From positions 4,775,034 through 4,839,033 of the forward strand of contig NC_049991.1 of NCBI RefSeq assembly GCF_000003815.2: a stretch of 64,000 bases of DNA, written 5' to 3'. The translations under genes were made by a program, and so were the position numbers. Within the stretch, counting starts at the first letter, position 1. Each line of letters opens with the position of its first letter. Below the pieces are notes generated by a model. It saw nothing but the letters and a program-made list of their open reading frames with translations, did not search any database and was not told where the DNA came from. This document shows positions 1-64,000 of this stretch, piece by piece. Source of the DNA: Branchiostoma floridae (lineage: Eukaryota; Chordata; Leptocardii; Amphioxiformes; Branchiostomatidae).

Positions 1-871
1 CTAGCCTCAGGGAAAAGAAGGGGGTTGCAGGCGGGTCACCAGTCATGCGCAGCACTGGCGTCTCATTTCGTCGATGTTCTGTTTATCTTAGTATACGTGT
101 CTTTTATAACTGCCCTGAATGAGTGTTCGTGTAGCCTAATATGGGTCTTGATGGCAGTGCACCTTTGGAATTTACCTGCAGCCACGTGGGCTCATTTCTG
201 TACCACTCAGGTCAGTAACATCGGCTTTATCTTATTCAAAGACATGTGATGAAAGGTTTCGTTCACTTTTACTTTATCGTTTTTTATAGCTGGAGTGTAC
301 ACTCAGGTCGAAGCTTGACCTGCTTTTTAGGCAGTCCTGGACTTACGTTTAGAAAACAATAACAATACAGTAATGACACATTTCTATCACAACATTTAAA
401 CTATGAAATCGTATTACTAAGCAAGTTAACTGTAAGTCAATTTGCGCTTAAATGTTTCCATTATGGTGAATAAATGTAGTACTCCCTGTCGGACTCATAT
501 AATGGGTTAGAAACGTCTGGGATTTTCGGGAGGAGGCTTACTGGGTATTATGTGCTGTTTTATGAGTGTATACAAGTTTTGTATGTATTCCCGGTCTCTA
601 ACAATCCCCAACCCGTTAAAAAAGTAAGTCATGGTAAAAAAAAAAACAAATAAGAAGACAGATACCGAAAGCCTAATTATAAGAAATGCCCTGAACTGTG
701 GACCAATGAGAATAACTACCCCCGCGTGAGTTGTTATATAGATTTATATTGACTGTTGGAGCACATGCTAGGCTAGTCATAGTTATTCTGCACCAGATCA
801 GGACAGAGAAAATTGATATATATATTTTTTTTAATCTGAGTGAACTTCTGAACTCGCAACTGTAAAAGACA

Positions 872-2692
872 ACCTGTACTATCCTAAATGTGCTCTATCC
901 CAAAAGCGCTTTTAGGATAGAAGCACTTCTGGGATAAGCCTGCATCCTAAATGTGCTTCTATTCTAAAAGCGCTCTAAACCAGAGCGCATCCTGGATATC
1001 CCAGATGCGCTTCTTTGTCGCCGTCAGTCATGGTGATTGACAGGACCGTAAGCGGCGATTGTTTCCATATTTGGTTCGACCTCGCGAGACGTCGCGACAG
1101 TCTACTTGCGATAATTGCGCTGAATGCTGGCTGATGTGCGAATTCCACCATCTAGAGTCATTTATTCAAGACATCTTGTTTCTGAAATAAAAGCATGGAG
1201 GGACTGAATGTGATGATATATATCTGCAACAGTCTTTTTAGTTAGTGATGAAATTTCTCAAAGCCCTGTCGTACTGTATAGTAGCTTTTATTTCTCCTTC
1301 ATGGATATGAAAAGAAAAGATGACACATCTTCTAATGGAAGTTATCTTTATTGCAAGTTAATGCACAGAGGTAATCATACACTGCTGAATACAATATGTA
1401 TACAGTATACACAGATAATGGGACATTTATCAAACTTAATTCCATGCAGATTAAACACTATTTTGTCCTTTTGATTCTCACTATATTATTTTCATCAATC
1501 TAAATGTGCATGGAAGACACAAAAAGCAATTCTCAACAGTGCATCCCAAGATGTACTACAAAATGTACCNNNNNNNNNNNNNNNNNNNNNNNNNNNNNNN
1601 NNNNNNNNNNNNNNNNNNNNNNNNNNNNNNNNNNNNNNNNNNNNNNNNNNNNNNNNNNNNNNNNNNNNNNNNNNNNNNNNNNNNNNNNNNNNNNNNNNNN
1701 NNNNNNNNNNNNNNNNNNNNNNNNNNNNNNNNNNNNNNNNNNNNNNNNNNNNNNNNNNNNNNNNNNNNNNNNNNNNNNNNNNNNNNNNNNNNNNNNNNNN
1801 NNNNNNNNNNNNNNNNNNNNNNNNNNNNNNNNNNNNNNNNNNNNNNAGAAGCGCTTTTGGGATAGAAGCACATTTGGGATAGATCTGCATCCAAAATTTG
1901 CGTCTATCCTAAACGCGCTTCTAGGATATCCAGAACACGTCGAAAGCGAAGAAGCGCATTCTGGATATCCTGAATGCGCTCCTGTCGTAGGCGGCCGACA
2001 TCTGTCTTCTCCTGTGCAGGTTGACTTTGTTAATGGTTTGCTGAATTTCAGCTTCTGGTTTTGTTTCGAACTATCGAACCGGAGATAGCGATACTACCTC
2101 GGTGTGTTGGGTCCATGCAGTCAACACGTCACGAGAAAATGGCAGCGGTCACTTCTGGCGATTGTTTACACCAAAGTTTCCATTTAGTTCGACCTCGCGA
2201 CACCTGCCGTAATCTACGCGATGGAAATACGCAGTTTATAAAGCAAGCGCTGAACCTAGATTTTACGTGATTATGTGAGGGTTAGATTGGGCCACGGAGT
2301 CCCCATAAATGATTTGGTTTATGCAAACTACGTTGATTTGGTGTAAGTATATGCGATCTTCTATCACAATCAAACCCGGAAGTGACCTCGTGGGAGAACA
2401 AAGATGGCGGCCTCAGGTTCACTACGAAAAATCACATACAAGATAGTCTCCGCCTCCTAAGACACTAAGCTCCTCCCACAAGTGCACGTTCTGGATAAAC
2501 ACGCTGGCTTATCCTGAATGCGCTCCGACAGAAGCGCATTCAGGATATCCAGAATGCGCTCCTCGCTTGCGACGTGTTCTGGATATCCCAGAAGCGCTTT
2601 TAGGATAGAAGCACATTTTGGATGCCGGTCTATCCTAAAAGCGCTTCTATCCTAAAAGCGCTTTTAGGATAAACGACATTCTAGGATGTAAC
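872..2692. mobile_element. Palindrome-rich inverted-repeat element inserted in array copy 1
   Basis: Blocks built from GGATATCC, GAAGCGC and TATCCTAAAAGCGCTT motifs occur at about 880-1012, 1847-1990 and 2478-2690. The first block is largely the reverse complement of the last. Between the blocks lie two related segments (about 1020-1140 and 2100-2260, sharing the 'GTTCGACCTCGCGA' text), so the element looks internally duplicated. Array copies 2 and 3 lack it and read straight through at 5064-5075 and 6520-6530, so they act as empty sites. A 3-bp ACA at 869-871 and 2693-2695 may be the target duplication. The superfamily is not identified, and part of the element is hidden by the assembly gap. 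Confidence 0.65.
1570..1846. other. Assembly gap (N run)
   Basis: Unknown bases. Open frames that run through this stretch are artefacts of the Ns and are not annotated. Confidence 1.
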
Positions 2693-2982
2693 ACAGCCAT
2701 TCAAAACCCAAACACTTGCCTGGAGGCTAGGTGGTGACGGTTACAGGCATGGAGTGCGGCATAGTTGTGGTCAGGACATTACTAAGTGTTTAGCGTACAT
2801 AGGCCCAGACCTATCTTGCCGAAACCATAATGTTACTTTGTACAGTACAGTTTGGTGAATTTCAGACATAACCACGTGGTAACCTGTAGGTTCAGAACAA
2901 GTCCAGGGTCAGCTTCAGGGACGAACCTTTCGGGTTGATTGCCATGTCAAGCCAAGAGCTAAGAACAATGGCGTTACAACTA

Positions 2983-3192
2983 CTGTAAATGCATTTAAGT
3001 TTGCTCGGATTTAATTTCACGGTATAGCGGGAAAAGGACTGTTCGCGGTGGTTTTATGTTCGCGGTAGCACCTTGCATTGTAGTCTCTAGCTGTATGGAG
3101 ACAATGTTCGCGGTGGTTTTAAGTTTACCGTAAATTTGCCACACGAAAACCGCGAACATAAAACCATCACCAAAATTTCTGCATTTACAGTA
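2983..3192. mobile_element. Foldback MITE, array copy 1
   Basis: The ends are TACTGTAAATGCA and its complement TGCATTTACAGTA. The subterminal arms ('GTTCGCGGTGG...' and '...ACCGCGAACATAAAACC') are also inverted. A related, shorter copy sits at the same place in array copy 2 (about 5352-5560). Array copy 3 has no such sequence (about 6800-6825), giving a natural empty site. It has no coding capacity. Confidence 0.75.
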
Positions 3193-4028
3193 TTAGACAA
3201 CTATGACGGATTCGGCCAAGCGCACGCGCAGCTTGAGTAGTATTAAACCTGAGGGCGAAACTGTTCGGATTAAAGACCTTGTTGGGCGAAGAACAGTTAC
3301 GGTAAGACTCGACCCGGCTATCAGATAGAGGTATAGAAAACGCCTGAGACAGGCCACTGAGCAAGAGTCAAAGCAGTGACAGCAGTTGCATGTGTTTTTG
3401 TATGTAAACAACACGACTTAAGATGCTGTGGATGGATATTGAAGTCAAGTTCAATAATGGGCCTCCTCGTGGTCTCCCACGGTATTGCAGCGGGTTGTGT
3501 CTCTCTGTAAGTGTATTTGTTTGTTTGTATGTTATCAGCATACTCGAGAAGCTGTGGGTGGATCCTAATGATATTTGGTAGGTGAGCTCGAGCCCCGAAA
3601 ACGACTGTCACATTCGAAAATGTTTTATGGCACTGGAGCGGAACGTCATTGAAGTTTGAGGTATAATTATCTGGAAGAGCTATGTCCATGTAACATTATG
3701 AGTGGTGGATAGCACTCGGGGACATTGCCCCATATCGATTTGTTTGAAAACTGCAGCAGCTGATTATGTGACATAATTTGAAACAGAGTTACTGATGAAG
3801 AGGTAATCAGATCTTCGCCATGTGTATTTGGCAAACAATGAGGATCTAATTTGCATATTTAATAAGGGAATGTTGTTTTGAAAAATAGCCTAAATTGTAT
3901 GTTTAATTGGATATCTAGGCAGAACTTCAATTAGATATTCTGCACATGTACCAACACCAGTGAAAGAAAAACTATTGATGGTAAAATGGAGTGTCATTCA
4001 GGTCTGGTTCAGTATATTGGAAATACTG

Positions 4029-4154
4029 AAACTGTGTGTGTGTGTGTGCGGTATGTGTGTATGTGTGTGTGTTTGTCGGTGGTATTTTTGCGTGTATGTG
4101 TGCGTTTGCAATTGTGTGTGTGCGGTATGTGGGTATATATGTGTGTGTGCGTGT

Positions 4155-4185
<31 letters not shown>

Positions 4186-4192
4186 GTACGTC
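4029..4192. repeat. (GT)n microsatellite
   Basis: An imperfect GT/TGTG tract with interruptions, in array copy 1 between the shared blocks. Open frames on both strands here (Cys/Val-rich on +, His/Thr-rich on -) are translations of the repeat. Confidence 0.95.
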
Positions 4193-5351
4193 GTGTACAC
4201 GGTACCGATACTTAGTAAGACCCTTCAAATGACCAAATGTCAGATTAAGATCCATTCGCGACTTCTTCAGGTACATGACGGCAAATATTTGATGAAGGTA
4301 GTTAGACTGGATAATGCCCTACCTGGGTCAGGTTCAAACCTATCCTAATGGAAAGAAAGGGGTTGTGAGGAGGTCACCAATCATGCGCAGAACTGGCGTT
4401 TTATTTCGCCGATGTTCTGTTTATTTTAGCAAGCGTGTCTTTTATAACTGCCATCAATTAGTGTCCGTGTAGCCTAATATTGGCCTTGATGCCAATTCAC
4501 CTGAATTTACCTGCAGCCACGTAGGTTCATTTCTGTACCACTCAGGTCAGTAACACTGGCTATATCGTATAAACAGACATGTGATCATAGGTTTTCTTCA
4601 ATTTTACTTTATCATTTTTTATACCAGGAGTGTACACTCAGGTCGAAGCTTGACACGTACTTTTTAAGCAGTCATGGAGTTACATTTAAAAAACAAAAAC
4701 AATACAGTAATGACACATTTCTATAACAACATAAACCACGAAATCGTATTACTAAGCAAGTTAACTACAAAATCAATTTGCGCTCAAATTTTTCTATTAT
4801 GGTGTATTAATGTAGTACTCCCTCTAAGACTCATAGAATGGGTTAGAAACGTCTTACCTTTTCGGAAGAAAGCTTACTGGGTATTATGTGCTGTTCTGTG
4901 AGTATTTATATGTATTCCCGGTTTCTTGCAATCCCCTACCAGTTAAAGAAAGGAGTTCATTGTAAAAACACATGCTAGGCTAGCCATTGATATCCCACAC
5001 CAGAACAGGAAAGAGAAAGTTGATCTTTTTTTTAAAAATCAGAGTGAACTTCTGAACTCGTAACTGTAAAAGTAAGCCATTCAAAACCCAACCACTTGCC
5101 TGGAGGCTAGGTGGTGACGGTTACACGCATGGAGTGCGGCATAGTTGTGGTCAGGACATTCCTGGGTGTTTAGCGTACATAGGTCTATCTTGCTGAAACA
5201 ATCATCATGTTACTTTGTACAGTACAAATTGGTGAATTTCAGACCTGACCACGTGGTAACCTGTAGGTTCAGAACAAGTCCAGGGTCAGCTTCAGGGACG
5301 AACCTTTCGGGTTAATTTGCCATGTCAAGCTAAGCGCTAAGAACAGTGGCG

Positions 5352-5560
5352 TTAGATCAACTGTTTGCGGCGATTTAATTTCGCGGTAGCGGGAAAAGGA
5401 CTGTTTGCGTCAGTTTCAAGTTTGCGGTAGCATTGTGTCTATGCACTGTAGTCTCTTACTGCCATGGAAACAATGTTCGCGGTGGTTTTAAGTTTGCGGT
5501 AAATTAGCAACGCGAAAACCGCAAACATAAAACCATCACCGAAATTTCTGCATTTACAGA
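5352..5560. mobile_element. Foldback MITE, array copy 2
   Basis: Diverged counterpart of the foldback at 2983-3192, with the same inner arms ('GTTTGCG..' and '..AACCGCAAACATAAAACC') and the right end 'GCATTTACAGA'. The left terminal arm is eroded. Its presence at the same array position suggests that copies 1 and 2 inherited one insertion. Confidence 0.65.
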
Positions 5561-7604
5561 ATTAGCCAATTATGACGTATTCAGCCAAGCGCACGCGAAG
5601 CTTGAGTAGTGGCAAGCCTGAGGGCGGTTCATGACCAAGCCTCAGGGAAAAGAAGGGAGTAACAAGAAAGTCGCCAGTCATGCGCAGCACTGGCGTCTCT
5701 TTTTGTCGATGTTTTGTTTATCTTAGCATACGTGTCTTTTATAACTGCACTCAATGAGTGTTCATGTAGCCTATAATGGGTCTCGATGCAAGTTTACCTG
5801 TGGAATTTACCTGCAGCCTCGTAGATTCATTTCTGCACCACTCAGGTCAGTAACACTGGCTTCATCTTATTCACAGAGATGAGATCAAAGGATTTTTTCA
5901 CTTTTACATTATCATTTTTTATACCAGGAGTGTGCATTCAGGTCGAAGCTTGACATGCGTTTTAGGCAGTCATGGACTTACACTTAAAAAAACAATAACA
6001 ATACAGTAATGACACATTTCTATAACAGCATAAACTATGAAATTGTATTACTAAGGAAGTTCACTATAGGTCAATTGGCACAGAAATGTTTGTATTTATA
6101 GTGTACTCCCACACGGACTCATGGAATGGGTTACAAACGTCTGGGCTTTTCGGGAGGGGGCTTACTGTGTATTATCTGCTGTTCTATGAGTATGTATATG
6201 TAAGTTTGATATGTATTCCCGGTTTATAACAATCCCCTAAAAATGAAAAATTTAGGGCCCAACTGTAAAGCGGTGTGGTTACACTGAGTTGGGTTCTTCT
6301 GGCTAAAGAACACAGAATAAAAATGAATAAAGAAATAAGACGGTCGATTCCCGGCAGGCTAAATATAGAATGACTACCCCCACTTGAGTATTACTAGAGA
6401 GGTTTACAATAGAGCACATGCTAGGCTAGCAATTGGTATCCCACACCAGAACAGGACAGAGAAATTGATCTTTTTTTGGGGTAAAATCTGAGTGAACTTC
6501 TGAACTCGCGACTGCAGTAGAGACAGCCATTCAAAACCCAACCACTTGCCTGGAGGCTAGGTGGTGACTGTTACAGGCATGGAGTGCGGTATAGTTGTGG
6601 TTAGGACATTCCTGGGTGTTTAGCGTACATATGCCCAGACCTATCTTGCCTAAACCATCATAGTGCTGAGAATAGCATAGTTTGATGAATTTCAGACATG
6701 ATCACGTGGTATTCTGTAGGTTCAGAACAAGTCCAGGGTCAGCCGTTCAGGGACAAATCTTTGGGGTTAATTGCCATGTCATGCCAAGAGCTAAGAACAG
6801 TGGCGTTTGAACTATCAACCAATTATGACGGATTCAGCCAAGCGCACGCGCAGCTTGAGTAGTGTTAAGCCTGAGGGCGAAACTGTTCGGATTAAAGACC
6901 TTGTCGGGCGAAGAACAGTTACAGTAAGACTCGACCCGGCTATCAGATAGAGGTATACAAAACGCCTGATACAGACCACTGAGCAAGAAACAAAGCAGTG
7001 ACTACAGTCGCTTGTGTTTTTGTATGTTTTTAAGTCATGTTCTTAAAACAACATAACTTAAGATGCTGTGAATGGATCTTGAAGTTCACGTTCGTTAATG
7101 GGCATCCTGGTCTCCCACGGTATTGCAGCGGGTTGTGTCTGTCTGTAAGTATGTGTGTTTTTAGTATGTTATCAGCATAATCGACAAGATGTGGGTGGGT
7201 CTTAATGATATTTCGTAGGTGAGCTCGAGCCGGGAAAACGAATGTCACATTCGAAAATGTTTTTATGGCACTGGAGCGGAACGTCATTAAAGTTTGAGGT
7301 GTAATTATCTGGAAGAGCTATGTCCACGACATTTTGAGTGGTGGATAGCTCTTGGGAGGTTTGTTTCATAGCGACTTGTTTGAAAACTGCAGCAGCCAAT
7401 TTTTATGTGACAGAATTTGAAACAGAGTTACTCATGAAGAGGTAAACAGATCGTCGTAATGTGTATTTGGCAAATAATGAGGATCTAACTTATATAACTA
7501 ACAACTTAAAAGAAATGTTGTCAACCAAACAAGAACCTAACTTGCATATTTGATGAGAAAATAATAGTAAAATTCCCATTTGGTAAATGATGTGACATGT
7601 CTAA

Positions 7605-7850
7605 AGGTGCACTCTCACTGCACTTGCATCACGCTTGCGTCTCTGAGGGGTTCAAATGGTACTCAACTGAGGGGATAAAGAACAAATTTTCTTACTTTTG
7701 TGTATTTTGTCGTCTTCTAAGTCATACTTTTAGATATTACGCAATAGTAATATCTTAATTATAAAACTCGGAGAAAATAACAAAAAAGGGACGCATTGAG
7801 CGAATCCCACAGTGACGCAAGCTTGACGCAAGTGCAGTGAGAGTGCGCCT
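7605..7850. mobile_element. Harbinger-like MITE with TAA target duplication
   Basis: A 246-bp element whose terminal inverted repeats begin AGGTGCACTCTCACTGCACTT and extend for about 40 bp. It is flanked by TAA at 7602-7604 and 7851-7853. A 3-bp TWA duplication is typical of PIF/Harbinger elements. It has no open frame of note. The same TIR family recurs at 18408-18652. Confidence 0.8.
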
Positions 7851-8059
7851 TAAGTTAGAGGTGCAAGTGTACATAGCTATGTATAGAGTCACTAAGAGAA
7901 AGTGTATTCATAATTTCATTTATCTTGAGTCTTCACACATATAATCAAGATCCTTTTGATGGATAAGTATAGACGTCTGACATTTAGTATGTCGGTTAAA
8001 GAGGTTTAAAACACCTTAGCCACACTGCTAACACTATAATTAAAAAAAAAAAAACTTAA

Positions 8060-8340
8060 AGTTGTCCGTACATCTGTGCAGATGCTTAGGGGTGGCGGCC
8101 ATCTCCATTTCGAGTAGCCCTTGGGCCACACATTTGTACAAGCCACTACAGCAAGAGGCTAGTCCGCTGGTAATGATGTGTGTTTAACTTCCATACTCTT
8201 CCTTATTAGTGCTGAGTGCTAAATATAGAAAGCAGCATGTACCACTTTTAAAGTCTTTAGTATGACTCGGCCTGGGATCGAACTCACGACCTACCGAATG
8301 CAAGGCGCACACTCTTCTCACTCGGCCATTGCACCGGTCC
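8060..8340 (-). mobile_element. tRNA-derived SINE
   Basis: Read on the - strand, the head (from 8340) holds a pol III A box (TGGCCGAGTGAG, 8317-8328) and a B box (AGTTCGATCCC, 8274-8284) at tRNA spacing. A body without coding capacity follows, to about 8060. A functional tRNA is unlikely because the sequence continues into a long tail and no acceptor stem closes the head. The exact 3' end is uncertain. Confidence 0.65.
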
Positions 8341-8654
8341 ATAACACTACAATTCCTCCCTGAGAATTGTGCCCTACGGGCTCCTGTTTGCATTATCAAT
8401 GATGAAATGTTGCAATGAAGCATACGACTTTCACAGTGTTTTTTTTGTAACTTGGAAATAGAAGGATGTCAATTTAGTAATGTTATGCTTATGACCTTGT
8501 TTGCATAATCAAAAATATGAGACAAGAAATTTACAAAAATTCCGAAATATCTCACGTAGGTATGAAGTCTCCCTTCTCTTGTTATTGATTAAATGCCGAC
8601 TAAGGAACTCAAGACCTAAGTTTGTACATATATTTTCAATCATGAATCTTTACC

Positions 8655-9002
8655 GGATATAGGAGAATTATTTTTACACAACCAGCAGGTACTTACATTG
8701 CTTACGTTTCGATGTCTCTTATACACCTTCGTCAGAGCTTCTAACTGGAATTTTGCTTCTCACCGCTAAATGTAGCCTTTGTAGGTGGCGGTGAGAAAAC
8801 AATCCTAAACGTGGCTAAGCTTGTATCCCCCCTCGTCTCGGTTCATCACTGGGGTTGACTTTCTTATCCAGATCGCCTCCTTAGCTTGTTCCACCGTGCC
8901 CGCCTGTTGACTTCCCTGTCTATGATGAAGGTGTCTGAGAGACATTGAAACGTAAGCAATGTAAGCACCTGCTTGTTATGTAAAAATAATTCTGCTATAT
9001 CC
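8655..9002. mobile_element. Foldback MITE with about 90-bp inverted ends
   Basis: The left arm (from GGATATAGGAGAATTATTTT at 8655) and the right arm (ending ..ATAATTCTGCTATATCC at 9002) are inverted copies over about 90 bp, including 'CTTACATTGCTTACGTTTC' and the 'ACACCTTC' text. The centre is short and non-coding. No clear target duplication is visible. Confidence 0.8.
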
Positions 9003-9255
9003 TATACTCTACCAACCGGATGAAACTATTTTCGAATGAATCTTTACCATATGTAATATACCTAGACTTATACCTTCACTTGCATTTAACCTTCACTAAT
9101 ATATAAAATCCTCATGTGAATCATTGCATCTTTACGGCCCAAAACTCATCACATCAAAAATGTTTGTTTAGATTTTTTGACTGCTTGAGACACTTCGATA
9201 TCTTTTGTAACAAGTCTATATTCGCACTGCAATACAAATTGTAAAATGTGGTAGT

Positions 9256-9710
9256 TATGGCTGGGTATCGGTACGGTGTACCGGTACAAAACCGTTTTTT
9301 CTTATTGGACCGGTCCGGAAAAACCGGACCTGAAAAAAATTAGGTGAATCGGATGTTGGACCTATTGGACAATGAACATATTATATGATCAGGCATTCTC
9401 ACGTTTCGGGGCTTACCTGTCGAAGAAAATAACAAGGGCGAAGCAGAGTAGGGTCTATAGTCATCTCTACCAAGTTTTACAGTAAATCGTACAGAGGCAG
9501 TTAGCCTAGTAGGACTTTGAAATGCCAGTGGGAGTCAAATACTCCCCGAAACAGATTTCTTGTAGCAAAATGGACCATTGTGTTGAGTATCGTCCATTCA
9601 TAAGTTTTCCCATACTGAATCAGGTCCAGCTTCAGGTCCGGACCTGGAGCTGATCCTCTGGACCTAAACCGGACCTGGACCTGAATTTTCTGTACCGGTA
9701 CCCACCCCTA
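9256..9710. mobile_element. hAT-like non-autonomous element
   Basis: A 455-bp element rich in GGACC/GGTCC and ACCGGTAC palindromes. The ends are TATGGCTGGGTATCGGTAC and, on the other strand, TAGGGGTGGGTACCGGTAC. The 8-bp flanks GTGGTAGT (9248-9255) and GTGGTAAT (9711-9718) differ at one base, as expected for an aged 8-bp hAT target duplication. There is no transposase. Confidence 0.75.
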
Positions 9711-10071
9711 GTGGTAATGTATATCGAAGAAAAAGAAAATTAATTTTTCTAAAGTCACAAAAGTTGCCTACTTCTGGTATCCGCCATATACTAACAAGAC
9801 GACAACTCAAACTTTGTAAGGATTCGTCTAATTGTAGTGTTATGTATAAATATTATACATCTGTTATAAATTTCAAGCACTTTAGTTTACACTTTAAGAT
9901 TTACAGCTCCTCAAAATTGGGCAAAAATCAAACTTCTATCAAGCATATATTATATTGTTCTAAGACTGCCCATGGATTGAAATGTATCTTTGCATCGACT
10001 TCACATCTACTTTCTACAGTCTTAAATAGTTTCTTCGTTAAAGAACCTTCATTTAAAATTAACTATTCAGT

Positions 10072-10205
10072 AAAAGTTTCGACGACCGTTTGTCGCCTTC
10101 ATCAGTACAAAATGAAAGAAATACTATCGGTGCTAACGTTATATGGTAGTATTTATTTCATTTTTTACTGATGAAGGCGACAGATGGTCGTCTCAAAAGT
10201 TTTCT
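10072..10205. mobile_element. Short foldback sequence
   Basis: The arms 'AAAAGTTTCGACGACC...CGCCTTCATCAGTA' and their complement pair around a short AT-rich loop near 10130. Weaker inverted similarity continues outward (about 10030-10055 with 10209-10238). A direct repeat ATCTACTTTCTACA flanks the structure (10008 and 10246). An open frame over it (9764-10171) has no recognisable domain and is not called. Confidence 0.55.
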
Positions 10206-10984
10206 GACGAGTTAAAGAAGGTGGTGCAACGAAGAAGACTGATCAATCTACTTTCTACAAGTTTAGGCAACAGGTCTAACTCTATATGATTCGTTACGAT
10301 AAAGCATATGTCAGTGATTGGGTCCTAAAGTCGGTCAATTTCCATGTTGTTGACATGCAAAACTCAATGGAATGGCCACTAAACTGGCTTGGGCTGTTGC
10401 TATGGCAACAATGAGTTTGATCGGAAAGAAAGCTATTTGGATGGGTTGTTGGCCAATACTGTGCAAAATTATGAGCCTAATCGATATTTTGACACTGAGC
10501 AATTTTTGTTTGACCCGAACAGTTTTGCCATGCGGTTGTCCTCAGAAGGAATTTTCACGACGTGTGACATGCAGAAGCAGTACGTATAATAGAGTCTAAA
10601 TACAGTAATCTGATTTACCTTTTTGTCAAAGTATGTAGTACTTGAGTCTTTTCCCCTTCTTTATTTTGAGGCAGGTGGTCCGGTGTGTTGGGTATCATAT
10701 TGACCTTTTTTTTTTCTCTTCGCCAATATATATTATGTTAATTAGTTCATGACCCTTGACCTCGGGGACGCAGCACCGCCATCTTGCCCCATTGTGAAGC
10801 GTTGCAAGAGATCACATTAAATAGCACTCGTTGAAATTCGCCGGCTCGAGTTCTCGTTATTGTCCGTAAACTGGCGTGGTTAAAGTGGAGCGAGGTCGTC
10901 TGCGCAGTCGAAATGTTCTAGGACTATGCTGATCGTTCACTGGTTGTCTTTTGTTTTGTTACAGGAAAACATTAATGGATACAA

Positions 10985-11165
10985 TGTTAATGACAATATA
11001 GTATATCCTTGTTTGATCCCAATGTGAATTTTCAAAGGGTCCGTCAATGCATTGTTATGTACGACTTTGCATTCAAAATTATAATACAAGGGTTTGATGC
11101 TGTTCACAATTTTGGTGGGGATGCAACTGAACACCGTATGCATAAAATGAAACATTTTAGGGTAC
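10985..11165 (-). pseudogene. Reverse transcriptase fragment (LINE remnant)
   Basis: On the - strand a short peptide resembles the RT region around the 'G(V/I)KQG..LS..L' box (here GIKQGYTILSLTLYP), preceded by an 'NFECKVVHNN' segment typical of the stretch before it. It is only about 60 residues and is flanked by unrelated sequence, so it is a dead fragment. Confidence 0.5.
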
Positions 11166-11177
11166 AATCTCTGGGTT

Positions 11178-11400
11178 GCCCTTTTGTATAATGAAATGGA
11201 ACAAGCTCCCTCTTGAAACACAAAGTCTGATGAAGATCAAGACATTTAAATGCCAATTGACTTGTAGTTAACTTATTTCATAGTTTATGTTGTTACAGAA
11301 ATGTGTCGTTACTGTTTTTGTTTTTAAAATGTTTGTCCAGGACTGCCTGAAGAGCAGGTCTAGCTTCGACCTGGTACACTCCTGGTCAAACAAATAAAGT
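11178..11400 (+). mobile_element. LINE 3' end with terminal stem-loop
   Basis: A short C-terminal coding remnant (WNKLPLETQSLMKIKTFK, about 11192-11245) precedes a 3' UTR with nested stems: CCAGGA/TCCTGG (11337-11342 with 11380-11385) and CAGGTC/GACCTG (11355-11360 with 11368-11373). It ends in AAACAAATAAAGT. Reverse-oriented copies of the same tail are in the three units of the 1-7560 array. Confidence 0.65.
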
Positions 11401-11410
11401 GGTAATGAAA

Positions 11411-12500
11411 ATTAGAGAGAAAACGTTCGAAGATAGTTATGTTGATGACTTACAATTTCAATGTATATTTAGTAAACGAACAAGTGAAGCAATTAGAGTA
11501 ATAGTCTGATACTGATCTAACAGTGGCTTGCCTTGAACTAATAGATGATGAGTAATGTCTTCATCCACAATCTTTGATAGTCGTACGTCTTGGATACAGT
11601 TGACACCATTTAACCGTCTATGATAAGAAGGAGAAAGTCACATAACAACTGTCTGTAACGGTTTCCTTTGTTACCAGGTCGATACGACATCAGTTGACAG
11701 TTTACTAGGGAATGTTCAGAGGTATGTTTCTGAAGAACCAAGCACTAGTAAACAAAATAATGAACATAATAAAGTCTTTCGCGTGACAAAACACTACGAT
11801 TCAGGTAATAACCTTGTTCTGGGCACAAAGACTGCTATGACTATCCCTTTACTGTAACGGTTTCTAGCCCTTGATGTTCTGTACATAAACGGACAGGAGG
11901 GATGGTTCCAAAAATGGTCTTAACTCATTCATTTATTTATCATTTTATCATTGTTACCAATACTTTGTAGTTCAAGGTAGGTTAGGTATACTACTGTAAA
12001 CCTTATAAACCTTTGGTTTTCACAAAACAAGATAAAATACAAAATAGAAAGTCCGATAAAAACGACTAAAAAACGTTTAAAAAACAGCGGGAGCCTAACC
12101 TCTGCTTGGAGAGTAAGGTATACGCGGAATTTCTGAACTGGAATAATGCGCGGCTTTGCCTTTGATCCTGGGATAGTAATTGAGATTGTCCCTTTCCTGA
12201 TGAGCGTCGTGTTTAATGTAACATCGCTATCGCATTAAAGTCTCAAGGAATTATTCGTCACAGAGACAAACGAAGTAGAAAGTAAAGCTTCAGATGTGAG
12301 TTTAACCTCCCCATAACAGCACGTTTAAGTGGCACCAGTAAAAGTCGGGTTTTCGCCTAGTGTGTGCGCATGCGAAAGATTGCCTGAAGGATGAGATTCC
12401 AAAGTTTTGACTGATATTCAGTGTATGACGATATGAATATTTAGTTTGCGGCTTTGTCAAACTAACAATTCACTAGCTGATTCCTCCTTACATTGATTTG
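11411..12500. other. No gene seen
   Basis: AT-rich DNA with stops in all frames. I see no splice-bounded open frame, tRNA-like box or inverted-repeat element here. Confidence 0.5.
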
Positions 12501-12529
12501 TTTTGACAATTTCCATACAAAGAAAATGA

Positions 12530-13300
12530 TAAAAAGTGTAACTACATTGGTTTGAATTCAGTACTAGACAGAGGTATTTCAGATCATTCAAGGGTCATTT
12601 CGCTTGACAGACTCCTAATGTCAGTAGCGCCGAGCTGAACAGAGACGCCATGGCCATAGAGAAGCGTTGAACTGATTGCAATTGATAATTGGACGTAATG
12701 AACTATAACCGCACCATCCTGTCGGTGACATTAAGAACAAAAGGAGCACCTGAACAGTAGATCAGTTTATGTACGGCGTCACCAGAGAAAAGTACGTGAC
12801 TACGATTAATCATAAGGGACATGAACGTAATTACGTGCATACAATGAAAAGTCTGAGAAGACAATCTTGCAGGGAAACCTCCAAGTGTACAAAGGTTTCC
12901 AGGTATTGGTGATGTTCATTACTTACGATGCAAATGTCAACGACGGTTTGCTCAACGGAGATGTTATAGTTTCGTAGTGGTCTAACAAATGTTAATCGAA
13001 CTAACTACAATTGAACTAACTACATTGGTTTGTATTGACCACTTTCAGACAAACAGAATAATGATAGTCACAGATTTTGGTTTAAATTCAGTACTAGAAA
13101 AAAGTATTCCAGATCTTTCCAGGGTCATTTTGCATGCAAAACTCCTGTGCTTGATAGCACCGATGTCGTAAATGTGAAGTCAAGCTAGATAGAGATGACC
13201 CGGCTATAGAAAAGTGATGAACTGTAATTCTATCAGTAATTGGACGTAATGGAGTATGAATCGCGCCATCCTGTCTGTGATCTTAAGGAGAACAAAAGAA
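12530..13300. repeat. Imperfect two-copy duplication
   Basis: The segment around 12540-12745 ('TTCAGTACTAGA', 'GGTCATTT', 'TTGGACGTAATG', 'GCACCATCCTGTC') is repeated with many changes at about 13080-13290, roughly 550 bp later. The open frame at 12989-13171 lies inside the duplicate and shows no domain. Confidence 0.55.
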
Positions 13301-13879
13301 ACAAAGGTACAAAGAATGTTTACGGCGCTAGTAGTGAACTGTACATGTATAAGGGGCGTGAGAGTAAGTAACTGCATGTAGATGAGGACAATTTGAAGTA
13401 AATGTTTTGAATACAGAGGTAGCTATGATTCGTAAATATTGATAAGATACAGTAAGTATTTTTTTCTTCATTTTCTGCATGCACGATTAAAGCTGTAAGG
13501 AAGCGACACTTTTGCAACGGGTATAACAAATGCATATTCTGAGTTAACAGATGATCGGTAGAGTTTTTCACCACAGTTCCCGACAATGGTCTTCAGTTTT
13601 GTTAAAGACAAACAAACAAACGAAGACGATTCTAGAACTTTCTTCACAGGTGTGTCTGGTGGTATCATTTAATCAGTTCCTCCGGCTAGCGTCACACCTT
13701 AACTACACCTTGATTGTGCACAGGTCAATGTTTTTGAATGCCTCTGACTCACCGGTAACTACTAGTACTTTGGTAGTCGCACCCAGGGCGCACCTAAAGA
13801 TACATTTACATCACAAAGAAAGTTTTTTGCCGGAGCCAATCAGAGAAAGATACGTCTTCAGGAGTGCGGTTTCTACGCC

Positions 13880-15060
13880 CAATTTTTGCTGAATTCTTCT
13901 GATCTATATTAATAGGGGACGCTACCGGCCGTGTGCAGGCAGTTCTGGTGAAGAGAGGAGAAGACACACCTGTTAGAACATCGAGTCCTTCCGACCATCG
14001 ATCAGGCACCCCGAGAAATCAAGCCAACCGCGGGAGGCAAGAAGTCTTCTCTAGGTTAAGGTAAGAACATTCCTCTTTATTTTCTTACCTAGACATGTAG
14101 TACACTTTATTACCGAATTGTTCAAACCGAAATATATCAAATAATAGGGCAAGTTACAGTCATTTTGTTCTCCTGTGCTGTGCTGATCTATCCCCGAATT
14201 GTAAAAGAGCAGCTGCCGGTGCGATCACGGACCAAAATACCGGTACCCTGACGACAAATACTCGTATGATGTACAATTCGTCCACATCAATATTATGCTA
14301 TGTATAATTACTAGTGATTGTAAATGTTTCAGCTACTGAAAAGGTCGTTATTTTATCGAGGTTTTGTCTGTCTCTGTATCTGTATCTATATAGCCGGTAG
14401 AACCGCCGTTCGGCGTAACACACCAGCTCTCGCCGGGGCTACGACAATGTCAATCGTAGTAGAGGTGACGTCAACCGCAACGCACATATTCACTTTAATT
14501 TCGGCCAATTAAACAGTAGACCACGTCAGTCGAAAAAGTAGCCCCATACCGCACATATTACCTGCCATTCCGCATCGCATGTGCCGGCAACACGCCGTGG
14601 CGAGTAGGCTGTCGATATCCGCTGAATGTTCCGGTGCCCATCGTAGGTGTAGCCCCGGTCGCGTCGGACCGTCGGGCGGGGGTACCTCTCGGTGTGTTTA
14701 CGATCAGGTCACGGCGCCTATTTGTCGCCTGTTCCCGAGTTAATTCTAACACTGATTTAATTTTAACTCCGGTCGGAGGGTGTCCATGGCACCACGTAGG
14801 AATCATGCCCGAAAGTGCCAAAAGATAGCGCTAGCCCGTGAACTGTCCAGCAGGGCCGATCCATCAAACATAACCATGGATCGCGCGCGCGGTGGATTCT
14901 TCGTGTGTCGCGCGCGCGGTAGACTTTTCCAAATTTTCACCGTGAGGGTAACCAAGGATCGCGCGCGCGATGGATTTATACCCCCCTCACATTAGGCGCG
15001 ATTCAATTCGAATCACAAGCCTGCTAGCTCTAATTTACCAGGAGGGGTGCCCCCCTATGC
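13880..15060. other. GC-rich block of unknown nature
   Basis: Base composition changes from the AT-rich surroundings. A TATA-like CTATATTAATAG at about 13897 is followed by a stretch ending in a good splice donor (TTAAG|GTAAGA, about 14062). From 14380 the DNA is GC-rich, with three related 'CGCGCGCG' boxes (near 14880, 14915 and 14960). Short open frames on both strands (14558-14821 on -, 14634-14828 on +) have no recognised domain. It could be an LTR-type element remnant or a first-exon/promoter region; I cannot decide. Confidence 0.3.
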
Positions 15061-15264
15061 CAAACAAAAATCTTCAGCGTACCCCGTTCCCTGTTAGGAT
15101 TACCCTTGTTTTATATTAAACCCTGACTTCAACCCATATTTACCTACCTTTTAACCATTGTAAACCTGCTATCTAATTCTACGCATCGCTTGGTAATAAA
15201 GACAGTCATCAGGATCGTGATATTCTTTTCTATGACGATGAGTCGTTACTACAAGGTTCTTGGT

Positions 15265-15364
15265 NNNNNNNNNNNNNNNNNNNNNNNNNNNNNNNNNNNN
15301 NNNNNNNNNNNNNNNNNNNNNNNNNNNNNNNNNNNNNNNNNNNNNNNNNNNNNNNNNNNNNNNN
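15265..15364. other. Assembly gap (N run)
   Basis: Exactly 100 unknown bases, the usual size for a gap of unknown length. Frames running across it are not interpretable. Confidence 1.
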
Positions 15365-15476
15365 TTCACCGACGCTGCGGCACGGCGTTGACGACCTTCA
15401 TAGGGCCGAGTTCAACGAATTCTAATGAAAAAAAGACTTTTTTTACACTTTGTGTGTTTGTTGTCTTTCTAGTCCG

Positions 15477-16812
15477 TACACGTCCTTCCCCGTCCTTGCT
15501 CATGTTTTCCCAATTTTCTCTCATCCTTGCCCATCCTTCGCCATCCTTCCTTATTCTTTCTCGTCGATATCATTCCCCAATTTCTCTCATCCTTGCCCAA
15601 ACTTCGCCATCCTTCCTTATTCTTTCTAATCCTTCCCCAATTTCTCTCATCCTTCCCCATCCTTCCCCATCCTTTCTCACCCTTCCCCAATTTCTCTCAT
15701 CCTTCCCAATTCTTTCTCTTCCTTCCCCAATTTCTCTCATCCTTGCCCATCCTTCCCCATCCTTTCTCACCCTTCCCCAATTTCTCTCATCCTTCCCAAT
15801 TCTTTCTCTTCCTTCCCCAATTTCTCTCATCCTTGCCCATCCTTCCCCATTCTTTCTCACCCTTCCCCAATTTCTCTCATCTTTCCCCATTCTTTCTCTT
15901 CCTTCCCCAATTTCTCATCCTTGCCAATCCTTCCCTATTCTTTCTTATCTTTCCCCAATTTCTCGAATCCTTCTCCATCCTTCCCCATCTTTTCTCGTCC
16001 TTCTCTAATTTCTCTCATCATTCCCCATCATTACATCACACATTACATTACATCCTAGCTCATCCTTTCCCATCCTGAAAGCGGCCTGCTGGCCGATTTG
16101 AGCTTCTCATGAATAAATAAAGGTTCAAACAAACAAACAAAAATCCTTGCTCATCCTTCCCAATCATTTCTCATCAGTCCCAAATTTCAAATTTCTCTCA
16201 TTCTATTCCAATTTCTGTTATGCTTTCCCATCATCTCTCATCCCTCACCAATTTCTCTCATACTTCCCAATCCTTATCTATTCTTTCATTTCCTTCCCCA
16301 AATTCTCTCATCATTGCCTATCCTTCCCCATCCTTTCTCATCCTTCCGCAATTTCTCTCATCCTTGCCCTCCCTTCGCCATCCTTTCTTTTTCTTTCTCA
16401 TCTTTCCTCAATTTCTCTCATCTTTGCCCATCCTTCCCCATTCTTTCTTATCCTTCCCCAATTGCTCTCATCCTTCGCCATCCTTCCCTATACTTTCTTA
16501 TCCTTCCTTAATTTCTCTCATCCTTCCCAATCCTTTCTTATCCTTCCCCAATTTCTCTCATCCTTGCCCATCCTTCCCCATCCTTTCTCACCCTTCCCCA
16601 ATTTCTCTCATCCTTGCCCATCCTTCCCAATCCTTTCTCGTCCTTCCCCAATTTCTCTCATCCTTGCCCATCCTTCCCAATCCTTTCTTATCCTTCCCCA
16701 ATTTCTCTCATCCTTGCCCATCTTTCCCTATACTTTCTTATCCTTCCTTAATTTCTCTCATCCTTGCCTATCCTTCCTTCCCCAATTTCTTCCATCCTTG
16801 CCCACCCTAAGG
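15477..16812. repeat. 50-bp polypyrimidine minisatellite
   Basis: A tandem repeat of about 50 bp built from 'TCCTTCCCCAATTTCTCTCA' plus 'TCCTTGCCCATCCTTCCC'-type text. It is almost purely C/T on the + strand and therefore G/A on the other. Open frames in both directions (Pro/Ser/Leu/Phe-rich on +, Gly/Lys/Arg/Glu-rich on -) are repeat translations. The array is split at 16077-16140 by a short retroelement tail. Confidence 0.95.
16077..16140 (+). mobile_element. Solo 3' tail of a retroelement
   Basis: About 64 bp: a short hairpin (GCGGCC-TGCT-GGCCG), the text 'GAGCTTCTCATGAATAAATAAAGG' in part, and a (CAAA)n end. The same tail in reverse orientation ends the element at 17924-20592. This is therefore an extreme 5' truncation that landed inside the polypyrimidine minisatellite. 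Confidence 0.75.
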
Positions 16813-16879
16813 GATTCTAAAGGTCTTTTTCCTCCACATCACTGCATGTATTCAATGGTTAAGACTCCATGTTTTTCAT

Positions 16880-17888
16880 TTTAGAATGAAGACCTTTATT
16901 GTACAGTTTTGCCCAACGGAGCTAAGTACAGGTCATTACAAGTCAAAACATATATACATATACATATACGTATACATATAAAAATATCACAAATCTTGTC
17001 TAACACAGAAGCTTGGCTTCTTCTCGCTTCTTGGTAATGGTGAAAATGTAGGACTGTATGGGTTTAGCTATGGTTGGTTTGTCAAAACGCATGAGGAATA
17101 TAAACTTGTCAGTGCTACTCATGTGTCTAAAATGAGGGAATCTACTTTCTATGTAATTAAATTGAATATTTCTATCATTGGCATACATATCACAATAAAC
17201 AGTGAAGTGGGCTTCATCTTCTACCATGTTTGAAGTACAAAATTGGCAGACTCTTGTTCTAGAGGAGTGCGGTTGTGCCTTCCTGATTCAATTCGCAGTT
17301 TGTGGCAACTGATTCTTAGTTTAGCGATGGTAGTTCTGTGCCGAATGGTTCTTAAATGCTGCTCTTCATTGTATGTGGCCTTGAGTAGTCTGTACGTTCG
17401 CAGTTTGTTTTTCGCACCTAAACCTTTATCATCATTATGAATGCTGGAATTCTGGAAATAGATATCATTTAGACACTGGTGGATTGCAGAAATTAGGTGG
17501 GACACATTTAAATCTGTTGATTAAGGGGCTTGCCAAACAAAAGGGTAACCACACTCCTTCAAAGTTTTGCGAACACCAGATGCCCAACATTTAGTACCTG
17601 TTTTTTTTTAATAAACAATTTGATTGATGAGTCTTGATTTACCTGACATAAAAGAGCGTCTGCCTGCAGACTCTCAGCTGGCACGTTCTGTTGAATTCTA
17701 ATGAGATATTTGATGGCGTTTAGAGAGGCCTCCAGTTGGCTAGAATACCTCCCTAATTCAGCGCGTACAGCAAGGTTACATGCAGTTTTCGGAACATTAA
17801 GTGAGTGTTTACAAAATTTCAAGTGCACTGTTTCAATGACATACCGTCTCTTATGCGAGTCTTCATTGATGCTATCTTGCGGTCGCAA
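16880..17888 (-). pseudogene. Decayed C-terminal part of LINE ORF2
   Basis: Read on - from 17888, broken frames give 'HLKFCKHSLNV..', 'AVRAELGRY', 'LRISCHKLRIESGRH' and an 'EDEAHF' segment that matches the C-terminal zinc-knuckle region of LINE proteins. Related copies occur at 26387-27280, 58217-58969 and 61490-63140. The ORF is split by at least three stops or frameshifts. The 3' UTR ends at about 16880 with AATAAAG on the - strand. No RT domain remains, so this is a 5'-truncated dead copy. Confidence 0.7.
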
Positions 17889-18215
17889 ATGTCCTTACCT
17901 GCCTGAGGATATAAGAAGTCTTTGTTTGTTTGTTTGAACCTTTATTTATTTATGAGAAGCTCAATCGGCCAGCAGGCCGCTTTTCTTTGAGGTCATGAGG
18001 GAGGTAAGGGTCAGATAAAATATAATAAGTCAAAACGCAGCACTGAAATACTAGTTTTCTGACCAATCGCTGGCAGAGACAAAATCAGCACAGTATCAAA
18101 CATTGTCTCATCTGAAAACAATTTTTGTAAGAAAACAATATGGCTAAATTTTCAAAACAGACACCATGAAACATGGTGAAAGAATTAAAGCAATAAAGTA
18201 TGGTATCACAGCCAA

Positions 18216-18401
18216 ATTAGTAGTGCGGCTGTCTTCTTTGTTGCCGTGTCGCATTGATCCCAGCATGAATTCCAGTTCCTTTGATCTGTCAATCAGGACG
18301 CTTATAACTGAGTCCTGTTTCTTGACGATGTCTTGCAGTTCGGCATTTGATGCCGATAATGAATCTAGTTTACAAGACATGCCACGAAGCCTTTCTCCCA
18401 C
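18216..18401 (-). pseudogene. Coiled-coil segment of the ORF1-like protein
   Basis: The frame RLRGMSCKLDSLSASNAEL.. and onward has heptad-like leucine and isoleucine spacing, typical of a short coiled coil. It continues the frame seen upstream of the two nested insertions ('LLSKAHKDLVLWREKQAV', about 18735-18665 on -). Confidence 0.5.
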
Positions 18402-18407
18402 AGTCCT

Positions 18408-18652
18408 AGGTGGACTCTCACTGCACTAGGGGCACCGGTGCGGCACTGCTGGGTTCGTTGACTGCGGTACTGTTGTGTTATTTTCGCGATTTTTAATAAT
18501 TTAGATATTTCGTAATACGTAAAAGTATGACTTAGAAGACAGCAAAATACACAGAACGGAAGAAAATACGTTCTTTATCTCTGAAGTTCGTTGAGTCATC
18601 TACGAACCCCGCAGTGCCGCACCGGTGCCCCAAGTGCAGTGAGAATACACCT
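18408..18652. mobile_element. Harbinger-like MITE nested in retroelement
   Basis: The inverted ends AGGTGGACTCTCACTGCACT and (other strand) AGGTGTATTCTCACTGCACT continue into GGGGCACCGGTGCGGCACTGC. It belongs to the same TIR family as 7605-7850. The flanking triplets (CCT before, TTA after) do not match, so the target duplication has been lost or altered. It interrupts the ORF1-like coding text. Confidence 0.75.
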
Positions 18653-18744
18653 TTAGCTATAGCTACATCTACGGCTTGCTTTTCCCTCCAAAGCACGAGG
18701 TCTTTATGTGCCTTGGATAAAAGTTGTGCAGTTTGGAGATTGAC

Positions 18745-19757
18745 TTTCTGATGTGAGATTCCAGAGATTTCTGTGTTCAGTGATCAGCGTCACACGTAAA
18801 CCACTCCCTGTAACCTATTGCTATCATATAGATGGTACAACACTTAGCAGAACTGCTACATATGAAGATCTTGGTCTCCAGGTTTGTCAAAACCTCAGTT
18901 GGAATATCCATGTACATAGAAAAGTATCAAAGTGCAATTCATTACTCGGTATGATAAAGCGATCTGTTGGGTACAATGCTCCATTAATAGTCAAACTTAA
19001 CCTGTTTCGTTCTCTAGTAATACCGCATTTAGATTATTGCTCACAGGTGTGGTCCCCTCACACGAGATTTCTTTTACGTAAAGTTGAGGGAGTTCAACGG
19101 AGAGCCACCAAATACATCTGTAACAACTATGATTTGTTATATAGGGACAGACTTGTAACCACTAAGTTGTTACCTCTTTGTTATAGGCGTGAACTTTTTG
19201 ACATATTGTTTCTCTTTAAGTGTTTTCGTGGCCTATACTCCATTGATATTCATCGGTTTGTACAAGTATCATTACCACATAGACAACTCCGTTCAACTGA
19301 CCCTTTCCAACTTGTTGTCCGTGTATGTAAAACCGAAACATTTACTTTCTCTTACTTCAGCCGCATTGTACTAATCTGGAACACTTTACCTGCAACAATC
19401 CGACAACATATGTACTCAAACCTTACCATTCCATCTGTTAGGAAATTACTGGTCAATCACTATACATCTCGCACAGATCACACCTTCTCAGCTGATAATT
19501 TTTGTACCTGGACTTCTATTTGCCGCTGCTCTCATTGCTTACTTTCATGATTCACTAGCTATTTTATTCCCAACCGTTATTGAACTTGTTAACTTGTTAT
19601 CAATCTTTTATTGTATTTATATGTAGGTTTCGATTATAGGTTTTTATTACATTGCTTGTAGATCTTCTGGGGAGTCGGCCTCGTAGAGAAACTGGATTTC
19701 TGTTGCCGGCTCCCCTCAGATTGTAACTGATCTGTGAAGTTTCAATAAATAAATAAA
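18745..19757 (+). mobile_element. 5'-truncated LINE with 3' stem-loop
   Basis: An insertion on the + strand into the - strand retroelement. It contains the C-terminal ORF2 frame (18753-19550). Its 3' UTR has an 11-bp stem GGGGAGTCGGC/GCCGGCTCCCC (19669-19679 with 19705-19715, one G-U pair) and ends in CAATAAATAAATAAA. The flanking - strand reading text joins across it ('LKNSTAQVE' before, 'QTAQLLSKAHK' after). Confidence 0.8.
18753..19550 (+). pseudogene. LINE ORF2 C-terminal region (after RT)
   Basis: A 265-codon open frame lacking the catalytic RT boxes. It starts after the palm domain ('TTLSRTATYEDLGLQV') and contains the conserved 'PHLDYCSQVWSP' and 'EGVQRRATKYI' segments found between the RT thumb and the C-terminus of CR1/jockey-type non-LTR elements. 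It ends with the usual 'FSYFSRIVLIWNTLPATIR' block. The frame is intact but the element is truncated, so it cannot be active. Confidence 0.8.
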
Positions 19758-20136
19758 TTCTACCTGTGCTGTCGAGTTCTTTAGCATCTGCACATGGGCT
19801 GCATCTCTTTCGTTGTCTTTTCCAATCACATCATCCTGGAGTGTACAGTGTTGAAGTTTTGAACAAAGCCAACAAATTGTTTTTGTAGATCCCCGAAAGC
19901 AGCATCGCTGTTGTCTGTGTCTGTTCTCCTTGGTGTGTTATCGCCATTGTCACCATCCCGCTTCGCGCCAGATTCAAATACACACTGTTCTTCTTCTTGT
20001 TCTACAACGTCGCTACTTCCGTGTGCCTCAACATGATCCAGATTTCTGCACTGAGTGGTTTTAGGCAATGTTGGTGTTTTGGGACTGGTTGGGCAAGGCT
20101 GATTGGAAGTTGTCTGTATCGTGGGGTGAAAGTTTT

Positions 20137-20592
20137 CTACGGCGTCTTGGCGCCATCTTTAGACTGAGCTCTCGTGCGCTTGTCTTGTTGACCGTTCACA
20201 TACTTCTTGACTTCAGGATACAGTTTTTCCGCCCACCATTTTGTTTCCTGACCTTGAACCATTAAGCCCTTCTTTTTGCTGTAGAAGTGGATAGATAGGA
20301 TGGCTTTACCTGTTTTCTGTGCGGCGTCGGGCTGGACGGATAGGCTAGTTGTGCATGGCGAAGTTTTCCACAGGACGCTCATTCCTTTGTTGACTTTGAA
20401 ATGTTCGTTGAAGAAATCTTGGTGAATCCGTAGCCATTTGTCCATGTAGTAGGATCGAAGTTTCACCCCGCACGTTCTGCCCTTTTCCTCATCTTCGAAG
20501 TCGAAAGTTAGCGATTCATCCAGCGGGATTTTCCCAATATTGATATTCCATGCCTTTGTTGACTTTGGCGTCCTGGACTCTGCACCCGTCAT
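20137..20592 (-). pseudogene. N-terminal part of ORF1-like protein
   Basis: A 151-codon frame. After an N-terminal tail comes a compact region with 'IPLDESLTFDF', an aromatic 'WLRIHQDFF' segment, and 'LSIHFYSKKKGLMVQGQ' followed by 'WWAEKLYPEVKKYV'. The pattern hydrophobic-FYxxxGxxMVQG-W-(F/Y)P-L resembles conserved domains in invertebrate retroelement-associated proteins, but I cannot name a family. The frame stops at 20137, then continues in shifted frames (Pro-rich, then acidic at 20068-19826, then a coiled coil at 18401-18216). It is read as a decayed retroelement ORF. The alternative is a decayed host gene. Confidence 0.5.
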
Positions 20593-20640
20593 AGAATAAA
20601 AGAATAGCTGTAGAATAATATATTAATAAAGTAGGATGAT

Positions 20641-21324
20641 AAAATATCTAACTCAACTCACTCCATGCAGCCAATTATACCTCCTTGCTAAATCAGGCAA
20701 GGGGAGCGCACAGTGCGTCACCGTACTCGTCCGCCATCATGACGTAAGATCAAAGACACCGAACTACACAAGGCGAGAATAGTTGTGGCATTGTTTGTGT
20801 ATATTTCTACGTATACATTTCTATTTTCGTTTCCACAAACAGCCCAGCCGGGCCCCGCTTTGGAAATGTGACTTTCCCGGCATTAATAGACATGTAAGAG
20901 AACCTAAGCCAACTTTGAAACTAGCGAACCAGCCAATGAGTTGTGCTTACCCTTTGCCCAAAACTGTAATATTACCACTTATTCTCTTTAAACGTACTAG
21001 TATCCAACGTTACCTTTTATCTTAATAATGCTTGACGCAATAGCCGATATGTAAACTTTTCACTCTTCAGTTGATATAGTGCCATCTTGCTTAAAAAATG
21101 GCAGTCAAAATATAGTTTTACTCCAAACTGGTTATTTTTTTACTACAAACTGTTATTTAAATCATATCATATTGCACATCACAATATATGCAGAGATTTA
21201 ATTTCGTGTGCAACCTAGATGTAGCATTAAACGTTACGTATATATGTTGCAAAGACACAACTCACAATGTAACGCTGAATTTTTGTCTTGAACACAGAGG
21301 TACTGGACAGGACTAAGGTTGAAG
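20641..21324. other. 5' flank of the lectin gene
   Basis: AT-rich, with no conserved open frame. A possible splice acceptor (TTGAACACAG, about 21297) lies just before the start codon, so a non-coding first exon further upstream is possible. No TATA box is placed with confidence. Confidence 0.35.
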
Positions 21325-21385
21325 ATGACCGGTCACTTCACGCTTGTTCTGGCGCTGACACTGCTGGCTGAAGCCGTGTATCCAG
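21325..21385 (+). CDS. Lectin exon 1: signal peptide
   Basis: ATG at 21325. The peptide has a short polar start and a hydrophobic core (TLVLALTLLAEAV), consistent with secretion. It ends in phase 1 before GTGAAC. Confidence 0.75.
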
Positions 21386-24300
21386 GTGAACATTCTATGA
21401 TATAAAATGGAACGAAGAAAGGGAGGCTTTACCATTTTGATTTAACATTTGTCTCCCTTTACAATTATTCTGTACCAGATTAAAATTAGTCTGTACCAGA
21501 TAACAATATTGTTATAACTTGAAATGAGTAGTTTTAATGTCAGTCAAAATCTGATCTTAATTTATTTTCAATCATAAGCCAAGAGCGAATGGCAGGGACA
21601 ACAACTCAAGCCTAAAGATGCTTCATCTGAAATTAAGGAGGCTGAACTTCTGCTCAAAGAGCTTGAAGGTAGAATTTTTTTCCTTTAGTATTCGGAGGTA
21701 ACATGGTTGCATACTCAGGTTTTCGACGTTACAAATTAACCTGTCCATGCCATTATCTTATGTCACATAAGCAATTATGGCAAACTTGGAACATATAGTA
21801 AATAAAAAGTATGAATGGAAATTGAAATATCTGAATTGTATTCTTTTGGACGAAAAAAGGTAAAAAAAAGTAATCATACTTCCTTCGTAGTTATATACCT
21901 TTTTTATTAAACGAATTTAAACTCAAATATGGAGAATTGATCACTGATATGCATGACTATATAAACAATTCTTGGCGCAAATGTGTTCCGCGACATTCAT
22001 CAGCAAGAAAAGGGTCGCCACGTGGCCTGAAAGTCAAAGATGCAATTTGGCAAAAAGCTTAAGGCACATATCTTCTACAAAATGGAATGTCTGATTTTGT
22101 TGTTCGAATGTGTATGGACGGATGAGTGGATTTAGAATTTTATTACCTTTGTGCCAATAAAGTTTTAATTTATTTTTCAAAAATGAACATATAATGATGT
22201 AATTGTCATGGCTCTCGTATTTAGAAATAGGCTATATCTTTTGCCATTGAAAGTTTCTTATGGTTGACCATATTTATGTTGTTGATTAAACATGCATCAT
22301 TTCGCGAAGAGCTTGCTATTTGATTGTGAGTTTCGTCTTTTCTGTAACAGTTGTAATTTTCTCTACAACTATTAGATGATCTATCATTCACAGATCTGGT
22401 GTTGGGAGACAACAATAATGGTGGTGATCAGGACATGGCCATACCGCACGGAAAACGACAGTCTTGTGAGTGTGAATTCTATTTTGATATCGAACTGGTG
22501 ATCACTTAATTGCCCAGCTTGCTTTTGTGAAACCTTGTTATATTTCAGCCATACCATAGGTATGGTGAAATATATTGTATTCGTAATGTTTCTTTCTTTC
22601 TCCTGTCAAATCTTCAGAACACGGTATCTCCCTTGTTCCTCAACCGAATGACTTGAAATTTGGCACAAGGGTAGAGTGGGCCAATACCCTCGGACGTTTT
22701 TTTCATTTTTTCCATATCTGTCTCTTAAATGATTTTATTAAGGTTTTTTGGTCATCTTAAGACCAAAACTGTATATTTGGGCCCCCTGTACCCTGGTATT
22801 ATAACCGAATGAGCTGAAATTTGGTACAGATGTGCCTTGATAAGTCCCCCATATAGATTCAATATCAGTTTTGGTGTACAGTATAACGAAATACTTATTT
22901 TTGCGATTTTTTTGTCATTTTTTTACCAAAAAAGGACACTTTTGGCTCCTGTACCTTGGTTTTAGAACCGGATGACCTGAAATTTAGTATAGGAGTGCCC
23001 TAGACATATGCGCACATGGATTCAATAACACTTGAGGCATACGGTACAATAAAATGCTCAATTTTGCGATTATTTGGCCATTTTATGTCCAAAAAGTACA
23101 CTTTTGGCTCTTGTGCTCTGGTTTTAAAACCAAATGACCTAAATTTTGGTAAAAGGGTGCACTAGATATTTATTCAAATGACACATGTATAATTTTTGTC
23201 ATAGACTACGTCAAAATGATATATTTGGGGATTTTTTGTCATTTTCCAATAGCCAGAGGGGTCAATGACCTTAAGGTCGTTGACCCCCAGCTGCAGATTG
23301 CACCTACTGGCATATATGTCTATTTAATCTAATTAGATAGGTAACCAATCATTTAGCCTGAATCTATATCCTAAAGAGGGGGGGTGGCAGCCAATCAGCG
23401 AGCCCGGTGTTATCTGGAAGAGTCCATTCTTACACGGAGGGGTTCATTTTTTTTTAAATTCATCATTGGACTGGTGAAGTCTTTCAGTGGATGCATGTTT
23501 GGACAGGTCTATTTTGCAATTTTACAGAATGTGTGCTGGAAGAGTCTATTCTCGCATGGAGGGGGGATTTTTCAAAATTCATATTTTGGACTTTGGTGAC
23601 TTCTAGTTTGTCAAAGTCTTTCAGTAGGGTTATTTTTGGACTGGTCTAATTGGCAATTTTACATGGGTGTTATGGAAGAGTCCATTCTTGCATAGAGGGG
23701 GCTTTTTTTAAAATCCATTTTTTGGACTTTAGTGATTATGTCTAAGTCCTATTTTAGCGGATGTATTTTTGGACTGCTCTACTTTACATGGAAGAGTCCA
23801 TTTTTTGCACACGGAAGGGGGATTTTTTCAAATTCAGTTTTGAACGGGTGATGATTCAAAATTCAATTTTAGTGGAAGTGTTTTTAGACTGGTCTATTAT
23901 ACCTTTTTATGCACTGGGACCTTTTTTGCTAAATTCAATTTTGGATTTGGTTTCTTATTCAAAAGGCCAAGGTTTCAGTGGGAGTATTTCTGGACTGGTC
24001 TATTGTGCAAATTCACATAGGGTGCACTCGGAGTCCATTCTTGAACGGGGGAATTTTGTAAGACTCATTTTTGGGTTAAACCGTCATTAGTAAAAGTGAT
24101 TTTTCAAATGGGTGATTTTGAAATAGCCTATTGTTGCATGGGGAGGGAGATGGCTGAAATATGCTGTATTTGCTCTCAAGCAAATGTCGGCCTTTCTAGT
24201 TGGATTTTTTGTTTATTCTTTGTTTTCGAAATATATTGTTAGTGGCTTCCTCATGGAAAGCATGTCTTATTTGATAGCCACTAGAGGGTCTAAAGTCACA

Positions 24301-27300
24301 ACACTTACTCCCTTCCTCAAGATTTAGCCACAACTGAAAAATCTTGGCCATAGTACTTCCAGAAAATGAGGTCTCAAACTTGAAAGGGAGCCGCTAGGAC
24401 GCCCATTATTGAAATGGACCTTGTTTTTCGGACACCTACTAAATATTGAAATGGCCCACCCAGAGTTATGCAGTGCTCAAATAGAGACACACATATACAT
24501 AGAAGTTCTGCTGCAGTATTCCAGACGGAACAGCAGAGAACCGACTGTATATAGTGTAAGATAAATGTCAGAGCGAGAAGCGAATGTATAAAGTGCATAA
24601 TTAACGCCGGATGGAACTACTTTCCGGATGGTACCTAGGCAATTTCTCGATGGGAATGGAAAATGTTTTACATAGAACAGTCCGTTTTGCATAGATAGGG
24701 GTGTTCAGGAAAATTCCATTCTTGTCTAGGGGCATTTTTTTATTCATCTTCGAGGGTAATGATGTTTGGGATTGGTCAATATCTACAAAAGGTTGATATC
24801 TAACAATAGATTTTTTCAATGGAGATGAAGATGGCTTGAAATATACTGTATTTGCTAGCGAGTAAATGTCGGCCTTTCATTTTTACATTATTTCCTTAGT
24901 TATGGGCACAGTTTCGAAAATACTCGTGGCAGATTGTCGTGTTTTGCTTGTGTTGAGTAGTCTTGGGTTTAACGTTTCATAAAAAGCCGACTGACTTTAT
25001 TTCATTTGGTTTAGTAAACGCTCGCTACTACATGCTTTAGAGGATAGCATCCTGGTGACCGGAAAATGCCAAAATCAGTTTTCACGGAATTGTCAACCTT
25101 TGCTTTTTTACGTAACATCTGACTTTCTCGCCCTTACAGTATGCAATTATCCACTTGGAATGCAATCTGGTGCCATACCTGATAGCAGCATTACTGCATC
25201 CTCGTACTGGTATGATAAGACTGGCTATCACGCGCCAAAGACCGCACGGCTACACGGTACTGCAGGCGTTTGGTTGCCCAGGAAAACCGTCGGCGAATGG
25301 TTGCAGGTAGGCATACATTTTGATAGATTAAGGACACTAAGGATCCCTCAGTGCCAGTGTATGACCACTGACCTCGAACAAGGTCGACGCTCCTATATTC
25401 CGGATCTCGCACGCTACGCGCACGAAATTGTTATACTAACTTAAGACTATGCCTGAAGGCAGATTGCATACAAAGTAAAACAGTGGTTTACAGAATCATA
25501 TACTTAACAAAGAAGGAACATGAAATATATAGATAAAGTCAAGTTAAGTTCTTGGTCCTGAGATTTTTCTGGAAAAAATTAAGTAACAGGACGGTAAAAT
25601 TCTTTTAAAAGTTTGAGACGTCTCCGATTCGGTAATGGCTCAGACAAAACTAGAAGAAGATTTAAGTTTTCAGCTTGAAGAAAACAAACAATACTACAAC
25701 ACAGTACCTGCATCTGCTTGCTAAGTAGTAAAAGTTATGCCCTACTTGAATAAAAAAAAACGTTCACTGCAATTGTACCCATGTGCATCATAATGAGCTT
25801 ATAACGGTACTTAGACCTAGTTATCTTACTAGAAAATGTTGAATGGCTTCATGTAATTTTATGATGAAAATTTTCTGAATGGAAGGTGTGGTAATTTTTT
25901 CACTTTCGAAAAAAATAGGATCTGGCAATTCCAATAACCAATTAAATATGCATAGGAGCTCCTGTAGAAGAGTATATTCTTCCATATGGGTCCGGGCATA
26001 TTGGGTACGCTCCGTTTTGACATGAAATAAGTTCACATATTCGTTCACTTTTGGGGAGAATTTACCGTTAAAATGTTCCATTTTCGCGCAGGGGTGATTT
26101 GGAACAGTTCAATGTTGCATGGTATGGCTGAAATATGCTGTATTTGCTCCCAAGCAAATGTGGGCCTTTCTAGTTTATCATACATAATAGAACTTTATTG
26201 CACGACAATTGTACATGGTACAAAGTATGGCAACAACTATTACATAAAGTACAAAATAGAGGTATAGGATAAAGCTTAACATCGTATTTAACATAACAAT
26301 AAGGGCTAATATGCATAATTAATTCATGTAGTATCATAATGGGCTAATATGCATAATTCATTCATGTAGTATCATAATGAAGTAGGCTAATCATTAGCTT
26401 CAGTATTCTTTCTAATAGCAGAGCAGTCTTTGATGTATTTGCCTATTTTTGCATTATGGGAGTTCTGACATCTAAATAAATGTGCAAATCTGTCTGTAGC
26501 ATCGAGTCTTTTGAAATATGTTGTACTTGTTTCGAGAAACGTGAATAATTCCTTGCGTAGACTAGCGTATCTAGAACATTCCATTATAAAATGAAATTCA
26601 TCTTCAATATGATTTGGGCAGAATGGACAGAGCCTTTGGTCAGGGGCTACATTGTAGTATCTGCCTGTTTCAACATTCAACTTGTGGCTACTAATTCTTA
26701 ACTGAGTTACTGCTTTGCGAATCTCAAAGTTATCTATATTATAAAGGTACATTTCTTGTTCATAACATTCTTTTGATTTGCTAAGAAAAGACAGTTTTGA
26801 ATTGTTTTCAATAGAACTAAACCACTCCTGTATGTATATATCTTGTAGCCTGGTGCGCAATTGGTTAGCAATATAATCTGTTTTATAAGCCTCAGGTTTC
26901 GTCCATATTTGCCCAAGGCCGTGGTAACAGAGAATATCCTTAACATGATTAATCCAGTCTTGATTATCAGTAAATACAGTGTTGTATGCATCGCGAAGCA
27001 GAGAGTCCTCAGGTAAGTTTACCAAACGGTGCCAGTATTTAATGAGCGGTATTCTAGCAGATATTATAAAGGGAAAAGTTCCTAACTCTCCTCTCACGCC
27101 GTCATTGGATGATTTTGAGTGGACTCCGAGTAGAAATTTTTGAAAACGTATGTCAAGTATGTCAAAATCCGGTATATCTAAAGGGAGGCGTGTGAAAAGC
27201 CATCTTATGTTGATGAGCTCGGCTGTATCTAGCTCTGAATCTGAAAGATTTGATGCAATGGGGGACATTTCACTCTGCACAATGTGGCCTCGTATCAGTG

Positions 27301-30300
27301 AATAGTATACGTAATCAAGACTTATTTAGATCTGCCCTTCTTACATTTTACGTATAAACTATAACAAAATGTATTTATGCATTCAGGTTGATTTAGGACA
27401 AAGAAAGAGCGTCACAGCCACCGCCATTCAGGGCGACGCTACCAACTGGATGTGGGTGAAGTCCTACTCACTACAGTACAGTTTAAATGACATTGATTGG
27501 ACGACATATAAAGGCGACGATGGCTCCGTAAAGGTATATTTACAGACATGTCTTCTTATTCTATTCGATTTCTAAACAGAAATAAGGAAATATGCCCTTC
27601 TACCTTTACGAGGGAGAACAGTTATCTGTTAGGGTGTATATTTAACTTGCTAATGATATTGGTTCCATCTGTCATTTGTAGTGGTGACGAGCTGAATGTA
27701 TTATGCAAAAGAGAAAAAAAAACTCACATTGATTATTTGTTTACCATCTAGGTATTTCCAGGCAACAATGACGGGGCCACCCCTGTAAGAAACACATTGG
27801 ACAACCCCATTCAAGCTCGTTTTGTGCGTTTTTTGCCTCTGACCTATAAAGGCTATATGTGTATGAGGGTTGAAATTTACGGCTGTTCAGTGTTCGGTAC
27901 GTTTCTTTCGAAAATCCAAGCATTTTCAAAGCATAACTAATTGACTTGACACTGCTCCTCTGCTGTTGCATCACTTTTATTGTGTGGAAGGCTACTAACG
28001 GTGATACAGCAAACAAATAGGGTGTCTGGATTCGTCACGGCTAGCTACTCAATGCTACTATAAGGCTAATTAAGCTTGGCCTGAGCCATGGCCCGTCCAG
28101 TAGATATGTTAAACAATTAACAGCCCACGGGGTAGGTTAGATGACCTGGCGGGGTATAGCCTTAGCGTGGCCGACCACTTATAAATCTCAAGCTCTATAT
28201 ACATACAGCAGCATTGTAAGGATCCGGATCACTGTCGACGTTGCTGGGTAAGCATCTTAACCCTCAAACACCCGATCGCGAGTGGGGTCCATTTGGACCC
28301 CAGGCGTAAATTTTGATGTACCATTTGAACATTTTTGATCTGAAGAAGAATTCCTTCCGTGACTTTGTCGATCAATATCTTCTACACCTTCTCCGAAGTT
28401 TTTACGAAGATTCTGTAGAAATTATAAATAAAGTCCGTGTTCAGTCCGTCTGGGGTCCAAACGGACTCCAGCAAAAAAGCGCAGTTTTTAAAACAAACTT
28501 TTGAGACTAACTCCCTAACTACTTATTGTATGACTACAAAACTTTCAGAGGATAATAAACATATAAAACTAAATCCACATAGATACTTCTGTGTCATTAC
28601 CATGAAATTTGACGACATTATGACGTAATTTAGATAATAAGGGCGGCCATCTTAGATTTTCACTAATGACGTCATGAAATTAGCATAAATTATGAATTTT
28701 GAATCATGAAAATAACCTTGAATTTCATAGAATTTATTTGTTGTTAGAAGACAAGTGTAGGTTACCAAGAAAACATTGTTTAAATCGAAATTGACAATTT
28801 TTTGCAAAAATATGCCTTTTGGAATTCCGTTGCCATGGCAACCCCAAAAATGATAAACTTACTTTATTGACTAAAAACGTTTGCTTACTATATTTTGTGA
28901 TATATTACAAAGTTTCGTAGCTTTAGCACTAGCCGTTCATGAGTTATACGACATAAAAGTTGCTGAGAGCCTCAAAATTCCCCTCTCTGGTAAGAATAGG
29001 TTTAGTGCAAAACGTGGTCCTTCTGATCTTTTGCATAAATTATGATGATGAGCTGGAATAAGCAACACTTTTACATGTCAAAATATTCCTCCTACATTGA
29101 CGAAGCAATATATGTACAATGGTCACCGATAAGAATTGGAACTAAGATTTTATGAACAAAACATTTTGGAGTCCGTTTGGACCCCACTCGGTCATTTTAG
29201 TCGCAAAAAAGGTCGGGTGCTTGAGGGTTAAGCGACTAGCGGCACAAAAGAAAATATGGCAACATAATAATACGCAGGGCAGTGTAGGAAAAGACAGGAC
29301 AAGGTAGGAGAGTGCAGCACAATATACGAGAAAGCAGGACAATGCAACCCAAGAGTATATTCTTTTCCACCTCCGCCTAAAGGTTCTAAAATCGGGTATT
29401 TCTATTTGTTTTCACCAACACCAGAGGGCTGCTCTGAGCCACCGACCCTAACGAACACCATCAGGAGCGCCTGTTCCTCCCCCTACACACACGGAGAGAA
29501 ATGTACGTACGAGTGCACTACAGGGTTCACGCAAGCCTCTGGCAGCAGCGAAAAGACCTGCAATGATGGACAATGGACTGGAATCGACCTCGTCTGTGAC
29601 TCAGGTATTTCATGATTAGAAGAAGCCAATTTGAAAGAGGCGGTCAACAATGTAAAAGCCTTGACGATGAACTATAACAATAATCTAAGCATAAGGCCAC
29701 GGCAAGTATATTTTATGGATGACATCCGCGCGCTCATTACTCTTTGTCTGATTTCAGAAAAAAAAAGAATTTTTTTCTTCTTTAGAGATGGTCGACATGA
29801 AGAAAAATTACCAAAATGAGCAAATGTGTTGTAGTAATGATTGTACTTCGGAAATGACACTAGCGAGATAGCCATGGCTGAAGGAGTGTAGAAGTGAAAC
29901 TAGTTCGTTATTAGTTGCAAATGTGGCACCACTATATAGAAGCCATGAGTTACCAACTTTGTTAGGCCCCTTTTCCACTTGACGGCGCTCTCACCGCGCT
30001 CTCGCTGCGATGGGAAATTAGCCAGAGCACCGTGAGAGCGCCGCGACGCCAGAAAAGCTGCTCTAGTGGAATCTCTCCGGCGACATAAATTTCTTTATCA
30101 TGCCATGTTTTTAGCGTAAATCATACAAAACTACAACACTTCGATTTATTGAAAATAGGACTTCAATGACAGATAAAGAACAAATTTAAAACCCAATGTC
30201 ATAATGCTGGTATCATAAATTGGTGTCATAAACCACTGTTGAGACCCATTGCGCTCGCTGCGCTCGCTGTGTGCTCTGTTGGTGCTCACGGCGCTCGCTG

Positions 30301-33300
30301 TGCGCTCTTTTGGCGCTTTCTCTGCGCTCATCGTTGGATCGCCGTCCACGGCGCTCTCACGGCGACTGCTTTGAGCAGGTTCAAAACAGTCACGTAGGTA
30401 ATCACGACCATGGCGACCTTGGAGCTCCCATCGCGCTCTCTGCGCGCTTCCATGGCGACCTTGGAGCTCCCATCGCGCTCTCTGCGCGCTTTCATGACGA
30501 CCTTGGCGATCCCATCGCGCCCTCTGCGCGCTTCCATGACGACCTTGGCGATCCCATCGCGCTCTCTGCGCGCTTCCATGGCGACCTTGGCGCTCCCACC
30601 GCGCTCTTTGCGCGCTTCCATGACGACCTTGGCGATCCCATCGCGCTCTCTGCGCGCTTCCATGGCGACCTTGGAGCTTTTGATGTGTTAAGTCCAGGTA
30701 TGCAGGGTATGCAGGGTCTGATTGTTGTGATTAGATTGCCGGGCAGGTGCACGTGTGTTAAATCATGTCGATAGATATAGATCAGTATAGGGCAGTGATT
30801 GGCAGGTTTGCTGCCGGCTTACCAAAACTGTATATACTCAAGTCTACCTTAACTATTTGTCAACAATGCATTCTTATATTTATTTCCCTTATCATGATAA
30901 TTCTTGCGGGTGATATTCATCCCAACCCAGGGCCACCCTTTCGCAAGGAAATTAATTTTATGCATATTAATGTTAACAGCCTGTCTGCTGGGTCCAAAAT
31001 GGACGAACTGTCCGCTATTGTAATTAGATTTAAATTAGATGTAGTCGCTATTTCCGAAACTTGGTTGGGAGATTCTGTTAATTCTGCCGACATATTGTTA
31101 AATGGGTTTCAGGCCCCCATTCGCCGCGATAGAAACAGGCACGGCGGCGGTGTGCTCATTTATGTATCTGATGAGATCGCCTACAAGAGACGCCTAGATC
31201 TGGAGCCTTCACCTGTTGAATGTATTTGGCTTGAACTCTCCACAGGATGCTCTCGCATCATATTTTCTGTTTACTACCGTCCACCTGGACAGGACTCTGG
31301 CACTGCTAATGAATTCATTGACTTATTCATCGACTCTGTCTTTGCAGCTGGGTCCTCTAATTATGACGCTATGATAATAACAGGTGATTTTAATGCCAAA
31401 CACAATGCATGGTGGGCTCCTGATCCAATTACCCCAGTTGGCATGAAATTATTTCAAGCATCAACTATGTTAAACCTCACCCAGGTGATCAGTGAGCCGA
31501 CATGTGACCTGTCACGCTCGCCGTATTTGATTGATTTACTGTTTACTGATGTGGGGAAGCTCGTTAAATCAACCATTGTTTTGTCTCCACTCTCAGCATG
31601 TCACCACTGTCCGATAATTACCACCTTTAATCTATCTTTAAAGTGCCCAAAGCCCTATGCTCGTACTGTATGGGACTATTCTAAGATTGACCTTAACTTA
31701 CTAGAAGATTTCTCCTTTGATCCCAAATGGAATGATATTTTCTATTGTCGATGATGCATGTGACAAGCTCGTTGAACTTATATTTGGAGCTAAATCCAAA
31801 TGTGTTCCTCACAAAGTTATAGTTTATTAACCAAGACCAAGAGACAAACCTTGGATGTCTTCCAGAATTAGATCGTTAATGCGGCAACGAGACAAATTAC
31901 ATAGAAAAAGCCAAAGTATCAAATAGTCCTACATTGTGGTCTTTATACCGCAATGTTAGAAACAAGCTTGTACGTGAAATATCTCTTTCAAAGTCTAACT
32001 ACTACAACCGTCTCGTTGACTCATTGACGTCTTCTCCTTGTTCGAGTAAGAAGTGGTGGCACATTGTCAAAACATTCTTTTGTAGCAAAGCGAGCTCTAC
32101 CATTCCGCCGTTAAAGACGTGTCACTCTTATGTAACTGATTCTAGTGAAAAGGCAAGAATGTTCAATAATTTTTTCTCTGCTCAGGCCTCTGTGGATGAC
32201 ACCAAGGCAAGCCTTCCACAAATTGATTACCTTACCGACGTCCGTTTGTCAGAATGTTTTACTACACCTGCTGAGGTTGAACTTTACGCATCGTTTTTAG
32301 ATATATCTAAAGCATGTGGTTACGACAACGTCGACAACCATTTTCTTAAACTTATATGTCCCTTCATATCTGACAAAATCGCTTATGTTTTTAACATATC
32401 TCTTTGCCATGGTGTCTTTCCAGAAGCTTGGAAACGGGCAAATGTGGTTCCTATTTTCAAAAAGGGAAATCCCGATGATGTATCTAATTACCGTCCCGTA
32501 TCTTTGCTACCTAGCTTGTCCAAAATCTTGGAAAAAATTGTATTTAAACATTTGTATAACCATCTGATGTCCCAAAATTTACTTTATTCTTTCCAGTCCG
32601 GCTTTATCCGCGGAGATTCTACTGTTAATCAGATCATTTGTATTACCGACAAAATTTTTGATGCTCTAGATTCAAACAGAGAAGTCAGAGCGGTCTACCT
32701 CGACTTTTCAAGAGCATTCGATAAAGTCTGGCATAAAGGCCTTGTTTTTAAGTTGCAAAGAAACGGGGTTGACGGTTCAATCTTAAATTGGTTTTACAGT
32801 TATCTCTCTAGTAGAGAGCAAAGAATTGTGATTGATGGTCAATGTTCAGATTGGAGCCATGTTGGCGCAGGTGTACCTCAGGGTTCGGTACTGGGCCCCG
32901 TATTGTTCCTTGTGTACATTAACGACATGGTGGATGGTTTAGTTACTTGCCCTTTCTTATTTGCGGACGACAGTTCCTTATTGGATGTCGTGGAAAATCC
33001 CAACTTAAGGCCACACCAATTTAATTTCTTGGTTCACGGATTCGCTCGCTCCTATTTTTTGGAAAAAAAAAATAAAAATAAAAATTACCACTCAGCAAAT
33101 TTTCACCATAAATGAAACCATTCACCAACTTTCTGGTGTAGCAAACATAAAGACTGACACTACTTTTGTAATTTTCAACGAACAGGTGCTGTTATTGTAC
33201 AGTAATAGTCTTTTGTACTTTTTTCAAGCTGAAAACTTTTTATTCTTTATGTTTTGGATTAGCCCCTACCTTTACCCCAACCATTTTACAATTTCTATTT

Positions 33301-36300
33301 TTATTTTTATTTCGCCCTCTCGCTCCATATTTTTTATGAAAAAATCCGTGAACCAAGAAATTAAATTGGTGTGGCCTAACAGCCATTCGACTCAATAGTG
33401 ATCTCATGAAGATATCATCTTGGTCTTCAAGATGGCTTATGGAGCTAAATCCCTTAAAGACCGAAGAAATTTTTATTTCCAAAAAATTGAATCCCCCTCA
33501 CCATCCACCTCTCTTCCTCAACAACTGTGTTATTAAGTCCGTTAAATCTCATAAGCACATAGGAACTTTTTTAACAACCACCATGTCTTGGGAAATGCAA
33601 ATTTCCAATGTGATTGCCAAGGCATCTAAACGAGTGTCTGCACTTACCAAATTGAAATTTAGATTACCACGAACAGTACTTGATACTATTTATAAGTCTT
33701 TCATCCGTCCTCTTCTTGAGTATGCCGATATCATATGGCATGGATGCACTTTATGTGATCCCCAACGTTTAGAACGTGTTCAGTACGAGTGTGCACTTTC
33801 AGTCTCAGGGACAGTAAGAGGTTCTTCTTACTCTTCGCTCCTTGCTGAACTTGGTTGGGAAAGACTTTCTGATCGGCGACACGTTCACTCCTTTGTCATG
33901 TTTTACAAGATTGTGAACGGCCATACTCGCCAGTATCTTAAGGACTTGATCCCTCCCGTAGTTTCTGCTTCTACTTCTCATAATCTTCGCAACAAACACA
34001 ACCTACGGGTACCGATTTGCACTACAAGTCGATACCAAAAGTCTTTCATTCCTTATGCAACGCAACATTGGAATGGTCTTGACATTGCTGTTCGTTCACT
34101 TAATTTTTCACTGTACAAAAAACATTTAGTTAAATTAGAACGCCCCTCTATCATTAAACATTTAAGTTACGGTCCTCGATACACCTGCGTCCTCCTTACA
34201 CGCCTTCGCATCGGCACCTGCAGTCTTAACCATAGTTTATTTATCCGCAAGTTAGCTTCTAGTCCAGTCTGTAACTGTGGGTGTCAATGTGAAAGTGTTG
34301 TACATTTTTTGTTATACTGCCCTACATATCAACTATACAGAATTAATTTTTTCGGCAATCTACAGAACCTGCTAGGCAATACTCTTGACTTCAATAGTTT
34401 ATCCGAATCAGCCCGTATCCATCTACTATTAAGGGGTTCACCTTTCCTGTCACATTCTACAAACTGCAGTATCTTACAGTTAACCCAGTTATACATTGTA
34501 CATACGAAACGTTTTGCAACTACCTTGTAACCTGACTCATATGTAAATAGCTGTGAACTGTTTGTTTTGATATTGTCATTTTTGTTCTTGTCAGTTATCT
34601 TATTTTGAGAGGTGATGTGAATATTAGCGTTCTGCTAGAGTGTATCACCTCTCTGTCCTGTTCTGTACATTGATGTTGAATAAATAAAAAAAAAAAAAAA
34701 AATAAAAAAATCGCGCTCTCTGCGCGCCTCCATGGCGACCTTGGCGATCCCACCGCGCTCTCTGCGCGCTTCCATGGCGACCATGGCGATCCCACCGCGC
34801 TCTCTGCGCGCTTCCATGGCGAGCTTCGAGCTCCCATCGCGCTCTCTGCGCGCTTCAATGGCGAGCTTGGAGCTCCCACCGCGCTCTCTGCGCGTTTCCA
34901 TGGCGATCTTGGAGCTAGCTCCCATCGCGCTCTCTGCGCGCTTCTATGGCGACCATTGCGATCCCACCGCGCTGTCTGCGCGCTTCCATGGCGAGCTTTG
35001 AGCTCCCATCGCGCTCTCTGCGCGCTTCCATGGCGACCATGGCGATCCCACCGCGCTCTCTGCGCGCTTCCATGGCGACCTTGGAGCTCCCATCGCGCTC
35101 TCTGCGCGCTTTCATGGCGAGCTTGGTGATCCCACCGCGCTTTTTGCGCGCTATTGTCAGTTTGAGGTCGCAGAGGGAGCGCCTTGAGAGCGCCGCCCTA
35201 TAAAGGAAAGCGGGTATTAGTGATACCAGTCGGAAACACTAGGTCACTTTTACTACACCAGTACCTGTCTTGATGTACAAGATATGCCATGTGTTGTCCC
35301 TTTTATTCTTGTTACAACGTTTATGGTGTCTATTTTTAAAATGTAGCCATGCTGTTTAATTTCTCCTTAACTCACTATTTTTGCAGTCTAAAGAGGGTGT
35401 CATCCATAAAATTTATTTGCTGTCGCCTTAATGGAATACAATTATCTTCGCCAAGGTTATCCATGTAGCTTGATTTGAGAGCTTGAAAGAGAAGTTGTTG
35501 ACCAATGATGATTATTACTTTTTAGATGCAAATCAGGAGGTGAAATAATTGCATATTAAGAAGTTTTATGAATCAAGTTGGACTCTCCAACATATAACAT
35601 ACGTAACTGAGATAGAGGAGGATTTTGATAGACAACAAATATGTGTCACTTGCACAAGTAATGAGAAAATACTATTGTTCCGTAGCGGTAAAAGAAGGGA
35701 ACTTATGGATTGTATCATTAGGAGGCTATTATTACCTTAGATTGGGCATCAGGCCAGATCAGTTCTGAACAGTATAATACATAAAGTATTCACAACAGAG
35801 CTCCATTTGCATAATTCGTGTGAGACAGATATTAGCTAAAACAGATATGTAGCTTGTAACCATATTTATCAAAAAAATCACTGACCATATTGATTGTATC
35901 ATTAGGAGTCGTGCCAGGAATGGAATACATGACTTTAGAAACCAATTGGTTTTATGTTTCTGACAGTAACAGTTTGTGGTTATTGTTGGTCGCCCTGCCT
36001 GTGATCTGTACCCTAGATGGAGAAATATAGGAGAAATAGGACAATATATTAGAAAGCAGGACAATACAGGAGATTAAGGACAGTATATTAGGAAGCAGGA
36101 CAATATAGGGGGAAGCAGAACAATATAGGAAAAATCATGGACATTTCGGTAAACTGAGGAGTATATATGAGAAAGCAATAAAATTTCAACAAGGCATTCT
36201 TCTTCCTTTCGTAAAAACTTTTAATATAGAGCCTCTGAGGTCTCTGTGTTCTCTTCCTTGACTCTGACCTCTCCTCGGCACGTACAATGAAACCGTATGC

Positions 36301-39300
36301 ACTAATGTTATTTACAGCTCACGCTGCTGACCCAAACATTGCATCAGGAAGAGCTGCGTTTCAGTCTAGTGTTGACTCCATGGGATCCCCCGGTCTAGCT
36401 GTCGACGGAAACAGAAGTCCCCAAAGGGCAAGCAGGTTTTGCACAAAAACATCTCAAGAAGACGACCCATATTGGTATGTTGATTTGGGATATTCGGTCA
36501 CTGTCGACCACGTCACCATCGTCAACCGTCAAGACTCTTTGATTGAGAAGATCACGCCCTTCGACCTCCACGTTGGGGACAGCACTGACGTGACTAGGAA
36601 CCCGATGTGCGGCGGGCATCATCGCTTCTGCCTGACAGATACCGAGCATGTTGTCCGCTGCGGCGGGATGAGCGGCAGGTACGTGGGCATCAGACTCCCG
36701 GGGAAGAAGCGAACCCTATCGCTGTGCGAAGTGGAGGTTTATGCAGGTGGGTAAGGCAGATTTAGACAAATATTGTAATGATGAAAGCAATCATTTGGAC
36801 AGCGTAACCGTTGGATTTGTTCCAAGTTTTTCCTCACTATTATATCACAGTCTTCTTAACTGAAGGCCTGAATGCTCATCTAGAGCTATAGCTTTAAATC
36901 CTTTGAACTGATCATAGTTGTACTCAAGCATGTTTTTCATTACCCCTGTGTGTTGTTATTAACGTTGTCCTATTTTATTTTCTTACAGCTACAAATATAG
37001 CTTGGGGAAAACCAACTGTTCAGTCAGACGTCGCATTTAACGGGGTTGCCTCCCGAGCGACTGACGGTTGTAGGGACCCGGACTGGAATAGCGCGTGCTG
37101 CACGTCCACTCCGGCGCAGTCGAACCCTTGGTTGCGAGTAGACCTTGGTACCGAAGTCAGTGTCCGGTGGGTGGTCATCATCAACCGCCAGGACAGGACA
37201 GGAAGGCGACTTAACCGCTTCGAGCTCTACATTGGAAACGAAGAACGCGTAAAACGGAACCAACCCTGCGGCAGTGTTATTTACATCCCCACTAATAAGA
37301 ATAAGATTGCCACCAACTGTAACGGGCAAAGAGGGCGATATGTGGGGATCTTTCTGCCTGGCAACAGCCGTACCTTGTCACTCTGTGAAGTTGAAGTTTA
37401 TGAAGGTGTGTTTGTAAACATTTCTTTTCATCTTTTATGTTTTCTTTAATCATTATGACCCTTTAAAGGTCAAATGAAAGAGAGAGGGAGAGAGGAAGGA
37501 GACAGACAGACAGACATTAACATTCTAATTTTTCAGGTACGGTGACCAGAAAGAGGACCTCTGAAGTGCGTGGTACCGAGGGCCAGGATTGTGGAGAACA
37601 TCAGGTTAGTATGTACAGTAGTGCGGCAGTAACTACATGTAGATAAAGCAGATTTACATCTCACTAGTACTAAGCTTGCTGTTTGGGGCCTGTTAGTAAT
37701 GTTCAATTTATTGTTTGTTTTTTTGCTTGTTTTTGATAATGCTGGTAAGCTCTGTTCTCTACAATTTGTTAAGCATTTCCTATTGCATTCAATTCCATGC
37801 TTGTGCATTGCCATTTCCAAACAATCCCTTGCAATCCAGTGTTTAACATGCACATACAAACGTATTGCTATGTCCAACAGGCAGGAGACACCTGGTTATC
37901 TGATGACGGTGAAGAGAACTGCATCTGTGAGATGAATCAAACAGTGTGCTACGAGGTGATATGTGGAGAGGAGGGACAAGACAAGCCATTCCAGGGAAAA
38001 GGCGGACTGTGGACCTGTCCGGAGCCGGCAGCTGAGGAAGAGGAATCCGGTAAACAAAGTTTAGCTATCGATCTGAAAACTATTGGAAATAGTCAATAGA
38101 TGACTACATCTCAGATGCCTACAAAATGCAGACCTCCGTCACTAACCACCATAGCTGTAGTTAAGCACAGATAATAGTGTAAGTGGAAAAACGAGGTTAG
38201 GATAATAGTAGTTCACAGTTCCTAGAGTGTCAAAGGTGAAGTTTATAAAGGTAGGTTTGTAAACATTTCTTTTCAGTTTTTCTGCTTTCTGCAATCATTG
38301 TGACCATTACTAAGGTTAGTTGAAAGAAAGTGAGGAAGAAACAAACAGACAGACAGACATCAAAATTCTAATTTTTCAGGTACGGTTACCGGAAAGAGGA
38401 CCTCTGAAGTGCGTGGTACCGAGGGCCAGGATTGTGGAGAACATCAGGTTAGTGTGTACAGTAGCGCGGCAGTAACTACATGTAGATAAATCCGATTCAC
38501 ATCACACTAGTACTAAGCTTGCTGTTTGGGGCCTGCTAGTAATGTTCAATTTATTGTTTGTTTATTTGCTTGTTTTTGATAATGCTGGTGAGCTATGTTC
38601 TCTACAAGTTGTTAAGCCTTTTCTATTGCATTCAATTCCATGCTTGTGCATTGCCATTTCCAAACAACCCTTGCAATCCAGTGTTTAACGTGCACATATA
38701 AACGTATTGCTATGTCCAACAGCAAGGAGACACCTGGTTATCTGATGACGGTGAAGAGAACTGCATCTGTGAGATGAATCAAACAGTGTGCTACGAGGTG
38801 ATATGTGGAGAGAGTGGTGAAGACAAGCCATTCCTGGGAAAAGACGGACTGTGGACCTGTCCGGAGCCGGCCGCTGAGGAAGAGGAATCCGGTAAACAAG
38901 GTTTAGCTACGGATCTGAAAACAATAGGAAAATGTTTTAAATTGTTATGATACCTGTTCAAAATATTAAGTACAATCATATTTTTTTTTGATAGATGTGA
39001 AAGTGTGAGTTTCTGTTTAAAACCAAAATGCATGCTTACATTTTCGTCATATTACTGTTTATCATTGAGAGTGTATGAGGTATAATTCCGCGAGGTTATA
39101 TCACTTACACATCAGGGAAATGTAGTATCGCGTGAAGAGCTACCACAGGAAAGTTGGAGCCAAAAGGAGTACATAAGTTTTATTTAAAGCAATGTTAACT
39201 CTGTTGGATCTGGTTGTTACCAATTGATGTTTTATTTTGCAGGCTAAATTCCAAGCTGATAAGAGCCAGCACTGTTCATCACTTGAAGCGCTCAGCAACT

Positions 39301-40630
39301 GATGGAACTTTCCAATGAGAGTCAACCTGGTGTGCCTTACGAGGGTAGTTTAATTAGGATTTCGCCTGCCTCCTTCTGGTTATTGTAGAAGACCTAAATT
39401 TCAAACGTACAGATATCCATAAAATGCCATACACTTATTCTTATTTTGGAACTTCCGAAAGTTTCTATCAGGGTCCCCAATATACGAGGTGCGTAAAATG
39501 TGCTTTTAAAGACTAATTTCACCATGACCAACAGCAATTAAAGTTTTGCACACTTATTACCTAATGATATGCAACAAGTGTCGTTATCTTATATGTCGAA
39601 TACATCAAACAATAACCAGAAGTTATAGGCCAGGAGAATTTTTATTGAAAAGCTTTATACCTATCATTTACTTTTTCCGAATAACTCTCTAGTCCCTTTT
39701 TCCTGCACTATATGGACGCTATTTGCAACAGCTAGTTTTCTGTGACCTACGTCAAATCTACGTTGTCTCAACAGATACTTGCCGTCTTTCATCCCTCCTC
39801 TATCAAGTATCGTAATGGTGATCTTTTTTATCTTCTTAACTTAACTAAAGCTGTTCATTTGGTGCCTTCAGTGTATCTGACACTCAATTTTAAATTTCTT
39901 GCACACTTCTATACCCTTCTGTATCAAGTATCATAATGGTCATCTTTTCTGATCTTCTAAACTAGAGGTGGCTGCTCATTTGGTGCCTTCTGTGTGTCTC
40001 CTACTCCATTTTCGTGCGCACTAATGTACCCTTCTTTATCAAGTATCGTTATTGAAATCTTTTCTGATTTTCTAAACTAGAGGCTGCTCATTTGGTGCCT
40101 TCTGTGTATCTCATACTCCATTTTCTTGCACACTACTGTACCCTCCTTTATTAAGTATCATTATTGTAATCTTTTCTGATCTTCTAAACTAGAGGCTGCT
40201 CATTTGGTGCCTTCTGTGCATCTCATACTCCATTTTCTTGCACACTACTGTACCCTCCTTTATTAAGTATCATAATGGTGATGATTTCTGATCATCTAAA
40301 CTAGACGCTGTTCATTTGATGCCTTCGGTGTATCTCATATTTCATTTTCTTGCACACTACTGTACCTCTACTGCGGGAGTATGGAGATACATTACTTACA
40401 TTATATGTTTTAAAACATATCTTCTAAATTAGTTAGCAGTGTCGACAGCAGTGAGGTTGAAAGTGACGTTTTCAAATAAAAGGAAACGTTCAGTGTTTAG
40501 AGTCGTAAATGTAAGTGTTCGAGGTCTTGGAGAAGAGACATCATCTAGAATAAGAGCGGGTCTAAACATTCGAGTTCAGTTGTGCATTGAAAAAGAAAAC
40601 AAAACCTTTGTCACGATACCAGTAATTTAG
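21325..40630 (+). CDS. Secreted multi-domain lectin (discoidin, sushi, 2x fucolectin, 2x VWC-like)
   Basis: Likely a secreted carbohydrate-recognition protein. Exons: 21325-21385, 21579-21668, 22376-22465, 25140-25306, 27387-27533, 27752-27896, 29425-29604, 36318-36746, 36989-37405, 37537-37604, 37881-38049, 38380-38447, 38723-38891, then a last exon at 40440-40630 or a two-residue ending at 39243-39247. All junctions are GT-AG, phases agree, and both endings give a multiple of three (796 or 734 residues). Order by residue: signal peptide 1-20, linker to 80, F5/8C 81-233, CCP 234-293, fucolectin 294-436 and 437-575, VWC-like 576-654 and 655-733. Module borders are phase 1, the classic layout for domain shuffling. 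The introns carry many transposons, including a 5.25-kb nest between CCP and fucolectin exons. The domains are clear; ligand and role are inferred from the families. Confidence 0.75.
21579..21668 (+). CDS. Lectin exon 2: polar linker
   Basis: Thirty codons, phase 1 at both ends, rich in Lys/Glu with a helical, possibly coiled-coil end (EIKEAELLLKELE). No domain recognised. Confidence 0.65.
22376..22465 (+). CDS. Lectin exon 3: acidic linker
   Basis: Thirty codons, phase 1 at both ends, Asp/Asn-rich, ending in HGKRQS, a possible dibasic processing site just before the discoidin domain. Confidence 0.65.
22610..23250. repeat. Intronic tandem repeat, about 155-165 bp, four units
   Basis: In lectin intron 3. 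Each unit has the text 'CCGAATGACTTGAAATTTGG' or a variant (near 22640, 22805, 22970, 23130), followed by a T-rich stretch ending in 'TTTGG(C/G)'. No coding. Confidence 0.75.
23410..24070. repeat. Intronic tandem repeat, about 120-135 bp, five or six units
   Basis: Units marked by 'GAAGAGTCCATTCTTGCA' variants (about 23417, 23540, 23674, 23792 and 24028) and by 'TTTTGGACT(G/T)GT' text. Lectin intron 3. Frames over it repeat and have no domain. Confidence 0.75.
24145..26180. repeat. Dispersed 50-bp repeat, three copies
   Basis: The text 'GAAATATGCTGTATTTGCTC' followed by 'AAATGTCGGCCTTTCTAGTT' occurs at about 24151, 24833 (diverged) and 26128, on both sides of lectin exon 4. Confidence 0.6.
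25140..25306 (+). CDS. Lectin exon 4: F5/8C domain, part 1
   Basis: Shows the discoidin hallmarks CNYPLGMQSGAIPDSSITAS and the conserved GEWLQ at its end. The first domain cysteine is here. Phase 0 out. Confidence 0.85.
26183..27300 (-). mobile_element. 5'-truncated LINE in lectin intron
   Basis: Reverse-oriented LINE tail between lectin exons 4 and 5. It contains an intact C-terminal ORF2 frame and a 3' UTR ending with GCAATAAAG on the - strand. A 40-bp direct duplication ('GGGCTAATATGCATAATT', near 26304 and 26341) lies in its 3' UTR. Confidence 0.7.
26387..27280 (-). pseudogene. LINE ORF2 C-terminal region with zinc knuckle
   Basis: A 297-codon frame without the RT catalytic boxes. It contains 'GVRGELGTFPF', 'LIKYWHRL', 'LRISSHKLNVETGRY' and a CPFC-x9-HF-x3-C knuckle (LCPFCPNHIEDEFHFIMEC), the C-terminal signature of a non-LTR retrotransposon family seen three more times here. 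The ORF is undamaged, so the insertion is probably fairly young, but truncation makes it inactive. Confidence 0.75.
27387..27533 (+). CDS. Lectin exon 5: F5/8C domain, part 2
   Basis: Starts VDLGQRKSVTATAIQG, the central strands of the discoidin fold, and continues through 'YSLQYSLNDIDWTTYKG'. 49 codons, phase 0 at both ends. Confidence 0.85.
27752..27896 (+). CDS. Lectin exon 6: F5/8C domain, part 3
   Basis: VFPGNNDGATPVRNTL, 'ARFVRFLPL' and the closing 'MRVEIYGC' complete the domain and supply its second cysteine. Phase 1 out. Confidence 0.85.
28261..29227. mobile_element. piggyBac-like non-autonomous element with TTAA sites
   Basis: A 967-bp element whose ends read CCCTCAAACACCCGA and, on the other strand, CCCTCAAGCACCCGA. 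It is flanked on both sides by TTAA (28257-28260 and 29228-29231), the piggyBac target. Subterminal 'GTGGGGTCCATTTGGACCCC'-type inverted text occurs at both ends and near 28445. There is no transposase. Located in lectin intron 6. Confidence 0.75.
29255..29345. repeat. Purine-rich short tandem repeat
   Basis: About 19-bp units of the type 'AGGACAATATACGAGAAAGC', imperfect. Related repeats occur at 36000-36170, just before lectin exon 8. Confidence 0.5.
29425..29604 (+). CDS. Lectin exon 7: sushi/CCP module
   Basis: A single exon, phase 1-1. It has six cysteines, the pattern 'GEKCTYECTTGF' and 'CNDGQWTG..LVC', matching a CCP module with an extra disulfide as in selectins. Confidence 0.8.
30409..30678. 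repeat. 42-bp minisatellite, left part
   Basis: Six full units and a partial one, starting every 42 bp from 30409 (CATGGCGACCTTGGAGCTCC then CATCGCGCTCTCTGCGCGCTTC). Because 42 is a multiple of three, several frames stay open on both strands and give 14-residue repeats. These are not taken as genes. Confidence 0.9.
30765..31754 (+). pseudogene. LINE ORF2 N-terminus: 2A-like motif and endonuclease
   Basis: From ATG 30765. Residues 28-48 form a hydrophobic segment (LTICQQCILIFISLIMIILA) followed at 49-57 by GDIHPNPGP, which resembles the 2A 'stop-carry on' peptide consensus D(V/I)ExNPGP with His in place of Glu. The exonuclease-endonuclease-phosphatase fold follows: 'HINVNSL', 'ISETWLGD', 'HGGGVLIYV', 'VYYRPPG', 'ITGDFNAKHNAWW' and 'ACHHCPI'. 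The frame breaks at about 31742 and resumes in another frame with an in-frame TAA near 31828, so the copy is dead. Confidence 0.85.
31934..33008 (+). pseudogene. LINE ORF2: reverse transcriptase domain
   Basis: The reading text starts at about 31908 after a second frameshift. It contains 'SKACGYDNVDNHFLKLI', 'ANVVPIFKKGNPDDVSNYRP', 'SGFIRGDSTVNQ', 'VYLDFSRAFDKVWH', 'GVPQGSVLGPVLF' and the catalytic FADD box (LFADDSSLLDVV). It is cut after 33008 by a 368-bp MITE, and the frame resumes at 33380. Confidence 0.85.
33009..33376. mobile_element. Harbinger-like MITE inside the LINE RT
   Basis: A 368-bp element with inverted ends of about 35 bp that start GGCCACACCAATTTAATTTC on both strands. It is flanked by TAA at 33006-33008 and 33377-33379. 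Removing the element and one TAA rejoins the interrupted frame with no other change. It is therefore the youngest insertion in the nest. Confidence 0.9.
33380..34530 (+). pseudogene. LINE ORF2 C-terminal part
   Basis: Continues the RT thumb ('SWSSRWLMELNP', 'HIGTFLTTTMSWEMQI') and contains 'FRLPRTVLDTIYKSF', 'LLEYADIIWHGC' and the knuckle 'CNCGCQCESVVHFLLYCP'. It runs to the TAA at 34528-34530 without a further break. An ATG at 33406 is internal and not a real start. Confidence 0.85.
34607..34653 (+). other. 3' UTR stem-loop of the LINE
   Basis: A perfect 10-bp stem with a 27-nt loop about 30 bp before the A-rich tail. In L2/CR1-type elements such stems are the RT recognition site. Confidence 0.7.
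34711..35160. repeat. 42-bp minisatellite, right part
   Basis: About ten more units of the same repeat, continuing after the LINE tail. One unit has a 6-bp insertion (near 34913). Unit types with 'TTGGAGCTCCCATCGC' and 'TTGGCGATCCCACCGC' alternate irregularly on both sides of the LINE. Confidence 0.9.
35220..36000. other. No gene seen
   Basis: AT-rich intron DNA between the Harbinger-like element and the next lectin exon. Open frames are short and show no domain. Confidence 0.5.
36000..36175. repeat. Purine-rich short tandem repeat before lectin exon 8
   Basis: Imperfect units like 'AGGACAATATAGGAGAAAGC' about 19-25 bp long, related to 29255-29345. Confidence 0.6.
36318..36746 (+). CDS. Lectin exon 8: fucolectin (FTP) domain 1
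   Basis: A whole domain in one phase 1-1 exon: 'NIASGRAAFQSS', 'GLAVDGN', 'YWYVDLG', 'VTIVNRQD' and the closing 'GRYVGIRLPGKKRTLSLCEV'. The RxDx4(R/K) sugar-contact pattern is present as RQDSLIEK. The upstream histidine of the usual motif is not at the expected spacing. Confidence 0.85.
36989..37405 (+). CDS. Lectin exon 9: fucolectin (FTP) domain 2
   Basis: A second complete domain, phase 1-1: 'NIAWGKPTVQS', 'ATDG', 'PWLRVDLG', 'VVIINRQDRTGRR' and 'GRYVGIFLPGNSRTLSLCEV'. RxDx4R is present (RQDRTGRR). Again no histidine is seen at the usual upstream distance. Confidence 0.85.
37537..37604 (+). CDS. Lectin exon 10: VWC-like module copy 1, first exon
   Basis: Short exon, phase 1 in and 0 out, with one cysteine in 'TEGQDCGEHQ'. 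Duplicated at 38380-38447. Confidence 0.75.
37881..38049 (+). CDS. Lectin exon 11: VWC-like module copy 1, second exon
   Basis: AGDTWLSDDGEENCICEMNQ and 'TVCYEVICGEE': spacing like the first half of a von Willebrand C module. It ends in an acidic EEEES run. Phase 0 in, 1 out. Confidence 0.75.
38380..38447 (+). CDS. Lectin exon 12: VWC-like module copy 2, first exon
   Basis: Almost identical to 37537-37604, 843 bp downstream, with the same phases. Confidence 0.75.
38723..38891 (+). CDS. Lectin exon 13: VWC-like module copy 2, second exon
   Basis: Near-identical to 37881-38049, with a few conservative changes (for example GESGED for GEEGQD). Ends in phase 1. Confidence 0.75.
39795..40372. repeat. 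About 115-bp tandem repeat, five units
   Basis: Units carry 'CTGCTCATTTGGTGCCTTCTG' and 'TCTTGCACACTACTGTACCC'-type text with 'TATCAAGTATCATAATGGT'. It lies just before the candidate last exon of the lectin. Confidence 0.85.
40440..40630 (+). CDS. Candidate terminal exon of the lectin
   Basis: After the acceptor AGTTAGCAG, a 63-codon frame with a stop fits the phase 1 donor at 38891. The peptide has beta-strand-like alternation ('VRLKVTFSNKR', 'FRVVNVSVRGLG', 'LNIRVQLC') loosely like a netrin-type fold. The rival ending is an acceptor at 39242 giving Gly-stop at once. Transcript data are needed to choose. Confidence 0.4.
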
Positions 40631-40639
40631 TTTTAACTA

Positions 40640-42585
40640 CATTACGGGTAAATCAATGCTGAAAACTATCAAAAATTAGTTTTAATATCTACAGAATAGT
40701 AGATTTTGGTCGACATTCCAACAATCTCAAATTGCGTCATTGAAGAAACGTTTCGCCTGCATCAAACAATATTAAGTTAGCATCTTACTTTGAAACAAAA
40801 CTAAATTGGCTACAATGATAAGCCTTTTCATAAATACTTTCTAACTTGTCTAACATTGCACAATTTACTCCCACAAGACAAGACAATACACCTTTCTTAC
40901 ACGGCAGTCATGATAGATCGAAAACGAGGTCAATGAGGCAAACAGACAAAACGTATTTCTAAATTTTAGCTCAAATTTAGTTATCCCAAAAAACAGACAG
41001 ATTTTCACATTATAGGATCAAATACTAAATATCATAACTAGCGTTATGCATCAAAAGTTGTAGCACTTTAGAGTAGCTTCCCTAAAAAGATGCATAATAA
41101 AAACATAATAATGCAGACATTTGACAGACATGCAGGCATTCTCTGTTTGGTTGATTTCCTAATTGCCCTGCTACCATTGGTTGCCCTGCTACCATTGGTT
41201 GAACTGCTTATTATGATGGGCAGTCTTTTGTTTTCCACATTGGCCTCGGTTTAGATCTATCATGGCCGTCGCGTGAGAAAGGTGTATATCGAGGTCTGAT
41301 GAAAGGATAGAGAGAGGTCATGACCTGTTGTCGTTACAAAAAAAAAGATTATGGTGGGTTGAGGGAGAAAATGGTCCTTAAGCAAACTGTAGAATAGCAA
41401 TACAATGTAGGAAGTGAGACTGTAACATGTAAATGCAAAGGATGGAAACAAAAACTTTATCTCAGAAATATACATTAAATCGCCAAGCTTTTACCACTAG
41501 AAAAACCTAATAACCAAGCAATGTCAAAAGAGACAAACATAACAAAAGATAATAATAAGTCAATTCAGTTCTGTACGGAAAACTTTACTCGAACCCAGTC
41601 TTCACTTCCTACAAAATAAAATGCTTACTTTAACAAGGTCGCAGCATTCATTTATTGCCAATTCTGAAGAATCAAATTTTATTTAGATAATCACGTCGTA
41701 AACAGCTACACTGCTACCAGTTTAGAGACATGTACATAAGCAGCACAACCATCTTAAAGGGACAATTTTGACCTTAACTTCCTTTAACGTATCAAAAGCT
41801 AGATCAATTTTGGTGTTAAGGGTATGAAATAATTATAATTGGTTATGTTAGAACGTTATCTTACAGAGTATTATTAGTCAATAACAGTTTGCTAGTTTAT
41901 CACAAGTTACTGACCAAAACGTACTTAGTAAGAATACAGATTTCATTGTATTTAGTTTTCCTTTAGTTTTCCCAAGACCTATATTACATCAAAAAGGCAT
42001 ACTCTTCTCTTGCAGTATATCTAGACTTTAATTCAATGTGATATGATTTTCTGGTAGTATAGCTTAAACAACTTCGACTTGAGTTTGAATATGAATGGAT
42101 TCATATGAACGTGAATTGTCGTCACCGATGTGTATGGCCTATACGTTCCGATGCGGTCTAAAAGACTGCCATTAGAACAAGCGAATACGCTGACATGAAG
42201 CAAGAATGTTTTGAGAAACATGCAAAATCGACAACATCTGGAGAGAAGTAGTTACTGATTTTCTTTATTAGCCTGTCGTATATATTCTTATTCAATATGG
42301 TGGCAATAAATTGCAGTTTGTGGACCAAATACTTATCGTTCTGGTGTTTTATTCTTAAGTCGGTAATTTGAATATTTATTATGGCATGACCTAAATGATT
42401 TGTTTTTCCTTATAAAGATATACCTTTACCGAGGTGAAATAGATTCAAAATAAGAACCAAAAAGAATATCTTTTTTATTGCAGACGAGCATTCATAAATA
42501 AGCAAATGGCGTTTTTTTTTCTAAATTTAATATGAATGAAGTAACAGTGAAACAAACATGAGAATGAATTCTTTGTTAACCTGTA
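40640..42585. other. No gene seen
   Basis: AT-rich DNA. Small direct repeats are present (for example 'TTGCCCTGCTACCATTGG' twice near 41165-41200). The segment 42110-42340 has a diverged partner at 43290-43480, on the other side of the 128-bp minisatellite. Confidence 0.5.
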
Positions 42586-42589
42586 ATCC

Positions 42590-43230
42590 GGACTGTTGTC
42601 AGGGCCCACACAAGCCAGCTCTTCGGCAGCAGGTATAACATACCCCCGAGGAAATTATGCCGCCGCCCGCTACCATCTTCCCTGAAGGCCTTAGATTCAG
42701 TCAGGCGAAATCACATGGACTGTTGTCAGGGCCCACACAAGCCGGCCCTCCGGCAGCAGGTCTAACATACCCCCCGAGGAAATTTTGCCTCCGCCCGCTA
42801 CCATCTTCCCTGAAGGCCTTAGATTCAGTCAGGCGAAATCACATGGACTGTTGTCAGGGCCCAGACAAGCCGGCTCTTCGGCAGCAGGTCTAACATATAC
42901 CCCCGAGGAAATTTTGCCTCCGCCCGCTACCATCTTCTCTGAAGGCCTTAGATTCAGTCAGGCGAAATCACACGGACTGTTGTTAGGGCCCACACAAGCC
43001 GGCTCCTCGGCAGCAGGTATAACATACCCCCGAGGAAATTTTGCCTCCGCCCGCTACCATCTTCTCCGAAGGCCTTAGATTCAGTCAGGCGAAATCACAC
43101 GGACTGTTGTCAGGGCCCACACAAGCCGGCTCTTCGGCAGCAGGTCTAACATACCCCCGAGGAAATTTTGCCTCCACCCACCGCCCCTCCCCACAAGTCC
43201 ATCTTTAATTAGATTCAGTCAGGCGAAATC
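42590..43230. repeat. About 128-bp minisatellite, five units
   Basis: Units start with 'GGACTGTTGTCAGGGCCCAC' at about 42590, 42717, 42845, 42974 and 43101, and include 'CCCCGAGGAAATTTTGCCTC' and 'GGCCTTAGATTCAGTCAGGC'. Very little divergence. Open frames (42657-42893, 42785-43078) are repeat translations. Confidence 0.9.
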
Positions 43231-43528
43231 ACCGGAGTGAGCTAAGTTGCTAAGGCGGACATACAAGCTTATACTGCCGATGACGCTTGTCTGGAACAAC
43301 GGTGGATGGCCTTATGTATCAATGCGGCTTCTAAGACAATCATTAGAAAGAACGTGCGAAGAAGGATGTTTTGAGAAACATAAACCTATCTGCACAGAAG
43401 AATTGACGAAATTTTGATACACGCAGCTATCATTGGCCTAATGGTGGCAATCAGTCTGAAGTTTGAATACAAATACTAGTGTTGTCGTTTACTTATGACC
43501 TTCGCCATTGATACTAATAATAATCTCC

Positions 43529-43595
43529 CTGTGTGTGTGTGTGTGTGTGCGTGTGTGTGTGTGTGTGTATGTGTGTGTGTGTGTGAGTGTGTGCA
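43529..43595. repeat. (TG)n microsatellite
   Basis: TGTG tract with few interruptions. Confidence 0.95.
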
Positions 43596-43713
43596 TAGCC
43601 CCAGAGGTGTTAATTCATTTTTCTGCTATTTGGTACTTTGGTAGGGGATGACAAAGAATAAGTTAGATTATGGGCCAGATAGATGACGAATTGTCAAGCC
43701 TTGTACTTATTAA

Positions 43714-43957
43714 GGCCCCATTTTCACTAGATGGCGATCGCGCTGCGCTACCACTGTGACCTAAATAGGAATATGTGTAGCCTTTGCTTTCACACTATGT
43801 ATATCATACAAAATGTAAAATTGTGGCTGGGAAGACGACAAAACACACAAAGTGTAAAAGGATTCGTTTCTTGTCTATACAATTCGTTAAGCGATATGTA
43901 AAATTCGAGGTCGCAGAGAGAGCGCGGTGAGAGCGCCGTCCTAGTGGAAAGGGGGTA
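43714..43957. mobile_element. Harbinger-like MITE (244 bp)
   Basis: The left end GGCCCCATTTTCACTAG and the right end (other strand TACCCCCTTTCCACTAGG) are inverted, with inner 'GGCGCTCTCACCGCGCTCTC'-type text. Flanked by TAA at 43711-43713 and 43958-43960. It is a compact relative of the element at 29965-35216. Confidence 0.8.
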
Positions 43958-43964
43958 TAACGAC

Positions 43965-44820
43965 AGAGAGTTTGTTACCAAACCATGTTACAATCGTCAT
44001 ATAAGTTCCATTTTCAGCATTCTGACTACAACGTTGCGGAATATTTCCCAAAAGTAAAGCGTAGATGGAGTTGGATATTTCAAAGAGAGTTGCCATCATT
44101 ATTTCGCGTCCTGTTATCTTCCAAGACGTACATAGTAATTAGTAGTCTCTAACAGACTGACTACGCTGGCTATTATAGGGAGAAAAAAAATGCCAGGGGA
44201 GTTTTGCTACCAGATTAGTTGGCCGGCCGAACTTGGACCTAGACGTGGACTCCTCTGGCCAATTTCCCGATTTTTTTTGGCCGAATTCTACGATCCCCGC
44301 ACCCCAGTAGGAAGGCTTGGTGGAGGCTAAGAAATTTGGCACGAACAGCGCGTGGCAAGTCTACACTTGGCATAAATTTTAATACGGGGTCATGGTTCTT
44401 GTCAAACAACATGACCTGTAAACAGCTGAATAGCGTCATGTTAGCCTGGGGAAATACGGTCTCATTAACACACCTACTCCTTGCAGAAAGTTCATTATAC
44501 ATGTAGGGCAATAAATGGTCAACATTAGTTTTTCTTATATGTAATTTTATAGAAAAGCTGATGCTTGATTCTATGGATTTTATCCTTTTTAGAAGAGAAA
44601 GCCCACTGTCAAGAGACACAAGGGTTGACAGTCTGTTCTCAAATGAAATGAACATATAAAGACTAATAACCTAATATCGGTCCACCTTGTTTTCATTATT
44701 ACCATTCTTTCATCACAATCTTCCATTTGAACGGATTGCTATCTATGAGATTCGTCCCTTGACAGCTTGTTTAGGCCATGTTTTTTTTGTTGTTGTTATT
44801 GGGTGGGCCGACTACTCACT
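43965..44820. other. No gene seen
   Basis: Includes a - strand open frame (44239-44655) with no recognisable domain and an unusual proline/lysine text near 44210-44330. No splice-bounded coding support. Confidence 0.4.
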
Positions 44821-44824
44821 CTTT

Positions 44825-45210
44825 GCAGCAAGAGGCTGAATTGCGAGGAGCTTACAATAGGCGGGGCTAAATCGCAAGGGTTTGGAGCGAGCTGCCATTT
44901 GGCGCCACTCAGGTGACCTCAATACGATAGCAATTGCCCCAGGTGCGGCCAAGGTACTGTAGGTTTTGAACCATTCACACCGCACCATCGCACGTGTGAC
45001 GGGTTCTTTAACGTGCCTGGGGTATGGCTCTCCCCAGACACGGGACCTCCATTTAACGTCCTATCCGAGGGACGGCACTAGCCAAAGCTAGGTACTCATT
45101 TTAACCTAAGTAAAGTGAGGAAGGGCACAAGATCGGTAACACGGCAGCCGGATTCGAACCCGCGACCTCTCGATCACGGGTCGAAAACGCTGCCGTTGTG
45201 CGACGCGGTC
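44825..45210 (-). mobile_element. tRNA-derived SINE
   Basis: Read on -, the head (about 45212 downward) carries an A-box-like CGTCGCACAACGGCAGCG (45188-45205) and a perfect B box GGTTCGAATCC (45150-45160), at tRNA spacing. The body runs to about 44825 without coding capacity. The lack of acceptor-stem pairing argues against a working tRNA. Confidence 0.7.
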
Positions 45211-45299
45211 CCACATGTTGATTTGTTTATATGGATCACATCGTCTGGGAATCCCCAAAATGATGCAAGCTTGCGAATAGAAAAAAAGGTTGAAGTTTG

Positions 45300-46200
45300 A
45301 AAAATGACAAAAAAAACAGAGTACTGAATACCGAACAAAAGATTCTTATTTCTTTGTATACAGAGTCTTCTTCTTTGACATTGGAATTGTCGTTGACTTG
45401 AGTATATATTAACTGATATATTTTTCTTTTAATTTACGGCATATATTTACTAATTTCACAGCTGCTTTGTATGATTCAAGTATTGTTGAAAACTCTTTTG
45501 TTATTATTGGAAACGGATGAAAATTGATGAGCGCGTCGATGCTATCCATATAATAAGATCAAAAGCGATCTACATTCAGACGTTTACTTTCCTGATGTTA
45601 CACTTCGTAATCATGACTATCTACTTAGTAGTTTCTGTATGATTGTAAATGCTATGTGTAAACACTGTAATGTCCAAAAAATGGTTATGAATAGTTTTCA
45701 CTACGGTATCTAGTGTTTTCAGCTGGTGGAATGTGGCCAACGTCAAACTGAACTGCTAACTTGATGACGGATACGCACAAGTCCAAAAAATGGTCTGTTC
45801 ATAGTTCCATATCTTCCTCATCACAGAGTAAACAACATAGTAAAATATGGAAACGTCAACCACGAAGCAAGTGTTTGCAAATAGAGCTTGGTTTAAGCTG
45901 TCCGTGGATTCTTGAAATCTTTTTTTGTCGGTTGGCAAGGTGTATGGAACAAGACAACATGTTCTCCGAGTAAGAATAGAAAAGTTTTGAAGATGATATC
46001 ACTAAATGTAGTCAGAACGTCCTTCAAATCATCAATTTGTACGACTCAATGAAACAATATGAAAATGTACTGACGATGTGGTGTCGTGCTAGCCCTGGAA
46101 CCCTGGGAGATGCCTGTATCTAATATCTAATATAAATTAGTACAGGCTCAAGACCGTTTTTAAAGACTGAATTAGGTGACAGGAAGTAACATAATCCGTG
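45300..46200. other. No gene seen
   Basis: AT-rich DNA with stops in all frames and no recognised repeats. Confidence 0.4.
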
Positions 46201-46214
46201 ACGTACATTTATGG

Positions 46215-46711
46215 TTTCCTCCGCATCAGTTGCAACAATGTATACTATGCCGATCATATGGACAGTTCAAGACAGACAAATAACGACGAACAGGAAAGAA
46301 AACAATGCACTAACATTACTGATAGCTTACCAGGACAAGGTATGTACTTGTTTATAATAACACTGGCACTGACCAATGCAATGTGCTAGGAAGCCAAAGT
46401 CTAACATATGTTTAGGGATTCCTCTGCCGCGACAGCTATTCTCTACATTAACACATAACCCCATATCTGCTTGGAGATAAACCAAAACCCACAAACCGCA
46501 TGGCCTGTTCCACAATACTAGGAATATAGTGGTGGTTTCATCGATTATAGAAACAGCTACCGCGAACAAAACATCATTGTGCAACTGCGTGCAGATGACA
46601 TGCCAAACTACATACGAATGCGGCAAAGGGAACATAGAGCTACAGATGCGAACACTCATCACATCGGACAACAACAATACCCTGTCGTCGGAGGTTATAC
46701 TCCGTCACAGA
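46215..46711 (+). CDS. Weak two-exon coding candidate
   Basis: A frame ending at 46339 (CAAG|GTATGT) and one at 46551-46711 (TTATAG| ... |GTAAGT) have good splice signals and compatible phase 1. The peptide has several cysteines and N-glycosylation-like sites ('CTNITDSLPGQ', 'NKTSLCNCVQMTC'), as in a small extracellular module. No start, stop or partner exons are established. A second frame over the second exon is also open, which weakens the call. Confidence 0.25.
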
Positions 46712-46739
46712 GTAAGTAGACGCTCATAGATAAAGACCT

Positions 46740-49250
46740 TCGGAGGTTGGCTGCTGTGCTTGCGTCTTGCCAACTTATGGCCCATCGTTTTAACGTTGAT
46801 GGTTAGATCATCAGAGCGAAAGAACAGTGCGATTTTTCTACTGCTGATAGGATAATCCTGTCAATAGAAGCAATTTCTAGAGCAGAGACAAGATAATTAG
46901 ACACTATTCACCGGCTTACGAAGTTTACAACTAAAAATCTGACATTGCAGTTTCAAATATTTCCGCAAGATGTTCTCAGTACTGTAACTACACCGAAGAC
47001 TTGCAGTTAAGACAAAGTAACGAAGTAAGGCAGTTGTTGATTACCTGCAAATGTACAGACTTTGGCGGATCTTAATTCCTTCGGGAGAACGCTGTTAGGA
47101 GTAATTTTGCAGGTAATCTTTTTGCATCTTGAACACTAACAAACGAAGAACGTCTTATACATGTAACACTTCTAGAGCAACGTTCAAAGTCGTGTACTGT
47201 AATATATGTATGAAGCATTAATATTCTGAAAGGGGGTGGGTACAAATTAATATCTTTAATTTTGTAGGTGTTAGTTAATACTTGTTTAAGTTCTAGTTGG
47301 ATGAGTATAAGACGTTTTACATTTCAGATTTAAGGGATCTTTACTTTCGATATCTTAAGATGAATATGTTCGATACCAAACGTTTCATGGTTCAAATTAT
47401 ATTAAAGATTTAGAAAAGCCAGGTTATTTGCTCCTATTGTCTAACCAATAGCATGACTTGCAGTTCTAAGTTTACATAAGGATGGCCTCTACTATTATAG
47501 TGACAATGGTTAAAGGGGCACTCCAATCCAGGAGCGATTATTATAATTCCTCAGGAAATTTATAATTATGTTTGAATCAATTTTGTCTGGTCAAATTTAC
47601 CACAACTTGAAGTTTAAACAAAGGGGGCACATTGTAGCAAATGAGCTCATGAATCCCCCTGAGAGGACCCTTAAATGCATTGTGCGCTGGTGAGGGAGGA
47701 CGTGAATTTGACCATGAGAACAGGTACCGGTTAGTACTAGTATAAATTTCGATACTATAATGTTTTAGGATAATTTTTTTTGAGTAGACTGTATGTGCAC
47801 AAACGTCATCAGGACTTTTGTGGTCATTCTGTAATGATTTGTAAAACAAAACGCTAATAAGAACCAAAATGGTCCATAAAAGTGACCAAATCTCTGTATT
47901 CTAAGAGTCGCTTAGTTTCAAACTTTTTGTGTACCTTCCTAAATGTCCTATAGTCACTCTACCACTTTTCCGTTAGCGAGAAAGTGTGCCCAACGCCGGC
48001 CACACAAGCAGTTAGTTTTGGCGCCGCCATATTACGCTGACCTACTTCGAACTCCTTATACTTAAGTGGAAAAAGTTCCCAAATCATCCCAAGATGAGAT
48101 AATCTTCAAACTTTTTTTGTATCTCCCTAAATCTGTGCATCGGTAAGAAAATATATTGCTACCTGCTGCCAAGCTAAGAATGATATAAAACAAATTAAAA
48201 CAAAGGGCAGACAGAAATATATCCATTACCGTTTTTATTTGCTTTCTTTTGCACTCATTTATTTTAAGTATGTTTAGTCATTTGCCATAAACACCTACTA
48301 TTGTCTGGATTAAACTCAGATCTGTTCACAGTATAATCCTCACAAGATATTTCCAAATTAATAACATGTTTCTTATCACGCTCAGTACAATATATGCATT
48401 CTATATGGCTTAGACAAATTATGCAGAATTGGTGCGTTTCAATGCTAGACATTAAGGTTAATATAACAACTCCATATACTCTGCAGTGCACTAGCGGTAC
48501 CAAAAAGACAGTAAGAAAATGTAGCTGCCTATTGCAATCAGAACATTCCCATAATCTCTCACCTCTGTATGTATAACATACATGTCATATCAGTAAATTG
48601 CACATCTATGTTAGTCTATTACACCAATTCTTTAACCCTAATCCTAACATTCTATCGGGATATCTGAAGTTATCGCATGTAGTTGGTCAAGGACTTATAG
48701 CAAATTAAGAAATTGTATGCTGAGAAATGTTTCCCTAATGTATATTTCTTTTTTTTTAGATTGAAAACTTAACCAAACACTTAGATATCAGCCTTGCTTA
48801 TGGAATAAACCCGTTTACTGCAGCTTCCGGGACGTGACGTTGGAGACACGTGACTGCAGTAACGGGTCGTAGGTGACAGATAACCTGTGGCGTCCCCCGT
48901 CTTTGTTCAACTATTTCAGTTATCGTTATGTAAAGTTTACTTTTTCTTGCCATTTACCAACACAGATAAACTTTTATGCTAATATGTGTTTGTCTGATTG
49001 TTAAGCATCTTTGTTGGAAGAAGTCAAAGAATTTGAGAGTTCCCTTAGCATCCAATTGTATCTAAAATTAGTATGAACACCATAGATATATCCTAGTTCT
49101 GCTTGAGAACTGATATCGATGCATATATTCTATAACATCAATATAACTGTGCTAGTTACAATGTTGTATACTTATCCCTAACACTAAAACAGCTCTATGA
49201 TTAGACTACGTATGCACTGCGTAAAGACGATGTTTAAAATGGATATCAGG
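46740..49250. other. No gene seen; 3' flank of the VWA gene
   Basis: AT-rich. A - strand AATAAA near 48258 might serve the VWA gene. No element with clear ends is recognised. Confidence 0.4.
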
Positions 49251-49256
49251 TGTCAA

Positions 49257-50228
49257 TTATCTGTCGATGATGTCCTCTATCTCCCTCAGCACTTCCTCAA
49301 GATCGTCAGGTTGGGGGAGGTCTTTGTCTTCCCTCAGTCCGCCATCTTGAAGGCCCTCATTTTCCTCCAGTCCGTCGAGTTCAAAGCTCTCGTCTTCCTC
49401 CATGGCCAGGTCATCAGGTTGAGGGTTCTGGTCTTCCTCCAGTCCATCAGGTTGAGGGTCTTCCTTCAGTCCGCCAAGTTCAAGGCCCTTGTTTTCTTCC
49501 AGTCCACCAAGTTCAAGACCCACGTCTTCCCCCAGTCCATCAGGTTGAGGGTCCTGGTCTTCCTCCAGTCCATCAGGTTGAGGGTCCTGGTCTTCCTCCA
49601 GTCCACCAAGTTCAATGTTCTCGTCTTCCTCCAGTCCGTCAGCTTGAAGGCCCTCGTTTTCCTCCAGTCCGTCAAACTGAAGGCCGTCGTCTTCCTCCAG
49701 TCTGCCAGCCTGAAGGCCCTCGTCTTCCTCCAGTCCGTCGAGTTCAAGGCCTTCGTCTTCCTCCATGGCCAGGTCATCAGGTTGAGGGTTCTGGTCTTCC
49801 TCCAGTTCATCAGGTTGAGGGTCCTGGTCTTCCTCCAGTCCGCGAAGTTCAAGGTTCTCGTCTTCCTTCAGTCCGTCAGGTTCAAGACACTCGTCATCCT
49901 CAAGGCCCTCGTCTTCCTCCAGTCTGTCAAGTCGAAGGTTCCGGATTTCCTCCAGCATGTCTAGATCTGCCTCGAGAACGTTCCAGATTTCCTCCACCCC
50001 GTCAGGCTGAGGATCGTGAAGATCCCTTGTTTCCTCGTACCCGTCAGGCTCTGGAATGTCCCGGATGTTGGAGGGGTCTGGGATGTTGGAGGGGTCCCGG
50101 ATGTCCGCCAGGTCCCGGATGTCCTGCAGTTTTCTGTCGATCTCGTTGAGGACGAGTGACACCTTCTTGGTAGCTTCTTCCCCCGCCTTGATGGCGTCGG
50201 TCGTCAACTCGGACATGGAATCTAACAT
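49257..50228 (-). CDS. VWA gene last exon: acidic 11-residue repeats
   Basis: One 972-bp exon. It starts MLDSMSELTTDAIKAGEEAT, passes a 'DPSNI' repeat, and then carries about 18 units of 11 (sometimes 7-13) residues, typically LEED-x-(D/G)-(P/L)-(Q/E)-x-(D/G)-G. Five of eleven residues are acidic in the common unit. A larger internal duplication is visible ('NPQPDDLAMEEDE' occurs twice). A 255-codon open frame on the other strand (49197-49964) is the antisense image of the same 33-bp repeat. Confidence 0.75.
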   Translation of the reverse strand: MLDSMSELTTDAIKAGEEATKKVSLVLNEIDRKLQDIRDLADIRDPSNIPDPSNIRDIPEPDGYEETRDLHDPQPDGVEEIWNVLEADLDMLEEIRNLRLDRLEEDEGLEDDECLEPDGLKEDENLELRGLEEDQDPQPDELEEDQNPQPDDLAMEEDEGLELDGLEEDEGLQAGRLEEDDGLQFDGLEENEGLQADGLEEDENIELGGLEEDQDPQPDGLEEDQDPQPDGLGEDVGLELGGLEENKGLELGGLKEDPQPDGLEEDQNPQPDDLAMEEDESFELDGLEENEGLQDGGLREDKDLPQPDDLEEVLREIEDIIDR

Positions 50229-51832
50229 CTATCTAGACGAGAAAATGATAGTTATATTTAGTGTCACCTCGCAGAAGTACAGAGTTCATCTGGCAGATTA
50301 AGAAGAATAAATTATTTCGCGCTTTATCCAATAGAGTGTAATTACATATGATATGGATTCCAGTACTTTAAGCAAGTTATACTTAAATATAAGCCCCACG
50401 ATTTTGGTCCAAAAATTAGAAATATTGCAGAACAAAGTTCCATTTCAATGACATATATAACCACTTTTCAGCATGCGTGCATCCTTGTTTTGTATACCTG
50501 GTATTTGTGAACAAGCTTACACAAACAAGTTACACAGGGTTTGCTGATTTTTTAAAACCATCTCAAACTAGACCCTCCTGTTGTAAACAACAACATAAAT
50601 GTAACGTTACACTGGTAGGTCAACTAGGGTGGATTAATGATACGAATATGCTGAAAACGTGGTCAACATGTGGATTTTTTGTTCCAAAAATATTTTAAAA
50701 TTTGGGGCAATATATTACATGGTGGGCCTTTAAAGTCATTCTGCATAACAGATATGGATAGACTCGACCTATATTAATAGCCTATATATAGGATGAGACC
50801 AAATGGCCAGCATTGTCATAGACTTATTCGGTACTTTAGACAATTGATACGGTGAAACTTAGTTTTTCAAATTTTAAAACTTTGGGCAAAATCTTACATT
50901 GTAGGCCTTTAAAGAATAAAAGTCATTCTTTATATAGGATACATATCCTATATATAGGATGAGGCAAAATGGCCACCATTGTCATAGACTTACGACAAAA
51001 CCAAGCTTTCGATAAGACCAACCTCTCTGAGCTGCATAGCAGCATCCTCTCCAGTCCCCGTCTGTGGTGTTTCCAAGCCGAGGCTCTTCTGTCCCTCCAG
51101 ATACTCCATCAGCGCCTCTGCCGTGTCCTTCAGGTACTGCAGACCGTTCTCGACCTCGGCTCCAATGTTACGTTTGCCCTTGTCATCTGCAAAAAAAACA
51201 ACAATACAAATCTAAATGGTACATTGATGCCTGTATCTCAATTTGGAAAGAAAATTTAAAGAAAATATTAAAAGGAATTGATTAGTAAGTTGTCGCCATC
51301 TATATGGATTATGACGCCTAATACCATTGTTCACCTTCGCTCGGTGGTTTATTCAGTGGTTATAGAATCCATTAGCCAAGAAGAAAATAGAAACCACACA
51401 GGTCTTTTGTCACCATATACACCTTTGGGCGGGACGTTCCTTTGATAGATTTGTAGGAAATGCAGAAAATAAGTCTAACACCACTATACATGCAGCCCTC
51501 CTTACTAAAATGTTCTGATGGCAAAAACATGCGGCAGCTTCAAACAGTGTTGTGGTTATGTCACGTATTTCTTACCACCTCCCTCCAAGCTAATCACGTA
51601 CACCCCTTATTTAGAAGCGTGGGAAACATTAAGTATTGATCAAACGGGTCTTTAGATTAACTACCGTTACAGACGACTTCCAGCACTTTCTGTCTGATCT
51701 GGTCCAAGTCGTCAAAATTATCAACAGTGGCCACGTTGTCGTCATTCGATGCAAGGAGCTATAAAATACGACAACTCTGACTCTGTAGTAGTAGAAGTAG
51801 CTACTGCAATAGTGGTAGAGGGAGTGGTAGTA

Positions 51833-51865
<33 letters not shown>

Positions 51866-54800
51866 TCAGTATTAGTACTGGTGGTGGTGGTGGTAGTTCT
51901 AGTAGTAGTAGTAGCAGGAGAAGTAGCAGTAGGAGTAGCAGTAGTAGTAGAAGTATCATTTTAGTGGTAAAGGTAAGTAGTGCAGTAGTAGTAGTAGAAT
52001 GACTTATTTCTAAAACGACAGCTTAGTTACAAGCTAAGGGCCTAATTATCAGGCATTCTCAAAAATGTATCAAAATTCTATCTTGCCATACATATAATAT
52101 TATCTGGACTATCGATTGTCCTTCAAATCGTTTGTAAATGCGCATATGCTTATTACGAATGCGAATTTTAAAATCAAGACTACTGTTGTTGCTGCAGACA
52201 TCAATATAAAAGACATGATCTGAAACAAATATGACAGAGATATAATTCTAAACTTGAAGTCGTTTCTCACCTTGAGTTCAGACATTTTGTACTTGGCCAC
52301 GCCCACAGTGAACACGTGCGCACCCTTGTTTTTCACGTACTGTGCAGGCTCGTTTACTTGGTCGGTGGCCTTCCCGTCTGTTATTAAGATAATGATCTTA
52401 AAAAGATTGTTGTTTAAAAATAATTATTTGTTTATCATCTAGTTGTCAATACCATATTGTATTCCTTGTTTCATCATGGTGCATATTTTAATCTGTTAGT
52501 TTACAGTGGTAAAACAATGGATACGCTCTCATTCAATTGATTTCTAAATGAATTTCTTGACAAAAACTGAAGGAAGACGGTCCAAAAGTTTGTTCAAAGG
52601 TCCAATTTCGTGGAGGAAATAATAGTTTAATTATACCTTCTACCAACATGGATGAAAATTCAGTGAGTTTTCCTAAAATTTAGTTGGCAACAATTTGGAT
52701 GGAGCCCAACTGGTATCTTAGATATGCATAAGCTGGGGACACCATTTCTGTGAATACCATGTTTCCATGGTTTTGGCCAATTCAATTAAAATAATGACGT
52801 CATAAATACGTCATATTATTAGAGTCAAATTTGTTGCATCTTCAGATATTATGTCTACATTATTCTCTGAATATGATAAGTAGTTTAAGGGTTGCAAGGG
52901 GTGGGTCTCAAATGGACCAGGCGCAGGATTGACAAAATAAGGCCGTTCTGAATAGGGTTAAAAGCATCGTCACCTTTTCAACACCGTCCCTGGCACCGTT
53001 AGCTTTGGTGAACTCATCGTAAACAGCCTCTAGAGATTGTCCGGTTCTGGTGAAAAATTCATTCATGTACTCAATCTTCTTGATGGCATCCAGCAAGGCC
53101 TACGTGGAGAAAAATTTGTATCGTCATTTTCATAATACTGTCAACACTGATGTATGGTAGCGAAACATGGCAAGTGGGGTTTAAGTATTTACCGAGCAGC
53201 CGTCGAAACCTCTGATTCGTCTGTTGCGTCAGTGAACTCAAGATTGCCTAAGCTTGATGTTTCTGACTTTGGGAGAAGAGATGCTGCTACAGTTACCGCA
53301 GTGAGTCGCTCTTCATCTTCATGATGGTAACATCAGGCTCTCCAAACTTGATTTTTAGCAGAGCAAAAGCGTCGAAATGCCTTCAACACAGGATGTCTTC
53401 CGAAAATAGTGGGTATTCCATACAAAGACATAGTAACGAAGAGGTTTACTGTTGAAGAAATCAGAGAGAAGTGTCAGATATGGTAAGAGAGAAGGGCAAG
53501 GTGGCTAGGGTATGTGCTGGATATCAGACAGAACAGTAAGGAAGATCCTTCAGTGTAACTTGAAGTCACTCGCTAGAAGAAGAACCAAGAGAAGGCCAAG
53601 ACTTACATGGAGATCAAATGTACAAAAGACCTTGAAACCTTGATGAACTTGTTGGAACAAAGCTCCATTTAGTAACTATGTATTCTACCAACATAGACAA
53701 CAACAAAAAACTCTGAAATGGACTACCCCCGATCACTAAAACCATCCAGAATAGAAGACTGGCTCTAGCCGGTCATGTAGCACGTACGTCATGAGGATAG
53801 GGCCCCCAAAGTTTCTCCTCTGGCAACTCATTTATCTATTTATTTATTTTTTTTTACTTAGAGGTCACCGCAAAACAAGGCTCATGGAGCCACTCAAGCG
53901 TTTTGGGTTACGTTACTGAATTGTGAAGAGAGATATCTGTTAACCCTTAATTTAAACAGTTTCACACTGTACCCCGTGGGGAAGCAAGTCCGTGGAAGCT
54001 TATTTCATAGCGATGTTGTTCTAGGAAAAAAGCTCTGAGCGTGGAACTTCCTCCTGTTAGGTGGATTGTGGAGGAAAAAAGGATGATTTGTTTCCGTGGA
54101 AGTGGCTAAACGGGTTCTTGCAGTGAAGGTTCGTATTAAAGGCACGAGTGAGTGAAGTTCTGCCGACCATGGAAGTACCGATAGAAAAGTGCTAGGCTAG
54201 CTACATCACGCCTTTGGGCCAATGGTTGTACTGTGGTGAATAAGTCGCTGCCAACAATGTTCCTTAACCGTTTTTGTACTCTATTGAGGCAGGTCAGGGA
54301 GTTCTGGGAGGCTCCAGCCCAAATGTGACAGCAGTATTCCATTTTGGGCCTTATCTGACTCTTATAAAGATAAAGAATAGCAGAAGGGGTAAGATATTTT
54401 CTGGTTCGGTACAAAGAGCCCACCATTTTCCCAGCTTCCTTGGCAACGGATTGGATGTAACAATTCCACTTAAGATCAGGTGTAAATTTTAGGCCCAAGA
54501 GTCGCTCAAAGCATGGGGCTTCTTTAAGTAGAGTCCCACTCATTTGGACCGGTGGCAGGTTCGGATCGGATCTCTTATGATGAAACGAAAGAAGGTTTGT
54601 TTTTGAAGGGTTGAAGGTCACAAGCCACGTTTTGCCCCATAGAACCGTATGATCAAGGTCAGCAGAGATATTAGCTGCAAGGGAGCGGTCATTACATCTC
54701 TTGGATGTGTGGCCATATACTGAAGTGTCATCAGCATAAATGTCGACAAATGATCTGAGTATATGATCAGGCAGATCAACGAGAAAAGAAGAAGGGGACG

Positions 54801-55717
54801 ACACTTAAGTACTGGAGGAAGAGGTTGGACTAAAGGACCGCAACCTTCAGAATATATCAACAACAACACCAAATACATAAAATGAAGATTATCATCATTA
54901 TCATCAACACCATTACAAGTAAAAATGATCACCATCATCAATATCATCAATATGAAAATAATGATCACCATTAGTAACATAAATTTTACGATGAATATCG
55001 ATATTATCCGCATCGCCATTATCAACACCAACATCAAAATGAACATCAACATCACCAACTACAGCATCATCACAAAAAGCGATACATTTAGATCAACACC
55101 ATCAGCTTCATCATCATCACCACTAAGGCATCATCATCAATGCATGGTCTGGATATTGGCAGCCTCGAATTCTGGACCTTCATTCGGTTGATAGTCATCT
55201 ACTGCAGCGAACTGTTACAAACAATAGCTAAAAAACTGCAATGCTGGTTCACCAGGTTATCCGGAGGGTAATGTCTACTATATCCACTGTTTAAAAAAGG
55301 GTATTTAGGGATATCAAGTCTACGGACGGTGGTTTTAAATTGCAATATTTTTTTACAATATTGCAGTTTGATATAGGTTACTCCAATTTTTGTAAATATT
55401 GAAGTTTGATTTAACAACGGATATAGGTACCCCGCGAATAAAGGTGAACTTGTGTTATCCTGTTTGCAATATTTCTTAGAACTAGTCATGACATCAAAAT
55501 AAACGCACCTCTCTATTATTGTACTGGTTCATCTTGAACTCCGTTTGCATGTCCTCAGCGAACTGGTAGACGCCGATTCGAGCCTTGTCGGGTCCTATCT
55601 CGAACCCTGCCGCCAGTTTGAGGATGAACTGCCGTACTGCGGGGAAGTTACGTGTCTTCACACTCTTAGATCCGTCCACTAGGACATGGATGTCCGCCTT
55701 GGAGTGGCAGGTGGCCG
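49257..55717 (-). CDS. VWA-domain protein with acidic repeat tail (5' end missing)
   Basis: Exons in reading order: 55717-55509, 53099-52974, 52396-52271, 51758-51665, 51186-51023, 50228-49257. All introns are GT-AG and the phases fit, giving 562 residues to the stop TAA. Residues 1-185 form a von Willebrand A domain with a MIDAS start (VLVDGSKSV), a later 'RTGQSL' threonine segment and 'IIILITDGKATD'. Then a charged linker (186-239), and a 323-residue tail with about 18 units of an 11-residue acidic repeat such as LEEDQDPQPDG. VWA domains bind matrix or partner proteins through a metal ion. The start and any signal peptide lie upstream of 55717 and were not found. A LINE fragment sits in the first intron shown. 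Confidence 0.75.
50690..50990. repeat. Two-copy intronic duplication
   Basis: 'TTTAAAA.TTTGGGCAAAATCTTACATTG' with 'TAGGCCTTTAAAG' and 'CCTATATATAGGATGAG.C' occurs at about 50690-50830 and 50870-50990. In a VWA gene intron. Confidence 0.7.
51023..51186 (-). CDS. VWA gene exon e: linker
   Basis: Phase 1 in, 0 out. Charged helical peptide ('EVENGLQYLKDTAEALMEYL'). The donor (GAG|GTTGGT) is weaker than the others, so the end is less certain. Confidence 0.65.
51665..51758 (-). CDS. VWA exon d
   Basis: LLASNDDNVATVDNFDDLDQ and 'IRQKVLEVVCNG', the usual C-terminal helix of a VWA domain with its closing cysteine. Phase 1 out. Confidence 0.8.
51780..52000. repeat. (AGT)n trinucleotide repeat
   Basis: GTAGTAGTA-type tract with GTG and GCA interruptions, in a VWA gene intron. 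The Val-rich frame here is a repeat translation. Confidence 0.9.
52271..52396 (-). CDS. VWA exon c
   Basis: 42 codons, phase 0 at both ends: IIILITDGKATDQVNEPAQY and 'GAHVFTVGVAKYKMSELK', matching the second half of a VWA fold with the third MIDAS aspartate (ITDG). Confidence 0.85.
52974..53099 (-). CDS. VWA exon b
   Basis: 42 codons, phase 0 at both ends: ALLDAIKKIEYMNEFFTRTG and 'SLEAVYDEFTKANGARDGVEK'. It contains the threonine-glycine segment that completes the metal site. Confidence 0.8.
53825..54804 (-). mobile_element. 5'-truncated LINE in VWA gene intron
   Basis: Same strand as the host gene. From 54804 it holds the RT palm end and C-terminal region. The 3' tail is the A-rich stretch seen as 'TTTATTTATTTTTTTTT' on + at 53835-53855. 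Confidence 0.75.
54136..54804 (-). pseudogene. LINE RT fragment with YADD box
   Basis: A 222-codon frame: 'SFVDIYADDTSVYG' is the catalytic RT box, followed by 'TWLVTFNPSKTNLLSF', 'LLGLKFTPDLKW' and 'RPKMEYCCHIWAG', then 'LNRVQKRLRNIVG'. It belongs to a different LINE lineage from the elements at 30679 and 26183. Truncated upstream of the YADD box. Confidence 0.8.
54885..55140. repeat. (ATC)n-like trinucleotide repeat
   Basis: Imperfect ATC/AAC trinucleotides over about 250 bp. Open frames here are Ile/Asn-rich repeat translations. Confidence 0.85.
55509..55717 (-). CDS. VWA exon a: MIDAS strand
   Basis: Phase 1 in, 0 out. Starts ATCHSKADIHVLVDGSKSV, then 'FILKLAAGFEIGPDKARIGVYQ'. DGSKS fits the DxSxS metal site. 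Confidence 0.85.
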
Positions 55718-55739
55718 CTTCACAATGAGAAAAAGGTAA

Positions 55740-57130
55740 CATTATAAAATACTGTTTTGAAACATCCATCAATGAAATTCTTGTCATTAACCACAATGAA
55801 ATTACATCATTTTGTCGTTGATTATGAAAATTAAGTCTTCATTTGCATATAATGTATCTATGAATATTCTTCTGTTTCTCAGTTACATGTTGGCATAGTT
55901 CTATCATGGAACTGTTGGGAAATTCCTCATTAGTTATGCAAAAAAGATGCTGTTTTGCATTATTATATCAAGCAACACTTAAGCTATCTATAAATCAAAA
56001 ATCATGACGATCCGTCGACCCCGTCTTCAGTTATTCTCAACAGTCTCGAACTAAACCGAATCCTGCAGTTCCAAAGCAGCAATTTTCTCTGCCACAACTT
56101 TAAGAGCTATTTACTTCAAAATCACCACCATAGCATGTCCAGGAATCAAGATATTAAAACCAGAGGTTCCGCTGCAACACCGTAACGAGCCGATAGGGAG
56201 TACAATTGTTTTTGAAGTTCGCATCGAGCCCTACTGACATGCTAAATACTCATCATTGCAATTAATCCAGACCTTCTCAGTTTCAGTGATAAGTATCGGG
56301 TAGTACAGGGTATGAATTAGCTACTTTTATTTGTTTCCAAGATGGCGGCGAGGCTAACACCTAGATTTTGCACACGGGAGTGACCCTCACGGCCTGCCAT
56401 CTATACGCGACCGTATTCCAGACAAGTTTGAAAACCTCGCGAGGATCTCTTGAGAAGTTATCTGGAGTTAAGCTCTACTTCCACACAAGTTTGAAAACGT
56501 CGTGAAGATCACTTCGTGAAAACGGAATTTCTGGAGTCAAAATTTGAACACATTGGAGGGTTTCAGCGTCTGTTTTCAAGCCCTAGTACTGTGAGGATGT
56601 ACCGCCACGGCTCTATATGGGGTTTTCGCGAGGTCCATTGTTTCATTTCCTGTCACGCATTTGACTTCGCAGTTTGACGGAACAGCTTTCACAAGATGTT
56701 AAAATACAGACATATACACTGAGTACCGTATACCAATTACACAGACTGTCTGGAACTCGGCCGCAGAATGATTCCCGAGTATCATAACACGCAACAATAA
56801 AATTGCAACCTCCTTGCACACACAACGTGTACTTAATCCCCACACTGTGTATTCGGTCAAAAGGATACGCGCACTGTGTACTTGGCCCCATCAAAGAGTT
56901 TTTATACAGATTGCTGTATAATTTAGCTCCTTGACCAACGAAAGATTCTCGAGAATCGCACACTAACACAAACTGTAAATTCAGTCCACTGAAAAATTCT
57001 CGAGAATCGTACACAAACAGTAACACTCATGTATGACTACTTTCTTCACTGGGCTTAAGTCTTAAATTCTTGCATGGTTCAAGGCCTGTTTTTGTAACTG
57101 TTTAATACTGATACGTGTATCTATGTTCAG
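55740..57130. other. Upstream of the known VWA exons; no first exon found
   Basis: No ATG with a signal-peptide-like frame and a phase 1 donor was seen on the - strand. Two related segments near 56410-56530 ('CAAGTTTGAAAAC.TCG') and a repeat of 'ATTCTCGAGAATCG' (about 56945 and 56997) are present. A 127-codon - strand frame (56643-57026) covers the latter and has no domain. Confidence 0.4.
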
Positions 57131-57400
57131 TTGTTATTGCCCTGGGTGCCAGACCGGACCGGGCAGCCAGCTAGTTTGTTCGGCGGTCCAGGAGAGCCTG
57201 CCCTGCCCGCCGATCTACATTTAGCACTCCGAGGAGTAAATTTATGGAGTAAAAGCCCGAAGGAGCCGGCAAAAATTAAACTCCTCGGGCCAAGGCGGTT
57301 ATCGGGCTCTCCCTAAATTAGATTGGCGGGCAGGCTGCATTGAACCACCGAAGAAACCGCCTGCCGCCCCTGGGTATCGTCTGGTGCAAGGGTAACTTGT
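57130..57400. mobile_element. GC-rich foldback sequence
   Basis: 'CCTGCCCGCCGATCTACATTTAG' (about 57201) pairs imperfectly with 'CTAAATTAGATTGGCGGGCAGG' (about 57314). Outer arms ('CCCTGGGTGCCAGAC' and 'CCCTGGGTATCGTCTGG') are similar but less regular. Probably a small transposon; the type is not resolved. Confidence 0.45.
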
Positions 57401-57765
57401 TATTAATAAAACTTTTATTTAAATTAAACTTTTATTTGTTGATAACCCCTTTGCTGATTTTTGTTGCTAAATTCCCTTCTACTGCCCTTAAAATGTGACA
57501 AAGAAACTGATAGGCTTCATTCAATGACCGTGTGCCACAAAAAAACCATATAGAACCATGTCTGCCCGTGATTTTCGCTCCCGTGTACACGATCTCTAAC
57601 ACCTCCGTTAGACCGCTCCGCTTGATTGAACGAATTCCCTGCTTTTACGGTAATAGGATCTGTCAAAGTACGTCAAACTAAAGGTGGTACCGTATACAGC
57701 CATCCTAGTTACATTTGTATGTGTAGCAAAAGTTTCTAAAGCTTTATTAGCCGATTTCTGTCGGG

Positions 57766-58215
<450 letters not shown>

Positions 58216-58216
58216 C

Positions 58217-61173
<2,957 letters not shown>

Positions 61174-61490
61174 TGTAAGAGTAAGCTATGTACCAATACA
61201 TATGAGATATCATGTAGTCCATCCCGATCTCAATTAAGTAAAGTGTTGACAGTTTACTAATTGTTAGGCTGAGTAGCAAAATTTTAAATATGATTAGATA
61301 AGAAAAGTAAGAGTCCGACTCCATAAGACTGGCATAGAATATCAAACTTATGCTAAGCTTTTAAGGACCAACTTATGATTAATGTTATATAAGGTAAAGA
61401 TTAGAGGGTTAGTTATAGTTACAGTTAAGTTGAGAAAGGCTAAGTGCGTTTTACAGTAGTCAGAGTGTTGTTAGAGTAATGCTGGTGTTT
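61174..61490. other. Spacer between LINE parts
   Basis: AT-rich, no domain. The endonuclease and RT parts expected here are missing, so a large internal deletion is inferred. Confidence 0.45.
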
Positions 61491-61888
61491 TCAGCTGGGT
61501 GCAATTTCACCACAGCAATGAAAGCACTACAAAAAAAGGCTGCCAGGGCTCTGTTCAGCATCAAAACAACCCTGGGAGACTGCAATCCTTCAGTGTCAGT
61601 GTATTGTAAACTATTTGATGCCTGCGTAGTCCCAATATAAACTCACGGTGCAAAGGTATGGGGCAAGAGCGGATTGAATTGAAGTCTCCCATCGAACAAC
61701 TTCATCTTAAGTTTTGTAAATCAATATTAGGCGTAAGAAAAAATGCGAGTAATCTTGCAACTAGGGCAGAACTAGGAAGATACCCCCTGTGAATCGAAGT
61801 TTACACCAGATTGTATTCATATTACAAACGATTAGTTAAAAAAATACCAACAAATAGCCTACAATATGAAGCTTTCCTTGTTCTTCAG

Positions 61889-62506
61889 TCTGGGACCCCC
61901 ACAAACTAAAACACGCACAAACAAACAGCCATGAGGAGAAGCTGGAATCAGTCCAGCGTAGGGCTGCCAGGTTTGTCACAGGCAACTACAATCCACCAGC
62001 AATACATCACTACAACAATCACTTGGGTGGGCGACCCTAGCACAGAGAAGACAACAAGCACGACTTACACTAATGTACAAGGCAGTCAACAACCTCATTG
62101 CGATACCTATCCACAGCATACTTACACAAAACAACAACATTACAAGAGGTCACAACCAACGTTTCCACACCTTAACATGCAAAACCGAAACATACAGGGC
62201 AAGTTACTTCCCCCGGACAGTCATAGAGTGGAATAGCCTGCCTGAACATCTGATACATACCACCTCCGTAGCACACGTCAAAGCCGGGGTAGCCAAGTAT
62301 TATGGCTACCCTAGCTCTACCCAGCTGTAAGACCGAACTATGCCCTAGCAACTTGTACAGCACAGCACTGTTATTTTGTCTGTTGAATGAATACGTTTTT
62401 TTTTTTCACTATTTTTGTCTCACCACCACCGGTTTGCTAGGGCATCCTCACTCCCCTGGGCACAAAGTCCCGCGAGGGGCATTGCCCAGTATTACGTAGA
62501 TGTAGA
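61889..62506 (+). mobile_element. LINE 3' fragment nested in the LINE above
   Basis: Contains 'EEKLESVQRRAARFVTGNYN' and, after a frameshift, 'ASYFPRTVIEWNSLPEHLI' typical of the end of another LINE's ORF2. It ends in a GTAGATGTAGATGT short repeat. Reading text of the host LINE joins across it. Confidence 0.6.
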
Positions 62507-63140
62507 TGTTCAACAGGACTTGTACAAACGTAAAATCCCACGCTGGCTATCCAATGTTAGTAAAATCCTGGAGGAGTCTGGTTTTGCCTACCTTTTGCTA
62601 AACAGTAATCACAACACTTCATTCGCTCAGTCTGAAGTAAAACAAAGACTGAAAGACACCTTTCTTCAAAACTTTTACTCAGATCTTAACTCTCTTGGCA
62701 CGAAAGAAAACCAAGGAAATAAACTAATAACCTACAGAAACTTTAAGCAATTTCATGAAAGAGAAAAATACCTGGATATAACAAATTTTAGCTATCGCCG
62801 AGCCATGACTTAACTAAGGATCAGCGATCACCCATTGGAAATTGAAGCCGGTAGATACAACCGAACTTCTCTTAATGATAGACTATGTATATTTTGCGAT
62901 GGTGATCAGAACAACATGTATGTAGAAAACGAAATACACTTTCTCCTAGAATGTTCACTGTACAGTGATCTGCGCAATACATTTGTTAATGCTACACATG
63001 TAGATCAGAAATATGCACACATGACGAAGGAAGATATGTTCAAATATCTCATGTCATCATCTGACCACGATTTACTGGAAAATCTCTGCAAGTTCATCTA
63101 CAAATGTTTTAGGAAGAGAGAAGATGCATGTAAACTATAG
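62500..63140 (+). pseudogene. LINE ORF2 C-terminal region with zinc knuckle
   Basis: 'VKQRLKDTFLQNFYSDL', 'LRISDHPLEIEAGRYNRTSL', 'LCIFCDGD' and 'ENEIHFLLECSLY'. One in-frame TAA (62812-62814) breaks it. Most similar to the copies at 17000-17888 and 58217-58969. Confidence 0.7.
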
Positions 63141-63239
63141 TATATGAAATTATATAACTTTACGTTTACTACCTTTGTACCAAACTGACTGCATTTAGCC
63201 CCAATGGGGCATGGATATGCAATAAACTTCACTGCACCA

Positions 63240-64000
63240 AAAGCCTCATTTCCAGGATGGAAACTGACTTACACCTTCCTGGAAATTATACATGTCCTTC
63301 AAAATCCGGAGGTTTCATGCCTGCGAACGAGACGTGTACAGTCCTTTACATGTCCTAGAATCTCGCGGAAACGAACCATTGCTGTGTACAGGACGTGTAA
63401 AGGGCTTGAAATACCCTTACAGATTTCCTTGAAACAACCTTACACAACAGGACATGAGCCGTTTGTTGCATTGTGTGTTGGCGGAATATGCATACATTAG
63501 CGGCCAATTATCACCTATTAATCTTTCCCCTGTCTGCCTCACCCAGTGCATTCCTTTTGTCATGGAAAGTGGCGTCGAGAGTACTGACGCCCCCCCCCCT
63601 TCTGGATTTTGCCCCCCTCCCCACTTATTTGGCAGATTCTTGCTCGTATTTCTTATTCTGTAATAGCACCATATATTTATTCATATTGAAACAAGACAAT
63701 TTTTATTAGTGTTTGTTCGTGTGTATGATAGGTTGAAGTCGCGAGTGACTTTTGTATGTCATAGAATGCCGGCTGGTCTCTTGTTGTCTACTAGTCTTCG
63801 TAGGCTACTAGTATGCACTTCTTGACGGCATGCAGGGTAGTACATAGACTCCCTAACATTCCTTGAAACGGGGCTGGGTTTTTTTTTGGGGGGGGGGGGG
63901 CGTTGGTCCGCGACTTTCAACGTTGATTATGTTCTCTTGTGCCGGGAAAGGGAGTTTGCCGGGAAAGGGAGTTTGCTGTGGAAGGAAGTTTGCCGTGATA
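63240..64000. other. Low-complexity DNA, no gene seen
   Basis: An inverted text ('GTACAGTCCTTTACATGTCC' near 63339 with 'ACAGGACGTGTAAAGG' near 63385), a C run (63590-63599), a G run (63891-63900) and a 19-bp direct repeat 'GCCGGGAAAGGGAGTTTGC' at the window end (63941, 63959). Open frames here show no domain. Confidence 0.5.

Follow-up and report, generated by a model that had tools for sequence, protein, structure and literature searches.

Nested transposable elements and a transposon-borne minisatellite in an intron of a duplicated lectin-like gene of Branchiostoma floridae

Introduction

In TinT, the order of transposon activity is reportedly deduced from the pattern in which elements are inserted into one another. 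PIF/Harbinger transposons duplicate a target with the sequence TWA. PMC9179366 gives their target-site duplication as 3 bp and their terminal inverted repeats as 25-50 bp. There is also a precedent for arrays seeded by transposons: according to PMC4079207, longer arrays arise from tandem repeats inside the Drosophila virilis foldback transposon Tetris, and these repeats may themselves stem from the terminal sequence of the element.

The locus described here lies in a window of 64,000 nucleotides of the Branchiostoma floridae genome (the whole stretch that was analysed; positions count from its first letter). As in Tetris, tandem repeats inside a transposon have seeded longer arrays. Tetris, a foldback element, has units of ~220 bp and satellite arrays of kb size (PMC4079207), whereas the arrays described here have 42-bp units in 14-18 copies, at one insertion and its gene duplicates. 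The element that carries them resembles the MITEs of PIF/Harbinger in its TWA 3-bp duplications, its inverted ends of the usual size, its many copies and the absence of a transposase from the element, but the window copy contains an expanded 42-bp array. Unlike in TinT, one locus is ordered here, and gene paralogs serve as extra checkpoints. Judged by titles and the start of abstracts, none of the amphioxus transposon papers listed is about this locus.

Results

The host gene is very probably a duplicated sushi / F5-8C lectin-like gene with a stack of ordinary insertions in its intron. The exon and the outermost insertion are as follows.

29430..29605, + strand: exon that precedes the intron and encodes a sushi (CCP) domain (PF00084 in Pfam at E 4.9e-08; residues 54-105, frame 29271-29612)
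29695..29964, + strand: outer MITE, left part, with the end GGCCACGGCAAG, preceded by TAA at 29692-29694
35220..35427, + strand: outer MITE, right part, followed by TTA at 35428-35430, which differs from the left TAA

The exon end (donor GT after 29605) was placed by eye. Known RNA families gave 0 matches at the gathering score in the whole window. The outer MITE (29695-35427) is ~530 bp long in itself, many-copy and TWA-flanked, and its end pair scored 41, compared to a random maximum of 24. It encloses a Harbinger-like element that the first-pass annotation had taken for the outermost level. In fact, that element lies within an older MITE, since its insertion point is uninterrupted in 17/17 other outer MITE copies fetched. 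These 17 were drawn from 37 listed matches other than the window and paralogs, after the best 40 of 1673 first-look candidates had been scored, the window and two paralogs included. Genome copy counts throughout are lower bounds, since scoring was limited to the best candidates. One copy (L040) has exactly TTGTTAGTGATG at the insertion point. Of the 15 copies in which both ends are present, 13 have identical 3-bp flanks (8 TAA, 4 TTA, 1 TTG), a count made without L029, which has no right end, and L043, which has an N run. The window's own flanks, TAA and TTA, are not identical, and this speaks against the best explanation.

The next two levels, and a relative of the element, are as follows.

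29965..35216, + strand: Harbinger-like non-autonomous element, with TTA duplications at 29962-29964 and 35217-35219
30408..30674, + strand: 42-bp array, left half, six complete units plus a partial seventh
about 34711..35153, + strand: 42-bp array, right half, the remainder of the broken unit followed by 10 more
43714..43956, + strand: a short relative of the Harbinger-like element elsewhere in the window, which lacks an array and has TAA duplications

Both the TTA duplications and the minisatellite within the element had been reported in the first-pass annotation, and both were read again at these positions. The element's first bases are GGCCCC and its last are GGGTA. Its inverted ends scored 36, whereas 1967 pairs of 50-mers drawn at random from the window reached 24 at most. 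The best block begins 19-22 bases inside the ends and matches at 24 of 28 bases, which 0/1967 random pairs equalled, and the outermost bases (GGCC.../TACC...) match less well. The inverted repeats fall within the PIF/Harbinger size and the 3-bp duplication is a TWA. Among distinct fetched family copies with both ends, 14 of 17 have matching TWA flanks and the other three are TAA/TTA mixtures. Compared with a 1056-bp relative (L016), the window element lacks two internal segments. The insertion is common to the paralogous loci L026 and L025, and its right part is also found in L027. PIF/Harbinger transposons have a transposase and a Myb-like protein, encoded by the element itself or by an autonomous partner that shares its ends. 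The genome has 114 matches to the transposase PF13359, and the element's ends were not found within 1.5 kb of the 30 that were examined; near these, no transposase-bearing partner with the same ends was found.

The gene block is present in four copies on one chromosome: P0 (the window), P1, P2 and P3. The window LINE and the inner MITE, described below, are absent from P1, P2 and P3 over the 7-10 kb compared. Therefore, these three paralogs provide, within the same genome, the intermediate states that the first-pass annotation proposed to look for in other individuals. In a tree rooted on 15 other outer MITE copies (again without L029 and L043), the four paralogs group together with a support of 100, P2 splits first (93) and P1 groups with P3 (78). 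The tree covers about 480 window bases, of which P3 lacks the left part and P2 some of it; this coverage and the support of 78 at one node weigh against the best explanation. The array has 18 uninterrupted units in P1, 14 and a partial unit in P3, and about one in P2. The P2 count is below the two units of the family and so fits a "collapsed" array as well as one "not yet expanded", which counts against the best explanation. The duplication of the gene, an event between the growth of the array and the arrival of the LINE, is invisible from the window alone.

P2 also has an insert of its own, of 2.7 kb, and has lost 57 bp in a deletion that ends exactly at the first base of the Harbinger-like element, and P3 has a deletion with one end within the array. 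It is conceivable, though doubtful, that the Harbinger-borne array makes the intron a recurrent site of rearrangement, where the array or the element ends break often. Each paralog has a different event in the array or beside it: the LINE that lacks an ordinary target duplication in P0, an array re-homogenised on its own in P1, the reduction to about one unit, the insert and the 57-bp deletion in P2, and the deletion into the array in P3. The P2 insert was not given a LINE name: a 200-aa frame looked retroelement-like by eye, and Pfam returned 0 families up to E 0.1.

The innermost levels are the following.

30675..34710, + strand: full-length APE-type LINE with an A-rich tail (Pfam Exo_endo_phos, RVT_1)
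33009..33376, + strand: inner MITE of 368 bp, with TAA duplications at 33006-33008 and 33377-33379 and 34-bp perfect inverted ends

The LINE interrupts one array unit and so splits the minisatellite, as had been proposed. AGCT at 30675-30678 is compatible with both an array unit and the LINE 5' end. Endonuclease and reverse transcriptase (RT) domains were identified (PF03372, 5.1e-13; PF14529, 1.3e-10; PF00078, 1.4e-24), in a coding frame disrupted by frameshifts and a stop. The genome search, with 40 candidates scored, gave 32 fetched copies that are 84-97% identical to the window copy. Matches begin inside the element in 31/32 (L072 begins at the edge of its stretch) and reach the 3' end in 28/32. 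Domains, A-rich 3' tail and mostly 5'-truncated copies are those of APE-type LINEs. Four copies with incomplete 3' ends were dropped from the flank comparison, and the 28 kept include L072, with 3 bases of 5' flank, and L057 and L059, which share flanks and are not independent. Flanks sharing at least 6 bp were seen in 20 of the 28 (mispaired control, 16%), at least 7 bp in 17, as duplications of 7-13 bp, and less than 6 bp in 8. In contrast, the full-length window copy has no target-site duplication of the ordinary kind, and the phase of the array implies that 3-8 bp were lost from one unit. The first-pass annotation had missed this anomaly. The 5' end of the LINE is shared with L045, the sole other fetched copy with the same end, and dependence on one other copy counts against the best explanation.

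Alternatively, the array may have suffered a double-strand break at which the LINE was captured; this would account for both the 3-8 bp loss and the absence of a duplication. The window copy departs from the 20 family members with at least 6 shared bases, and the flanks of L045 likewise share just 3. However, normal retrotransposition leaves just such an A-rich tail and intact 5' end, the flanks of 8/28 other copies likewise have fewer than 6 bp in common, the full-length copies seen number only two, and a duplication of 34-39 bp would look identical in a 42-bp array. Short target deletions are known for LINEs. We therefore consider capture at a break unlikely and ordinary target-primed insertion the better reading. 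Targeting of the minisatellite by this LINE was rejected for the copies seen, as the array halves had no match (E up to 1) in the 32 other LINE stretches.

The inner MITE sits within the RT frame, in agreement with the first reading of this locus, and the frame remains open across its joined flanks. It is short, with inverted ends and a target duplication, as expected of a MITE. Its site is empty in 9/9 fetched LINE copies that span it, and only weak partial matches to it, of 74-78 bp, were found among the fetched loci.

The window array has 17 units in all. Outside the four paralogs, 18 distinct Harbinger-family modules were found (131 bp long in 15 cases and 120-122 bp in two, with the last, of 318 bp, interrupted), with two 42-bp units per module as counted by eye. 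A locus present in two fetched loci (L004/L008) was counted once, and one family copy (L015, 204 bp) has no module. Since the two-unit 42-mer is already present in the element's relatives, the seed arrived with the element. The array search, in which 40 of 164 candidates were scored, gave 45 rows: 8 belonged to the window and two other C13 loci, and the remaining 37 were 74-90 bp long; long arrays were found in only 3/4 paralogous introns. It is rather improbable that the array expanded before the element reached the intron and that a pre-expanded element was inserted: with a seed in all 18 modules, expansion was possible anywhere, but no array match outside the paralogs exceeded 90 bp among the candidates scored. 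We infer that the array probably expanded at its present site.

The units differ on average at 3.07 of 42 positions within the left half, 4.22 within the right half and 4.11 between left and right. A divergence of the halves after the LINE split them was not supported (permutation p 0.25 against random unit splits). This comparison used 15/17 window units, leaving out the broken and last ones; in P1 its last unit and two units of 40 bp were omitted, and in P3 its last unit and its partial one; four bases were removed from one 46-bp window unit. Units are more alike within than between paralogs in most comparisons, so that unit-by-unit homology across paralogs has been lost, and P1 looks as if it has its own re-homogenised array. 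This loss and the lack of a left-right difference both weigh against the best explanation. An origin of the two halves at separate loci that a rearrangement or an assembly error brought together is hardly credible despite the greater uniformity of the left half, because P1, which is uninterrupted, is collinear with the window at both Harbinger ends, the TTA flanks, the outer MITE halves and the gene flanks, the broken unit rejoins as a GAGCT...ATCG type found elsewhere in the array, and 29400-35800 is free of N throughout.

Discussion

We are highly confident in an insertion history that runs from the outer MITE through the Harbinger-like element, the array and the LINE to the inner MITE. First, a TWA-targeting MITE inserted into the intron. 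Next, a non-autonomous Harbinger-like element entered the TTA of TTGTTAGTGAT inside this MITE. Its two-unit module then expanded, probably by slippage or unequal exchange, before P0, P1 and P3 parted; P2 branched first, and the three paralogs that share the array now hold 14 to 18 units. After they parted, a full-length LINE inserted into one array unit in P0 only. Target-primed reverse transcription is the most likely route, and 3-8 bp of the unit appear to have been lost in the process. The final step was the insertion of another TWA-flanked MITE into the RT region of the LINE. The boundaries, the empty sites and the lack of this LINE and inner MITE in the three paralogs were observed directly, whereas expansion of the array in place, its growth by exchange, the way in which bases were lost at the LINE and any age for these events are inferred.

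The first-pass annotation held that the boundaries fix the order of events. Its four levels and their relative order stand, but the boundaries alone leave the step from Harbinger-like element to minisatellite unfixed. Expansion after insertion is supported by the genome comparison only, in which arrays of more than two units were confined to the paralogs among the candidates scored. The nesting is clear and well resolved, but it is an ordinary case, built from elements of known kinds.

Nested insertions allow transposon families to be dated relative to one another, and an inferred order becomes a checked one when some paralogs have the later layers and others do not. The locus catches a two-unit repeat carried by a transposon as it becomes a minisatellite and then diverges separately in each gene copy. 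It thus offers a small test case for the origin of tandem repeats from transposons.

Nested elements and gene setting

Five transposon-related levels are nested in one predicted intron of the window, as listed below. The first-pass annotation had claimed four, arising in the order Harbinger element, minisatellite, LINE and MITE. All four are present, with boundaries, flanks and inverted ends located in the sequence. That observation was confirmed and extended and its interpretation stood in part; a fifth, enclosing level had been overlooked. Inverted-end scores were 68 for the inner MITE, 36 for the Harbinger-like element and 41 for the outer MITE, against a random maximum of 24 (1967 random pairs).

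Features of the nest and the adjoining exons
29695-35427: outer MITE; TAA on the left and TTA on the right, non-identical
29965-35216: Harbinger-like element with inverted ends; TTA on both flanks
30408-30674 and 34711-35153: 42-bp array
30675-34710: LINE
33009-33376: inner MITE; TAA on either side
36239-36751 and 36907-37446: frames of the F5/8 type C exons (Pfam PF22633 and PF00754)

The nest sits between a Sushi exon (Pfam PF00084) and the F5/8 type C exons. Because these exons flank it, a lectin-like gene with an intron holding the nest is plausible, with splice sites that are predicted. Elsewhere in the window, the frames at 26387-27325 (minus strand) and 58148-58969 (plus strand) are similar to each other by eye and recall the C-terminal part of a retroelement; the former had no Pfam match. 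Four further tandem arrays lie at 15483-16777 (CT-rich, periods of 20-110 bp), 39793-40366 (112 bp, five copies), 42589-43179 (127 bp, 4.6 copies) and 49318-49901 (33 bp, within an open frame).

Outer MITE

A 36-base inverted pair was found outside the Harbinger-like element. We searched the genome assembly (513,431,437 bases, 431 contigs; the window is C13:4775034-4839033) and found the left outer sequence in many copies (40 scored out of 1673 first-look candidates). The majority of the matches listed reach almost to the Harbinger insertion point, give or take a few bases. Seventeen of the 37 listed matches other than the window or its paralogs were fetched; all 17 are uninterrupted at that point, and one, L040, carries the exact pre-insertion sequence TTGTTAGTGATG. 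Among the 15 two-ended copies, which are 487-605 bp long, 13 have identical 3-bp flanks (8 TAA, 4 TTA, 1 TTG), so the outer element is another TWA-targeting MITE.

Harbinger-like family and the 42-bp array

Seventeen distinct two-ended copies of the Harbinger-like family were fetched, mostly of about 1.05 kb, with one of 204 bp and one of 790 bp; matching TWA flanks were seen in 14. Outside the paralogous introns we counted 18 distinct modules, each judged by eye to hold two 42-bp units. Fifteen of them measure 131 bp, a further two 120 or 122 bp, and the last is interrupted. No module is present in the 204-bp copy, and the window element lacks two internal stretches found in a 1056-bp relative. 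A 243-bp relative with TAA duplications and no array also lies in the window, at 43714-43956.

Among the best 40 of 164 candidates scored, long array matches were confined to the window and two further loci on contig C13; the remaining 37 of 45 matches were 74-90 bp long. The array unit resembles subterminal sequence of the Harbinger-like element itself (GGCGCTCTCACCGCGCTCT vs GGCGCTCCCACCGCGCTCT), and the minisatellite appears to have grown out of the transposon's own sequence. Tetris of Drosophila virilis, in which arrays grow from internal repeats of the transposon, is a close precedent, as described in PMC4079207.

LINE and inner MITE

A genome search with the 3' third of the LINE gave matches 74-97% identical over most of their length (best 40 of 235 candidates). 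Thirty-two copies, with identities of 84-97%, were fetched. In 31 of them the match begins within the element; this count includes L072, whose match begins at the edge of the fetched stretch. One copy, L045, has the same 5' end as the window LINE, which is therefore taken as full-length; frameshifts and a stop interrupt its coding frame. The 2A ribosome-skipping motif is known from some non-LTR elements, and the first LINE frame (30762-31000) contains LAGDIHPNPGP, which is like this motif but with H replacing E.

The 3' end could be read in 28 copies. In 20 of these the two flanks share at least 6 bp (16% in mispaired controls) and in 8 they share less than 6 bp; duplications of 7-13 bp were seen in 17. 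The window LINE departs from this majority: judged by the phase of the array, one unit lacks 3-8 bp, a range that arises because AGCT fits the array unit and the LINE start alike. In a 42-bp array the same picture would arise from a 34-39 bp duplication, though that length is outside the 7-13 bp of those 17 copies. A LINE specific to the array was ruled out, as array sequence had no match in the 32 stretches bearing other copies.

The inner-MITE site is uninterrupted in all nine fetched LINE copies covering it. With the inner MITE and one TAA taken out, the joined window flanks leave the RT frame open.

Paralogous introns and order of events

Three further places on C13 (4.31, 4.345 and 4.43 Mb) share homologous gene flanks with the window and are duplicates of its intron. 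The first-pass annotation had proposed looking for intermediate states in other individuals or related species; these sister introns, P1, P2 and P3, supply them. P1 has the outer MITE, both Harbinger-like ends flanked by TTA duplications, and 18 array units in an unbroken run. P3, in reverse orientation, has 14 units plus part of another, and the left part of its outer MITE and Harbinger-like element is gone. P2 has about one unit. Within L025 2193-5342 it lacks 57 bp of flank, a deletion that stops precisely where the Harbinger-like end begins. This stretch also holds another, unlike insert, some 2.7 kb long, at the place matching window 30020/30021, with a 200-aa minus-strand frame that is retroelement-like by eye; this longest frame had no Pfam match. 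The window LINE and inner MITE are absent from all three over the 7-10 kb compared; weak partial inner-MITE matches of 74-78 bp occur elsewhere in P2 and P3.

A tree of outer-MITE parts, rooted with 15 other copies, grouped the four paralogs (support 100), with P2 splitting first (93) and P1 joined to P3 (78). Together, the paralog states and the rooted tree indicate that the array predates the parting of P1, P3 and the window copy, P0, and that the LINE and inner MITE were added afterwards, in P0 alone. The P2 array may either never have expanded or have collapsed. Since the four paralogs carry four different events, the array might make the intron break-prone, which we consider improbable.

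Across the F5/8 type C exons, the window differs from P1 by 1.6-3.6% in five 250-base steps (35931-37180) and by 4.8-8.1% on either side. Window and P3 differ by 6.0-9.6% in the same five steps. Judged by sequence comparison, the window/P1 patch may be called gene-conversion-like.

Relation to known systems

Harbinger elements are characterized in PMC9179366 by 3-bp duplications, inverted ends of 25-50 bp and, in autonomous copies, two genes; the window element has such duplications and such ends. In a search for a transposase partner, its ends were not found within 1.5 kb of 30 of 114 PF13359 matches. No publication on this locus was found in the openly licensed papers searched. Amphioxus transposons near duplicated genes are discussed for opsins in PMC5802833. 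The components here are standard: two TWA-flanked MITEs, a non-autonomous Harbinger-like element and an APE-type LINE. The whole locus is a clean, well-ordered but ordinary transposon nest.
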